DNA of 64,000 bases, taken from positions 124,001-188,000 of the forward strand of contig CAJQUW010016186.1 in the NCBI GenBank assembly GCA_907163375.1, written 5' to 3'. The notes below the pieces were generated by a model. That model had not been told where the DNA came from. It did not search any database and saw nothing but the letters and a program-made list of their open reading frames with translations. The stretch comes from Prostheceraeus crozeri (taxonomy: Eukaryota; Platyhelminthes; Polycladida; Euryleptidae). This document shows, piece after piece, positions 1-64,000 of this stretch. Made by a program: the position numbers and the translations under genes. Position 1 is the stretch's first letter, and every line of letters begins with the position of its first letter.

Positions 1-168
1 ATTGAGAAAACGTGTTTTGCAGTTTAGTAAGTTGCTAGTTTTTTTAATGCTACTTTTTCATTTATTGACATATCAGGCTGATATTGCACATGTAGATACC
101 TTGATATATGACTGACATCTACCAAAACTTAGAGCATGCAAAAGTCATAGCAAGTGATCAATAATTAT

Positions 169-1313
169 CAGAGGTGGGCGCGATTCGGGAAAATGAAGTT
201 CCGAATAGCGATTATCCGATTAGCCAGATCGGAGTTCCGAATCCGATTATCCGATTCAAATTTTGAAAGTGAAGTTCCGATTCGCGATTATCCGATTATC
301 CGAATTCGATTATGAGATTAAATGGATTTCAATTCATATCTTTGCACTCCTAATGGAAATTTATGCCATCAATACACAACCTTGAACTAGAGATGACATA
401 AAAATATTGTAAAAAATTATCAAATGTTGCATTTGCCTAGAGGACAAAATTTCCTGTCTAATTGCCTTACATGCTATCTAACATTCAATGTACATGTACG
501 CTTCCACAATTATACAAATACAAAGCACCCAAATTCTATTGAATATCTCCAGGTTTACAGTAACAATTTCATGTGCATGCATGCACCCAATACATGAAAG
601 GCCACATCTCTTAACAAATGGAGGTTGCCCTTCATAAACACTAAGGCCTCAAAACTTGCGGCAGTGAGTGCCGCCCTTTTTGGCCTCAAAATATCCAAGC
701 CAAAGCTGAAAATGCGCTCAATGGAGCCTGAGCTCGGAAGGGATGTGTTATATTTTAAAAATAGTCTCTTCCAAGAGTCCCGAAACTTATGTGGGAAGTG
801 GTCTCCCGAAAGTTGTGGATTCCCTCTCACAGCCTTCTTCGACCAACAGTCACACTCCATGGCCATCACCACCTCTTCACTTTCTGATTCCCCCTCATTT
901 TCAGCCGATAGCAGATAGTCAGTGCTGGTGGGTGCTGATTCAATATCCTCTTGTAGATCAGAGGACACGTGACTCCCATCTCCAGGTTGAGTGTAGGCCG
1001 CTAGCTCCTGGATGAGGGTCTCTCTGACACTGCTCCACAATGCTTCTCCGTTGTCTTCGCTTGATTGCCTCCGACATATGGCTTTGACTGTCACGATCAT
1101 CCTGTCTGCGCTCGAGGTTGAAGGAGACAATTCATTTACAGCACGATTCCAACCAGCCGAATCGCGAATCGCTTTAAAATAAAATCAGTCCAATTCGATT
1201 ATCCGAACCGATTTTTCGACAAACTTCCGATTCGATTATCCGATTCGAAAATGAAGTTCCGAATGTTCGGATAATCGGAATTTTTAGTCCGATTATCCGA
1301 TTGCCCACCTCTG
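169..1313 (-). mobile_element. Non-autonomous hAT element with 8-bp target duplication
   Basis: Terminal inverted repeats begin CAGAGGTGGGC at 169 and end with the complement at 1313, the usual hAT form. An 8-bp target duplication, ataattat, flanks it at 161-168 and 1314-1321. Both subterminal regions are crowded with copies of a cgattatccga motif in both orientations (about 205-315 and 1190-1305), probably transposase-binding sites. The only coding remnant is the C-terminal end of a transposase on the minus strand, so this is an internal deletion derivative of a larger element that would need a transposase supplied in trans. Confidence 0.9.
555..1130 (-). pseudogene. hAT transposase, C-terminal dimerisation domain only
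   Basis: A 191-codon frame inside the hAT derivative. The last ~75 residues match the hAT C-terminal dimerisation region: a serine/glutamate-rich lead into SIERIFSFGLDILRPKRAAL, then a run of hydrophobic positions ending in a leucine-rich tail. In full-length hAT transposases this follows the RNase H-like DDE core, which is absent here, as is the BED zinc finger. The N-terminal half is serine-rich and acidic. It is a remnant; whether it is translated is unknown. Confidence 0.75.
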
Positions 1314-1321
1314 ATAATTAT

Positions 1322-1760
1322 TGATTTTTTAAAATACGAGGTTTTGTGAAAAAATAAATCTGTAAGAGCACTGAGATACGAGGCACAACATAACACTTCG
1401 TACATTGATCAAATTGTCTCTGTGTCAGTATACTTGCTGAAACTGTCAACCTGAAGCTATGTTCTGGACAATACCTCGCCTATAATCGATAATTATTGAT
1501 TTCTGAGATACGAGGTTTTGTGGAAAAAATGCTAGTAGATCGTTCAGATAAGTGATGTTATGTATGATGATTATGAAGTTAATTTCAAAAGGCATTTCAG
1601 ATTAAAGCGGTAGCACTAAGTTACTGACATTGTCAACCGTGTCTATTGTGATGAACGCCAATAAAATCGACAGAATTATTGAGATACGAGGTTTTGTGAT
1701 AAAAATGTTGTAAAATTTACAATTTACGTGTGTTATATAGAGTAATTTCTGAATCATACT
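1322..1760. repeat. Diverged ~175-bp tandem repeat, left block
   Basis: The phrase atacgaggttttgtg recurs at 1334, 1508 and 1684, spacings of 174 and 176 bp, each time after an AT-rich stretch like aattattgat. The units have diverged greatly outside this core. Two further copies lie at 2797 and 2967 (see the right block). This looks like an old satellite or tandem array, with the hAT element at 169-1313 inserted in the aattattga segment of one unit. There is no coding capacity. Confidence 0.6.
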
Positions 1761-1985
1761 GCAGAATAACTTGTTAGATTAAGGTACATGACTACATGTA
1801 AATAGATCCATCAACTGAATTTCTAATGAAATCCCATAAAATCCTGCCTATAGGGCCAACGAATTGTCAAACGTATGAAGCAAAAACTAATACTTGTTCA
1901 AGAATGCAGTTTCCACTATTATACTGCACCATCATGCGATTTTGGAAAAAGTGGTGATTAGGATGTTCCAGTGAATGTTCACATC

Positions 1986-2363
1986 TTAGTCTTTGTGTAG
2001 AAGTGAGCGGTAGAAGCTAGCTGCTTCCTCTTCTCTGATCACTGCATTTGAGCCACTTGCCAAAAAGCAGAGATCTTTGAATTTCTCTGATGACAATGGT
2101 ATGCCACTGGTGTAAGCCCTTGGAGGAGGTTGCCATGAAGATCGGTTGTTTCTTGTCAAATGCAGCTCCTTTAGCTCGATATCCTGATGACTGACTTTGT
2201 ACATTATCCTGAATGGATTGCTTTTCTCGACGCGGATGAACTTGATCTTCGACCATTCAATCACACCATTCAATTTCAATTTCTTTGAGAGTTCCTTGAA
2301 GTCCAGAATATCCTCGGTGTGGAGGCGTGTGACATTGTATGTTGGGTAAGTTTGTTTACCCAA
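1986..2363 (-). CDS. Unrecognised 125-codon ORF, possibly last exon of an element protein
   Basis: A 125-codon minus-strand frame of mixed, globular-looking composition, ending in FYRSLLHKD. I do not recognise a named domain. The overall pattern (lysine-rich start, a hydrophobic beta-like middle, and a terminal stretch with SEKFKDLCFLASG) resembles the C-terminal segments of uncharacterised aquatic-invertebrate proteins that are often transposon-associated, but this is a pattern impression only. It lies between the two blocks of the ~175-bp repeat, so it probably arrived as, or within, an insertion. The frame at 2017-2256 on the same strand is a shadow. Coding status is uncertain. Confidence 0.35.
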   Translation of the reverse strand: MGKQTYPTYNVTRLHTEDILDFKELSKKLKLNGVIEWSKIKFIRVEKSNPFRIMYKVSHQDIELKELHLTRNNRSSWQPPPRAYTSGIPLSSEKFKDLCFLASGSNAVIREEEAASFYRSLLHKD

Positions 2364-2435
2364 GATTTAAGTTTTTTTTGTTGCTTTTATAGAATAGCTT
2401 GCTCGTCTATCCGAGCGTGTACCCGTGCATGCATA

Positions 2436-2608
2436 GCTTACTTTCAAATCCACGAAGGCTTGCAATAAAGCAGCGGCAATGCAGTCCACGACGCGTCGAC
2501 ACGATTCGAAATACAGTTGGCAGTCCACTTTCAAATCCACAAAGGTTGCTTGCAATAAAGCAGCAGTAATGTAGGCTATTCTTCCACGACGCGTCGACAG
2601 TTGGATCT
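2436..2608. repeat. Imperfect direct duplication of ~85 bp
   Basis: Two adjacent units share ctttcaaatccac-aagg, gcttgcaataaagcagc and ccacgacgcgtcgaca. The second unit carries small insertions. The shared ccacgacgcgtcgac core contains the palindrome acgcgt. There is no coding role. Confidence 0.6.
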
Positions 2609-2779
2609 GACGCTTCTTTCCCCTATTCTTTCTTCACTGATACTTTTGTGCTATTCATTGGTCGAATAAGCGAGATCACGTGATCAAAACAGTGCAGCAG
2701 CAACGCAGTATGAAGCGAAATACTTCCCTAAACCTCTTGACATCTTCAGGCTAACATACCGGCAAAAAATCCGATTTCC

Positions 2780-2990
2780 GATGGTGAGAATATGAGATAC
2801 GAGGTTTTGTGAAAAAAATATCAGTTGAAATCTGAGATACGAGAATTCTAAGAACTGCTCTTGAGTGGAGACGAGTTTGAATATCAACCTAATATTGATG
2901 TCAGAAGATATCGGACTCATCTAGGTATTCGATGAGTGCAATATCTCAATTTGCCCAAAAATCGGGTTACGAGGTTTTGTGAAACGAGCG
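2780..2990. repeat. Diverged ~170-bp tandem repeat, right block
   Basis: The core phrase atacgaggttttgtg of the left block recurs at 2797 and, as ttacgaggttttgtg, at 2967, a spacing of 170 bp. A shortened copy, gagatacgag, occurs near 2832. From about 2990 to 3490 the sequence is AT-rich and I see nothing further in it. Confidence 0.5.
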
Positions 2991-3497
2991 ACGATATAAT
3001 ATTTTTTCTATATCATTCGACTACATTGATTACGAACCCGCAGTCAGAACTTTTAAAATATAATTTCTTTCTTCAGAATTTTACATGTTCATGTGATCGC
3101 TTTTTAGAAAATTATATGCACAATATATGGGTCATTAATGAGTCTTCATAAAATCATATTTGCGATACATATTCCTACTCAGTAGCATGTAATACTCTGT
3201 ATGTTAGGATCGTTAATGAAAATATCGAAAATTTTGAAATGCTGAACAATTCAGATGATTATCTTAATTTTCAAAGAAATCAACAAAACTTTAATAGCAG
3301 CAAGTCCCACGGGCATAATATGGTTATAGAAATCACCAAAATATAGTAAACAGAAATTCGATGAAAAAAATTCTGTCGTCTAGATGTAAATTGATAATCT
3401 CTGAATATTTTGATTTTTAGAAATATAAATAAGATAAATAGATGTTTCACTATCTGAAACTTTCGCTTAAGTTAGTTAGCTATAATAGCAGATTTCA

Positions 3498-3960
3498 TTA
3501 AATCCTACCTTTTATCCAAGTTTTTGCTGAGTCACTTATAATGGAGCGGTCGTCGCCGGGCTCCAATCGCTTGCTGGTAGCCCGCATCTCCGCCATTTGT
3601 GCCCTGGTAAATGCTATGTCGAGCATGTGTCCAACTCGCTTCGTCCACTTTTGGCACGAGGAGATCAGGAGTTCCTGTGCCGGAGTAAGCGTCGGGACTT
3701 CTCCTACATATCGTAAGGCGTGTTGCAAAGAGGGTTGTGAAGCTGGTTGTAGAGTGGATTGTGGAGCGAGTTGCAAAGCAGGTGGCGAATGCTGGGGAGA
3801 TGACGATTGTGCTAGAGAGGAGGGGAGGTGGTAGAGACAGTTGCAAAGCTGGTTGCAGGGTGAGTTGTGAGGCTGGTTGCAAATGCTGGGGAGATGATTG
3901 AGAGGGTTGCAGGGTAGGTCGTGGCCGCGGTTGCGTGTCAGGTTGCGGATCGGATAGTGG
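3498..3960 (-). pseudogene. Q/P/S/L-repeat reading frame, broken
   Basis: On the minus strand, variants of caaccagcttgcaactc recur about every 20-24 bp over roughly 3720-3940. They encode alternating Gln-Pro-Ala-Ser-Leu strings in whichever frame is open. Two frames (3498-3776 and 3532-3882) exchange the repeat, which suggests a frameshift. Downstream of the repeat, the 3498 frame has a non-repetitive tail (TPAQELLISSCQKWTKRVGH and following) that looks like real protein and ends at 3498. I do not recognise it. It could be a decayed exon or simply a coding-like minisatellite. Confidence 0.3.
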
Positions 3961-3984
3961 GGACTGCTTAGTCGAACTTTTGCT

Positions 3985-4224
3985 GGATAGAAACAGCTGC
4001 TCTTGAAACAGTTATACGCGCAAAATTACAGGAGAATGCTCTTGAAAATAGTTATACGCGCAATTTACAAGAGTAATTGCTCATGATATTATTTCAGATT
4101 TAGAAAAATGCGCGTCTAATTCCTTTATAGGCGCAATTGCTCATGAAATTATATCAGATTTAGAAAAATGCGCGTCTAATTCCTTTATAGGCGCAATTGC
4201 TCGTGAAATTATATCAGATTTAAC
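3985..4224. repeat. 60-bp tandem repeat and related units
   Basis: A 60-bp unit containing aaaaatgcgcgtctaattcc and ggcgcaattgctcatgaaat is repeated about 2.4 times at 4081-4224 with only two or three differences. Immediately upstream (3985-4080) are more diverged units sharing gctcttgaaa-agttatacgcgcaa. This is a recent local tandem duplication. Confidence 0.85.
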
Positions 4225-4700
4225 CTCCTCAGTCCCAATGTTGTTTAAATTAACCAATATACATTTTGTGTGTGCAATTGCTTTTTTCTAATGTTGATAA
4301 AGAGGTCTAAATGATGTTCTATTTATAGATGTAATTTGATAACATAGATATATAGTGTCCATTATAATGTACATATGGACTGAACAGGTATGTAGCTAAA
4401 TAGCCTATCATTTAATTTTTTTGTGGTACACACTGCATGATGATCCAACACATGAAATATTATATGAAAAGCAATTGAATATTCCAAAAAGCACTTTTAT
4501 TCAGTATGAAATTCTTTGAAGCAGCCAGAGTTGGGTTTGATGGATAAAACTAATCACAAATAGTATAATGATGTCTATTTCAAGTATGTGTTCTTTCTAG
4601 CAATATAATTTCCGTACTTTCGATTTCAAAATGTACTTTTACTCCGCATGAAATTCTCTGAAGCAGTTAGAGTTGGGTAGCTAACTGCCAGGAGTAGTAG

Positions 4701-5185
4701 CAGTGTTGCGATTCGCGCGTGTTTGCACGCGCGCGCGTTTTTTTGACAATTTGCGCGTGTAAGCGTGTTTTTTCCATTTTTATCCATTTTGCGCGTTTTT
4801 TTAAGTTTTCGACTTCTATTTTTAATTTTTGATAATAGAAAACTTTGGTTCTAAAATATCAAAATTTCAAATTACATGCAGTTTCTAGATAAGCCACATA
4901 GCCTATCAAAGATCATTTAGGTTCATTAACATCTCACTCAATGGATAGCCTATAGGCCCACTGCTCGTATGCATCTACCACTTAAGGCACGTGTGTATTT
5001 GACTTGTCCTGAAAAATACCAAAGCTCTTACTATCTGATCTGCAAATTTAAGCTTTGTAAAAATTCGTTTCATCAAATATTGGCGATCATAGTTGCCATT
5101 TTGGCTTATTTGTAAGGAAATACATGTGCGCGTGTTTTTCGACCTTGCGCGTTTTTTTTACCCTACGCCAAGAATCGCAACACTG
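4701..5185. mobile_element. Non-autonomous hAT-like MITE
   Basis: Inverted ends CAGTGTTGCGATTC at 4701 and its complement ending at 5185. The flanking 8-bp direct repeats are agtagtag (4693-4700) and agtggtag (5186-5193), 7 of 8 identical. Subterminal sequence is full of gcgcgtgtttttt runs. It has no transposase. The length (485 bp) and TSD size fit a non-autonomous hAT. Confidence 0.8.
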
Positions 5186-5392
5186 AGTGGTAGGAGGCTC
5201 CAGCTCATCTTCAGAAGATGACGAGTCTGTAGATTCATCCGATATAGAATTATCCATATCCTCTTCTAAGTCCGACACATCTTCACCCGAGAGATCAGAT
5301 ATATGGGAGGTCTCCAATAATGCCAGCGTTCGCTCTGAAAAAATGCAAATAACAATTATAATCCGATCAGCAGCAAATCTGTGTACATGCAC
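5186..5392 (-). pseudogene. Acidic Ser/Asp/Glu-rich frame, truncated by the MITE
   Basis: The minus-strand frame contains a run of alternating Asp, Glu and Ser (SGEDVSDLEEDMDNSISDES and following), reading into the hAT MITE at 5185. If the MITE is ignored, the pre-insertion sequence reaches a stop a few codons later, so this was already a short or terminal segment. Acidic stretches like this are common near the start of piggyBac-type transposases and in many nuclear proteins. No conserved catalytic motif is present, so no function is assigned. Confidence 0.3.
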
Positions 5393-5554
5393 ATGTAATC
5401 TTAGGGTGCAATACAGATTGTAATAAAGTATCAGGGTATAATATCAAATGAAAATCTGTCACTACCGTAGACCAATACTACCTCCATAACGTTCTATGTC
5501 CATTACGTCATAGTAGCAATGATGAGGTTATCATATAGACATAATCGTGTTCGA

Positions 5555-5584
5555 ACTGAGCGTAGAATCTATTCTACGCTCAGT
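5555..5584. repeat. Perfect 30-bp palindrome
   Basis: Arms actgagcgtagaat and attctacgctcagt (14 bp each) with a 2-bp loop. They lie directly beside the right inverted end of the candidate element at 4357-5606. The rest of 5607-6275 is AT-rich and I see no gene in it. Confidence 0.8.
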
Positions 5585-6275
5585 CCAAGTGTACATTATA
5601 ATGGACATGAATAAAAACGCCGTTTTTATCGATTACAACGACATTATAAAAACATCTGTTTTCAGAACTAGGTTACAGGTGATCTCAACAAAACAATTGT
5701 ACTAAAAATTCTCCAGGAATACTCTTGTTGGTTTGTCAAAAAACATTCATCTAACACTTACCGGCAATTCTCGTACTTCGTTGTCTTGTTGCATCCATCA
5801 ACAGCACTATGACTGAATCATGGACACCTAGATTGTATTATATAGAGTAGTGGACGCGACACGCAAAAATTGTGTCTACAAGATGAGGCCCAGACTTACT
5901 TGGTCTAAGATGAGCCTAATTTAGTCAAACTGATACATGGCACAGATGAATCTTCCAGAGCTATAGCTTGTCCTTATCTTTTTCATATGAAGTACGCGGA
6001 CCACGACATGCTTAGTAGGCGTATCTACAATCTACCAATTTAGATAAGAAATGATTATGCAAATTGATTTGAAGTCTTGAAATACCACATTTCATCATAT
6101 AACACATGTAAAATAATTTTGCAGTCCTTACTCAGACAAGTAGTTAAATATCCAAGCTCAACTTTAGAATTTACAACTACAAAATAGTACGAAATATGCT
6201 GATGCCATATATGGGTCGGTTTTAATATTTAGATTGAAACATCAATTTTGCTGCAACAGTGAAGTTTATCATTAC

Positions 6276-6530
6276 TGTTATGTTTTGTAGGGCTTTAGAA
6301 GTGAAAACACGTAGAGCATTGAAATATGTAATTAACAAGAGCAATCACAACGTACAGCATGTCATGAAGCACAAGATGGTTGTCCTAGCCTTCATCTCGG
6401 CTCACGAATGTCCCGGAAGTCACGTACCACTTGCTTTGAACGTGAGTGGCTGGCAAGGATGACTGAATCAGCCAATCGTGTTCAAGCAAGCAGATAGCAT
6501 CACTAACAGCGTTCACGTCACTATGTAACA
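6276..6530 (-). repeat. 3' LTR of the complete Ty3-type element
   Basis: 255 bp, TGTTA...TAACA, nearly identical to 10489-10743. On the coding strand it follows the integrase end by about 160 bp. A purine-rich tract just before it could be the polypurine primer site but is not distinctive. Confidence 0.93.
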
Positions 6531-6691
6531 TCCCCCTCGTATGAAAAAGATTACAAATACATTCCCATAACAAAAATTACTTTTCACTCAAAAATCAGAC
6601 ACATGTACGCAATTGAGCACTGAAACCGCATAAAACAGTATAAGCGAATTTGGCTGAAAACCGAGAGAATTAATGTATTAAGTCGTAAGAA

Positions 6692-7474
6692 TTACTCGTT
6701 GATGTAGCGACTAGGTGGATGAATTCTCCGCGACGGATACCTTTTCGGAGTAGGCTGCTCATGAAAAGGACAAGATACTGGATTTGAATTTCTCGGTCTG
6801 AACTTTGACATTTTCGATACGTGCCATTTTTTGTTGTCGGTCATCAAGTATGTATGTTCACTCAATTTCTTCCGAACAGTGCGTGTTGAAGTTCCCGAGG
6901 GTGTTTTCACTTTAACGGTTTCTTTTGGAACATAGTTTGGATGAATGTACTTCCCTTGATCATTCTTTCGTAAACAGGTGTCTCGCTTTTCTTTCTCAAG
7001 CTTGGTGAATGGATTGTGAGTCCAACGCATCTCCCTCCCATGAAGTCGAAGAGAAGGACTTTGTCTAGTTTCAGAATGCGGCGTCGAACGATAAGAAGCA
7101 AGAAAGTTGAGGATGTAAGACGTACGGTTGACTCCGTAAGACACAGAGATTTCAAGCTGATGCTTTAATGTTCGATGCCATCTTTCAATTAGACCGTTTG
7201 AACGAGCATGATATACCGGTGTAAGTTGGTGTTCAATGTCATTTGAGCGTAGAAAATTCACAAATTCTTCCGATATAAATTGCGGTCCGTTGTCAGAAAC
7301 AATCCTGGTAGGCAATCCTTCTTGAGCAAATAGCGATTTCAGAATCCGAATAACCATTGTTGATGTAATATTGTTTGTGAAGTAAATGTAGGGGAATCTC
7401 GAATAGTAATCCATGACCGTGATAATGTATTTTGAATCGGATGGAGCATCATACATAGGTCCAACAATGTCCAT
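6692..7474 (-). pseudogene. Integrase core and C-terminal domain
   Basis: The DDE integrase core starts at MDIVGPMYDAP, with the first Asp in the MDIVGP motif. The second Asp is in IVSDNGPQF (about residue 61), and Glu in the NGLIERWHRTLK motif follows about 35 residues later. The C-terminal segment continues with a basic tail and a GTSTRTVRKKL stretch. The frame is continuous with the upstream pol frame except for an in-frame TAG at 7484-7486, so the protein as read is split at that stop. Integration into host DNA is the family role. Confidence 0.85.
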
Positions 7475-7486
7475 GCCTAATGTATG

Positions 7487-8236
7487 CTATGACTCTTGTG
7501 AATAATCCAACGCAGTGGGAGTCGACTTGTAGAACTTTGTCGTTTTATCCGACTGATTGCAGGTATCGCATTTCATGACGTAGACTTTTATTTGAGAATA
7601 AATGGAGGGCCACCAATAGTTCATGGTAAGTTGGTCGTAAGTACGGTTTATGCCTTGATGGGATTCGTGTGCCAGTTGAATGACAGATTCCCGTAAACAT
7701 GATGGCAAAATCAACTGATTAGCTCCTCGCACCAAAATATTCTCAATAAAACTCAGTTCCTGCTTAATTGATTGAAAAGGCGAAACTACTTTGCGTTCCT
7801 CTGGAGTAAGCAACTGTCCCGCAAGCCACTTCTTGATAGTGGATATTTCGGAGTCTGCAGCAGATTGTGTTTCAATTTCCCTTCGTGCTATTGTAGCCTC
7901 ACTAATAATTGAATTGACTGTCATCTCACATGTCGTTTTGGAATCTGACTCTTGGCAGCTCAATTCTGTGCTTGGAATGCTGGCTCTGCTGAGAAAATCT
8001 GCTATATGATTTTCCTTTCCTGCTCGATATTCAATTTTAAATGTGTATGGGAGCATTTGAACCACATGCCTACTAACTCGTAGGTTTACCTGAAGAGTAT
8101 CACGAGATGTATAAATTGAAACCAGAGGCCGATGATCTGTCAAAATACTGAACTGTCGTCCCCAAAGAAAGATTTTCCAGCGCCCATGAAATTGCCAACG
8201 ACTCTTTCTCCAAAGTAGAATAAGACTTCTCGGCAT
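7487..8236 (-). pseudogene. RNase H C-terminal part, linker and integrase zinc finger
   Basis: Starts with the end of RNase H: FSILTDHRPLVSIY, then YRAGKENHIADFLSRAS, which is the typical connection between RNase H and integrase in Ty3 elements. The HHCC zinc finger of integrase follows (HESHQGINRTYDQLTMNYWW and CDTCNQSDK). The first ~20 residues are out of register with the RT frame that precedes it, placing a frameshift near 8175. The frame ends at the TAG at 7484-7486. Confidence 0.85.
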
Positions 8237-9119
8237 TTGTCAAAGTACGCGAAGCAAAAGCAATGATGACAGGATTATTTGCGTGATCTCTTTGTATAAG
8301 AACTGCACCCAATCCGGTGTTAGAACCGTCAGTTTGAATTTCAGTAGGTCGGGTAACATCAAATATTGCCAATGTAGTCGTATCCGCAATAACATCTTTG
8401 ATTTTCTTGAATGCTTCCTTTTCTGCATCATCCCATTGCCAAGTAACATCTTTGCGTGTCAACCTCAGCAACGGTTCAATAGTCGAAGAGAAATGTGCGC
8501 AGAATTTCGAGTAATATCCGGCCATACCAAGAAACGATTTCACCTCTTTAGGCGAAGAAGGTGCTGGTGCATGTATAATATCATGAACTTTGTCAGGATC
8601 TGGTTTTACACCATCCTTAGAAATCAAATGTCCCATGAATCGAATTTCTCGCTTCCGAATAGCAGACTTCTTCTCATTAATTGAGAATCCACTTTCCTCA
8701 ATTCTTTTCAATACTTCCTGCAATAGGTCATCATGTTCCTGTACACTACTTCCTCCAACAATAATATCATCCATGTAAACCTGCACGCCAATAAGTCCTT
8801 CGAGAATTGTTCCCATCAACTTTTGGCAGCACGATGGAGCACTTGCTAACCCCATCGGTACTCTTTTGAATTGAAAAAGCCCATCATGTGTGATGAAAGC
8901 TGTAAGTGACCTGCAGCGAGGGTGAAGGGGTAGTTGCAAAAATGCTTGCTTTAAATCCACAACTGAGAAAACGTCGCAACCACGAAGTTTAAGAAATACC
9001 TCTTCTGTATGTGGTAATGGATATTTGTCAGTGACGATTGACTTGTTGAGATCCCGAAGATCTAGACACAATCGTACATTTCCATCTGATTTCTGAACAC
9101 AAACAATGTTGGATACCAT
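8100..9119 (-). pseudogene. Ty3-type reverse transcriptase and start of RNase H
   Basis: Reverse transcriptase with fingers LCLDLRDLNKSIV, substrate-binding FKRVPMGLASAPS and the catalytic box VYMDDIIVGG. Then come the thumb (FLGMAGYYSKFC) and the RNase H start IQTDGSNTGLGAVL. The last ~20 residues after EKESLAISWALE are out of frame and not RNase H, so the frame breaks near 8175. The beginning also lies out of frame with the protease ORF, with a break near 9110-9130. It makes cDNA from the element RNA in a cytoplasmic particle when intact. Confidence 0.9.
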
Positions 9120-9747
9120 TGACTTTCATCGATCGCTCAATTATGTCATCACGAACTAGTCTTTGCAATTCATCGGAAATTTTGCCTCTCAAAGACAAAG
9201 GAACTCTGCGTAATTTCTGAACTGTCGGTACAACGTCTGGCTTGAGCTTGATTTCATGAGAAAATCGGTTGGCGCATCCTATGGTATTAACCGCACCGGG
9301 AGACATCCACAATCTGTATAATTGAAGCGATTCGAAAACGCCTCGGTTTATAAGAGCTGGCCTATCACTATAACTATCAACATGTATTCTCTCGGTAGAA
9401 ACACAGTTGTCATGACACATGGTAGCATGAAAATACCCGCAGAGGGAAAGTGCTCTTTTTGAATAATCTGTGTACACAGTATCATCCTTCATCAACTGAA
9501 CATGTGGAAAATGCTTCTTGTACATGAAAAAAGGAATGACATTTATGACACTGCCTGTATCAATTCCGAAAGACACGATACACGATTCTTGCATGCTACT
9601 ATTATTCGACTTCTTAGTAATGCATTCAATATCAACATTTTTTAGTCTGGAATTACAAGACGAATTCATCAGAATAAAATTCACGCCATCTTGAAAATTG
9701 GACTTGCTGGGCGCATCACATCTACCTGGAGCAAAACAAACATGCAA
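9028..9747 (-). CDS. Retrotransposon protease region
   Basis: Contains the retropepsin active-site motif FGIDTGSVINVIPF about 60 residues in, then a flap and an SPGAVNTIGCANRFSHEIKL linker leading to the start of RT (RRVPLSLRGKISDELQRLV). It overlaps the gag ORF by 26 nt in the -1 frame, a usual arrangement for -1 frameshift expression of pro-pol. The last ~25 residues after DDIIERS are non-homologous because of a frame break into RT. Confidence 0.8.
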   Translation of the reverse strand: MHVCFAPGRCDAPSKSNFQDGVNFILMNSSCNSRLKNVDIECITKKSNNSSMQESCIVSFGIDTGSVINVIPFFMYKKHFPHVQLMKDDTVYTDYSKRALSLCGYFHATMCHDNCVSTERIHVDSYSDRPALINRGVFESLQLYRLWMSPGAVNTIGCANRFSHEIKLKPDVVPTVQKLRRVPLSLRGKISDELQRLVRDDIIERSMKVNGIQHCLCSEIRWKCTIVSRSSGSQQVNRH

Positions 9748-10489
9748 AATGTCCTATGCGTCCACACTTCTTGCAGGTTTTCCCAATAGCTTTGCAGCCA
9801 TTGTGACCCGCTTTGACTCCTGCTAAATTACATCGAAAACAGTGAGTAGGAACAGGTTTAGGATCACTCCTATGAAAATGTGTCCTACCTCTAGGCTTTG
9901 ATTGAACAGAATGAACAGCATGTAAGTCAGACTGCAAGGAGTCAGTTTGCTTGACACTTCCACGTAACTCACCCTGAACTGTCTCGATCTTGAGCGCCAT
10001 TTCCAACGCAGATACCTTGGATTTCGGTTGTTCGATAATTAATTTCTCTTTCACTGCATCCTTTGAATCCAAAATTAGCTTATCACAAATAAGATCATCT
10101 GTAAGAGGTCCGTAGTCACACTTCGCCGCAAGCGCAGATACTTCAGAGAAGAATTCCATGACAGTTTCATGTTCAAGCTGCACACGATTATTGAACTTTT
10201 GCCTTGCCAGCGTATAGGATACTGAAGATGGAAACAGTTTTCGCAGAAGATCAAATATTTCGTCAACCTTTGTAAATGTAGATGACGCTGCTGTGAGAAT
10301 TTTGCGACATGCTGGTCCCACGATGTTCAATACGATGGCGATTTTCCTGTTCTCTGTAAATTTGTCACTTCCAATTGCCGTAAGGTAAAGCACAAGTTCA
10401 TCAATGTAAAATTCAGTGCTGTCGTAGATCGGTGGAGAATTCGATGAAGTCAGAAATGCAGGCGGTATCTTCATGCCCTGGGTCGCCAT
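9722..10489 (-). CDS. Gag with two zinc knuckles
   Basis: A 255-codon Gag. The middle is a Ty3-type capsid segment (KIAIVLNIVGPACRKILTAA; then FPSSVSYTLARQKFNNRVQL and ETVMEFFSEVSALAAKCDYG). Near the C-terminus are two CCHC-like knuckles, CFRCNLAGVKAGHNGC and CKKCGRIGHFAC. The first base of the start codon is the last base of the 5' LTR and the next two are the first bases of the TGG that begins the primer-binding site, so the PBS doubles as the first gag codons. It should assemble the cytoplasmic particle and bind RNA. The frame is intact. Confidence 0.9.
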   Translation of the reverse strand: MATQGMKIPPAFLTSSNSPPIYDSTEFYIDELVLYLTAIGSDKFTENRKIAIVLNIVGPACRKILTAASSTFTKVDEIFDLLRKLFPSSVSYTLARQKFNNRVQLEHETVMEFFSEVSALAAKCDYGPLTDDLICDKLILDSKDAVKEKLIIEQPKSKVSALEMALKIETVQGELRGSVKQTDSLQSDLHAVHSVQSKPRGRTHFHRSDPKPVPTHCFRCNLAGVKAGHNGCKAIGKTCKKCGRIGHFACLFCSR

Positions 10490-10743
10490 GTTATGTTTTG
10501 TAGGGCTTTAGAAGTGAAAACACGTAGAGCATTGAAATATGTAATTAACAGGAGCAATCACAACGTACAGCATGTCATGAAGCACAAGATGGTTGTCCTA
10601 GCCTTCATCTCGGCTCACGAATGTCCCGGAAGTCACGTACCACTTGCTTTGAACGTGAGTGGCTGGCAAGGATGACTGAATCAGCCAATCGTGTTCAAGC
10701 AAGCAGATAGCATCACTAACAGCGTTCACGTCACTATGTAACA
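10487..10743 (-). repeat. 5' LTR and adjoining primer-binding site
   Basis: The 5' LTR is 10489-10743. On the coding strand it ends CATAACA and is followed immediately by TGGCGACCCAGGGC, starting with the TGG expected to pair with the CCA end of a tRNA. I cannot name the tRNA with confidence. No separate 5' leader exists between LTR and gag. Confidence 0.85.
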
Positions 10744-11638
10744 ATTACCAATATTTCAGCATGGGCCTTTTTCATGAGAAATCATGGAAAAGCAACTTAC
10801 TGAATCAATATCTTAACACTACGGTCGCAGCAAAATGTTTTTAGATCTAACCGAAAGTAGACCTATATGTACAAATAGGCCTATATTCTAATATTATCGG
10901 CACTCAATGTGCAAAATAAGAGTAAACCAATTCATACTCATGTGTTAAAGAAATTAATTTAATTAAAAAATTAAAGAATTAAAGTAATTTGCGCAAACAC
11001 AAGATTATATTCAAAACATTCAATGAATTATCGAACAGATTTTGAAGAAAGTTTGGTGATCTTTTTGTCTGTGAGTCTTTTTTCGCAAGAATTCACACCT
11101 TTTAAGAAATTTTTTACCAAGATGTTCAATATGCATCTCACCGCAGTCATACATATATCGGTATACGCATGTTTTTCAGTACACTGCGTTAGCAGATATG
11201 AATTGTTCTGTTCTCGATGTAGCATGCAAGAAATAAGAGCGCAAAAATAATCTTGCAGATCAGTTCGAAGTAAAAGTTTGCCACGTAAAACTTCATCTGA
11301 TGCAATCATTTGCATACGGTCATGCCTGAACTTATAGAACAATGTTGAATCTGAAACCTCTTTCTTACTACATACATTCCGTTGTTTTGCAATAAAATGT
11401 AACTATTTTGTTCGCATTTTGATTAACATTTTTCAATGAAGCCACAAAACCTCAAAACTTTTCTTGATTTTAATTCATTCTTCAATCAGGTAATTATGTC
11501 TGGACCGCAAATTTATTGTAATGGGTCCATTGTCTCAATTTTTCCTTGATTAATCTATAGGCTAATTAGTAAAATCTGGTCTGAATAAATATATTATGAT
11601 TGATAATCCGAAATCAACGGGAACCGTCCTCCGATGAT
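10744..11638. other. No recognised gene
   Basis: AT-rich sequence with several short random frames, none with recognisable protein character. It includes a run of near-repeats of aattaattaaag around 10950-10985. Nothing else can be supported here. Confidence 0.6.
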
Positions 11639-11846
11639 GGGGCTGTTCATTAACTAAAATTCTGCCGGCTGAATATTAAACCGATTGATGAACTTAATGA
11701 ACGACGGTATAATACCGAAACCCACTGAACATTCTGCCAGTTTCGGTGTTATACCGTCGTTCATTAAGTCGGCTGAATATTCTGCCGGCAGAATATTAAA
11801 TCGGTTTAATTTTCTGTCGGCAGAATTTTAGTTAATGAACAGCCCC
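11639..11846. mobile_element. 208-bp foldback MITE
   Basis: Outer inverted repeats of about 31 bp (ggggctgttcattaactaaa and onward) at 11639-11669 and 11816-11846. Inside them a second inverted pair (aatgaacgacggtata, and its complement near 11750) makes the whole element nearly a palindrome. There is no coding capacity, and the target duplication is not clear. Confidence 0.8.
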
Positions 11847-12213
11847 ATTGATAGAAAAGTCAAAGTCACAAACAAATAAGTTACAATGATGGCTTTGACT
11901 TTATCATATGATTGATGTACTTTTATGGTCAATATATTTTTATTGAAGAGTACAGATGACGTACATAGGAATTCATGCGTCTGTAATGCATTGAGTCTTG
12001 CTATTTAATGAGTAGGTGCAGGAAATTTACATAGCATCAAAAATTGCGTCATTAAGAAGCTTGGATTTCCCTGTTGAAGCTACTACTGCTGCACTGGCTT
12101 TTCATTGGCCTTTGTCATATGCTGACGATCTCGTGAGGATTAAATGGGTCATATATAGCGCAGATGATCTCACACATCTTCGTACATTGATGATTGTGAC
12201 GCTACAATAGATT

Positions 12214-12309
12214 TACCAGTTTACCAGTGACCCTAGGACAATTACCAGTTGTTCGTGAAATGGAAAATATCCGAACTGGTGATTGTCCTCGGGTCACTGG
12301 TAACTGGTA
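12214..12309. mobile_element. Small foldback repeat with ~36-bp arms
   Basis: taccagtttaccagtgaccc at 12214 pairs with gggtcactggtaactggta ending at 12309. Arms are about 36 bp around a 23-bp loop, with a few mismatches. It sits at the 3' end of the helix-turn-helix frame below and probably truncated it. The 360 bp before it (11847-12213) hold nothing I recognise. Confidence 0.7.
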
Positions 12310-12339
12310 ACTGATAAAGTTTCGTGAAATAGGCCCCAG

Positions 12340-12562
12340 GAGCGTTAGTTCGAATACCCGGTTTCCGAAGTCGTCGTGTATGTGATGATGAAGATGCTAC
12401 CTTGCGAATGATTGCATAATTCGCACGCCACTTGTATAGCATTCGCACTGTTACGCCATATTTCGATGCAATTTGAGACACTGATGCTCCAGGTTGTCTA
12501 CTTTCTTCCACAATGTTTCCTTTACACGCGGCCGAATACTGTCGACGAGATGTTGCTGCCAT
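12340..12562 (-). pseudogene. IS-type transposase helix-turn-helix domain
   Basis: About 60 residues from the start codon at 12562 read like the small DNA-binding orfA of bacterial IS3/IS66-type elements: RRQYSAACKGNIVEES, then the helix-turn-helix PGASVSQIASKYGVTVRMLY followed by KWR. After ~75 residues the frame runs into a foldback repeat, so the protein is truncated. Similar helix-turn-helix modules also occur in eukaryotic Tc1/pogo-type transposases and CENP-B-like proteins, but the GASVSQIA...YKWR spacing is closer to the bacterial form. No IS ends or catalytic ORF are visible. Confidence 0.55.
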
Positions 12563-13110
12563 GCCGTACGATAGTCAAATAAACTCTTCCATCCATAACA
12601 GTCGTGAATGATAACTTGATTGATTGATCTCATCGGTTTGTTCCATTTGCCGTGTACGCATCACATGATGCATCAGAACAATACAATACTGTAGCTTGTC
12701 CATTGATGTAGGAGTAAAGGCTGGTTCCCACTGGTTGTAGTTTTGTAGTCAACGGCTTATATTTTTGTAGTTTGTAGTTGGCTACTTATTGAAGTTTGCA
12801 ATTGGTCGTTAGCTACAAAATGATCTGTCGTTGGTTGTTTGTCGTCAACGAATCACCGTGAGAACAGCTATAAGCAATGAACTACATAGCGACGTAACTG
12901 CAAGTAGTTGAGCGTTTCATTCAGGTTAAATTACCAGCGACTGCCGCCAATATGTCAACTGAGCTGTTTATAGAAATTGTTAGAAAGTATCTTGCGATAT
13001 ATGATGTATCATGCAAAGACTACAGCAATAAAGTTTTCAAGGAGAACTGTTAGAGAAATGTTTCATCTGAATCCGGAATGGAAGTCGACGATGCCATGAA
13101 GAGATGGAAA

Positions 13111-16100
13111 CAGGGTTGTAACCGGTCAGGTTTTACTCGACCCAACCCAACCGGTAACCGGTGTGGAAAATCTCAACCCAACCGGCCGGTCGACCGGCAA
13201 TTTTCTAATGACATGTTTTTTGCTCATATATATATATATATATATATATACAATACATTTTTATTTACGGTACTATTTTTATTATACATGTATATAGTTA
13301 TGTATTGGTAATTATATTAGTAATATATTACGATTATATTATTATAACAATCATCATTTCAATTCATGAATTAAATATTAAAATGAAATAATTTAGAAAG
13401 TGGATCTGGCATTTACAGATACGTTACCAATGATTGTTTAATCTTTATCATGTGAGATTTAGTATTGCAAAAACGTACGCTCATGTCAGACTGAGTTATA
13501 ATTACAAAATTAATTCATAAGAATTCTATGAATCAATATGAAAACTGATTGGATATGCAAGTAACATTCACGTCAACTACCAAAGACCATTAATATGAGC
13601 TTCTTTAAGCACAACTAAAGTTTCGACACTGCTTGCCGATAGTAAAGATCGATCGGAGGAGGCTATCTTTCCGGCGATAGACAAATGTCGCTCACTTTCT
13701 CCGCTTGATGCTTGGGCCACGAAAATCCGACGGCTTATCTGCGATAACAGTGGAAATGCATCCCGCTCTCGCTGCCAAAAAATCAATGGATTCCTTGAAT
13801 CCGAAGTTATTCGCTCACTTTTAGTATAGCGCTGAAGCTCATACTTCACTTTGTCCGATATACATGTATTCCTGTGAATAGACTCATTATCTGATGTAGG
13901 CCTACTATTTCTCATCGAGGCGAAGGGGTCAATTTCGGTAGTGCTATTTTCAACGGTAATCCTTGGCCGTTTCTCTACTCTTTCTTCCTCTTGTCTTTGA
14001 TTTTGTGAATCATTGATTGTGAAAACGTCTGCTGCTAGCACTTGAAGATTTGCCATTGAGTCCTTCAACAAGGTATCGCGATCTTTGAGTTCAGGAATAA
14101 AAGTCAATTGCCTGAAGCCTGGGTCAAAAACAGTTGCAAGAACATGTGTTGCCTTAATATTCGTCCAGTATTTGGAATCAAGAGATTTCTTAATGTTCTT
14201 CTTCAGAGTCGATATAACAATTGAATCGGTGATAACAGCTGAACAAATTTTATCTCTAACTAGATAGTATGAAGGTAGTACATTCTGCAAAGTCGGCGTA
14301 TTACTGGATTCTAGAAAATCAAACACAGAATTATATTGAGAGAAATGATCAGCGATAGCTGTACACAAATCACATGAAATATTGCTCAGTCGATGAATTT
14401 GGCCAACAGAAGATAAAGATTCCTGAAGACAGGCATATGAGCGCGCAAGTGCAATATGAACTGAGTAGTATGATCGCCATGGCCTCGTACCACTGTAACG
14501 CTTGATTTTGATTGGGAATGACTCTTGAGAAATACCTGAACGATGTATGTATGAAATAAGGTCGCGAACAGCTGAGTTAAAACAGCGAAAAGATTCGCAC
14601 TCTGCTTCTGTCGAAGAAAATCCATCATGAAGCACAGTATTCAATCGATGAGCAAAACATGCAAGTCTCGGCTCATCGTGCAACGCTGCTACAATGTTTG
14701 CACCACAATCTGTAGTAATGAAAGTTTTTCCTTTTAGTAATCCAAATTCATCAAAAATATCATGTAACTCTTTGGCGATATTTTCCCCGGTCTTTCGTTC
14801 ATCCGGAAAAACTTTACATCTCAACATAGTATGTTTCAGGTTCCAACTATCACTTATCCAGAAGGCAGTTAGATCGAGATAGTGTCGTCGGTTAACATCG
14901 TCTGTCCACAGATCAGTAGTACATGCTATTTCACCGCGTGCGATTGGTTCATGTAATACAGCTTTTATATTTGATATGAAAGACTGAATTGAGTCGGTGC
15001 ACACCTTCTTGATTGTATTTCTTCCATACCATATGTTTTCGATAGGTATCTTTCCGAATTCTGCACCGATTGCGATGCATTCGGTGGCCAGCTGTTTGAG
15101 ACCTGGGTTTTCTACTGATCGATAACTGCTAGAGGAACTGACAACAAACATAGCTTCAGCTCTCTTAAGACGCTCTTGAACATCTGATGTTATTCCACGC
15201 TTATTGAAAATATACCGCATCATACTACTTTGAGTTGGAGGCACTTTATTAGTCAATCCACTGGATGATGACGTAGAATTTAGAGTTGATGACTTCTTTG
15301 GGCAGTTCGATACGTGTCTTGTAAGTGTGCTCAGACCAAAGTTCTTTCGACGACCTTCACAGTCAGCCTTGCTATGAGTTCTGAAGCCACGATAACAGTG
15401 GTTACACGCGCACCATCCCAAAATATGTTCTGATTCATCTGTAGAAGTAGTTGTGCATATCAGTGACATACTCCTCCAGACTTCATGTGTGCTGCTGTGT
15501 TTCTTGAGAATCAGTTCCTTTTTCTTAAGCATTGACGTTATCATTTCTGATGACAGCCTATCTGGGTCCATGTTGGCCATCGCCGTTGTCATGAGTGGAA
15601 CTCGTTTGTCCTAACTAAACACAACTTCATCTAACATTGATAATGAATGGTTTGTTGCTTAGCAGAGTATTAACCGGGATATCACGTGATAAGATATCTT
15701 TATACCAAAGCGAAGATAGAGAACAGAGGTAACTCGGAATGACGTCACTTGATTAGATGAATTGCCCAATCATGTTGAGCTGACGAGATGTGAATGTCAA
15801 ATGTGATATCAATAGTCTACTGTAGTCGGATTTCCACATTCACAGCAGCAGCCGTCTTGACTGATGGGATAACAGAACAAGAGATTTCTCATACATTATT
15901 GTTTATCCGACCTCTGAATGATAACAAACACAACCTACAGGCCCCCTACCACCAATCATAATCATCGGAGTTATTAGTTGATGTCACAAGCATAACTAAA
16001 TCGACTGACCACATCGATTTTAAGTTATCGGTCTATTTTCGATTTGTCATGTAACATAGTAGACCGATGTAGAAAATAAAAATACTCATAGAGCCTTCTA

Positions 16101-16334
16101 ACCACAACTCAATTTTCATGACCAGATCATGCGGAGGGATAATCATACATGTAAACTACCTTTGAACAAATATTCGCTTACTTTTAAAATTGTTCAATCA
16201 TTCTTCAAGAATCTGAAAATTTGTTGGATGATCCTCGACCGGTTTTTCAACCGGTGCCGGTCGGCCGGTTGGCAAAACCTCAACCCAACCCAACCCAACC
16301 GGCGCCGGTCAACCGGCAACCGGTTACAACCCTG
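13111..16334 (-). mobile_element. Complete autonomous hAT transposon
   Basis: Ends are CAGGGTTGTAACCGGT at 13111 and its complement ending at 16334. The target duplication gatggaaa is perfect (13103-13110 and 16335-16342) and lies inside the MADF coding sequence. Subterminal regions carry many aaccgg/ccggtt motifs (13120-13200 and 16230-16330), the likely transposase-binding sites. A (ta)n run lies at about 13228-13251. The element is 3224 bp, in the normal range for hAT, and carries one uninterrupted transposase. Confidence 0.95.
13577..15592 (-). CDS. hAT transposase, intact
   Basis: 671 codons without interruption. Residues ~30-95 form a BED-type zinc finger (WCACNHCYRGF, then LTRHVSNC). 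The RNase H-like core follows with likely catalytic Asp in TTDLWTDDVNRRHYLDLTAF (about residue 225) and in FITTDCGANIVAAL (about 295). A long insertion domain follows, and the C-terminal dimerisation region has the hAT block NPLIFWQRERDAFPLLSQIS, with the glutamate in SSGESERHLSIAG. It cuts and pastes its own element from the nucleus. The start at 15592 is the first Met, and a nearby internal Met is possible. It appears functional by inspection. Confidence 0.93.
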   Translation of the reverse strand: MTTAMANMDPDRLSSEMITSMLKKKELILKKHSSTHEVWRSMSLICTTTSTDESEHILGWCACNHCYRGFRTHSKADCEGRRKNFGLSTLTRHVSNCPKKSSTLNSTSSSSGLTNKVPPTQSSMMRYIFNKRGITSDVQERLKRAEAMFVVSSSSSYRSVENPGLKQLATECIAIGAEFGKIPIENIWYGRNTIKKVCTDSIQSFISNIKAVLHEPIARGEIACTTDLWTDDVNRRHYLDLTAFWISDSWNLKHTMLRCKVFPDERKTGENIAKELHDIFDEFGLLKGKTFITTDCGANIVAALHDEPRLACFAHRLNTVLHDGFSSTEAECESFRCFNSAVRDLISYIHRSGISQESFPIKIKRYSGTRPWRSYYSVHIALARSYACLQESLSSVGQIHRLSNISCDLCTAIADHFSQYNSVFDFLESSNTPTLQNVLPSYYLVRDKICSAVITDSIVISTLKKNIKKSLDSKYWTNIKATHVLATVFDPGFRQLTFIPELKDRDTLLKDSMANLQVLAADVFTINDSQNQRQEEERVEKRPRITVENSTTEIDPFASMRNSRPTSDNESIHRNTCISDKVKYELQRYTKSERITSDSRNPLIFWQRERDAFPLLSQISRRIFVAQASSGESERHLSIAGKIASSDRSLLSASSVETLVVLKEAHINGLW

Positions 16335-16823
16335 GATGGAAAAACCTGCGAGACCAGTATCGTCGCTGTAAAGAAAAGGTGAAGGAATCAGAAAAATCAG
16401 GATCAGCAGCCAAAAAGTTAAGATATGGGAATTCTATCACTGCCTGAAATGGCTTGATACTTTTTGCAAGTCTAGAAGGCGTTGTAGCAATATGTCAAAT
16501 GATACAATGGATGAGCGTAGTGGAGTGGATTCTAATGATCAGGAGATCTGCAATGATCAGGAGAATTCAGAAACAGCGTTAAGTGTAGAAGTTGGCACGG
16601 AAAACAAACCGACAGACTCGTACTTTGAATCTTCTTTGTCTCAATCATTCGTTGAAAGCATGGGGAAAGGATTTCGTGGAAAGCGTTCATTGAAAGAATC
16701 ATCCAATATTGACGCTGCTATTTTGAAACTCCTCAATAATGAAAATGATGAAGATGAGCAATTTGGAAATTATGTGGCGATAGCATTGAAAAAACTGAAG
16801 CCGACTACTAAAGTGAAAAACGG

Positions 16824-17415
16824 TTGAACACCAGAATGTGTAAGTGTATGACCTAGGAAGTCAATCGTTTCTTTGTAAAGCATGCATTTTTCCTTATTCA
16901 AAGTTATTCCGTGTGCTAGAAGAATGTCAAAAACTCGAGTAATGGTAGCAGTATGTTCATCAACTGACTGAGAGGCGATAAGAATATCGTCAAAGAAGAC
17001 GAAGCATCCCGGAACATCCCTTAGAAGATTTGATAAAACGGACTGAAAAATCTCAGGAGCGCTTTTAATCCCGTACGGCATTCGCGTCCAACAATATTTG
17101 CCTTTAGGCGTGGAAAAAGTTAGAAAGTGTTGAGAGTTTTCTGCTATGGGTATTTGATGAAAGGCCTTATTACAGTCGAGGCGAGAGAAAACTCGAGTAC
17201 CGCGAATCTGAGCGAAAATTTCCTCTGTGCTAGGAATCTGAAAGGTTTGCCTCTTAATGGCCAAGTTTAACTGTCGAAGGTCAGTGCAAATACGGATCTT
17301 GTCTGTGGGTTTGCGAGCAACTACTAAAGGAGAGCACCAGTCTGTGGGACTATCTACCTTTTTGATAATACCTTCCTTCTCAAGATCTCGTAGCTCTTCA
17401 CTTACCTCACTGAGA
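16824..17415 (-). pseudogene. Ty3-type RT fragment
   Basis: Reads from SEVSEELRDLEKEGIIKK through CSPLVVARKPTDKIRICTDL, RMPYGIKSAPEIFQSVL and the catalytic box CFVFFDDILIASQ, to FLGHTLTHSGVQP, where it stops abruptly at the junction with the MADF gene. It lacks thumb, RNase H and integrase. FFDD replaces the more common Y-x-DD but is tolerated in Ty3 RTs. Confidence 0.85.
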
Positions 17416-18329
17416 AGAAGAAGAAGAAGAAATTTCTTTATTGTTTCACAATGCGGTGAAATCATAACAATGTTGTAGTGCAATTATTAACATGCATCTG
17501 AACTCTTAAATCGAATTATAAAATCACAAAAATCCAATCATAAAAATCAAGGTCATATATACATGTCATCGGCCGAAACGGATGAACGATTCTCCGAATC
17601 GACGTGTTCTTGCGAACGGAGAACACAAAGTTCGTTTGTTCCTTGATGTTGGAGCCCGCTCACGAAACAAAGTTCTCAAAGTATGTTGTTGCAATGACTC
17701 AATCTGGTCGAAAAGTTTCATGCACAAATTGTCACACACAGTTGCTAACTCCTCAAGGCTCTCGTTCTGAAAAAATCTTCGTGCATAATGCTGAACACGC
17801 TGTAGCTTCTGAAACAAACCTTTATGAATATTATAAAAAGACGGAAAGGCATACAATAAAAGAGATCTAATAAATGACACATAGCAACTACGAATCAAAT
17901 TTGAAGGACAATTGGCTCTTCTTAGGTTACGAAGTATATACATCCCTGGTAGCATTTTGCAGTGACAGCTGCAGTGTGTTCTTTCCAGCAGAAGTTAGTG
18001 CTGAAGGTCACGCCAAGTAGTCGAGCAGATTCAACCGTGGGAATTATCACACCAAGATTAGATGTAATATCAGCTAGTATCATATTATTCTTCGTAACAA
18101 AGTTCATTGCAAGACATGTTCCATAATTCAGGCAGAGACCCATGTTAATGGACCATTCCTCTAGATGCGACCATTCCATCTGCAACATATCATCATCACT
18201 ATCACGAACATAGTGCACTAACGTTACGTCGTCAGCATACTTTAATATAGCGGAATTGTTACAAATAGGACGTAAAGAATCAATAACGAGGGAGAACAGG
18301 ATAGGCCCGATTACGTAGTTGACCATGCG

Positions 18330-19440
18330 GCGAGAGAGATTCGTCATTATCGTTTGTCCAAAATGGTAGCAAAAATAGCAGTTCTCTCGAGATACTTTTT
18401 ATGGTCAGAGTAAGAAAGTAATAAGTTAAAATGGCTTTGACAGGGCCTTCGGCGTCCAGCGCCTTCTCTCGGTCGATGTAATTGGTAAAGTCGGCAGCCT
18501 GTGTGAAGGTTTATAAAGAGTTGAGTGATATTAAGAAGTGTGTTGTGCGTCAAGTGTGAGGTGATTGAAGTGTGCAGACAGACTGTACTGCGGTAGTTCA
18601 TGTTTTCTATTGATTTTCGGCTGAAGCTGTGTGATTGCTTTTGATTCGGTAAATGTTGTGTCGCGAGTGTTATCGAGTTTAGCAATGAAACCGACCTGAA
18701 AATCCCCGACGTCGCCTATGTCGTTGTGCTTATTTCTAATATGCTCATACAAGGCACTGCTAATTGATTTATTCTTAATGGCTCTTTTGTGTTCGTTGTG
18801 CCTAGTTATAAACTTACGAGCGGTTTTACCAATATAACAATCATTACAAGTGTACTTGTAAACTACAAACTTATCATTGCAGGAGTATTTAATTAATTGC
18901 AAACAAATGTCACAGTTACAATTGTTTCTATATTTTTTGTTATTAAGATACTTAGCTGACTGTTTTCCATAGTCGTTAGCAATTTTAATTGGCAAGTCAT
19001 ACTTCTTAATGGCTTTCTGTATTAAGTTATTGCATTTGTCGCTAATGTATGGTACTTTAAGTGTACTCTTATCAGTATTACTATTTTTGTTTTTATTTTT
19101 CTTGTTTTTCTTTTTTCTCTTACAATCACCCTCTTTGTAGCCATTTTCTTTTAGTATCTTAGAAAAAGTTGTTAAACTCTCTTCAGTTGTAGAGATGACT
19201 CACATACATATGACTCTACATATATGACTATACACTATACACATCACTATACATATATGACTCTACAACTCAAGAGAGTTTAACAACTTTTTCTAAGATA
19301 CTAAAAGAAAATGGCTACAAAGAGGGTGATTGTAAGAGAAAAAAGAAAAACAAGAAAAATAAAAACAAAAATAGTAATACTGATAAGAGTACACTTAAAG
19401 TACCATACATTAGCGACAAATGCAATAACTTAATAAAGAT
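18330..19440 (-). mobile_element. Penelope-like fragment with GIY-YIG domain and inverted tail
   Basis: The minus-strand ORF 18531-18995 reads NCNCDICLQLIKYSCNDKF, then the GIY-YIG nuclease: YKYTCNDCYIGKTARKFITR followed by HNEHKRAIKNK, with the catalytic tyrosines, arginine and a later glutamate (FTESKAITQLQP). This is the C-terminal endonuclease of Penelope-like elements; the RT is missing. At its 5' side an inverted repeat (19020-19194 and 19261-19434, ~175-bp arms, ~66-bp spacer) holds an inverted copy of the element's own sequence, as often seen in Penelope insertions. It interrupts the LINE RT. Confidence 0.85.
19020..19434. repeat. 175-bp inverted repeat within the Penelope-like insertion
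   Basis: The arms are nearly perfect, from ttaagttattgcatttgtcg at the left to the complement ending at 19434. The spacer is rich in atatgact/acatatatgac repeats. The RNA could fold into a long hairpin. Confidence 0.9.
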
Positions 19441-19889
19441 ATAATAAAGATATAACTTAATAAAGTAATCAGCTACAAATACGATCGCTTGATACGGTAA
19501 TTTAAATTCCACTAAAGAAGATATGATAGAGGAAAACAGTAACTTGTCAAAAGCTTTAGAGTAGTCAGCTACCATTAATCTCACCGCTCCAGATTTGAGG
19601 TCCAGAAATTCCAATATTCCATGATTCAGATATGTGAGGGCTGCTACAGTGCCCTTACCTTCGCCAGGTATGTACGCAAACTGCATAGGGTCCAATTTTC
19701 CTCGAATAAAAGGCAAAATCCATTTAGATAGCACCAAGCTCTCCATTACCTTTGACAAAACAGGAAGTTTCGAGATCGGTCTAAAGTCAGCAGCAGCTTT
19801 GGGTTTGCTGATTTTGGCTATTGGAAGAATATCAGCATACTTGTAAGTATAAAGGAACACAGCCATTGGAAAAACACTTGTAAAAAAAA

Positions 19890-20343
19890 TTGCTGGCGGT
19901 AATGGACGTGACATACAATGAACTGGAGTGGCTGAAGAATCAACGGTTATCTCGTATGAAAAATCTTTGACACACCCTAGGCCATTAAACAAAGCAGAAT
20001 AACGGTCGTAAAAAGGAGAGATTAACTCTTTGCACGAAACAGCAATATTACATATTTCAGAGAGCATATCGAGCGAGCGATACAATTCAGCTGACAGGAG
20101 TGCATAATCGTTAGGCACGTCAGCCACGATGAAAACTGATTTACAAAACTTGGAACGGTATTGTACAGTAACATAAATTTCACCGATAACAGGAATACGT
20201 AAATTTCCAAAAGCACTCAATGAAATATTTGTGGGCCTACAATGCAGCCCTTTTATCAGATGCTTTGGGAGTACGCAACGCATAGCACCTGTGTCAATCA
20301 TTCCTTTGACAGCCACGCCGTCTACACATATATCACGGATCAA
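19890..20343 (-). pseudogene. Ty3-type protease region
   Basis: Contains the retropepsin motif AVKGMIDTGAMRCVLPK about 10 residues in, then a beta-rich core with FIVADVPNDYALLSAELY. It leads to DFSYEITVDSSATPVHCMSR, the segment just before RT in this family. The frame then runs out of element into the LINE. Its gag neighbour lies just upstream on the same strand in another frame. Confidence 0.8.
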
Positions 20344-20352
20344 AGATTCACT

Positions 20353-20935
20353 TTAACCAGTAGAATGAATGCTCACAACTTCTGTAAGCGATGCAGCAGC
20401 AGAGGTAACTTGTTTCACCACAGAATTGTCACGTGACTCGGAGGGCCCATTTACGTAGGATGTAATACACTCGTCATTCGTAGCAGTAGTTTCGTAGATG
20501 GAGAATATATTCACAACTTCTTCCGTGGTAGATTCATCACCAGTCGTTGAACTTGTCGTCACAGTTGAAATAGACTTCCTGTTTGTGGTAGGCCTACCAG
20601 ATTTGTTGAGAGAATTATAAGATGCTTGAAAATGTCCAACTTTTAAACATTTATTGCATGTAGCCTCCCTTGCTGGACACTGGGGGTAATTGGCACGATG
20701 TCCGGCACGACCGCATCGAAAACATGTAGAACCTTCAGACTCGGTGACTGTATTTGAAGCAACGAGAACAGGAAACTCCTTGTTCTGAACGGATCTTCGT
20801 TCAGCGCGAGCGTGCTCGAATGCTTCGGCACGCTTTAAGGCATCTTCGAAGGTTAAGCTCCCAGCATCCTCACTCAAGAGTCGTTCGCCAAGACGATCAT
20901 CGAAGACGCCAATCAGCGGCGATGTCAGTCGGCTG
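20353..20935 (-). pseudogene. Ty3-type gag C-terminus with two zinc knuckles
   Basis: Reads SPLIGVFDDRLGERLLSEDA (end of capsid), a basic stretch, then zinc knuckles CFRCGRAGHRANYPQC and CNKCLKVGHFQAS. The second lacks a clean final Cys. A Ser/Thr/Glu-rich tail follows. N-terminal capsid is missing: the frame merges near 20935 with a pogo-type transposase fragment in another frame. Confidence 0.8.
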
Positions 20936-21137
20936 AGCAGGGGAAAAGTCATCATCAGAAAATGCCTGACGGTCGCGAGGCCAAATTCCGGTCTTCTTGA
21001 ACCCATTTATGATGGTAGGGATTGTGAAGGCCTTACCAAAGGCACCACTGATCAGTGGTCCAACATCGTGAATGCTGAGGATTCTCGCGGGATTGGCTTG
21101 GTGCCAGCTGCGAACTGCCAGCAGCGAGTTGAGGGGT
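20925..21137 (-). pseudogene. pogo/Tigger-type transposase, C-terminal fragment
   Basis: About 65 residues: ILSIHDVGPLISGAFGKAFT, then the hallmark INGFKKTGIWPRDRQAFSDD and DFSPAQPTD. In pogo/Tigger (DDE_1) proteins this block lies just downstream of the last catalytic residue. No D residues of the core remain. It is joined at its 3' end to the truncated Ty3 gag. Confidence 0.8.
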
Positions 21138-21190
21138 GGCCCATAACACCCCACCTTCAGTGGCCCATAACTCCCCACCAACAGTATAAT
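21131..21190. repeat. Short repeat gaggggtggcccataac-ccccac
   Basis: The phrase gtggcccataac-ccccac occurs at about 21135 and 21163, and again at about 24170 on the other side of the hAT at 21490-24155. The 21190-21489 stretch holds no gene that I can see. Confidence 0.6.
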
Positions 21191-21851
21191 TATAGAAACA
21201 GCTGGATAATATACATGCGTAATACATTCCTGCTATTGACCTTTGTTTTTTGGAAGATGATCACCAAAGCTATGTTAATACAGTCAAATTGTTAATTTGT
21301 ACCCAAGCATGACTATGCTAGAAGAAAAAACACTTGTGCAAAAAGAGCTTTCGATTTTTGAAAAAACAGTAAATTGACCCAAAAAACAGAGAAAAATAAA
21401 ATTTCGCTCAGAAACTTCTTATGTACTTAGTTACGATGTTTTCGTTCATGTACACTTGAAAAATAAATTTCAGGTTGGATGGTTTAGTGCAGTGTTTCTC
21501 AAAGTCTTCATAAAAATCCTCCCCTACGCCTTCAGATTTTCTCACATCCTCCCCATCACAAAAATTAAAAAAAACTACGACTTTTTATCATAAAGTTCAT
21601 GACATAAACCATAACACTATAAATCCATTTGATCCATCATCATACAATTAAGAAAACCAGAACAACAAACCAAAATAGTTAATTATCTTACCAGGGGACC
21701 AAGAAATCAGGACTAGTGAGAACCATGAGCCTGGTGCTTGGACACTAAAGCCGAAATATCTGGAGAAAAACTGGTCAACTTTACACGAAGATCTCCTCGA
21801 ACAGAAATATCCAGACCACCTCTCTTTTTCGTCAACAAATCAGCGACAGCG

Positions 21852-23535
21852 CTAAAAGCACACAACTATATAAGTCGTTGGGAAGGGTAGAAGAGTCTGC
21901 TGTGCCTCAGTGGCCAACTTTGGATATTTTTCATTCACCTCTGTGTCCAGCCACATCATCTGACCTTTTGCTGAATGAATGGCCTTCATACTGACATCGT
22001 TTCTAAATTCCAGTAGCTCGTCTACTTGGTCAGGGTCCATCATTTGGATATCATCACTGTCAGTGTCAAATAAGAAAGGCTGAGCGATCCAGGAAGGAAA
22101 TTTCATTGATTTTAAATCCGTGAATCTGGAGTTTAAGTCGTCTGAGAGTGCAGAGAGATGGCGATTGATGATTCCCACTGCGTTATCTGAAACTTGGCAT
22201 TGACTCAAATGAGCAAACTGAGAAAAATCACCACGAGAGATCTGAGACCTCCAAAATGCCAACTTTGAAATAAATCCACAGATCTTGGTCTTGCAGTCAA
22301 TCATGGTCTTATTTGATCCTTGAAGGTCTTTATTCAAAACATTCAGCTTGCCGAAAATGTCAGCCAGATAGCAGATGAGATATCTTGTTTCTTCAGATTC
22401 AAGAAACTGAAAAAGTTAGCGATCAGCACCGAATTCTACAATTGTGTCGTATAACACCACAAATCTCTCGAGACACTTTCCTTTGGATAGCCACCTCACT
22501 TGTGTGTGAGGAAGAAGACGCACATAATCCTCGTTCATTTCTTCACAGAAAACCTTGAAGAGTCTCTCAGTTTTCGGATGAGATTTGATGAAGTTGATCA
22601 CTTTTATGCACTTTTTCATCACATCGTTGAGCTCCGGAGTTAGGCCCTGCGCCGGCAAATTCTCTCTGTGAAGAACACAGTGCACGGTGATCATCTCAGG
22701 GTAATCATCTTTGAGACGTTTCAACACACCATTCCTACGTCCCATCATGGTGGGAGCACCATTGGCAGCAGTGGAAACGATGTTTGAGATTGGAATTTCA
22801 TTAGAATCCAGAAAGGTTTTCACGACACTATAAATATCCCCGGCGGTAGAAGTGGTTTTTAATGATTCACAAAACAGCATCTCCTCCACAAACGTTGAGT
22901 TGAGTTGGAACCTGGCGTAAGCAAGTAGAAGGCACTCACTGTCTCGCACCGTTGTTTCGTCGAGGGCGAGAGAGAATTTGTTTTTTTTTGAAGGACTTTC
23001 ACCAATTTCGACTGAAGATGATACGCGATTTCATCAATCCGACGTCGAACGGTATCATTGCTAAGAGGCAACGCAGCAAGTTCCCGTTGGGCCTGTTTAC
23101 TCTCCTGCATCGTACGCAGGAAGATTTCGAAGGCCGGCTTCAGCAGTTTTTCACCATCAGTGTGGGGTCGGCCTTGCTTTCCGAGGAGATAACTGAGTTC
23201 GTAACTTGCTTGGAGGCCGCGGTCATTAAATTGGTTGCAGATTTAAACAGCAATTCTAGTTTCTGCTCTTTTGATTTTAACGATTTATCCCAGAGGCGCT
23301 TGAAATAATCGAGGGGCTTGTTCCGGTGCTCGGGATGAACTTTTGTAATATGTTCATCGAGCTTCACTGGCCGCATTGAGTCATTGCAAAATGATCTATA
23401 GCACAACAAACAGTACGGTCTTGTTTGGTCAGAAACATCACTGATAAATCCAAATTTCAAGTAGTCCGTGGAATATTGGCGAACTTTCCTTTTACTGTCT
23501 GATGACAATTGATCTACATCCCTGCGTTTTGGCAT
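21852..23535 (-). pseudogene. ZBED/SCAND3-like hAT transposase, frame-broken
   Basis: The N-terminal segment (23140-23535) begins MPKRRDVDQL and has a BED finger: RPYCLLCYRSFCNDSMRPVK then LDEHITKVHPEHRNKPLDYF. Subsequent pieces in other frames (22859-23110, 22416-22949) hold the RNase H-like core with STAANGAPTMMGRRNGVLKR and VRWLSKGKCLERF. The last piece (21852-22337) has a zinc/insertion region and a segment (LSALSDDLNSRFTDLKSMKF) typical of the family. I did not find the final dimerisation block. At least three frame changes make it inactive as read. Confidence 0.85.
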
Positions 23536-23838
23536 TGTAAAGAAATCACAACATAAACTGGCTCAGTTTTTGTCACAAATTGACTGAAGAAATGCGAACT
23601 CTATCTGCGGAAGGATCTAATTAACAAACGCATTGGCTTATCGTGCGTTAACTGCAATCGGACGCAGTAGGATAAGAACAGCATCGGAAGCAGTAGGAAA
23701 AGAACAGTTAGTTCTTGGGCCAATCAGAATTGTTCTCGACGCATAAGAGAACAGTGACTGTGTGTGTACGTGACACACGAAAGCAGGTGTGTCGCGCACC
23801 AAATATAGGCGAGAGAACAGCACGCACTTGGTAGAGTC

Positions 23839-23900
23839 CATAGAAATAAATTCCTGTGCATGAGCGGTTGGTGGCAAAGTAACAATAATTCATTTCTATG
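23839..23900. mobile_element. 62-bp miniature inverted element
   Basis: The ends catagaaat-aatt and aatt-atttctatg pair as ~13-bp inverted repeats. The 62 bp are flanked by perfect 8-bp direct repeats, gtagagtc (23831-23838 and 23901-23908). The TSD length is hAT-like. It lies inside the larger hAT, upstream of its transposase. Confidence 0.6.
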
Positions 23901-24369
23901 GTAGAGTCTAACAAAGCAGCTAGACTGGCCTAACGTGTGTCTCTACCGCACACCCGATTGTACGCGCGTGTAGGAGGGAAAGCATCATGCTTTATGTGTT
24001 GTACACATATGTATACATTATTTTCAACCGAGTTCTGAAAGTTTAGTAGCACTTTATCTACGATATTTCAGGTAGTTTCAATCCTCCCCAAATCCCCCCC
24101 TCACTGATTAAATTCCTCCCCTAGGGGTCCAAGTGGACCCCTTTGAGAAACATTGGTTTAGTGTATAGAGGGGTGGCCCATAACTCCCCACTCTCCCCTA
24201 CGTCTTCCATATACCGTATTTCTTCGAATAAGAGGCGCATCCGTGGGAGGAAAAAGTTAATGAGAGGCACATGCACAAAAATAAATGTAGGCCTATACAG
24301 CTGTCATATTACTCATACATGCAGGTTCTTGTACATTATTTTGATAACTGCGTCGGTCGAACGATGATA

Positions 24370-24622
24370 AATGTCATGTTTCACTTACCAAGTAGTTCTG
24401 CCGCTGGTCTCTCATTTTGCTTCTCCATTGAAGGCCATGTTCAGCTCGAGGTTCGATGGACATTAACATGATTTCTCAGGAATTCCATTTCTGCTTCGTA
24501 TTTCCACGTCTTCTGTACAACGGAGGATGAAGCAGAACCACTGCGAGGCTTCTTTTTTCTTCGTTGGATGGCTTTTGTGAAGTTATTCCTTAATCTCCCC
24601 CATCTTTTCTTCGCATCTGAAA
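24370..24622 (-). pseudogene. MADF domain, second half
   Basis: On the minus strand the sequence reads AKKRWGRLRNNFTKAIQRRK, the characteristic tryptophan-arginine helix of MADF domains. A frame change near 24560 leads into a region matching the following W-x-Y-x2-E-M-x-F helix. The N-terminal half, and perhaps an exon, is upstream or lost. It is expected to bind the element ends and help import the transposase into the nucleus. Confidence 0.6.
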
Positions 24623-25014
24623 TATATCAGCGAAAATGAGTTGTTATTGATAATATTTGAAGTTATTGACTTATCATGATTTAATGCAATTTAATTTCTA
24701 TTCAAGGGCTAGATGTTCAAATAAGTATGTTGTCATAAATTCTTGATATTTATATAATAATCAACATTTTAATAATGATACTTTATTCCGGGTTTCCTCG
24801 GACCTACAAAATTTGGTATCAAATAGCTCCTCAGCGAAACTTTAGAACTTCACCTTAAAGTTCGAAAGATAATTTTAGCTATTTGATTGTTTAGTGATAC
24901 GAGCTAAATGATTAAGGAATCAGCTATTTTCTTGAGAAAGGAAACATTGACTTTTCCTCCTGCGACATTGTTAATCCCGAGCGTAGCGAAATTACATAAT
25001 AATTACAACAAAAA

Positions 25015-25988
25015 TTGTGCAATAATTTTTCATGCAGTATAAATGAAATGATATATTTTTCTATATTTTACAAATTTCTGGCAACAGGGACATCTTATCA
25101 TTCATTTGGATATAACTTCAGATTGGCTCACAACAATGTGGCTAGAATAGTGAGGACGACATGTGCAGCAATATGGGATACTCTTCTTCTAATTTGCTTC
25201 CCAAAGATGACAAAGGAAAGTTGGAAAGAAAAGGCCGAACGGTTTGAACAGCTATGGGACTTTGAAACATGTATCGGAGCAATAGATGGAAAACACGTTA
25301 GAATCAATTGTCCCTCTCATGGAGGATCTCTGTTCTTTAATTATAAGACGTTTCACTCAGTCCAACTTCAAGCAGTTGCCGATGCTGATTTGTTCTTCGT
25401 TATGGTTGATGTGGGTGATTACGGCAGCAACAGTGATGGTTCTGCTTTTAAGAATTCGGCATTTGGACGAATGATGAGCCAGCATTACCGGAACCAAAGA
25501 TTACTACTTCTGGTGTTTCGCTACCGTTTTGTTTCGTGGCTGATGAAGCATATCCTCTTAAGGTAAACCTAATGAAGCCATACAGCTCTAGAAATTTGGA
25601 TAATTCCAAAAGAGTGTTCAATCAACGGCTTTCACGAGCTAGGAAGGAAGTGGAATGCACTTTTGGAATCCTTTCTAAAAAATGGGAGATATTTCAACGG
25701 CCAACTACTCTAGAAACCGAGAATGCAGTCACTGTTATCAGGGCAGCATGTTGTCTTCATAATTTTGTTCGGCAAAGAGACGGAAAAAACACGATTTACC
25801 CGCTACAAATGAAAGGTCAAAGTTCTTTCTTAGATTGGGAAGCGAACGCTAACGTCGGTAGATCGAACGATCCAGCCAATCTAGCAAGGGAAAATTTCAA
25901 GAAGTACTTTATGACTGAATCTGGAGGTTTGTCTTGGATCAATGACCTAGTCTGCATTTATAGATTGAAAATGTCTTTTCATAAATAG
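25015..25988 (+). pseudogene. Harbinger (DDE_Tnp_4) transposase, one frameshift
   Basis: The first frame (25015-25566) has the N-terminal helix region (SYHSFGYNFRLAHNNVARIV), first catalytic Asp in CIGAIDGKHVRINCP and second Asp in FVMVDVGDYGSNSDG. A single-base frame change near 25510-25540 leads to the second frame (25536-25988) with ADEAYPLKVNLMKPY, then the catalytic Glu in ARKEVECTFGILSKKW and a C-terminal NFVRQRDG tail. The active-site residues are all present, so only the frameshift appears disabling. Confidence 0.85.
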
Positions 25989-25990
25989 TA

Positions 25991-27300
25991 AACATATTTT
26001 ATGGAATGAATTATGCTGTTTTTTCGTAGTTCATTATCTTGGTCGAAATATGCAAGCATTATGTATGTAGGGTAAAATGGGGTGAATCGGACACCATTTC
26101 TGCGAAACTGATATTTCAACCAGAGTATTATGAATATGCCACTGACTAATATACCAATTTATTGTATTTAACATATAGTTTTAGTACATAAACTTAAGTT
26201 TGATTCTAATACAACACCAGTGACTCATACAATTACAAAAAGCAGTAGATCAAGCATCAAGTAAATTGTGAAACGGACATCAGAGACCTCAATACTCGAT
26301 ATCGTACTTAGGCCTATGAAAAATAGAATAACATGTATGAGAAAATAGTATAGGCCTATATATCACAAATAGAATAGTTACAGGGGAGACCGGGGCAGGT
26401 TGTTATATTTTTTGATTTTTTGAGATAGAGACTAAAGTAGAACTAATTGTGCTAGCTATCTGAATTTTTCTCATGAAACATATTCAAAACATGATAAAAA
26501 TCTTAGAAGTAGTAGAACTCAGAAAAGTTGAGTACTTTTCCTGTGATAAGCGTTTGAAAAAGAGTAAAAATCTGTAACAACCTGCCCCGCATACGGGCAG
26601 GCTCTAACAGTAACAGTATACTGGGTTGGTTGTTGCAAAGTTAGAAATTATGCAATTTGATTGATGTAATCATAAATTCTATCTAAATACGCAATGATAT
26701 TCATTTTGTTATATCAAAACACACCAGATATCAGCAAAAAAAGTTTTTTATCTGTAGCACGAACGAGACATTAATTCAAGCTTATTTGGAGGTGAAAGTG
26801 TTACAGAATGCTTCCACTTTTCTGTATTATAAATAAAAACAAGACCTGTTTCACCACTCAAGAGCTCAGCTGTTCGAGGTGTGCATTTTATATAAACAGA
26901 TGAACGTTTAAACAAGTAAATCACAATCAATTAAATACATTAAACACAACATTCCTCCTTCTTAATCCGAATCACCCATCTATTGATCCGATCAATCCAT
27001 TGATTGAATAGAAGCACTGAAATGAGTCACTCGTCAATACACCGGCACCGAAGAACTATAAGATAGAAAATGCATAATTTGCACGCAATAGTCTATGGGA
27101 TGATTTCATAAAACACATGACAATCCGATGCACAGAACATAAAAGTATAAGCTTTACATTTTACAAAATCAGCTTTATACTTAGTAACAAGAATACCTTT
27201 ATATGTACGAAATTTACTTCAATCAACGTGATTATCAAATTTACAGATTTGCAATAGATACTATCAAACAACTTTCATGAAATATCAAAATGTTGATCAT
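25991..27300. other. Non-coding, with one MITE
   Basis: AT-rich. It contains gggtaaaatggggtgaatcgg at about 26070, which resembles a DNA-transposon end without a visible partner, and the MITE listed separately. No protein-like frames. The LTR of the Ty3 fragment that follows would be expected near 26940-27300, but I could not find a second copy to prove it. Confidence 0.5.
26391..26589. mobile_element. ~200-bp MITE with cggggcaggttgtta ends
   Basis: cggggcaggttgtta at 26391-26405 is matched by its complement at 26575-26589. The interior is AT-rich. A further cgggcag lies just outside on the right. The target duplication is unclear. Confidence 0.65.
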
Positions 27301-27309
27301 GCTAATAAT

Positions 27310-28005
27310 TCAAGAAAACATAAAACGATCTACAGGTTTAGCAGTCCGCGTACTACGAGATCGAGCAATACCACACACAGGGTTAGGGCTATCATCTGAT
27401 ACGTCATCATCATTAGTCCTACCTAACTCATTGACTTCATTCCTCAAATTTGCTTGTGGATCTATTATCCCGACCTCTTCACCTGTCACTACATCTGCAT
27501 GACCCTCATCTCTTTCCTCCTCAAAGTTAAATTTCTTCGGTTTGACTTGAGATTCGTGACGCCGTACGATTTGTCCACCTTTGCCTTCCAACTCCATCAT
27601 CTTTCCTCGATGCTGTATAATTTCGCCGAATTGATACTCTTTTTTCAAAGGCAGTTTATAGAATCCTGTATTCTGTAACGTTTTCGTAGGTGTCCTCACG
27701 TCTCTTCCTAGCAACATCATTGCCGGAGTGATTCCCGTCGTCGAATGAGGTATATTTCTAAAACTCATTAAGAACCTATCGGCTGCCTTTTTCAAATCAT
27801 GTGCACGATTAACTCTCACATGCTCTTTGAAAGTACGAACCATTCTTTCTGCCAATCCGTTACTGCGTGGCGAATACTCCGAAGATGTGAGATGCTGACA
27901 CCCATTGTTAAACAACCATGCCTCCAGTTCCTTAGCGATCAAGCTCGGTCCATTGTTGGAAACTAGAGTTTCTGGGATTCCAAATCGAGAAAAAATGTTT
28001 CGCAA
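27310..28005 (-). pseudogene. Integrase core and C-terminal domain
   Basis: Second catalytic Asp is replaced by Asn in ETLVSNNGPSLIAKEL (normally SDNG), and the Glu is in PRSNGLAERMVRTFKEHV. The first Asp lies in the next piece (HIDFGEINGQTFLVFVDAFS). The C-terminal segment QFGEIIQHRGKMMELEGKG resembles the GPY/F region, then an acidic tail. The Asn at the second active-site position should abolish activity. Confidence 0.85.
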
Positions 28006-28050
28006 AGAATTCTGTAACGTATTTTCTTTTATATCCTTGGCGATATAAAT

Positions 28051-29049
28051 TTATGGCCACCTACTGAAAGCGTCCACGAAGACTAAGAATGTCTGACCAT
28101 TGATTTCTCCAAAATCAATATGAACTCGTTCAAATTGCTTTCTTACCTCAGGCCAACTACTCCATTGCTTTGCGTTTGATGATTTCGGTTTCAAGGCTGA
28201 GCATTCAGGACAATTACGTATCATTTCCTCAATCATTTTTGACATACCTGGCCAATAGAAACTATTTCTTGCATGGCTTTTACACTTTTCGATACCGAAA
28301 TGATCTCGATGGATTTCCTGAAGCACAATATGTCTCAATTCATCGGGAATGACTAATGCATTTCCTTTATACACGAGACCATCAACAATTGTTAGGTCAT
28401 TTTTTACGTTCTTGAATTCAATCAAGCGAGAATCAATAACTTTCGGAAATCCAGTACGAATATAATCTTTTAAGGTTGTCCACTTCTCCTCCTTCATGAT
28501 TCGAGTCAATTGCGTTTGGATCTGCGGTAACGGAGTATGCCAAATCATGTTGATACTCATTTCTTTACCTTCAACATTACCACATCTGGACAATAAGTCC
28601 GCCAAGTGCATATCTTCAGATCGCGCGCACTCAATATCGAAATCGTAGGCCATTAGGGTGATTGCCCACCTTTGCAATCTAGCTGCCGTAATTGTATTCA
28701 CACCTTTCTGTTTGTCAAAAATAAAAGTTAGCGGTTTATGATCGGTGATCAATTTGAATTTTCGATTCAAGAGAAATTTTGACAGCTTTTTAATCGACCA
28801 GACTATTCCCAAAGCCTCACGCTCTATTTGACTATATGACTGTTCTGCTTTTGTCAAAATCTTCGACACCGCCATAACTGGATATCCGCTCTGTTCCAGA
28901 ATTCCTGCTATTCCTTTCTGGCTAGCATCACATGTAAGAGTAACTGGTTCATCAGGATGGTACGGCCTCAACAATAATGGGCTCAATAAACATTTCTTGA
29001 TGATATCAATTGCCTTCTTTTCCGCAGCACCCATGCGAAACTGAAACAT
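28051..29049 (-). pseudogene. RNase H, integrase zinc finger and start of the core
   Basis: RNase H motifs LTCDASQKGIAGILEQSGYP, IEREALGIVWSIKKLSKF and LITDHKPLTFIF, then HLADLLSRCGNVEGK. The integrase HHCC finger follows: HRDHFGIEKCKSHARNSFYW and CPECSALKPKSSNAKQWSSW. The start of the core is VHIDFGEINGQTFLVFVDAF. It ends out of register with the next piece near 28040. Confidence 0.88.
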
Positions 29050-29213
29050 CTTTTTTTAACAAATGGTATAACGGAGCTGTCTTATCCGTCAAATTTCGGA
29101 AATACTTAGCATAAAACTGCAGACTCCCTAACCAGCTTTGAAGTTCCTTTTTGTCTGATGGGTATTTGGCAACTCGAATTGTTTCAACTGCGGTACGATT
29201 TGGTCTAAGACCC

Positions 29214-29497
29214 TCATGTGTGATAGTGTGCCCAAGGAAGGGGGGTTTTGCTAAACTCGCACTTACTGTGGTTTATAGCAACGTTATGATCCTGCAATCT
29301 GGTCAACAACCGATTCAAATTTTCATCATGTTCCGCCGTGTCCTTCCCCATTACTAGAATGTCATCCATATATGAAATGACACCTGAAAGCCCTCTGAGG
29401 ATTTTCACAAGAACTGATTCAAAGATTCCTGGACTCGCACTAATTCCATACGGCAATCGCTCATACCTGTAAAGCCCGAACGGAGTGTTAATTGTAG
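29214..29497 (-). pseudogene. Ty3-type RT, central part
   Basis: Reads TINTPFGLYRYERLPYGISA, SPGIFESVLVKILRG and the catalytic box VISYMDDILVMGKD, then HNVAINHSKCEFSKT. Its 5' end is cut by the hAT terminus at 29498. It continues after a frame change near 29214 into the thumb (29050-29210). Confidence 0.85.
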
Positions 29498-29733
29498 CAG
29501 TGGCGTAGGGTGATGCTTCAAATAGGTATTCAAGAGTGATACAAAAATCAGTCATCACAAGATCATTTCTGCATTCATTGAATAAAGCCTAAACATGTAC
29601 GCACGTGTATACGGATATAATGTAGAATGAAACACTAAGATTTATAAATCAATCATTCTCGATTATTCGATTCAGTACATGTGGAAATAAAAACCAGAAT
29701 TTGTAGTCATGAGATGCATGGTGTATTATAGGC

Positions 29734-31954
29734 CTATACCTTGAAGGTAAGACAGAGACGCCGATCCTTCATCAAACAAAACTGATCAATCACCTGATCA
29801 TAAAAATCAGACTTGGAGATAATTTCAGAAAACAGTTTCTTTTCAACGTCTATTAGCATCAACTGTGCAAGTCGCGTCTGACCCATTGTGTTTCTTGCAC
29901 ATGTTTTTAAGCGCTTCAGCACACTAAAAGTACGTTCACATGAAACGCTCGTCAGAGGGATAGTCAATGCCACATGCAAAAAACAAGATATATTGGGCAA
30001 TGCCTTCAAAATACCACTGACATGAAGGGCTTTCAGAAAAGTGCTAACTCCTCCAGATTCTAACTTTCGAAGTGAGTCGAAAGTCGAGTCACTCTTCAAA
30101 GTTCTCAATTCAATTTTGAATTGTATTTTATCGATACCCTTGGTCATTTCTGGGTATCGACTGAAAAACAGGTTTATCAACCGATCGAATTCATTGTCAT
30201 GCAACTGTTGATCATCAATCATAAAATACAACAAATTGATCCACTCGTGCTGGAAAAATCTTGAAATCGATCAGACAAATGACTCAAAATGACATCAATC
30301 ACTTCAAAGGAGAGTCTCCTACATTTGTCCTGGGTGCACTTTGTGTCGTCATTTGTGATATTATATCCACTGTCAGCAAACGCCTTTGCACTGGGTTGGC
30401 GTTGGCGCTTCTTTCTCTACAGCGCACTCCAAACGATCAGAAATCTCACTCCAAACATTCTCAAAAGAATCTGACTGTCTCAAAGCACTCAAGTAAGATC
30501 TGTAGTCATCCAGTCTGCTCTGAACGAGGAGAGGATCAACTTTTGGACACTGCGGGCCCATGCCTTCGCCTCGTTTCTGGTCATGGATGTGTTGGTTCGA
30601 TCATTCGAAATTTTGTCTAAATGTTGAAGTATTTCGACAAAAAAATTGTCAAAAATTTTGATTGATTTCCCTCGCGATAGCCATCGTGTCTGAGAAAGCG
30701 AAGGTATGCGCGTGGTGAGACCTGAGGCGCGCTTCGGAGAGGAGCGAAAAAAAGAGGTGATGTTCTCTAAAGTTCCAAAAAATAAATCGATATCGTCAAT
30801 TGCTGAACATGCCTGCCTGAGAACAAGTGCCAATTTGTGGGCAATGATTAAAATGTGCTGATGGCCATCGATCAAGAATTATTCTACTCACCGAGTTGTG
30901 CAAACCTGCCATGTTCTGAGCTCCATCATAAGATTGTCCAACGATATTTGAATCATCAGTAACACCGACGCTTTCAAGGCTGTTGATTACAATTTCGGCC
31001 AGAGACGCTGCTCGACGATCTTCTGAAACATCACGTAGGTCGATCATGTGTTCGTATAGTGTTCCATCATGGATGATTCGAACGGCTACACACATCTGAC
31101 TTGTGTTGCTGATGTCGGAAGTTTCATCGGCCAGAACTGCCAAACAGGAAGCTCCTTTGATCCGAGTGCAAATCTCGTTGAACAAAAGTCGATGTAGACA
31201 AAAAATTATGTCATTCTGTATATCGGGAGACAATCCACTGAATACAGCATTTTCATTTGTCAACATTTCTGCGACGATGCTGTTATTGCTGTAGTTGCTC
31301 AGTAGACGAATTTGATCGACGTAGTTTCCTCTGAAGGATTCCTCCGAAGATTCGCGATGTCCGCGAAATGGTATCCCATGCATAGCGAGGTAGACCGCAG
31401 CGTCGATGTGGTGCTGAAGGGCTATTCGGTTCTTTCGAACCTGATCGTTGTGCCGTCGGATTTGCAGTTGGCGACCTTCGACGATGGAACTTTGGATATT
31501 CACAGTCCCGATCAGTGAATATGACAACACAGCAGATACATGGTCTTTCGATCTATTGTACATCTTGATCAGGTTAGAGAGATTTCCCAAGTCCGTGACG
31601 CCGGCTGAAGTCCAACATGAAGATGTTTTCCTCTTGAAGATTAAACATAGGTAACAAAAAAACCGACGCCTAGTTTCGCATCCACAAAGCCATTCAGCAT
31701 ATCAGATTGTACTGTTTGTTGAAGTCGCATTGTCTTTTGCCATCGAAGCGAAAATGAGGATGCGGTGGGCCGTTGTTTTTCAAGCGAAGTCTGTCTGCGT
31801 AGGTAATGTCAGATTGTGGGGTGTTTAACAAAAATTCCACAGAAGTCTGTTCCGAGTTATTTGCTGCCATTCCACGTTTGGAGTTAGTGCAGAAATGTAT
31901 GCAGTCAAATGTTCTGTCCAGTTTTGTAGCCCGAAGATTTACACAAAGCTTCAA
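29734..31954 (-). pseudogene. ZMYM/DUF4371-type hAT transposase, frame-broken
   Basis: From the N-terminus: a short lead (31694-31954) with NNGPPHPHFRFDGKRQCDFN, as in TTF-type/ZMYM hAT proteins. Then DUF4371-like core (30796-31590) with AVYLAMHGIPFRGHRESSEE, CLAVLADETSDISNTSQMCV and GQSYDGAQNMAGLHNSVSRI. Next a piece (30489-30875) with TRWLSRGKSIKIFDNF, and the dimerisation domain (29734-30234) with SVSCERTFSVLKRLKTCARN. Several frame changes separate the pieces, so it is inactive as read unless some gaps are introns. Confidence 0.85.
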
Positions 31955-32286
31955 GTGTTGCCCCGCTCATCCGTTATCCACCTGAAGCAAAATCTCATCG
32001 CCTGTCTCAATACTAATCAACCTCACTGGTTGAATAGATGGATTTATCCCACCTCATTCTCACATGTGTCGAAAGCAGTATCAGAGTAATAACAAAAACA
32101 GATGTCAGACATTTCGCCTGCATTTTCCGATCTCCCACGTCCTATTCAACTGGTCAACTTGAATACTGTACATGTAGAGCGGCTTCTGAGAAAGTAAATC
32201 TCACTGATAGCACTGAGTGTCTGTGTTAATCAAGGAGGCACTGCGCTGATGGATTTCACAGCGGGTGAGGGAATTTCCGGGTGTCA

Positions 32287-32715
32287 AGTCACTTCGACCC
32301 CCTGACATTTCGACCCCATAAATTAAGTCATCTTAATTGACCCCATGAAATTCGGGGTTATCAAATCCACGCTTCTGCATAGTGCGTTGTCTACAGATAT
32401 AGATAAATTGATGTGCTCTGTTCAATTTCCTGCCCATTAGCTGGCTGTTACAAGCTCCATCTGTCTGTTTCATCGATTTTAACATCTATCAAAGATTTCA
32501 AATTCTTTGTGGGGTTATCGTGTTGTGGGTTATTATTTCATCGTGTTGTGGGTTATTTTTCCTGATGGATATTTCGGCTGTAATTTGCATTCATTAGTTA
32601 AAGTATGGCTCGTAGGGGTCTATTCTGCCTATCTGAAGTGGATTCACTCAGTGATAATCGATTTATGGTGTAATAACTAATAATGGGGTCGAAATGTCAG
32701 GGGGTCGAAGTGACT
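32287..32715. mobile_element. 429-bp MITE with 33-bp inverted ends
   Basis: agtcacttcgaccccctgac at 32287 and its complement ending at 32715, 33 bp each and nearly perfect. The interior has a short direct repeat of tcgtgttgtgggttatt (about 32518-32562). No coding. The target duplication is uncertain. The 32716-33000 stretch shows nothing further. Confidence 0.8.
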
Positions 32716-33315
32716 AGTAACCAATTTCTGAGGCTTGTGTCAAAAGGAACACCGAGTTAAATAGAAAGAATCCATCACTGTCTATGGAATCCATTCAGCT
32801 TTGATTGATGTAGTTACATAATTGCATTGGTTTGTCCTAAAAGGTCCTAAAATCATCTGTAAATGGCATGTAGTATTTAGAATTGATTGAAAATGACAAA
32901 TAGACAAAAAATGAATAATGAAAAATAACACAAATACAGGTGTCGTACAAATATTAAAAAGTACTATTTACTGAATAGTTTGAATACCATACACGCTACG
33001 CCACTGGTCATCATTATGCCAATGCTTGCTGTTAGCATGTGAGCTGCATTTGAAGTGTATTTTCCGCTGTATTCCCAAACTGCGAAACTTGAAATGGAAT
33101 CGTACTCCAATCACGTCATTCTTTTCCCTAAGTTGGACGTTGATTTCAAAAAGGTGGTATGCTGATGTAGAACAATTACATTGTTATCGGGTTGTGGTCT
33201 ATAAACGTCTGCCATTTATGTGGCCAAAATGCGAGTCTTCATTCGCACCTGAAACATCCTTAAGTAGCCCTACTTCAGCAACAGTATTGGAATTCCCTGG
33301 TTGGAGTTCCTTGGT

Positions 33316-34392
33316 TCATAATTCTAACATATGATGGAAAAACAACTGCCACAAAAGGAAGTTGACGGAGTTTCCGAAGTCGAAGGATAAATTGATGTTA
33401 GGATGGCATTGGTTGAGAAAGTCATGAAATTCGATGAGACCCTGCCTGCCGTGGGGCCAGATGCCGAAGATATCATCTTGGTAGCGCCTCCAAAGTGATG
33501 GCTTGAGCAGATATTCATTGAGGGCTGATGTTTCCCATTTTGCCAAAAAGATGCTGACAAAGGCTCCGCCAAACGGGTTACCCATGACGACACCCCGCTT
33601 CTGTCTCCAGCAGGAGTCTTGGAAAATGAAGACATTTGAACTTAGGATAGTTTTGAGGAGAGAGATGAGGGTAAGGTCTGGGCGGCATGGATCAGGGTGG
33701 CGTAGGAATGCTTCACTGACCGATTGGATGCCTTCTTCAATTGGGATGTTGGTGTAGAGGGATGTGACGTCCACTGAGAAAAGAATGTCGTCTGGACCAC
33801 AAATGAAACTTCTCAATATGGCGAGGTGGCCGCAGTCCCTGACGTAACTTGCTTAGAGAGAGCACAAAGGCAGGAGGAGGAAGTTGACAAGGTCACTGCA
33901 ACGGCGTGAAATTGAACGGATGTCGGTGACGATGGGTCTGCCAGGGAGAGTTACGGTTTAGGGTCAGGATTCTTTGTGGAGTTTAGGAAGGAGGTAAAAT
34001 CTTCTTGGACGGTGGTCGGGAGGCGGCAATAAGACTTCGTGTTCTCTGGTGGTGATGAATTTGGAGGAGTGGAGGTGGCGGATCAGTTGACGTAGTTTGC
34101 TGGTAATTTGGTTGGTTGAAGATTGCATACTTGGCACAGGTTCGTAGAAGTCTGCGTTGTGGAGTTGTCTGAAAGCTTCAGCACAGTAAGCTTCAGTCGG
34201 CATGAGTACCCATTTTCCGCCCTTGTCTGAAGACTTGATAGTGGTGGTTGTAGTAGCACGCAAGCGTGAGGGTTCCTGTGATTTAGTAGGAGTAAGATTT
34301 GGCGAGCTGAAACACTCGTGGTCACGACGTAGGTAATTTCTGGTTGCCGTGAGTATCTGACTTGAAATTCGAAGGATGTGATTGGGCACCAT
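33316..34392 (-). pseudogene. Penelope-like RT, truncated and frame-broken
   Basis: The N-terminal piece (33964-34392) has IKSSDKGGKWVLMPTEAYCA and ends with FYLLPKLHKES, the conserved PKLHK block of Penelope-like RTs. The second piece (33316-33816) carries DVTSLYTNIPIEEGIQSVSE, GVVMGNPFGGAFVSIFLAKW and the catalytic YQDDIFGIWPHG. A break near 33840-33960 separates them. The C-terminal RT thumb and GIY-YIG nuclease are absent. Confidence 0.88.
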
Positions 34393-34425
34393 TGCTCATG
34401 GAGGCCAGCGTTCGGAGAGAGAGAG
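33343..34425 (-). mobile_element. Penelope-like element, N-terminal and RT part
   Basis: Minus-strand RT with no GIY-YIG end: truncated at about 33343 just after NINLSFDFGNSVNFL. It lies directly after the 3' tail of a LINE in the same orientation (tail at 34425-34455). The same family as the longer element at 57293-~61020 by motif similarity, but clearly diverged. Confidence 0.85.
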
Positions 34426-34494
34426 GGGGGGGAAGAGAACTATGAACTATGAAATATATTTTTGAAAAACCAATTATAGGATTTTCGTTCTCGT

Positions 34495-36076
34495 TCAGAT
34501 TTTACATATCGAGTGTACATAAATTGAAAAGATAGAGAAGTTTTGCAAAGGAATTGCACGATTACAAAGAGAGCTATGAAACGCGATTGTCTTAGTTCTA
34601 GGTTTTAAAAAAGTATGATTATGGCGAGTTCTTCTATCATTACATGTAGGTAGCCTGCGAAGAATAGGATGGAGAGGATTTGAAGCATTTTTCATGATAC
34701 TGCATGCCATTCTTCGATCTTCGTCACGTAGTAGAATAGTATTCGCCGAATATAACTTTGAAGTAAAGCTATACCGATGGCAACTTTCTAAAAATCGGTT
34801 TATTCTCCCAATGGAACCACTATCATATCCGTATACAGAAATCCCATATCGTATTCTGGACAAAATGATGGCGTCAAAAAATTTGTCGATGTGATTTTGT
34901 GCTACCTTTTGTAGCTTTAGAGATTTAATGACGTATATGAGAGATTTCATTCTGTTGATAAGGTCTTGAGTGTGGAGTGAGAAATTGCAATTTGATTGTA
35001 ATTTGATACCAAGTGTGTTGATGAACTGAGCTTCTGATAGCGATATTGAATTACATTGACAATTATTCAATGTATTTAATGAGGAACGCATTTGCTTACT
35101 TTTGGCAATATTGATCTTGAAATGATTTGTTTGAGACCATGCCAAAATATGCTCAAATTCTTCTTTCAACAAGTTCTTCTACTTTTCAGTAGGATCTTTA
35201 TAGCACGGGATAATCATTGTACTATCATCTGAATACTTAATAGTCTTGTTTATTTCCTTGCTAGAGCGGAGATTATCAGTCATTATAGAGAAAATGTTTG
35301 TGCCACCCACCATTCCCTGAGAACAACCCAAAACAATGCCATGAAACTCGAGTGATTCAGTCTTCCAGGATAGACGTTGAAACCTATTGATGCTGAAATC
35401 GAAAAGCCAGTCTTTGATATTGTCCGCATCAATAAATCTATCGTTTTTTTTGATAGGCAATTTCTTGCCGGACACAGTCAAATGCCTTCGAGAAATCGAT
35501 CGTCACAAATGCACTCCATCAATTGCAGGATTATCTAGATGTTCTAATGAAAGGAGACAATCATAGGTGGACAACTTGAGTCTATACGCAAATTGCATAG
35601 GATCTCCAAATTTAGCGTTTTCGATGAACAGCTCTTTCAAATAGTCTGCCTGCTATTGGAGTCACAGAAATACTCCTGATATCATCTGAACATTTTGCAT
35701 TATTCACTTTTGGTATCGCAGTAATATTTGATAATTTATAGATTCGAGGGAATTCCGCGCATTTCAATAATAAGTTCCAAACGCATAGGAATACCGGCGA
35801 CAGAATGTCCCAATATTCAGCAAACACGGAATGTGGAATTCCCGAAGGACCTGGAGAATTTCGTTTACAGTTTTTCATAACCGATATTACATCATGAATG
35901 TTTAGCAACTCAATTTCGACTTTCCTTGTATCAGATAAAAATGTTCTTTTAGTAATATCGAAAGAGATTTTCTCCGATTCTTTTTTTGAACATCGTTTCG
36001 CCAGCTCTAAATTCAAGCTACATCCATCGAAATAACCAGTCATTATTTGCTTTGAAGAGATTTTCCTGTGAGTCAT
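34495..36076 (-). pseudogene. LINE reverse transcriptase and C-terminal domain, three frames
   Basis: The first piece (35612-36076) has CKRNSPGPSGIPHSVFAEYW and ITAIPKVNNAKCSDDIRSIS, leading to RLFERAVH. The second (35179-35481) has LGCSQGMVGGTNIFSIMTDN and the catalytic box IKYSDDSTMIIP, a serine variant of the usual YADD. The third (34495-35172) has the C-terminal LSRIRYGISVYGYDSGSIGR and the region after it, ending in IYVHSICKI. Confidence 0.85.
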
Positions 36077-36289
36077 TGAATCTATTTCTCTCCACCAATC
36101 CTTTGCACTACATGTTGGGAGATAATTAAATTATGAACGACGTATATTCTCTGCAAGATTGGCTTGTTTTTTTTTAACTTGACCCTTTCTCTGTGCTAGT
36201 TGCTTCTTTCGCAATAGCCATTTAGTAAACGGAGTTATCCACGGAGAATCTCTGTCGCTAATGCAGACCTGTCGTACTGGAAAAGCGGG

Positions 36290-37005
36290 TTAAGTTAATG
36301 TTTGCAATGTTAGTTCTAATTCCTCAGCAGCCGTATATGTATCATCGATTTCAAAAATAAAAGAAAAATCTGTGGTAGATATTAGTGTGTCGAAAACTTT
36401 TCTTTGATTATAAGAAAAGTCTCTGAAAGTTACTTTTCGACGAATTGGAGGGTGTCTAGTTATCGGAATCACTAAAATACCCAAATGATCTCTCTGAATT
36501 GTTGGTTTAAAACATGATGTAGATAAAATCAAATCAGGACGATCGGTGAGTAATAAATCAAGGTTTGAATTTGAACGCGTTGGAGGTGTAGATAAGGTTG
36601 TTAAACCACACATATGTAAATCAGAGAGATCTAGGAGATTTAAGTCACCACCAATTATGATGATAGCGCTGTGGTCATTAGACAGTATTTCCTCGACATT
36701 TTCCTTTAAATATGCTACCAAGCAGTCTCCGTTGCTACCTGGTGGATGGTCAGACACATTGGCATATACAGTTTTACCAGAACTTTCCTTGCAAGACTTT
36801 ATCCACAGAGATTCAACATCGTTACTTATGTCCATTATTTCGTAATTCAATGATTGTCTTGCATATATGAGGATGCCACCACCTTTAAGTGATTTGATAC
36901 AATCGGGTCGTTTACAATGACATACCAAGCGATCGCGTCGGAAGATAGAGAAATCCTTTATTGTTATGTATGAGTCAGGAATTATTCTCCTGAGAAATGT
37001 TTCTG
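36290..37005 (-). pseudogene. LINE APE-type endonuclease
   Basis: The reading begins in ITETFLRRIIPDSYITIKDF (out of frame with what follows only by the lack of a Met) and continues through GGGILIYARQSLNYEIMDI, the catalytic IIGGDLNLLDLSDLHMCG, SNLDLLLTDRPDLIL and the final His motif RDHLGILVIP. These are the Asp, Asn and His positions of APE-like nucleases, all present. It nicks the DNA target for target-primed reverse transcription. Confidence 0.85.
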
Positions 37006-37181
37006 TTATGCAAAATAAATCGTTTTGTATAATAATAGTTTTTGCAAATCTTCAGCTACTAAACTACTTGCTTTTTGATTAGTGCTGTTTGTTTTCTTAG
37101 GAGAGAATACGTTTAAAACTCCAACTGTAGGTAAATGGACCTTTGTAGTCAAATAATGAGGGAAAGATGGGGAACCCCCAA

Positions 37182-38120
37182 TGACTCAGCGGAAATGGAG
37201 GTACGGGGCACTTTCTTCTAATTACGATTCATAAAGATGGGCGAGAGATAATCTTCGTTCCGTGCCAAGTAATAAAGAGGGAGGCGAATGTTTAATCCTG
37301 TACCAGCGGCAATCAACTTCAAAAGGTGCCGCCCACGCTGCGATGTGGTTGGACTCAAGGAAGCTGGGAATGAAATCGGAAGGCGAACGTTTAATCCTGT
37401 ACCAGCGGCCATCAACTTCAAAGACCTAAAAGCGCTCGTGGAAATAATAAAATTCATTCTAATTAGAAAATTCTCCTCTACTCGAGGGACCATAATGGCG
37501 TTAAGGTGCCGCCCACGCTGCGATGTGATTGGACTCAAGGAAGCTAGAAATGAAGGCGAACCACAAGAGGTCTCAGGACGCGGTAGACCAATGGACCATG
37601 TGCGAGCGAGTGGGCAAGGATTGGACATGAGCGAGAGACGAATCTTCTTGCCTGCCTGGGCTCCATCATCCTACGTGCTTTATGAGGAAGAGACTATATA
37701 ATCTCAGACCCCAACCCCAACGGCAGACTATCGAATCGACAAAAACTTTGCTTGTTCGAGCAGCTTCGTCTCGTTCTCTCAAAGACTGTCCATTGCCTGA
37801 TCTTCTTCGCGGAGGGAGAAAACTTGGAGTGGTCATCTCACCAAAAGGCGGTAACATTGATTCCTTGTTCATATGTAAATCTGTGACCTAAAGTCTCCTC
37901 TTAAAATTTTGGCATCTCTGCTAGCGCTAATTTAAATTTGTAACGCTTTATGCGTATTCGTATTTCGTATCATAAAGTTGAGTTATTTCTGTGTGTGTAA
38001 CGCTAACTAACTTCTGAACTATTTTACTGTGTGTTTCCTTGTTATCTATCAATCAACGCAATTGTCTAAATACTTATCTCTATATCTGCGCTATAAAACT
38101 TTGTTTTTGTTCCGTCAAAC
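37182..38120 (+). repeat. Candidate 5' LTR
   Basis: Starts TGACTCAGCGG. The first 342 bp are repeated at 51184-51525. Internally, a motif pair (ggcgaa-gtttaatcctgt..., and aggtgccgcccacgctgcga...) occurs twice (about 37283-37367 and 37384-37544), an internal U3 repeat. A TATA box lies at about 37695. The 3' limit is not proven: no second copy beyond 37523 exists in the window, and I estimate the end from the lack of coding and a possible tRNA-pairing TGG near 38130. Confidence 0.55.
37690..37705 (+). promoter_or_regulatory. TATA box of the candidate 5' LTR
   Basis: agactatataatctcag: a strong TATA-like core in an otherwise GC-moderate stretch, about 510 bp into the LTR and in the right position for U3/R. 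Transcription would start near 37725. Seen by inspection only. Confidence 0.5.
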
Positions 38121-40822
38121 GAGACTGGCAAGGTATTGTCCGGTGTTTGGGAATCGGGGTTCAGTAACTTAATCGAGACGTCGAGGAACCTATCACTGAT
38201 CTCCTTTCCTTTCCCGGACAGAACTACCGGGTCCTGGGTTTCACACCCCGGAGTCGCTTAGCCGTTGCACTTAACAGGACCATACTGACCAATTGCTAAA
38301 GCTAATACTGGGCTTCCGTCAAGGCGAACGTAACTTAAATATTACATCTCTACTTCAGCTGATTTTTTTTGTCAACGTCAAAATAATTTCGTTCTTCTTT
38401 CCCCGTGCACGACTGACCCCAAAAATCTCTCGCTCAACTGATTTCTTACCTTGTCCTGTCAGATCTGCTTCCCTCTCTCTCCTTATCTTCTTCCTCAATT
38501 CTCAATTCCTCTAAAGTTCAATTTAGCGTTAAAAGGTTTAAACCGACAAGCCGATAGTAGCCCTAATAATCTAACATACCTATCAAAACGATAGAGTCTT
38601 AAGTCGTCAACTGACATCAGCGGCAGTAACAAATACGAGTCATACGATCAAAATACGAATAATCATCGAAAGTCAAAACCGCCCAACATCTTGGAACACA
38701 GTTAAGATCACAACTGATAAATTAATAAATCTAAAACCTTAAATTACAATTGGAGGTCTTTCACTTGCACATTACCTGCCAGGCCTATCTCGTTTGACGG
38801 TTCACACTCACGTTTCTCCCATTTGCCTCCGCTAAGTTTTTCTGGCAATATCAGCGAAGTCTCACTAGGCGATCTGAGGACTAGGCCACCGAGTTTGACA
38901 GACACGTTTTGAAGTTGGTAGGAACCAGTCACGCTCGTGATATTGTACAGAGCCCGTTTTTGAGAGAGATTTATTGCCCGCCGGCGGAGGATTAATTTGG
39001 CTCTGACTCAGTGAATACACTGTGGGATTGATTTGGATTGGAATTTGCGCGCTAATTTTGGGTCCCCGACAGAGGGAAGGGGCGGCCGGAAAAGCTACCG
39101 GCCGGTAGTATTGTTTGATTGGTTGGCCAGCCCGTTGTGCACCATTGCACCGTGTGGGACTTGTGGAGTCCCCTGTTAGCCTGACTGCACAGCCTCCAAC
39201 GCATATACGCCGGTGTGCTCAGCACACATCTCAAGCTCTATACGGTACTGTATTGTACTTAGAATTCCCAGCCGAAGTCCTCAGAGATCCTAGCTAATAT
39301 ATTAGAACGCAGAGATAGAGGAGACTTAGGTTTTAGTATCTGAAATTACTTTTGCTACTGCTGCAACTACATCAAGTGTCTATCAGTCGGACATTAACTA
39401 CCGACACTAGCTATCTTAAGAATAATTCCTAATACTTGCAGACAAGTGTCTACCAGTCGTACATAACCAACAAAAAAAAAGACAAACTCTCTGAATACTT
39501 GCCTGGTCGGACGACCCCGACAATAACAAACTTTTATCTGGTAAAGCTCATTGATTTTACTTGTGCAAAGACATACTATATTTTGTAATATTTTTGCTTC
39601 GCAGTCAGTGGCATCGCTAAGGTGATACTGGGGTTTGGGTTTCTGTGTATTGTGCTTCATTCTCTGTGCATATATCTATCTATATATACCGAATACCCAT
39701 TTCTATCTAGTACTGTGCTTGTCATTTGGTTAGCGTTTTGCATTTCCATTTATCCGAATAACTCAGTGTGCGATAATCATATTGTGAGTGACTACATTAT
39801 TCTATGCTCCGCTTATAATTACATATCCCTTACATCGCTTATTTATCTCCATCCAATTTACGACTTATCCCCCTCCTTCCCTGCCAATCATCTCCATTGC
39901 CGATACGTAAATTGTGCGACTTGACTTGAGGTATATTAACACCAGTAGACGGTATCTGGCATCATCCACCACACTCAGTACTTATACGCAATCTTATAAT
40001 CAAGCAGGTACATTTATAGGTGGCGATCATTATTTTAACATTTTGTCTAGATTTCATCTAGAAGAACTAGTAATTTGCTCTGCATAACTCGCCTGCCCTC
40101 ATAAAATTTAGCAAACAATTGACTGAAGTTGGGTAGACATCAACATAATCGAACAAACGCTTTCCCGCGGACATATACATCGCCAACCGCGAACTACTAT
40201 TACACGGGAGTAATCGCATTGAAATTGCTTCCCAGTATAGTGTCATAGAGTTCAGATTCCACTACCAACAGGGTACACAACAATTATTGCAGAAAATCAC
40301 GTATTTCCTTTGTGAGGGTATTATCAAGAGCATCGATTGGGTACTATTCTTCGCGGACATATAATATCCGCGGCCATTTTCTTCTTACACAAACTGCAAT
40401 TGTTTGCTAATTATTATTTACATACATATTTTACCTCTGCCAAAACTTTACCTAACATACAGACACATCCCGTTTACCTAATTGCCATAGACAAGATTGC
40501 TACCCTTTCTCTTAAACTATCCCAAGTATAAGTCTACACCATATTTTCATTGTTGTGGGAACTTCTACTCATTCTATCAGTACAATTATCGACAGTAATT
40601 TTACTGATTATTGAACCCCTTCCTCGTTCAAGCAAATTGCGTTTTTCTCAGTGACGCTCATCTGGCCAAACTAGTAAAACTATAATTCTTAGTTTTTACT
40701 AGTCTGTCCGTTCGAATATTGCGGCTTATAGAATCAGCTCCCCACTCTTTCACACATAAAGTCTAACTTTCACGACAATGGCAAAACGAACTCGCTCGGG
40801 TAGGGAGATAGTTCTAGAGGAT
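38121..40822 (+). other. Long non-coding leader
   Basis: About 2.7 kb between LTR and the palindrome with no protein-like frame on either strand. It holds a short direct repeat, caagtgtcta-cagtcg-acataac (about 39373 and 39442). It could carry packaging signals or an intron; none can be shown. Confidence 0.45.
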
Positions 40823-41568
40823 TAGTCCGGGAGCTAGCGTGAAGTTGTGCAGGGAACGAGGTAGTACATAAAACTTTCACATAGAATAGTACACCTCTAA
40901 CCTTCTGCAAAACTTCGCGTCTGCCGGATCAGATCATTTGCTTTTCAGAAATAGAGAGGATAACACAATCCTATGTATTTCCAGTGGTAAAATTGTGACA
41001 TTTAAGGTGTTGACTCCATTTTTTCGAATTTTTGCTCATAAAGTTACACAAATTGGTATTTTGTTGAACTGGTTATTATAGAAATCATCTACAGATCATG
41101 ATCTTTTAAATGAGTTATCATTCAGTGACAGAGGATGAAGTAAAGTGTACAAACATACACTTTTCGTTAAAGTATATCAACAATTTTCCTGAAATTTCTA
41201 TGTTAAAATTTGCAGTTACACCAACGAAAAGTGTCTGTTTGTACACTTTACTTCATCCTCTGTCACTGAATGATAACTCATTTAAAAGATCATGATCTGT
41301 AGATGATTTCTATAATAACCAGTTCAACAAAATACCAATTTGTGTAACTTTATGAGCAAAAATTCGAAAAAATGGAGTCAACACCTTAAATGTCACAATT
41401 TTACCACTGGAAATACATAGGATTGTGTTATCCTCTCTATTTCTGAAAAGCAAATGATCTGATCCGGCAGACGCGAAGTTTTGCAGAAGGTTAGAGGTGT
41501 ACTATGCTATGTGAAAGTTTTATGTACTACCTCGTTCCCTGCACAACTTCGCGCTAGCTCCCGGACTA
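40823..41568. repeat. 346-bp-arm near-perfect palindrome before gag
   Basis: Arms 40823-41168 and 41223-41568 with a 54-bp spacer, starting tagtccgggagctagc and ending gctagctcccggacta. Only a few mismatches (for example catagaatag versus catagcatag). GAT flanks both sides (40820-40822 and 41569-41571), so it may be a foldback insertion with a 3-bp duplication. It ends 9 nt before the gag ATG, so the genomic RNA would carry a very stable hairpin there. No coding in the arms. Confidence 0.92.
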
Positions 41569-41577
41569 GATGTCGAA

Positions 41578-43716
41578 ATGGCTGACACTCTTCCGTCGAC
41601 ACCAGCACCTGAGCAGCAACCGAAAACAACGCCACTCACAGCTCGACGTCCGGCAGCATCTCGTCGACTACCAGCAGCCGCTGACGTACACCAAGGCCCA
41701 CGTTGCCTGCCACCAAATGCTAATATGGCCTTAACAATCACTCGATTTTCCGGAGACGACACTGGGAGTGAGACAAGTTTCGAAGACTTCATCAATAAAT
41801 ACGAGTTGGTCTCAAGAGCCTTGGGCTGGCTGGATGTGCAAAAAGCGTTTTTGCTCCCCACATATCTAAAATCCTACGCTTTAGAAATGTACCGCCAGGT
41901 TCCAGCTGAAGCTCAAAACAACTACCCACTCCTCATTCGAACTATGAAGGCACTATTGAAGACCCCTGAGTCGGAAAAATTTGCAAGCGCGGAACTGCAC
42001 ACCAGAAAACAAAAGGCAGGTGAGTCTGTCGCGGCGTTTGCGACAGACATTCAACGGTTGGTCAGAACAGCATATTCTAGTCTCGATCAGAAGGCAAAGG
42101 ACACCCTAGCCAGGGAGGCTTTTGTTTTTGGCCTACTACCCAATCTCCGGCGGGCCGTACTGCAAAACGATCCCGACACTTTGGAAGACGCAATCTCATA
42201 TGCTCGGAAAATACAGGCACAGCGACAGTTACTAGCAGATGACGATCAATCCACTTCCACTGTCGCAGCGGTACAGGCAGTTCAGGACCGCATGGAATCA
42301 CTAGTATCAGCTATACATGGCATGAACATGTACCCGACGGCTACTTATCCTGTAAGTGCCCCATCCCGGCCTTGGACGGCAGCCCCCATGCCACGGTATA
42401 CAACTGATAATAGAGTGATATGCTACAGATGTGGAAAGCCAGGCCATCTCCAACGCCAATGCGGCAGGCGAGTGACATTTGCACAACAATCTCATCGTCG
42501 TCCTCCTAACGGGTTCCAGCCGCGACCAGGTTATCAGACATCAAGATCAAGTAGTAATGAAAGACCGAATGTGAGAACAGACGCGTTCAAGAACACTCCT
42601 ACGATGGACACGACGTCGGCACCTTTCGAATCTCAAGGATCTCAACGGGGTAACGTCGAATCCCCAGCGTACCCACATTCTATTCATGTTACCAACAGGA
42701 GTCAACAACGGTATTTTTCTCCACCCCCAAGTGGGTATGGACGCCAGAACGGTAACACTAGACGCTTTTCAGGAGATTCAATATCAGGAATCTCAATGAA
42801 TCTAGGACGACAAGCGGACTCAGAAACTCTTAGCAACTCGATTTATTCCGATAATCTGCAGGAACGCGTGCACGTGCGAGATCCAAATATACTCGTGGCT
42901 GGCATAACACTTTCACGCGGTTGCCAGAGCGATCTGGAGAACGGCAGTCAACTAAAGCAAGCATATAGCAATAGTCAGGATGTGGTCAGTGACACCCATC
43001 ACATCCCCGCCGAGGTTCACAAACAAACGGAGGAAATGGCGCCTCCATCAGCACCACCACCTCCTCCGGCCCTCATAAATGACGTACAGATGCATTCAAC
43101 GCCAGCTGGCTTCGACCCTATCATCGAGGGTTTGCCTACATCCAAAAATGCTGAAACTCAAACGAATCATCAAACCACCGTACATTTATATGCCCATTGG
43201 CCAGTTATCAACATGCTAGCCCTACTGACACCATCTTCGCACGGAAAGATACTCAGAGGACTCTCCACTTTTCTCCTCATCATCGTTATCATTCTTTTGT
43301 GGCTTGGAAGAGGTGCCGAAGGGAGTGATCCAAGTCACCCCATGCCAATGATCTGCCAAACGAAAACGGGTGCCTCCACATTGGAAATACCTGACCCACC
43401 ATCCTGTGAGTCTGGTATCAAAAGAAACACGGCACCCACCAATCAGACGCATGTGTTGTACAAGATCAACATGTTGCAATACGAAAGTCCAGGTTTCCAC
43501 TGTATTAAAATCAAGCATATCTTCAAAACTCTCATATACTTTTTCGGAGACGAAAGGTTGTTGAAGAAAAACATCGTCCACATCCCTGTATCTAATCTGG
43601 AGTGTCAACAAATGATCCGGGAAAAACAATGCTCCGTGGGAAAAATGAAAAGCATTAAGGGTGGTTTGGTCCACCGATATACCAACCGTTCCTGTGTTCG
43701 GAGCAGCACCCTTTGA
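41578..43716 (+). CDS. Gag fused in frame to the start of an Env-like glycoprotein
   Basis: 712 codons. Residues ~50-240 are a Ty3-type capsid (FEDFINKYELVSRALGWLDV; then VAAFATDIQRLVRTAYSSL). One zinc knuckle, CYRCGKPGHLQRQC, lies at about 282-295. Residues 300-540 are low-complexity Gln/Pro/Ser. Then, in the same frame, comes a hydrophobic segment (562-577, STFLLIIVIILLWLG) like a signal-anchor, followed by a Cys- and Asn-glycosylation-site-rich segment (APTNQTHVLYK; FHCIKIKHIF; LECQQMIREKQCSVG). The last ~20 codons are probably beyond a frame change near 43650-43715. Gag should build the particle; the downstream part would be in the ER lumen. The start at 41578 follows the palindrome; an ATG at 41570 is in another frame. 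Confidence 0.8.
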   Translation: MADTLPSTPAPEQQPKTTPLTARRPAASRRLPAAADVHQGPRCLPPNANMALTITRFSGDDTGSETSFEDFINKYELVSRALGWLDVQKAFLLPTYLKSYALEMYRQVPAEAQNNYPLLIRTMKALLKTPESEKFASAELHTRKQKAGESVAAFATDIQRLVRTAYSSLDQKAKDTLAREAFVFGLLPNLRRAVLQNDPDTLEDAISYARKIQAQRQLLADDDQSTSTVAAVQAVQDRMESLVSAIHGMNMYPTATYPVSAPSRPWTAAPMPRYTTDNRVICYRCGKPGHLQRQCGRRVTFAQQSHRRPPNGFQPRPGYQTSRSSSNERPNVRTDAFKNTPTMDTTSAPFESQGSQRGNVESPAYPHSIHVTNRSQQRYFSPPPSGYGRQNGNTRRFSGDSISGISMNLGRQADSETLSNSIYSDNLQERVHVRDPNILVAGITLSRGCQSDLENGSQLKQAYSNSQDVVSDTHHIPAEVHKQTEEMAPPSAPPPPPALINDVQMHSTPAGFDPIIEGLPTSKNAETQTNHQTTVHLYAHWPVINMLALLTPSSHGKILRGLSTFLLIIVIILLWLGRGAEGSDPSHPMPMICQTKTGASTLEIPDPPSCESGIKRNTAPTNQTHVLYKINMLQYESPGFHCIKIKHIFKTLIYFFGDERLLKKNIVHIPVSNLECQQMIREKQCSVGKMKSIKGGLVHRYTNRSCVRSSTL

Positions 43717-44530
43717 ATGTTGTAAATGGAGGACTCAAGTAATAACCAATTGCTTCGTGGTACCAATCACAGTGTATAAACGCCACTCTTCGAAATATAT
43801 GGAAAGTTCTGCTGGAGCCGTTAAACACTGTCACTACCAGGCAGGACATTGTCACCTCAATGATTTCTCTCACATTATTTGGACACCTACGGAAGAAGAA
43901 AAGTGTAAATTTCTGAAGTGGAAAACGCTTTCCGGAGAACAGTGGGGTGACACGTGGATGTCCAGCGACGGAAACCTCGCACTCACATTTCCCACGAAAA
44001 AGGAAGCTTACCTAGACTGCCACAACCTAACCCTCCGGAGAACTCAGCAAGGAATATACGTAAGAGACTGTCCAATTTTCACATCAACCACAGCCGCAAC
44101 TGACAAGGTACAGCAACGACGACCCCGAAGAGGAGCTACAACGTCTGCGGTTGCAGCAGCGCAACTACAAGCTCTACAATTTCGCCTTACAAATTATGTG
44201 CGCTTGGCTTTTAATATGGCTGTCCAAGCGTCCTGCAAGAGCATGATGTCGGCAGTGAGCCTACTCAAAGTGGCAATTATGTCCCATCCGACCTTGGCCG
44301 CCCGCTCACTGCTAAAACGTGACTACCTCCATGCCAAAGCGGTCGGAAGACTGTTGGAGATTTTCCCGTGTACGAAGGTGTACAACTTCAGTATCCTAGC
44401 AATGGAGAAAGTTTGTCTCAGTAGAATCCCCGTGATTTACATTATAAAGGATCATCAACCCATCATGGGTTACTTAGATCCTTTTGACAAACATTATACA
44501 TCCAACAGTGACTCGTCGACCGTGCCATGA
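43649..44530 (+). CDS. Env-like glycoprotein, middle part (ectodomain)
   Basis: Continues the Env-like region in the +1 frame: FECCKWRTQVITNCFVVPIT, CHYQAGHCHLNDFSHIIWTP, a tryptophan-rich stretch with LKWKTLSGEQWGDTWMSSDG and CHNLTLRRTQQGIYVRDCPI. Near residue 155 of the 43661 frame (about 44117) lies a multibasic RRPRR followed by GATTSAVAAAQLQ, like a furin site followed by an Ala/Gly-rich fusion peptide. Several Cys and N-glycosylation sites suggest a disulphide-bonded secreted fold. A second frame change, near 44480-44530, leads to the anchor region. I do not recognise the fold class (class I or class III fusion proteins are both possible). No full protein is reconstructed here. Confidence 0.7.
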   Translation, partial: KALRVVWSTDIPTVPVFGAAPFECCKWRTQVITNCFVVPITVYKRHSSKYMESSAGAVKHCHYQAGHCHLNDFSHIIWTPTEEEKCKFLKWKTLSGEQWGDTWMSSDGNLALTFPTKKEAYLDCHNLTLRRTQQGIYVRDCPIFTSTTAATDKVQQRRPRRGATTSAVAAAQLQALQFRLTNYVRLAFNMAVQASCKSMMSAVSLLKVAIMSHPTLAARSLLKRDYLHAKAVGRLLEIFPCTKVYNFSILAMEKVCLSRIPVIYIIKDHQPIMGYLDPFDKHYTSNSDSSTVP

Positions 44531-47500
44531 AGTCACAAAAATACCACTTTGTTACCAAAATACATGCTGCAATTATCATCACACACATGGATGCCGTGTT
44601 ATGCCTCCTTCTCAAACACTGCCTCTCTACCCATCCAACTTCACGACAGTTCCTATGCTGCCACACACTATCTTTCATGATCTTGTGGTATATAATTGGA
44701 GCGACATACAGTCTCGCGAGACAATCAACGATCTCATGGGAACCCTCAACATGCATCACGAAATCCTCCAACGCTTGGGAATTTCGTCTGAGGAAAGCAC
44801 AGAACGAAACACAAAATCTCTTATAAACAGCATAGCCCACCGAGTGTCCTTCGGATTCCTCCTGGGCTTTGCAGTCACTGCTAAACAGATATGGATATTC
44901 CTGGTGTGTCTGTATGTGACTATTACTGTCTTCCTTCGCATTTGCAAGAAATGTGCCCATCGGGTAACCAGACCTGTCTGGATGCCGAACACGCTCTACC
45001 TACCTTGGCGAAGACCCAAAGGAGCACAGCAGAGACGACAAGATCAACAGCTTATCTCACCCAACCAGGAACATGTTGCAATGCTCGCTCCTCCCAATGA
45101 CAGCCCATCAGTTGACGGCTGTAGAGAGGAGCTGCCACTGACATCCATAAACCCACCAGCATATTCAACCAGCGCAACACCAACGGCACCGTTGTACCAT
45201 CCCTCATCCCTTGAGGGCAGCACACCTTCATTGCAGAGCTGCACAACTGAAGACAATGACGACAGGACACATTATCCCCACCAACCTCAATCTTCCATTT
45301 GGCCTAGATCCTACAGCACAGAGGACGTCGTTGCGGCCTGTGGACAACAAGAGAAATCTGTTATCCGCTTGCACATCAACAACAAAGTCGCTGAAGCACT
45401 ACTGGACAAAGGTGCAGGTATAACTCTAGTATCGAAAGAATTTTGCAAGAAATGGAACATCACTTGGGGGAAAACTTCCATTTCAGCGAAAAACGTTAGT
45501 GGAGGTGATTTAGAAATCGTTGGCTGCGCTACTATCCTATTGACCCTTGCGAAACGAGATATCCTTCACGATGTGGCTGTTATGAAAGATCTGCGGTTTG
45601 ACGCCATCCTGGGAGTAGACTTTTTAAACAAGATTGAATATTTCACCATCAATTACAAAAAAGGAAAAATTGAATTCCCCTCTCCCACTCCCACCAGAGT
45701 TTGTGCCGTAAAGCTTGAACATAGCGTTACCATACCACCTCGAGCAGAAATGAAAGTGGCGTCTAGATTGACGCATCCCATCTCGTCGGAAACGGTTTTA
45801 TTCCACCCTAAGCATAGTAATCGGTTATCGCAAGTACTGATCGCCAACGTTGTCGCATCGCCGGAACATCAAATCCCAATTTGTATCACCAATATGTCGC
45901 AAGCCCCAGCAAAGTTTGATCGAGGGCTAACCGTCGGCAAAGCGGAGGCTCTCACCACGGAAGATCTTATTATTGGGGAAGATCAACGTCAATCCTCAAG
46001 TGCTACCGAAATAGATGAGTTTCTAAGCCTTTTTTCAAAATCTTCGTCGCTATCGGACGGACAGCAGGCGGAATTGAACAACCTCCTCTGGCGATACCAA
46101 GACGTTTTTGCTCGGCATGAATTCGATCTCGGACAAATGGAGGGACAAATGGACAACCCTCCTGTTCGTCAACGTCCATATCGGATCCCAGAATCGCAAA
46201 AAGGAGTGATAAAAGAACATATAGACAAAATGTGCCAACACGGCATCATCCAACCAACAGCTAGTTCATTTGCGTCACCTGTCATTCTAGTAAAAAAGAA
46301 GGACGGCACCGATGGATTCTGTGTCGACTTCCAACGCCTGAATGCTATTACCAGCAACGACTATTTTCCTCTACCTCGAATTGATGAAACGGCCAACTGT
46401 CTATCCAACGCGACATACTTTTCAACTCTGGATTTGGCATCGGGATACTGGCAGATACCTATTGCCCCAGAATCAAGACCGAAGACTGCTTTTACCACCT
46501 TTGCCGGAAACTTCGAATTTTGCCGACTACCATTCGGACTCTGTAATGCGCCGGCTACATTTCAGCGAGCCGTGGAAGTCATACTAGCGGGATTGCAAAA
46601 CGAAACATGCATCGTCTACATAGACGACGTCATCTGCTACTCGTCTGATTTTTCAACTCATCTACAACACTTAGAGAAAATCCTATCGAGAATGGTGACG
46701 CACGGGGTCAAACTGAAACCGAAAAAGTGTGACTTCGCTAAACCTTCAGTCAGGTTTCTTGGTCACATCATCACACGTGATGGCCTCAAACCTGACCCCG
46801 ACAACACTAGGAAGATACGGGACTATCCCGCCCCAACATCTACTAAAGAAGTTCGCCAATTCTTAGGGCTTGCCTCTTATTACCGGCGATTTATACCCAA
46901 TTTTGCCAAAGTAGCCAACCCTTTACATCAGCTAATCAAGAGAGACACCCCTTTCATATGGGAAGCAGACCAGCAGACATCTTTCAGCGAATTGAAAACC
47001 AGATTGTGCATGGAACCCATACTTGCATACCCCGACTTTACAAAGACGTTTATACTACATACAGACGCAAGTGGAACGGCCCTTGGAGCTGTACTCAGCC
47101 AAGGCACGGGTCGTGAAGAAAGGCCTATCGCTTATGCAAGTCGAACACTCAACAAGCACGAAAGGAATTATGCCATCGTAGAACTGGAGGCCTTGGCCAT
47201 TGTATGGGCCTGCGACCATTTCCGCCCTTACCTATACGGCAGGCCATTCACAGTAATAACTGACCACAGCCCACTTCAGTGGCTGTTCACACACCGCAAT
47301 CCATCGTCTCGCCTTATTAGATGGGCACTCAAGCTGCAAGAGCTGGACATGGTCATCAGGTACCGACCTGGGAAATGCAATAATGCGGATGCCCTTTCCC
47401 GCATATCGGACGTACCGGCGGTGTCAGCGATTCAGCGTCAAGATGCCACGGAGCTAACAATCACGTCTGACTTGTCGAATGTGCGCTTAGCTCAGCAGAA

Positions 47501-47549
47501 CGATCAGCTGCTCAAAAGCATTTCTGGGAAGTTGATGGGAAAAAAGTGA
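44484..47549 (+). CDS. Env-like C-terminus fused in frame to protease, RT and RNase H
   Basis: 1021 codons. The first ~180 residues finish the Env-like region: Cys-rich (CYQNTCCNYHHTHGC), N-glycosylation sites (SNFTTV, YNWSD), a probable membrane anchor at about 123-151 (LLGFAVTAKQIWIFLVCLYV and on), then a basic cytoplasmic start RICKKCAHR. A Pro/Ser/Thr-rich linker leads to a retropepsin whose active-site motif reads LLDKGAGITLV (D308-K309-G310, not D-T/S-G), with ILGVDFL later. RT has YIDD at 712-715; RNase H has HTDASGTALGAVLSQ and VITDHSPLQWLF. It ends LMGKK at a TGA after a run of six A, where a -1 slip would enter integrase. Confidence 0.85.
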   Translation: MTNIIHPTVTRRPCHEVTKIPLCYQNTCCNYHHTHGCRVMPPSQTLPLYPSNFTTVPMLPHTIFHDLVVYNWSDIQSRETINDLMGTLNMHHEILQRLGISSEESTERNTKSLINSIAHRVSFGFLLGFAVTAKQIWIFLVCLYVTITVFLRICKKCAHRVTRPVWMPNTLYLPWRRPKGAQQRRQDQQLISPNQEHVAMLAPPNDSPSVDGCREELPLTSINPPAYSTSATPTAPLYHPSSLEGSTPSLQSCTTEDNDDRTHYPHQPQSSIWPRSYSTEDVVAACGQQEKSVIRLHINNKVAEALLDKGAGITLVSKEFCKKWNITWGKTSISAKNVSGGDLEIVGCATILLTLAKRDILHDVAVMKDLRFDAILGVDFLNKIEYFTINYKKGKIEFPSPTPTRVCAVKLEHSVTIPPRAEMKVASRLTHPISSETVLFHPKHSNRLSQVLIANVVASPEHQIPICITNMSQAPAKFDRGLTVGKAEALTTEDLIIGEDQRQSSSATEIDEFLSLFSKSSSLSDGQQAELNNLLWRYQDVFARHEFDLGQMEGQMDNPPVRQRPYRIPESQKGVIKEHIDKMCQHGIIQPTASSFASPVILVKKKDGTDGFCVDFQRLNAITSNDYFPLPRIDETANCLSNATYFSTLDLASGYWQIPIAPESRPKTAFTTFAGNFEFCRLPFGLCNAPATFQRAVEVILAGLQNETCIVYIDDVICYSSDFSTHLQHLEKILSRMVTHGVKLKPKKCDFAKPSVRFLGHIITRDGLKPDPDNTRKIRDYPAPTSTKEVRQFLGLASYYRRFIPNFAKVANPLHQLIKRDTPFIWEADQQTSFSELKTRLCMEPILAYPDFTKTFILHTDASGTALGAVLSQGTGREERPIAYASRTLNKHERNYAIVELEALAIVWACDHFRPYLYGRPFTVITDHSPLQWLFTHRNPSSRLIRWALKLQELDMVIRYRPGKCNNADALSRISDVPAVSAIQRQDATELTITSDLSNVRLAQQNDQLLKSISGKLMGKK
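47528..47549 (+). promoter_or_regulatory. Possible -1 frameshift site before integrase
   Basis: In the RT frame the codons are ATG GGA AAA AAG TGA, giving the heptamer A-AAA-AAG directly before the stop. A -1 shift continues as GTGAACATG into the integrase frame without a stop. A classical slippery heptamer next to the stop fits programmed frameshifting, but a one-base indel in the A6 run would look the same. No downstream pseudoknot was tested. Confidence 0.45.
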
Positions 47550-48976
47550 ACATGAGCGCAATCGACCAGACGGAACAATCCTACGTTCACAGAAAGTTTG
47601 GTAATTTCCGCTTACGCCATGGAACTCTCTATCGTCTGACTGAAAAAGACACACTTGTGCTGGTACTCCCACCATCGTATCGCATGCAGGTATTCTTGGA
47701 GTTCCATCATGGACAATTCGGCGGACATTTATCCGCAGAAAAGACGCTATCGCGTCTGCGAAAATTCTATTATTGGCCCAAAATGAATAGAGAGGTGAAA
47801 CGATGGGTGAAGGAATGTGTGTCGTGTAATGCAAAGAATGCACCGAAGCGAAAAATCAAAGTACCATTGAAATGCATACCAATCCCGCCCCCATTTTACC
47901 GTTGGGCGGTGGATATAACTGGACCATTTCCGAAAACGCACGATGGAAACAAATATATAGTCATATTCATCGAGTACGCCACGAAATGGGTGGAAGCTTT
48001 TCCCATTTGCGACCAAGCGGCAACGACGATTGCAAAGTTGTTTTCCGACGAAATTGTATGCCGGTATGGATGCCCCGAGATCTTGTTGTCCGACCGAGGA
48101 GCTAACTTTATGTCCTCTTTGATGAAGGAAGTTTGTCGCTTGACAAACACAAAGAAAATTTTTACAACAGCATATAACCCTAAGTGCGACGGATTAGTCG
48201 AAAAAATGTGCGGAGTGATCGTGAGGATGATTTTCCATTACGTCAGCAACGATCAGAAGGATTGGGACGACTTCCTCCCAGCAATGCTGTTCGCTTACCG
48301 GTCATCCGCTCATGCATCCACCAAAGAAAGTCCGTTCTTCCTCGTTTTCGGGAGGGATCCTCATCTCCCTTGTGACATGGCACTTCAAGAACAGTGCAGC
48401 GACCCCACAAACACATCAGTTTCGGAATACAAACAAAATTTGTCGCGTCGCTTGTCAACCGCCTGGGAGCTTGCACGCAAGCACAATGATGAAGCCCAGA
48501 CCCGCCAGAAGACCCAGTATGACAAAACAGCTACCGATACACTGGATAATCTGGCGATTGGAGATCGCGTGTACGTCTTTACGCCCCAACCGAAAAAGGG
48601 ACTTTCCAAGAAACTGCAAAAACTGTGGCGCGGCCCTTACCGTGTAGTGCAGATGACGGACACAAACGTCATGGTCGCACCAATCAATGAACCACGCGGA
48701 AAGAAGCAATGGATAAACATAAATCGATGCAAACTAGCTATTGAACCACATACTCCCGAGTTACCCGTACCTGACACCCCAGCACTAACCCAATTCTTCG
48801 ATGCGGTTCCCAAGGCGGATGAAGACAAAAAGGTCTCAGAGCTAGGTTCCGAAAATGAGAAGAAAGAAAAACCCGAACAATCACGACCCAGCACAGGGGA
48901 AACTAAGGCTTCCCCTCAGAATGCTCCGCCGCGCAAATACCCATTAAGGAATAGACAAAGACACCTCTCCTGTTAA
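47546..48976 (+). CDS. Integrase
   Basis: 476 codons. N-terminal zinc finger H-H-C-C: HHGQFGGHLSAEKTLSRLRK and CVSCNAKNAPKRK. The core has Asp in AVDITGPFPKTHDGNKYIVI (about 122), Asp in LLSDRGANFMSSLMKEVC (about 182) and Glu in CDGLVEKMCGVIVRMI about 35 residues on. A GPY/F motif follows at LWRGPYRVVQMTDTNV, then an acidic, Lys-rich C-terminal tail ending RNRQRHLSC. All catalytic residues are present, so it could integrate DNA if expressed by frameshift or from an in-frame ATG at 47552. A stop at 48974-48976 ends pol. Confidence 0.9.
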   Translation: MNMSAIDQTEQSYVHRKFGNFRLRHGTLYRLTEKDTLVLVLPPSYRMQVFLEFHHGQFGGHLSAEKTLSRLRKFYYWPKMNREVKRWVKECVSCNAKNAPKRKIKVPLKCIPIPPPFYRWAVDITGPFPKTHDGNKYIVIFIEYATKWVEAFPICDQAATTIAKLFSDEIVCRYGCPEILLSDRGANFMSSLMKEVCRLTNTKKIFTTAYNPKCDGLVEKMCGVIVRMIFHYVSNDQKDWDDFLPAMLFAYRSSAHASTKESPFFLVFGRDPHLPCDMALQEQCSDPTNTSVSEYKQNLSRRLSTAWELARKHNDEAQTRQKTQYDKTATDTLDNLAIGDRVYVFTPQPKKGLSKKLQKLWRGPYRVVQMTDTNVMVAPINEPRGKKQWININRCKLAIEPHTPELPVPDTPALTQFFDAVPKADEDKKVSELGSENEKKEKPEQSRPSTGETKASPQNAPPRKYPLRNRQRHLSC

Positions 48977-49354
48977 GCCGTATGGGATATACATACCTAC
49001 TGCAAATTTGCTTCGCTTACCTGCCAACAACTTACACACTTTCCCACTAAAAGACGCCCTAAATTGCTGTATTCTCTCCAATCTCTATTAACGATCATTA
49101 CCGCACCCTCCCCCGCTTCATGCTACTTGCGTCTAGTTTGGGTAATATCGCCAATTTGAGGAGACTTCGTGACTGATAGGGCACCCTACTATACCTTTAA
49201 TGTTTCATATTTCTGTCTCATCTCCCTCCCAACTAACTTCAGTACGTGCTGCTCCCTTACATCACCACATTACTTTTGACTTCTATTTTATAAATTCCAT
49301 AAAACTGTTATGTCTCTGTAAGAAAAAGTTGAACTGCAATCGATTGACGAACTT
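48977..49354 (+). other. Non-coding spacer after integrase
   Basis: About 380 bp of pyrimidine-rich sequence without a protein-like frame. It may act as the branch region for the splice acceptor at 49355-49371. Likewise 50688-51183 is non-coding 3' sequence. I do not see a clear polypurine tract just before the right terminal repeat. Confidence 0.5.
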
Positions 49355-50687
49355 GTCTGCCTTTTACAGGCTATTCTAGTAGTATCCGTACAAGGGGCCA
49401 TCCAGCCCTCCGGCGAGGTCGTGACCGATCAGCAGTCCGGCCCGGTTGAGGTCAGTGTGTTGCTGACCATTAGAAGCGAGGCGGGTATGTTGGAGCCTGT
49501 CCGTCTGATCTCCTCCCTTATCCAACCAGTGGGACCAATACCGTGGTACGAGACGGCCACAATCCACGGGATTAGCCTGCGTTCCCTCGAAGATGCTCCC
49601 ACGTGGCAGGACTTTGGAAGGGAGATTGCGTGGAGGTTGGGAACCACTCCGCTTACACACGTTTATGCCAAAACAATGGCGTCGCTAGTTTGGATACCGA
49701 CGATACCGTGTCTGCGGTCGATCCCTGCATCGGCCGTGCAACTGGGACCATGGGCGGAACGTGTGGAGGCGAAGTGGTTCCACGACGCACTCCAACGCTG
49801 GAATGAGGGGTCCACGTGCCTGCCTTGCCAGTATGCACACACAATATCGGCCGAACCGAGCCCCGGACTTAGCAAGAGAGCACTACGGTGTATTTTGCGC
49901 GTCAAAAGACGCCGCAGTGCTCGTGGCGGCCCTCAACGCCGGAGTGGCAGTCCACCCCTTTCCGGACTACATTCCGAAACCAGAAGAGGAGAGACGCGTA
50001 CTGCCGATTCAAGCAGGCTTGGGACCACACGACGATGTCCTTCTGGTGACGGAGGAAGAGATGGAGGCCGGAAGTCAGAACGACTTCAAACGGGCGTTGC
50101 GCGCCACCCGGGATTTTGTCATCAAGGGCTCCGGACACGTACCGCACGTTGCCCTCCTGGGAACGGAGTCAGTGGAGACGATTCTTCGTTGTGCCATCCT
50201 GTCGGCGGTGCGGTCCAGGAGGAGACGACCACAGTGGCCCGCTATCACCGACAGGATCACGGAGGTGGTGCGGACATTCCACCGCATGGGCACACCGCCG
50301 TTGTGGCCACGAAAAATCGCTCGGCCGTCCTCGGTGCTCATCATAACGGCTAACAAACATTTAACCCTCGCGGACAGCATCATAATTTATATCCCGCTGG
50401 GCCTGATCCCATCCGCCAACATCACGGATAGACTCAAGATGACAGCGAGGCCGCTGGGGGCTAACTATCTGAATTGCTGTGTGGGAGTATTCGTCCTCCC
50501 GGAGGACCGACGAACGATCTCCATAGAATGGCTCCAGCGAGCGCGGGAGGCAGTGCAGGACATTTACCCTGCACTCCCGTGGGTGTTTGTGCATAACCAT
50601 CTGCGGGCGATTGTGGACATCTCTCTCCGCGTCGTCCGTCAAATAACCCCGGCTACCATTCGGGACTTTCGACGAGAATATCGTTGA
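49322..50687 (+). CDS. Unrecognised 3' frame of the retroelement, one frame change
   Basis: The open frame from 49322 (protein-like from about 49370: AIQPSGEVVTDQQ, VSVLLTIRSEAGMLEPV, HVYAKTMASLVWIPTIPC) runs into a second frame, 49761-50687, with AVLVAALNAGVAVHPFPDY, HDDVLLVTEEEMEAGSQND, HVALLGTESVETILRCAIL and DSIIIYIPLGLIPSANIT. The likely switch is between 49760 and 49960. Codon use and base composition are clearly more GC-rich than gag-pol, hinting at a separate origin. I recognise no family; it lacks a signal peptide or obvious anchor, so it is not an ordinary env. It lies where retroelements keep env or accessory genes. Confidence 0.5.
49355..49371 (+). promoter_or_regulatory. Splice-acceptor-like sequence before the 3' frame
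   Basis: gtctgccttttacag followed by gc: a pyrimidine tract and AG, immediately before the 3' reading frame becomes protein-like. A subgenomic spliced mRNA like those of retroviral 3' genes would place the frame at its 5' end. No donor was identified. Confidence 0.4.
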
Positions 50688-51183
50688 GTTTTTGTTTTGC
50701 TCTGCTTGCCTTCTGTGTCTTTTGTGTACACTATTATTTTTTACAGTTACATAATCTAAGTAACACCGTCATCGTTTTCCTTTCGACCTATAATGTACAC
50801 CGTGTCACAGCGTATCACTGACTGGTGTCTTTGTAACTATTAGTACTAATAGCTATTGTCGTTTTGCACAAGTAATCCTGGTCTCGCTTTACCAATTGCC
50901 AGAGACAATCTGCTCTCGTGCCCCTGTTCCCTTCCAGATGATACATATCTTCCTTCTTCTGCGACGAGGACGTCGCTCCTCACGGTGGATGGAAATGTAA
51001 TCGTAATTCTTGCGGTTTAAATTCGAAATGATGTTTTGTATTTCACTATCGAAATCGGATCCTATGGACATTTTATTGGAACATTTATTCCTAATTGGAA
51101 AATTCTGCTCCACTGGCTGTGGATTTCACTGCATTTTCGGCATCAGAGGACGAAAGGTCAAGTCGCAACTTTCTGAGAATTGA

Positions 51184-51525
51184 TGACTCAGCGGAAATGG
51201 AGGTACGGGGCACTTTCTTCTAATTACGATTCATAAAGATGGGCGAGAGATAATCTTCGTTCCGTGGCAAGTAATAAAGAGGGAGGCGAATGTTTAATCC
51301 TGTACCAGCGGCAATCAACTTCAAAAGGTGCCGCCCACGCTGCGATGTGGTTGGACTCAAGGAAGCTGGGAATGAAATCGGAAGGCGAACGTTTAATCCT
51401 GTACCAGCGGCCATCAACTTCAAAGACCTAAAAGCGCTCGTGGAAATAATAAAATTCATTCTAATTAGAAAATTCTCCTCTACTCGAGGGACCATAATGG
51501 CGTTAAGGTGCCGCCCATGCTGCGA
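51184..51525 (+). repeat. Truncated 3' terminal repeat
   Basis: Matches 37182-37523 with about two differences (for example cgtggcaag versus cgtgccaag). It ends at tgctgcga; the next bases (cacacacatcacatc) differ from the 5' copy, which continues. The U3 part alone is therefore present here. Confidence 0.85.
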
Positions 51526-52150
51526 CACACACATCACATCACTTCTGCAGATTCAGATGCATAGCATGCTGCTAAAAGTGAACTGAATTTACTATATAAT
51601 TGGTTACTAGGTTGTCATACAAGGTGTCATCGTCATAAAATTAGAGCGGAGAGAAGAGCTTTTTTAACTTTAAAAGCTTTTTAAACTTAAGACTTAAAAA
51701 CTAGCGAGCACTCAAAAGATTATTTCATTTGAAGACAATTGTGAAATGCGGATTTCAATCTTGTGAGATGGTGTGACAGTTTTCCTATGTATAAAAATAC
51801 TGTCGCGTGAAAGAGACTATAACAATAATGTTTTTGATGCATCAAATATATCAAAATGCATAGATAGGAATGAGAAGAGAGACGGGATCGAACAAGGAGA
51901 AAAGGAGAATAAGATAAAGTGGAAAATAACAGAGAAGAGAAAGAGTTGAAGGAGAATTGAAAGGAAGAATTGAAAAGAATTGAAAGGAGAAAATGAGAGA
52001 TACGAAGGAAAAGAAGTGGAATAGCAAGTGAACAACTTGATGAAGAAAAGAGAGAGAGATAGATGAAAGAGAATGGAGAGAGGAGGAAGCAGAGAAAGAG
52101 AGAAGAGGAAGAGGAAAAGAGAAATGTAGGGGAGGTTTATGAATTTTTTT
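51526..52150. other. Purine-rich low-complexity DNA
   Basis: 51526-51840 shows nothing recognisable beyond an AT-rich stretch with taaaagctttttaaac. 51860-52135 is almost all A and G on the plus strand (gagaga, ggaaag runs). The two hydrophobic Phe/Ser/Leu frames on its minus strand are by-products of that composition. Confidence 0.7.
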
Positions 52151-52590
52151 TCTGCTACGTAGACACAACGCATATGTGCTACGTAGAGGTAACCGAGCAG
52201 CTACCGACTGCTACGTATCCACGTTTATTTGCTACGTAGAGGCAACCGAGCAGCTACCGACTGCTACGTATCCGCAACGTTTATTTGCTACGTAGAGGCA
52301 ACCGAGCAGCTACCGACTGCTACGTATCCGCAACATTTATTTGCTACGTGGAAGCAACCGAGCAGCTACCGACTGCTACGTATCCACGACGCATTTGCTA
52401 CGTAGAAGCAACCGAGCAGCAACGCTCATATAGGCAAAACGTCAAAAGCGCTGAAAATATGCTATAAGTGTAGAATAAGTATCATTAGCTACGTAGCTGC
52501 TGCGTACTGCCACCAACCAACTTGCTACGCTACGCTTTGGAACGTTTGGCACCGACTGCTACGTATCAGCTACGTAGGATTGTTAGCCGG
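52150..52590. repeat. ~56-bp minisatellite containing TACGTA palindromes
   Basis: About five units of tgctacgtaga-gcaaccgagc followed by agctaccgactgctacgtat (starts near 52174, 52227, 52283, 52340, 52393), then scattered half-units (gctacgtagctgctgcgta; accgactgctacgtatcagc) up to 52590. Each unit contains two tacgta palindromes in the context gctacgta. The plus-strand frame over it is a translation of the repeat, not a gene. Confidence 0.88.
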
Positions 52591-52639
52591 GGTGCATCAG
52601 ACATCTGAAACGTAATGAGAAATTCTTAGTAAGATATAG

Positions 52640-53000
52640 TCATTCAAACTTTGAGCAGGGGTTCATTTAAGCTGCATTGCTTAAATGATTTTAAGATTGA
52701 AAATTTTCATATCAATATAAGTTATGCATGCAACGCTAAAAAATTCTAAGTGTGGCATTCAAAACGAAATTTGAGCAGGGGTTCGTTTAGGGCTGAGCCC
52801 TGACATTCAATTAGCTGCAGATTTAGAATTTTTATATATGCAACCTAATTATTCGAAAGACATTAAAATTTATTCAGAGACGAACAATTGAATGATAAAA
52901 TACGTTAAATACGATAAATTTAATTATTAGAAAGACATTAAAAATCAACGAGACACAAATAGAAATCCTAGACTCAATTGAGTGATAAAATACGTTAAAT
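52640..53000. repeat. Imperfect short direct duplications
   Basis: tttgagcaggggttc-ttta occurs at about 52653 and 52772. gaaagacattaaaa and then tgataaaatacgttaaatac each occur twice (about 52854-52916 and 52932-53002). The following 53003-54080 holds no gene that I can support, only a possible hairpin gcgggtgggc-attc-gcccaccc near 54060. Confidence 0.6.
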
Positions 53001-54086
53001 ACGATTAATTTAATGCAAGGACGGCTCTATTTGTTAGGCATTTGTTCAAGAAAATTAATAGAAAATCACAGATCGACGAAGAGCACCTTACGCTATCAAC
53101 AATTTTACGCACAAGTAAATCAAATATTTTGACGAGAAATTTTATCTAATCGATAACGTACGGTACGATAAACCATCACAGCCAAGCAGCCTTTTATATA
53201 TAATTTATAATGACAAACAGAAATAAAGAAATGGGATTTACCTTAATGAAGTCGTGAATTAGACACGTAAATGACGAAAGTAAGCAGGATATTTGACGAT
53301 GAACGTGAAGCGATCGATATAGGCTTAAAAGACATGACAATCGTATTGAACTCTTGACGATACGAGTCAGCACGGTCTAAACTAAGTTCAACGCAGTGGC
53401 AAAGTAACCGCTCAAGCCAGCACTGAACTAGCGATAGCAAGCGCGTTCAAGTCAATGAATTGAATCACCCCAGAATTTCCTTCGCATTGGCGGGACGGAA
53501 AACCAGAAATATTGGATTGACAGCGTCGCTAAGCGACGGACGAATAGTTATGCTGCTTGCACGGTCGTCGGCTGCTCGGCAATCAGTAGTTTGGTAGGTT
53601 AAGAATAGTGTGACGTAGCACTATTGATAAAAGCTGCAGCTATCTCTTTGAGAGGGTAGGTTTTCCGTAGCCAGGAGAACCGACGCGCGCTATAGAAGCG
53701 CGCGAATGGCGGCACCCTTGTGTACGGCAGCATCGTGCATTGCAGCCTCGCAGCAGCCAATCCCGTCGCTCCTATTGAGCCGGGTTGCTTTCGAGAGGAA
53801 GTCGCTTGGCAACGGATTGAATACAAGCTCTAACTGATTGAATGACGTGTACAGACATACGCGCGCACGGACGTATCGATGGCCTGCCACGTGGGCATCA
53901 CACGACTGGTCATCATCATTAATGTTTTGACTCGGGAAAGTTGTTAGATGGGACAATATTTATTATCGCTCTAAAATAAGCCCTGCTAGTGGCTGAAACC
54001 CATAGGATATATACTAGCGTGCTTGGGCGATTACGAATTTTCGGGTGGGCGATTTGGCCAAGCGGGTGGGCATTCGCCCACCCAGT

Positions 54087-54665
54087 TTATATGTTAGACT
54101 TAGGCCTGTTCTTTATTATCACTGTTGTCGACTGATCATTCTTCGTGCTTTGGGCATATGTTAATGGTTGGTTGCTGTTATGATTCGACTGATCTTTCTT
54201 TGTGATTTGGGCATATGTTAATGGTTGGTTGCTGTTATGATTCGACTGATCTTTCTTTGTGATTTGGGCATATGATGGTGGTTGATTACTGTTATGATTC
54301 GACTCTCGAACTCCGGGGTATTCAATCTTATGGACAGCTGATAACTTCCTATGAGTTGACTGCATCATAGGCAATAGCACATTTATTATGGTGTTTTTGA
54401 CTCGATTTACATGGCCTTGAATTTCTTGTATTTGTGCGCTCGATGTTTGACGTTTTCTTGCGAAAATCATCTGAGTCACATTAAGTATAGAGTCTAATGA
54501 GTCCGTAATTTCTGTCATGAATAGGGATGTTGATTCGTCTTGTTTGTCAACCGCTGTTGATGTCGACATCATGGTTGAATCATGATCTTGACTGCATGAT
54601 GAAGAAAACTTTTGATGATCGTAGATATCCTTGATGAACTGAAAAAAGAATCCAATGTAAGTCAA
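54087..54665 (-). CDS. LINE ORF1-like protein with 19-residue tandem repeats
   Basis: 192 codons. A Ser/Thr-rich lead is followed by a coiled-coil-like stretch (IFARKRQTSSAQIQEIQGHV), then three near-identical 19-residue repeats, SNHNSNQPLTYAQITKKDQ, encoded by a 57-bp tandem repeat (about 54130-54303). The PPSYAQ motif with coiled coil resembles ORF1 proteins of some LINEs, but no RNA-binding knuckle is present. It follows, on the same strand, the 3' tail of LINE copy B. It could therefore be the start of a second LINE copy cut off near 54080. Function not assigned. Confidence 0.4.
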   Translation of the reverse strand: MTYIGFFFQFIKDIYDHQKFSSSCSQDHDSTMMSTSTAVDKQDESTSLFMTEITDSLDSILNVTQMIFARKRQTSSAQIQEIQGHVNRVKNTIINVLLPMMQSTHRKLSAVHKIEYPGVRESNHNSNQPPSYAQITKKDQSNHNSNQPLTYAQITKKDQSNHNSNQPLTYAQSTKNDQSTTVIIKNRPKSNI

Positions 54666-54879
54666 TTAAGAGAATAAACGGAACGACCAACGAAAAACCA
54701 CGACAGCACGCCAGAATCCACCAACGAAAGGTTATGCGAAAACTTGAGACCAATATTTTGAAACTTCAGCGAGAAAAATACTCCAAATAGAACCCAAAAT
54801 CCAAGCAAAAACGTGATGGTTGTTAAAAAATAAAGATATTCGATCACGAGCATACGTCCGTCCACGACCACGTCAAGAG

Positions 54880-55510
54880 AGAGAGGGGGAGAGGGAACTA
54901 TGAACTATGAGTTTTATATTGTAACTCCAATTACAGGATTTGCACAATAAATAGAGATTACACGCAAGAAGAGATATGGCATAAGTTATAAGTAATTTGG
55001 ACAAATGTAGGAAGGGAAAGGTAGTACGGAGGTACAAAATTAATTCCACTTGTAGAAGTAGAATTTAGAATGGTAGCACTCGATTCACGAATGATCGCTG
55101 GAAAGTTAAAGTGGTTGTTTTTGGCTATTTTAGAGAACCCATGTCTTGTAACACGCTCTTTGTTATGTTGATTAAGGTAAGTATATAGGGGGTGTCTGGT
55201 ATTGTGCAAAATTTCGGAGACCAAGCGTCTGTCTTCATTTTGAAGAATGTCAAAAGCGTCTTGTCTTTTTTGCAGTAACCCTTGCGATGACATTGGTCGA
55301 GAAATTTATTTATCTTTTTTTTGAGAGGGAGAGAGAGAGAGGGAGGAGAGAGAGGAGAAGAGGAAGCTTGTTCCCCTGTGCTTCGCGCACTGTGGCTCCG
55401 ATCAAAAATAGGCAATTCGAGGAGACTTCGGAGTTTCGAGAGATTTCCTCGGTCCTCGAAAATTTTATTTGTGAAACTGTGATACACAATGAGAGGCACA
55501 TGCATAGTGA
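54880..55510 (-). mobile_element. LINE copy B, 3' end
   Basis: The minus-strand frame (54958-55293) has DILQNEDRRLVSEILHNTRH, aligning with DEDRRMACSIMKNASNPLHP in copy A. It is followed by the same tail catagttcatagttc and a CT-rich run at about 54880-54910. Upstream (55320-55370) a GA-rich tract and unrelated DNA mark 5' truncation. Confidence 0.7.
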
Positions 55511-55737
55511 GTGAATTTCATGATTAGAAAGTTCCGATATGGTTCGATGATTCTATACAAATATCTACAAGTATCAATGACGTAGCATACATGACGAAAA
55601 TGGTTCGATGAGTTGGATGAATAAAGAAAATTAACACATGTAGATGGAATGAAAATGAATTATACAGATATCAGAGGTACAATGAACAATGATATGACAA
55701 TACAATGGAGCAGCAATTTCTGGCCAATGATTTAGTC

Positions 55738-55862
55738 AAGAGAGAGAGAGAGATATGAGATGAGAGAGAGAGAGAGAGTTGAGAGAGAGAGAGAGAGAGA
55801 GTTGAGAGAGAAAGAGAGTTGAGAGAGAGAGAGAGAGTTGAGAGAGAGAGAGAGAGAGGGAG
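55738..55862. repeat. (GA)n-rich microsatellite
   Basis: Long runs of gagaga with scattered ttgagag interruptions. The minus-strand Ser/Leu frame across it is a translation of the repeat. Confidence 0.95.
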
Positions 55863-57292
55863 ACCGTAGAATCCCTGAGCCACTCACTCTGACTTTCCTA
55901 CAACCCGTGGTAAAAAATACTAAATAATTGAGAACTAAAGTTTGCTGGATATCCGGATTTCGTTATTGACTTCTTCAGTCCAGCGAAAATTGATGCAATG
56001 AGAATGACATAAAAATTTACATTTACCGAATGCGAGTGGGTTAACCAATTGACAAATGAAATTAACTTTGAGGGAAGTGGTTGGTCATCTAAAGAAAATG
56101 CGTGCGGGTGGTCAAGGGATGAGAGTTTAGTTATACAATGAAAAGTTGGTCAGGGAGGGGGCAAGGGATTGAAGAAACTGAAGAGAGAGAGAGAGGGGCG
56201 GAGTCAAGTGGATGTCCTAACAATGGGGAACCTGAACATATGGGCGGTGGAGGTGTTAGATTACGGTATGGGATGGCGTCAGAAATGGACAAACTAAGAA
56301 TGATTGTAGAAAAGATGACAGGACCTGAAATACTTGAAATTGAAAGAGGATGGACTGGATTATGGCGACAAGGGAAAGTTACATAGGAGGCGTAGGGCCG
56401 AGAAATTTGAACGGAAATGTAGGAAATAAAGATTTAACATCTACCGCAAATACGAACAGAGCTGTCAAAATTAAAAAAATGGTAATTAATAGCAAATGGT
56501 GGGAGATGGGGAGACAAATGAGCGAAAGGAACAAATTAAATACAACTATTGTAGTAGATAATGCGAAGAGTGGAAAACGCTAGAAGGAAAATTGATAATC
56601 ATAATTAAATGACGAATAGCAAGAAAGTAAAGGGAGCCTTAGAGACGGGGGGTTTTAACAACTAACACAAAGGTAAAAGGAGTTGACGAGATTAAATACT
56701 GGTAATTATTAGCCAATGATGGGAGATGGAGAGACAAATGAACGAGATAGTGCAAAAGGAACAAATTAAATACAAATGTAGCAGATAATGCGATGAGTGG
56801 AAAGTTCTAAGAGGAAAATTGTTAATCATAATTAAATAGCTAATAGCAAGAAGGTAAATAGAAGCATAGAGACTGAAGGATGAGGACCCTATAATGAAAA
56901 ATAGTGCAGCATCTAAATGGTCTAGTAGAAAAGCTTACATTGAATGTGGATAAAGAAGAGGGTAAGGACTAAGCCTTGGAAAAAAGTGGCTAGTGGAAGA
57001 GAAAATTACATGCAACATGACTGTCAGCAGTACGAATGCCTACTACAAAAAAAGTAATATAAACCGAAAAGAGTGTTATGAAACACTAAATACAAATATG
57101 ATGTGGTTACTTGTGATAAAGAAAAGAATGGAAACTAGTATCGATGTCACTGGGAACCGGAGTGGAAGCAATACTAGTAATAACTGCGGATAAGACTAAT
57201 TGCGTAAAGAGGGGAAGAATTAAAAAACTAGATTACCAGTTGAATGACACAAGATGGATAATTAGGCAAAATGCATGTCAATTGAAAATCTA
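55863..57292. repeat. Non-coding region with a ~230-bp imperfect duplication
   Basis: ggaacaaattaaatacaa, followed by agataatgcga-gagtggaaag and taatcataattaaat, occurs at about 56528 and again at about 56757, a ~229-bp shift. Upstream flanks also match (gggagatgg-gagacaaatga). The region lies next to the 3' end of the Penelope-like element and may be its 3' UTR. The short plus-strand frames show no protein character. Confidence 0.55.
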
Positions 57293-59467
57293 TTAACGAA
57301 GTTGTTCGTTTAAGTTTTTGGAGCGATAGAAACTGGGTCTCACTTTGTCCTTGCCGAAGATGCTTTGGGCCACGGAGACGATGTGATGGGAGCAGTCCGA
57401 GTGTGGAAGGATCAGATTAGTTTTGTTGTTGGAGACGGAGGAGGAGAGAGAGTTGAGGCCTTGGGGGTAGAGGGTCTGGAATTCGGCGATGATATTTGCT
57501 TCCTGTATTTTCCTTTTCTGAGGGTTAGTGATAACTTTGAGTCCGATGAACGAGAAGTCTTCTAAGTTGCATAATGTGGAGAAGTGATTGGCTACGTGAT
57601 TTGATGAGTTTCGTGCGATGTTGTAGAGGTGTTCAGCGATTCTCCTTTTGAGGGGCCTGCCTGTTTCGCCAATGTATCGCAAGCTACAGCGTGTACAGGT
57701 GATTTGATAGATGACGTTTTGTGTATCACATGAGATGTTGTGGTTGATAGCATAAGAAATGTCCTTGCTAGGGTGTGAATACGATAGGGTTGTTGTCGTG
57801 TATCTGCAAGTCTTACATTCTCGGTTGCATGGATAGTTTCCTGTGTTCCAATTGGCGTGTTGTTTGGTTAGGGAGATGACCTTGTTCTTGGCCGTTCGGA
57901 TCATAGATCGGGTGTAACCTTGCATTTTCCAAACTTTCGATACTTGCTCAAACGTATGCTGGAAAGCAGTTTTCGTGGAGCTGTGTGTTGCGAAACGCAT
58001 GATCTCGGAGAAGACAATTCCACGGAAGGTGTGTTGCGGATGATGGGATGAGCGGGATAGGACCATGTGGGAATCCGTCGGCTTGGAGAAAAGTTTGAAT
58101 TGCAGTGTTCGATTTTGAATGTTTACTGTCAGGTCGAGGAAATTTACTTCGGTCCCGAATGACAAGGTGAGCCGGATGTACTGATGCATGGAGTTAAGTT
58201 TTGAATGGAATTCTTTGAGTGATTCTTTTCCATGAGGCCAGATGCCAAAGATATCATCTTGGTATCGTTTCCAAAAGGAGGGTTGTTGATCACAGGTGGT
58301 GGTGATGGCATTTTCCCAGTTTGCCATGAAGAGATTGGCGTAGGAGCCGCCGAAGCTTTTGCCCATGGCTACTCCATGATGCTGCAGCCATCTCCTGTTA
58401 TTAAAGACAAAATCATTAGAAGTTAGGAGTAGTCGGAGAATATTGATGAGGGAAAGGTCTGGTCTTTTCGGGTTCGGGTATTGACGTAGGAAGCTGGAAA
58501 TTGTCTGTATTCCTTCGTTGGTAGGGATGTTGGTATATAAAGATTCGACGTCCATTGTGAAGAGGATATCATTTTCGTTGATTTTGGTTGTTCTGAGTAA
58601 GGCTATCAGATGATTTGAGTCTCGTAGGTAGCTGCTTTGGAGTTCACAGATGGGTTTGAGGAAGTGGTCGATCAAATTGCATGCATTCCTTGTAGCAGAC
58701 CGAGTGTCGGAGACTACCGGTCGACCTGGCGGCATGCCTGGTGTTGGCCATTTGTTTTTGTGGAGCTTCGGTAGGAGATTGAAGGTTCTGTCTTGGTAAA
58801 GCGTTGTGGGGAGGAGAAATGTGAGATCTTTCTTAGTTAGAAATTGACGTTGATGAAGATCTCTGAGGATGCGGGTTAAGGAGGTTATAATTGCGGGGCT
58901 GGGGTCATTGTCGATCAGTCTGTAATAATCCTGCTGTTGAAGTTGCCTTTCTGCCTCTCGTTCATATTGTTTTGTTGCCATTATCACCCACTTGCGTCCT
59001 TTGTCCGAAGGTCTTATTGTAATGTTGGAATTATTTTGCAATCTTGTTATTTCGTTGCGGAGACTAATTGGGAGGTTAGCAGTTGAGTGGCATTCATGTG
59101 CAGTATTGAGTATGGAGCGGGTTGCCTGCCTTAGACGTTCAGTTTTTTCTAGTGTTGGGGTTGGAATCATTTCCAGCGATGGAAAGCGGGTATTTGGAAG
59201 TAGGCCAAAACGTTGGTTTGGTAAAGGAATGTCTGGAAGGATTGATTTCCAAAGAACTTTACGGATGAAATCATTGACTTGATGTCTAATATGGTTGTGC
59301 TGATTGACATTCGGCGTAGAGACAAATCCAGGGGAGAGGAGGAAAAGTTCGTAGGTGTCATTGGTGGGAGTGAAGTTGGGGTCCAGGATGACTAGGTTGA
59401 GATACGGTAGTGCCTTGAGCTTTGCGGAGTTTAGTTTAAATAATTTGCTATGGTTCTGTAAGTGTTT
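57293..59467 (-). CDS. Penelope-like RT with GIY-YIG endonuclease
   Basis: The first Met in frame is at 59170, but the frame is open and protein-like up to the TGA at 59468-59470. N-terminal region: KLKALPYLNLVILDPNF. RT motifs: FNLLPKLHKNKWPTP, VESLYTNIPTNEGIQTISSF, GVAMGKSFGGSYANLFMANW, the catalytic YQDDIFGIWPHG and VNFLDLTVNIQNRTLQFKLF. A Cys linker CNRECKTC precedes the GIY-YIG nuclease: YQITCTRCSLRYIGETGRPL followed by KRRIAEHLYNIAR and a later EANIIAEF with the catalytic Glu. It reverse-transcribes its own RNA and cuts target DNA. All key residues are visible, so it may be functional. Confidence 0.93.
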   Translation of the reverse strand, partial: KHLQNHSKLFKLNSAKLKALPYLNLVILDPNFTPTNDTYELFLLSPGFVSTPNVNQHNHIRHQVNDFIRKVLWKSILPDIPLPNQRFGLLPNTRFPSLEMIPTPTLEKTERLRQATRSILNTAHECHSTANLPISLRNEITRLQNNSNITIRPSDKGRKWVIMATKQYEREAERQLQQQDYYRLIDNDPSPAIITSLTRILRDLHQRQFLTKKDLTFLLPTTLYQDRTFNLLPKLHKNKWPTPGMPPGRPVVSDTRSATRNACNLIDHFLKPICELQSSYLRDSNHLIALLRTTKINENDILFTMDVESLYTNIPTNEGIQTISSFLRQYPNPKRPDLSLINILRLLLTSNDFVFNNRRWLQHHGVAMGKSFGGSYANLFMANWENAITTTCDQQPSFWKRYQDDIFGIWPHGKESLKEFHSKLNSMHQYIRLTLSFGTEVNFLDLTVNIQNRTLQFKLFSKPTDSHMVLSRSSHHPQHTFRGIVFSEIMRFATHSSTKTAFQHTFEQVSKVWKMQGYTRSMIRTAKNKVISLTKQHANWNTGNYPCNRECKTCRYTTTTLSYSHPSKDISYAINHNISCDTQNVIYQITCTRCSLRYIGETGRPLKRRIAEHLYNIARNSSNHVANHFSTLCNLEDFSFIGLKVITNPQKRKIQEANIIAEFQTLYPQGLNSLSSSVSNNKTNLILPHSDCSHHIVSVAQSIFGKDKVRPSFYRSKNLNEQLR

Positions 59468-61010
59468 TCAGTGGTGGCAGGGCTCCAATCGTGGCCAGCA
59501 ATGGCAAAGTCGAGCTGTGCAGGAATATGCAGGCATGATGAGGGTGCTTTGTTGATGATGTAATTGTTCAGCTCTTGGCAGTTGGATTTCTCCTCTTCGG
59601 AGTAATCCTGCTAAGTGGACAAACCGCTTGGCATTGGGAAAAAGTCTCTCTGATTCTTTGAGGATGCCTTGGATAGCTATGCGGTTTGAGGTTAATTTGT
59701 TTGATCTGTCTTTGGCACTGATGACAATTATGAATTTTTGTACTCTGAGGTAGGTATGACTGACTGCTTTGAGAGATTCACGGAGGATGGAGAGTTTGCC
59801 TTTGTTGTGTGCGAAGACATAGGTATCGTCGTGGATGAAGTTTGCAATGTTCAAATCACCGCAGATTACGTTCTTCTGAAGATCAAGTGCGAACCTCTGT
59901 TGTATTTGCGATTTTCTTGCAGATTTAGGAGGGGTAGCAATAGGGGTTCCAAACAGATCTAATTGGGAAGTTGAAATGACTGGAGAAGTAGGGAGTCGCT
60001 TGCGTTGTCTGAGTGGATCAGGGGAAGCGACAGAGCCCTGCCGGTTGTCTTGGTTCGTGTCGCTTAAAAGGTTGCCATTATTTTCAATCTGTGGAGAATC
60101 CAGGTGGATAAGGTCGATTGTCGACGTCTGTGGTGAAGGAGGAGGATTAAGTGGTGCAGGAGCAGGTTGATTGAGAATGGCTAGGTTGGCTGGGTTTGTC
60201 GAAGCATTCTTCACTCGTGCTTGCTTAGGAAGGCGTTGTGGTAAAGCCTGCGGATCGGTATATGCCTCAGTGGAAGGAGGAAGCTGAGGCTTCGCTGGTG
60301 CAGCTTCAGAAGGGCCATTCTGGTTGGTAGTTGTGTTGGCCAAAGCCAGTTGAAGAAGTGGTATTTGAGGACTTTCTTGGGTGGGAGCACTAACTGTGGT
60401 TCCTGTGACACTGCTTTCGGGGTGGAGAACTTCGTCTGGCTCAGTTGGTTGAAGTTCTCTGATGCGATCTAGTGCATTGGCGAGACAGGAGTCATTCAAC
60501 TTTCTTCCAAGTTGGCGTTTGGCCCATTTCGTGACGATGGAGAGGGATTTACCGAGGAGGGCGTTGGGTAGAGATGTAGCGCGAATGGAGTCTTCTACTT
60601 TTGAGATAATCAGGTTGTAATGCGAACATAATAGTTTGATAACATTGTCAAGCCATTCCTTTGAGATAGAGTGGGCTGAGACTTTGAAGTTGTCATCGAT
60701 GAAGGCAGGACGTAGTTGTTGCTCAAGTCTAGAAGCTGTCTTCTGAAGGGAGGCAGGGGTTCGAAGTTTGATAATGTCAAGGTGGTGGTGGCATTTGACC
60801 AGTTGAAAGTGGGCACGAGTTATGTGGAAGAGATGCGGTGGAAGTGCTAGTTCGGACGATGTGTGCTGAAAACTGTGGTTGGATGACAGTCTTGGAGGCT
60901 GGGGAGAGCTGAAGCCTCCGGTCAGAGGTGCTCGAGGTTGACTAAATCCGCCTGTGAGAGGTCTTCTGTACACCGACTGGTGTTGGCTGTGTGGGTTGCC
61001 TTGGGGGGTT
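59468..61010 (-). CDS. Penelope-like ORF1 with degenerate SGNH-hydrolase-like domain
   Basis: About 510 codons from the LINE junction to the TGA at 59468. The N-terminal ~240 residues contain helices (FIDDNFKVSAHSISKEWLDN; VTKWAKRQLGRKLNDSCLAN). A ~200-residue Pro/Gln/Ser linker follows. The last ~130 have NVICGDLNIANFIHDDTYVF, then VQKFIIVISAKDRSN and RLFPNAKRFVHLAGLLR. This order matches the GDS, G-x-N-D and following strands of SGNH hydrolase-like domains in retroelement ORF1s, but Ser is Leu in GDL. Catalysis is doubtful. The start Met at 61219 is in a LINE, so the true start is internal. The stop may be bypassed. Confidence 0.6.
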
Positions 61011-61019
61011 GGCAGAATT

Positions 61020-62867
61020 GTTCGACGGGAGCTGTATAGATTCCGTCTGTCTTCATGGTACAAAATTTCTTTTGCATCATGCATCCTGGAAGTATATCCG
61101 TGGCGGTGACCGCTTTTCAGGAATTTGTCAATGCGTGCAACACCGTGTTGGTCCGATCCATAAACTGAGATACCATATCTAACTCTACTGAAAATCAGAG
61201 CTTCAAAGACTTTGTCCACGTCGGCTCTCGGGAAATGATTAAGCTTCAGGTCCTTGATGATGTAAACAGTAAATGAGACTTTGCATGGAGAATTTGCAAT
61301 TTTCTTGAAATAGGATTCCTAAAATTGTTATCGTATTCACGTATTTGATGTCCAAAGCATCATTGCTGTTGCATCGTGTGTGGTTGATGGAGAATTGGAT
61401 CTGACAACTTTTCGACACGTTGATCTGCATATGGTTGTCAAGGCTCTATTGCTTCAGGTTATTGAACTCATTTATTATTTGTTCCTTACAATAGTTGTTG
61501 GAAGGGTAGTTACACGGAATGGCGATGGTGCTATCATCTGAATATTTATGTTGTAGTTTTGTTTTTCGCCCTACAATCATCAGTGTACATAGAAAATATG
61601 TTAGGTCCTCCTACAGTTCCTTGTGAACATCCAAGATCAATGTTCAATGTTCTGAATGCATTGTTATTCAACATTAGGTATTGCGATCTGTTTGTACAAA
61701 AGTCATACAACCATTTTCAGACATATGGAGAATCGATGAAAGCCGGGATCGAATGCTTTTGAAAAGTCGATAGGAACTACGTGGCACACAGTTTGTATAT
61801 TTCTGGTCAAGTTGTTCAAGTACATAATGTTGCAGAGACAAAAGGCAGTCAATTGTTCCAATGCATGGTCGATATGCGAATTGAAACTGGTCACCAAGCC
61901 TATTTATTTCCGGTAATATCCATTTCTTGTGAACAATGCGTTCAAAAATTCGGGAAGAGATGTTGGTGACAGAGATTCCTCTGATTTCATCAGCAGATTT
62001 GGCGCTATTAACTTTTGGTATAGCTGTAACACTTGCAGTCCTATAATTTTTGGGAAATTGACCTGTGCTAATTGATAAGTTTCATACCAGTACATGTTGG
62101 TATGGTAGAGAAATGAGGTCATAGTACTCTCTGAAAACAAATGCGGGGATTTTCGATGGTCCAGTGGATGTTGATTGGGTTCTGGATAGAGCTATTGCAA
62201 CTTCTTCTAATTTGATAAAAGGTACGGGATGCATGGAGACATCATATTGAAGAGCTACATGTACAGGAAAGTTTTGACATTTAGAAATTGAACTGCGTTC
62301 AGCCAATTTAATGTTTAATACTGATGGAGTGATTTCGGTCCAACAGATCTTTTTATTCTATTGTTTTCTATGAGTTATGCTGTCAATTTTCTTCCACTGA
62401 GACTTTGGATTCTGTTTGATCAGATAATTCCTCTTGTGATGTTGAATTCGCTCTTCTAGGTTCTTCAAAACCTCGAATTTCATTGATTTTGTTGCTTTCC
62501 TTTTTCTTATCAAAATATTCTTTACAAAGGGATTTATCCATGCAGGGTCTCTGCTGCTCATTTTAATACCTTTTGTCGGAAACATATGACTCACGATCGA
62601 TGCAATTCTATTTTCTAGCATCTCAGAAGCTATGTCTACATCTTGGAAATCCAATATATCATTGAAATCAGTGGATTCCATTACTTTACAGAACAACTTG
62701 CGTCTTTTGAAAGAAAAGTCTTGATAGAGTGCTGTGTATCTCTCTGGTGGCAGTTTAGCTTTTGGCATCATCAGTACACCAAGATGATCTGTTTCAATGG
62801 ATGGTTTAAAACAAGTTGTACTTTCAACCAAATCTGGGCGATTTGTGAGAATTAAGCTCCATTCAGA
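61020..62867 (-). mobile_element. LINE copy C, truncated and frame-broken
   Basis: From the 5' side: end of the endonuclease (62358-62867: LILTNRPDLVESTTCFKPSI, DHLGVLMMP, then SRDPAWINPFVKNILIRKRK). RT pieces follow in several frames (STGPSKIPAFVFREYYDLIS; PIDFSKAFDPGFHRF). The C-terminal FSRVRYGISVYGSDQHGVAR stops at HEDRRNLYSS, where the Penelope-like ORF1 begins. The 5' end is truncated at about 62867, inside the endonuclease. Confidence 0.85.
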
Positions 62868-64000
62868 CAGGCGACACGACACGGTAGCGACACTGTCAAT
62901 CATTGCACTCAATGGCAGTAGTTATTTCAAGATTATATGTAAACCTGCCTGTGCGTTCACATAGACCACGCGACATTCGACGACACGCTCCTCGCTCAGA
63001 AAAATGTTCTGAAATTCTCGGCGACCTATGTTAGATATAGGAGCTCCAAAATTTGTCATGTCGCGTGAAGTCGCTGGTTTGCCCCGCACATCTGCAGGTG
63101 GCTGAGACGAGAATGACTTGACAAATGATTTAGGATCATAGCTTTCTGTGCAGGAACACAAAAATGTGTAATGGCTGGTAGTCAGAACGAAAACAAAATC
63201 ATTTGCTTTTCGTTTTGAGCTTGCTGTACCTGAATATTTGTGTAGAGAAAAACATTTGCTTCACTTTGATATCAAACATGACAAGGAAATGTGTGGAGAT
63301 AAATTCATGGGATGGGTAGTGGTTATTCCAACTTTTGATGACATACATAATTAATGCATCTCATTGTTTACTTGCTTCACAATTGTATTATTGAAATTGA
63401 ATTGCTGTAAACCTTGATGTGAGTTGAAAGGGATGTTTTTGAGAATGAATGTGATTAAAAATAAATATGACAAGCCGTCTCATCTGCTGTGAAAGCGAAC
63501 TCATCATTTTTTGATAATCCCTATCGATTTGTGCATGCAGAAATTTTGTGTGACAAACAGCTGCATTGGAAATTGAGCGCAAGTTGTCATCATTGTTCAT
63601 ATTTCATTTTGTGACAGCTTGTAGTAACTATGAAATTAAAGCAAGGGTATCTAGGCGTCGAAATGAAGGTGTGTCTTTAAAAATATCTTTTTGATGTTCA
63701 CTCGAATCCTTGAATGGTAACTAAGGTCAGGTTGATAATCTATTTTTAACCTACATGTAAAGTACATGTAGAAGGATTCTTCATCCGTATACAGTTCCTT
63801 GAACAGCAGCATTTCCCCTCTCTCTTCTCTGCCTTCAATGTGGTACCTCTGTCAAATGCGCCTTCTTTGCTTTCGCTGATGTAGATAGTAGAAGGATAAC
63901 ACAACTTCTGTGTCAGACATCATTGCAAGGATATGCAAACTCAATCATGTGCTAGACCCAATTTACGCACAAATAGACAAAAGCATGACCTCACACCATC
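62868..64000. other. No recognised gene
   Basis: The short frames here (for example 62922-63161 and 63388-63600 on the minus strand) have no recognisable domain or neighbour support. The sequence is AT-rich with no tandem repeats or inverted ends that I can see. Confidence 0.5.

What the first reader, a model, noticed from the sequence alone, without database searches (positions are those of the whole stretch)
41578..47549. Envelope-like glycoprotein encoded between Gag and Pol, fused in frame to both
The gag frame (41578-43716) runs without a stop from capsid and zinc knuckle into a signal-anchor-like segment and a Cys/N-glycan-rich region. A separate frame (44484-47549) runs without a stop from a membrane anchor and basic cytoplasmic start into protease-RT-RNase H. 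Env is known downstream of pol in retroviruses and errantiviruses. A Gag-Env-Pol order would be a different architecture. Topology is coherent: signal-anchor in, ectodomain lumenal, second anchor out, leaving Gag and Pol both cytosolic. A multibasic RRPRR before an Ala-rich stretch suggests a furin site and fusion peptide.
Basis: partly seen in the sequence, partly recalled or inferred. Interest (0 to 1): 0.9.

Follow-up and report, generated by a model that had tools for sequence, protein, structure and literature searches.

The report
Retroelement with Gag-Env-Pol gene order
This genome holds a family of virus-like jumping genes that carry an envelope-like (viral surface protein) gene between the capsid and enzyme genes in one continuous reading frame, an order I did not find described for this group, so all three would likely be made as a single protein chain threaded through a membrane.

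Summary
The window copy is one damaged member of a Ty3/gypsy-type LTR family. Its env-like block, between Gag (CCHC) and protease, is split over three frames; in other copies of the same genome it is continuous with both neighbours. Seven fetched copies are open in one frame from within the capsid region through env into protease, and one subfamily-D frame is open for 2,311 aa from Gag to integrase. In 45 loci read, 40 have the protease start, and all 40 have the env C-terminal piece directly upstream. Starting from protease-RT instead, env lies upstream in 43 of 44 relatives at 40% identity or more, 19 of 26 at 30-39% and 4 of 20 below 30%. Env is under purifying selection (dN/dS 0.11-0.17) and matches Pfam's Monjiviricetes fusion glycoprotein (best E 5e-13). 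It keeps two membrane segments, 19 invariant cysteines, a basic cleavage site and PPxY/P(T/S)AP motifs. ICTV places metavirus Env downstream of integrase. One-chain translation, topology, fold and activity are inferred; the host is unidentified.

The parts
37181..38748 (+). 5' LTR, lacking its first ~187 bases; ends ...TTACA
   Evidence: Alignment to LTR pairs of C6031 and C3635
38751..38764 (+). Primer-binding-site-like stretch two bases after the LTR
   Evidence: By inspection; tRNA partner not tested
40823..41568 (.). Palindromic insertion (two 346-nt arms, 99% complementary, 54 nt apart) just before gag; not part of the family
   Evidence: Inverted repeat I1
41578..43248 (+). Gag: capsid region, CCHC knuckle (42421-42462), long linker with a PSAP (43045-43056)
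   Evidence: PF00098 E 4.1e-5; motif positions; capsid piece conserved in 33 of 45 loci
43249..43305 (+). Predicted signal-anchor
   Evidence: Hydrophobic segment, mean hydropathy 2.57 in the sister copy L003
43306..43716 (+). Env N-terminal piece (gag frame)
   Evidence: PF00974 E 0.0084
43649..44530 (+). Env middle piece (frame 2), with RRPRR at 44117-44131
   Evidence: PF24664 E 1.8e-4; position
44478..44936 (+). Env C-terminal piece (pol frame), second membrane segment 44889-44936
44937..45350 (+). Env tail, predicted cytosolic: PPAY 45153-45164, PTAP 45180-45191, WPRSYS 45300-45317
45351..47549 (+). Protease, RT (YIDD 46617-46628), RNase H; protease catalytic motif altered in this copy
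   Evidence: PF00077, PF00078, PF17917; Ty3 nearest in PDB
47471..48976 (+). Integrase (zinc domain, core, GPY at 48632-48640), out of frame with RT-RNase H in this copy
   Evidence: PF17921, PF00665
49322..50687 (+). Accessory ORF (two overlapping frames here, one 441-aa frame in L046), in the place where env usually lies
   Evidence: no Pfam match
50984..50995 (+). Purine-rich tract before the 3' LTR
   Evidence: By inspection
50996..51527 (+). 3' LTR, cut after ~530 of about 1,770 bases

Best explanation
This is one damaged copy of a large family of Ty3/gypsy-type LTR retroelements in which an envelope-like glycoprotein that resembles class III viral fusion proteins lies between Gag and Pol in one continuous reading frame, and which would likely be translated as a single membrane-threaded Gag-Env-Pol polyprotein. 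Shown: gene order, one frame in sister copies, conservation, purifying selection, LTR structure and recent insertion of sister copies. Inferred: the ribosome makes Gag in the cytosol; the first hydrophobic segment acts as a signal-anchor that sends the ectodomain into the ER lumen; the second stops transfer, so protease, RT, RNase H and integrase end up in the cytosol. Signal peptidase and a furin-like protease would cut on the lumenal side, and the element's own protease on the cytosolic side (perhaps near WPRSYS and in the Gag linker). Gag would first stay tethered by a C-terminal membrane segment, as flavivirus and hepatitis C capsids do. The PPxY and P(T/S)AP pair in the Env tail would recruit host ESCRT proteins, so that enveloped particles bud with Gag, Env and Pol brought to one membrane on one chain, without frameshifting or splicing.
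For: Order capsid-env-protease: env directly upstream in 40 of 40 loci with a protease start, of 45 read. One open frame from within the capsid region through env into protease in L003, L009, L015, L040, L061, L062, L063; 2,311 aa Gag to integrase in a D copy. From pol: env upstream in 66 of 90, 28 of them in the same open frame. dN/dS 0.148 (A-A2), 0.11, 0.11, 0.17 (within D). PF24664 in 7 of 7 members of A2 and of A3, two above the curated cut-off. Two hydrophobic segments, 18-23 ectodomain cysteines, 5-7 N-X-S/T sites, 19 invariant cysteine columns. PPxY 38 of 40, P(T/S)AP 36 of 40. LTR pairs 98.5-99.7% identical, 4-bp duplications. No in-frame Met within 60 residues before the signal-anchor in L021, L025, L040.
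Against: No RNA or protein data. No fold shown: single-sequence model at pLDDT 39.3, no PDB sequence match. Most PF24664 scores shown are below the curated cut-off (6 of 8 proteins). L003, L009, L015 have a Met 5-17 residues before the signal-anchor, so a separate Env start is possible there. WPRSYS is in 31 of 40 copies and absent from L061-L063. Many copies are broken, as usual for old elements. The gag capsid tree does not recover A+A2+B. 24 of 90 pol matches have no env match in the capped lists.
Confidence: 0.74

Rival explanations
1. The frame is continuous in the DNA, but Env is made separately, from a spliced mRNA or an internal start, and Pol by another route; the in-frame fusion is tolerated rather than used.
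For: Env of other retroelements is usually expressed from spliced messages (stated for LTR-retrotransposon ORF3s in passages of PMC5408684). L003, L009 and L015 have an in-frame Met 5-17 residues before the signal-anchor.
Against: No such Met within 60 residues in L021, L025, L040. No stop separates the genes in intact copies of several lineages. Protease lies downstream of Env, so an Env-only product would need its own end as well.
Confidence: 0.18
2. The block is a membrane or sorting module, not an entry protein: a captured glycoprotein that now only anchors Gag-Pol to membranes.
For: No fusion activity or fold has been shown; a basic site alone proves nothing.
Against: A full ectodomain with 19 invariant cysteines, a basic cleavage site in 7 of 8 representatives and dN/dS of 0.11-0.17 are more than an anchor needs.
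Confidence: 0.07
3. Chance neighbour, nested insertion or assembly artefact: an env-like piece landed in one dead gypsy copy.
For: The window copy is broken: frame changes, truncated ends, a palindromic insertion before gag.
Against: Same order in 40 of 40 loci with a protease start and in three deeper lineages; purifying selection; env and protease trees agree on the clades tested.
Confidence: 0.01

Closest known systems
Metaviridae with env: Errantivirus/gypsy (PMC7879559, whole text)
   Same: Ty3/gypsy-type Pol order, CCHC Gag, LTRs, a captured viral glycoprotein
   Different: There Env is encoded downstream of integrase; here it lies between Gag and protease in one frame, and the place after Pol holds an unrelated accessory ORF. 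No Baculo_F match in Pfam (that errantivirus Env is baculovirus-like is stated in PMC12440569)
Atlas virus, hookworm Belpaoviridae (PMC9094657, passages)
   Same: Gag, Pol and Env in one polyprotein without stops, with a captured negative-strand RNA virus glycoprotein
   Different: Order Gag-Pol-Env with Env at the C-terminus; class II phlebovirus-like Env; BEL/Pao Pol
Anakin, mosquito BEL/Pao with a chuvirus glycoprotein (PMC7642597, passages and one section; follow-up PMC10084718, passages)
   Same: Captured glycoprotein of the Jingchuvirales kind inside LTR boundaries
   Different: Pao rather than Gypsy element; the position of its glycoprotein was not stated in what I read. The follow-up reports no clear evidence of such capture by Gypsy elements
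Bdelloid TelKA elements (PMC5408684, passages)
   Different: Paramyxovirus class I F-type protein as ORF3 downstream of pol
Flavivirus and hepatitis C virus polyproteins (works-like only; PMC5402940, start of abstract in a listing; rest recalled)
   Same: Capsid, signal peptide, glycoprotein and cytosolic enzymes in one chain cut by signal peptidase and a viral protease
   Different: Unrelated proteins and replication; the resemblance is of topology and is inferred here

Membership tests
Metaviridae (Ty3/gypsy) | RT-RNase H of Ty3 type | tested here: met
   PDB: Ty3-G Gag-Pol 7q5b E 9.7e-88, the next different kind E 1.2e-50. No RT tree with reference elements was made
Metaviridae (Ty3/gypsy) | Order protease-RT-RNase H-integrase, CCHC Gag | tested here: met
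Metaviridae (Ty3/gypsy) | LTRs with TG...CA ends, short target duplication, PBS and PPT | tested here: met
   C6031 and C3635: 4-bp duplications ATAT and CTAG; PBS and PPT by inspection. The ends of the subfamily D pair were not resolved
Metaviridae (Ty3/gypsy) | Env, where present, downstream of integrase (ICTV profile) | tested here: not met
   Env between Gag and protease (profile text)
Errantivirus | Baculovirus-F-like Env as a third gene | tested here: not met
   Pfam scans list PF24664, PF00974 and PF00606, no Baculo_F
Belpaoviridae with captured glycoprotein (Anakin, Atlas) | BEL/Pao Pol | tested here: not met
   Ty3 nearest; no BEL/Pao reference was compared directly
Class III fusion glycoproteins (Monjiviricetes, gB type) | Sequence-profile match | tested here: met
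   PF24664 in 7 of 7 of A2 and of A3; above the curated cut-off in L021 and L025 only; PF00974 above cut-off in L062
Class III fusion glycoproteins (Monjiviricetes, gB type) | Class III fold and fusion loops | tested here: inconclusive
   Model too poor (pLDDT 39.3); PDB profile search empty
Class III fusion glycoproteins (Monjiviricetes, gB type) | Membrane fusion activity | not testable with these tools
   Needs an experiment

The most novel reading that the evidence does not exclude
A deep clade of Ty3-type retroviruses captured a class III glycoprotein once and built a Gag-Env-Pol polyprotein that crosses the membrane out and back, replacing frameshifting and splicing by topology and delivering capsid, spike and enzymes to the budding site on one chain. 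It would be a new way to organise an enveloped reverse-transcribing virus.
Probability: 0.62. Interest if true: 0.92.

Novelty: new variant of a known kind. Interest (0 to 1): 0.87.

Why it matters
Gag-Pol-Env order is treated as a fixed feature of enveloped retroelements; the ICTV profile of this family says Env is encoded downstream of integrase. A selected, multi-lineage Gag-Env-Pol family would show that envelope capture can happen inside the polyprotein. It would make testable how capsid, spike and polymerase are sorted across a membrane from one chain. It would also mean that env searches restricted to the sequence after pol can miss whole clades.

Tried and rejected
Protein database: the Env C piece within the Pol frame (666 candidates, none), the Env N piece within the Gag frame (189 candidates, none), the seven-env alignment A2 (7,997 candidates scored, none). 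Viral contigs: the window's middle piece, A2 and A3, with 1, 166 and 114 pattern matches and no relative confirmed. PDB by sequence: one chance-level match each for the middle and N pieces, none for the accessory ORF, none with the A2 profile. Structure of the window's middle piece: mean pLDDT 39.3, so no fold search was run. tRNA and Rfam scans of the window: nothing. Troyka retroelements were considered and dropped: the part of PMC12440569 that I read (parts 1 and 2 of 5) says they encode no envelope. Programmed frameshifting inside env was dropped because sister copies are continuous. Papers: nine searches; the term gag-env-pol is in no held paper, and no listed title or abstract start describes this order. 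Seven papers were opened (PMC12440569, PMC7642597, PMC5408684, PMC10084718, PMC9094657, PMC7879559 and no other for its text; PMC5402940 was seen only as a listing), so six in all; the rest were seen as listings. Most subscription journals and all separately held bioRxiv preprints are outside the library.

Table cautions: the rows knuckle_linker and link were translated out of frame and were not used. In one search I had typed only part of the list; one search repeats the count with all 90 rows that start by residue 17 of the query, leaving out 36 of 126. The env lists behind one search are capped and eight of its 66 positives rest on loci read directly; a missing env there is not proof of absence, and the 24 misses were not read.
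Full report
What is in the window. At 41.5-49.0 kb on the plus strand lie a Gag frame with a CCHC knuckle, an env-like block, protease, RT, RNase H and integrase. The env-like block is spread over three frames: the gag frame, which carries the first hydrophobic segment; 43649-44530, which carries RRPRR; and the pol frame, which carries the second hydrophobic segment. Scanned apart, the N piece gives a weak match to the rhabdovirus G fusion domain (PF00974, E 0.0084), the middle piece matches PF24664, Monjiviricetes fusion glycoprotein (E 1.8e-4), and the C piece has no match.

Other copies. The window is part of a 2.05-Gb assembly of 14,165 contigs. DNA of 43500-44500 has 40 matches there: ten, the window included, at 98-100% identity, four at 85-91%, one short one at 86%, eleven at 71-74%, four at 67-68% and ten at 64-65%. 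I read 45 loci (L001-L045) with six-frame comparison of the window's separate pieces. Forty of the 45 have the protease start, and in all 40 the env C-terminal piece lies directly upstream, 331-426 bases away. Of the other five, L007 and L008 have env but no protease match, and L032, L034 and L035 match only inside protease and show no env. The capsid piece was found in 33 of 45, always upstream of env. The window itself is one of the 45. Because 37 of the 45 were picked by an env match, I also started from pol.

Starting from pol. A DNA search with protease-RT gave 40 matches; eight contigs without an env match were read (L029-L036), and all five of these that have the protease start also have env sequence before it. 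A protein query of protease plus RT from subfamily D gave 126 matches, of which 90 include the protease start. I compared them with env matches from two env queries and with eight loci read directly. Env lies within 1.5 kb upstream in 66 of 90, and in 28 of these env and protease-RT share one open frame. By protease-RT identity the fraction is 43 of 44 at 40% or more, 19 of 26 at 30-39% and 4 of 20 below 30%. This gradient fits one capture in the ancestor of a deep clade, with elements lacking this env outside it. The 24 misses are not proof of absence, since the env lists are capped and those places were not read. None of the 45 loci read has Gag joined directly to protease.

One frame. The frame is open from within the capsid region through env into protease in L003 (1,332 aa, the whole stretch), L009 (1,328 aa, the whole stretch), L015 (1,443 aa) and L040 (1,592 aa within the stretch). 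In the L040 copy the same absolute frame continues through RNase H and integrase to 2,311 aa. Three deeper lineages, with env at 38, 37 and 34% identity to subfamily D, show the same: L061 (1,666 aa) and L062 (1,733 aa) over the whole stretch, and L063 (1,417 aa), which has one stop early in the capsid piece. The break points in the window copy are therefore private to it. It also has an altered protease motif (unlike all 36 other copies where the motif was read; in three it was not), a third frame change in Pol, and LTRs cut at both outer ends.

Selection and history. Env, from just after the first membrane segment to the second, gives dN/dS 0.148 between A and A2, and 0.11, 0.11 and 0.17 within D; between A and B pN is 0.12 with synonymous sites saturated (pS 0.79). 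The env middle, env C and protease trees, rooted on D, all recover (A,A2), A+A2+B and A+A2+B+C, with support from 0.70 to 1.0. The gag capsid tree recovers (A,A2) and A+A2+B+C but not A+A2+B. LTR pairs are 99.5% identical (C6031) and 98.5-99.7% (C3635, in two pieces), with TG...CA ends and 4-bp duplications ATAT and CTAG. A subfamily D pair is 99.6% identical, its ends not resolved. These insertions are thus recent.

What the env block is. Seven env proteins read from their own open frames (A2) all match PF24664; the best are L021 at E 5.4e-13 and 48.2 bits and L025 at 2.4e-12 and 46.1 bits, against a cut-off of 27, while the other scores shown (19.7-26.2 bits in six proteins) are below it. 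A second set of seven with the deep lineages (A3, four members shared with A2) again gives 7 of 7; PF00974 appears in 5 of 7 and herpesvirus gB (PF00606) in 3 of 7. Nineteen cysteine columns are invariant in A3. R-x-[KR]-R lies at residue 291-304 in seven of eight representatives (L003, L009, L015, L021, L061, L062, L063); L025 keeps only RKR. The gB-type match starts just after this site, which fits gB, where a furin site precedes domain III (recalled); a fusion peptide right after the site is then unlikely. No fold was shown.

The tail. Between the second membrane segment and protease, PPxY is found in 38 of 40 copies and P(T/S)AP in 36 of 40. In the five representatives the two start 9 residues apart (in L009 the second has decayed). 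Shuffled tails have PPxY in 3-8% of cases, and none of 20,000 trials had it in all five. WPRSYS just before protease is in 31 of 40. L061 and L062 have P(T/S)AP and then PPPY; L063 has P(T/S)AP alone, and none of the three has WPRSYS. In retroviruses such motifs recruit ESCRT (general knowledge). Their place here, on the predicted cytosolic side of Env, fits enveloped budding.

How it probably works. Gag in the cytosol, signal-anchor, lumenal ectodomain, stop-transfer segment, cytosolic Pol: the two hydrophobic segments and the domains on either side make this the simplest topology, and it is the logic of flavivirus polyproteins. It is a prediction. The absence of an in-frame Met within 60 residues before the signal-anchor in L021, L025 and L040 speaks against a separate Env start; in L003, L009 and L015 a Met lies 5-17 residues before it.

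Compared with what is known. By RT the element is Ty3-like. The ICTV profile says metavirus Env is encoded downstream of integrase. Atlas virus is a single Gag-Pol-Env polyprotein with a class II Env at its end. Anakin joined a chuvirus glycoprotein to a Pao element, and the follow-up found no clear evidence of such capture by Gypsy elements. The nine paper searches listed nothing that describes a Gag-Env-Pol order. In the usual env place these elements have another ORF, 441 aa in an A copy and about 260 aa in D, related at 23% identity over 184 aa, with a profile score of 16.3 bits against 6.5 for the best of 2,000 shuffles, and without a Pfam match.

Limits. Expression, processing, fold and fusion activity are untested.

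Noticed in passing
window 40823-41568: Near-perfect palindromic element (346-nt arms) inserted 9 bases before the gag ATG; the flanking TA suggests a mariner-type target duplication (by inspection).
   Followed up: partly
window 49322-50687; L046 3447-4769 and L056 2483-3262 (element orientation): Accessory ORF after integrase, shared by subfamilies A and D at low identity, without Pfam match: an unknown conserved protein in the place where env usually lies.
   Followed up: partly
L052 1942-5279, L047 4052-5199: Next to two subfamily D copies lie ORFs of another large element; L052 3303-5279 matches DNA_pol_B_2 (E 1.7e-12), perhaps a Maverick/Polinton (recalled). The L047 ORFs had no Pfam match.
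   Followed up: partly
G000:C272, about 43-60 kb (L004, L006): Two subfamily A copies lie about 12.7 kb apart in the same orientation, possibly a tandem that shares an LTR.
   Followed up: no
window 57293-61318 (minus strand): Penelope-like ORF with RT and GIY-YIG domains, next to a 616-aa ORF without Pfam match.
   Followed up: no
window 13577-15610, 30796-31701 (minus strand): hAT dimerisation-domain ORF and a DUF4371 ORF: further transposon remains in a repeat-rich window.
   Followed up: no
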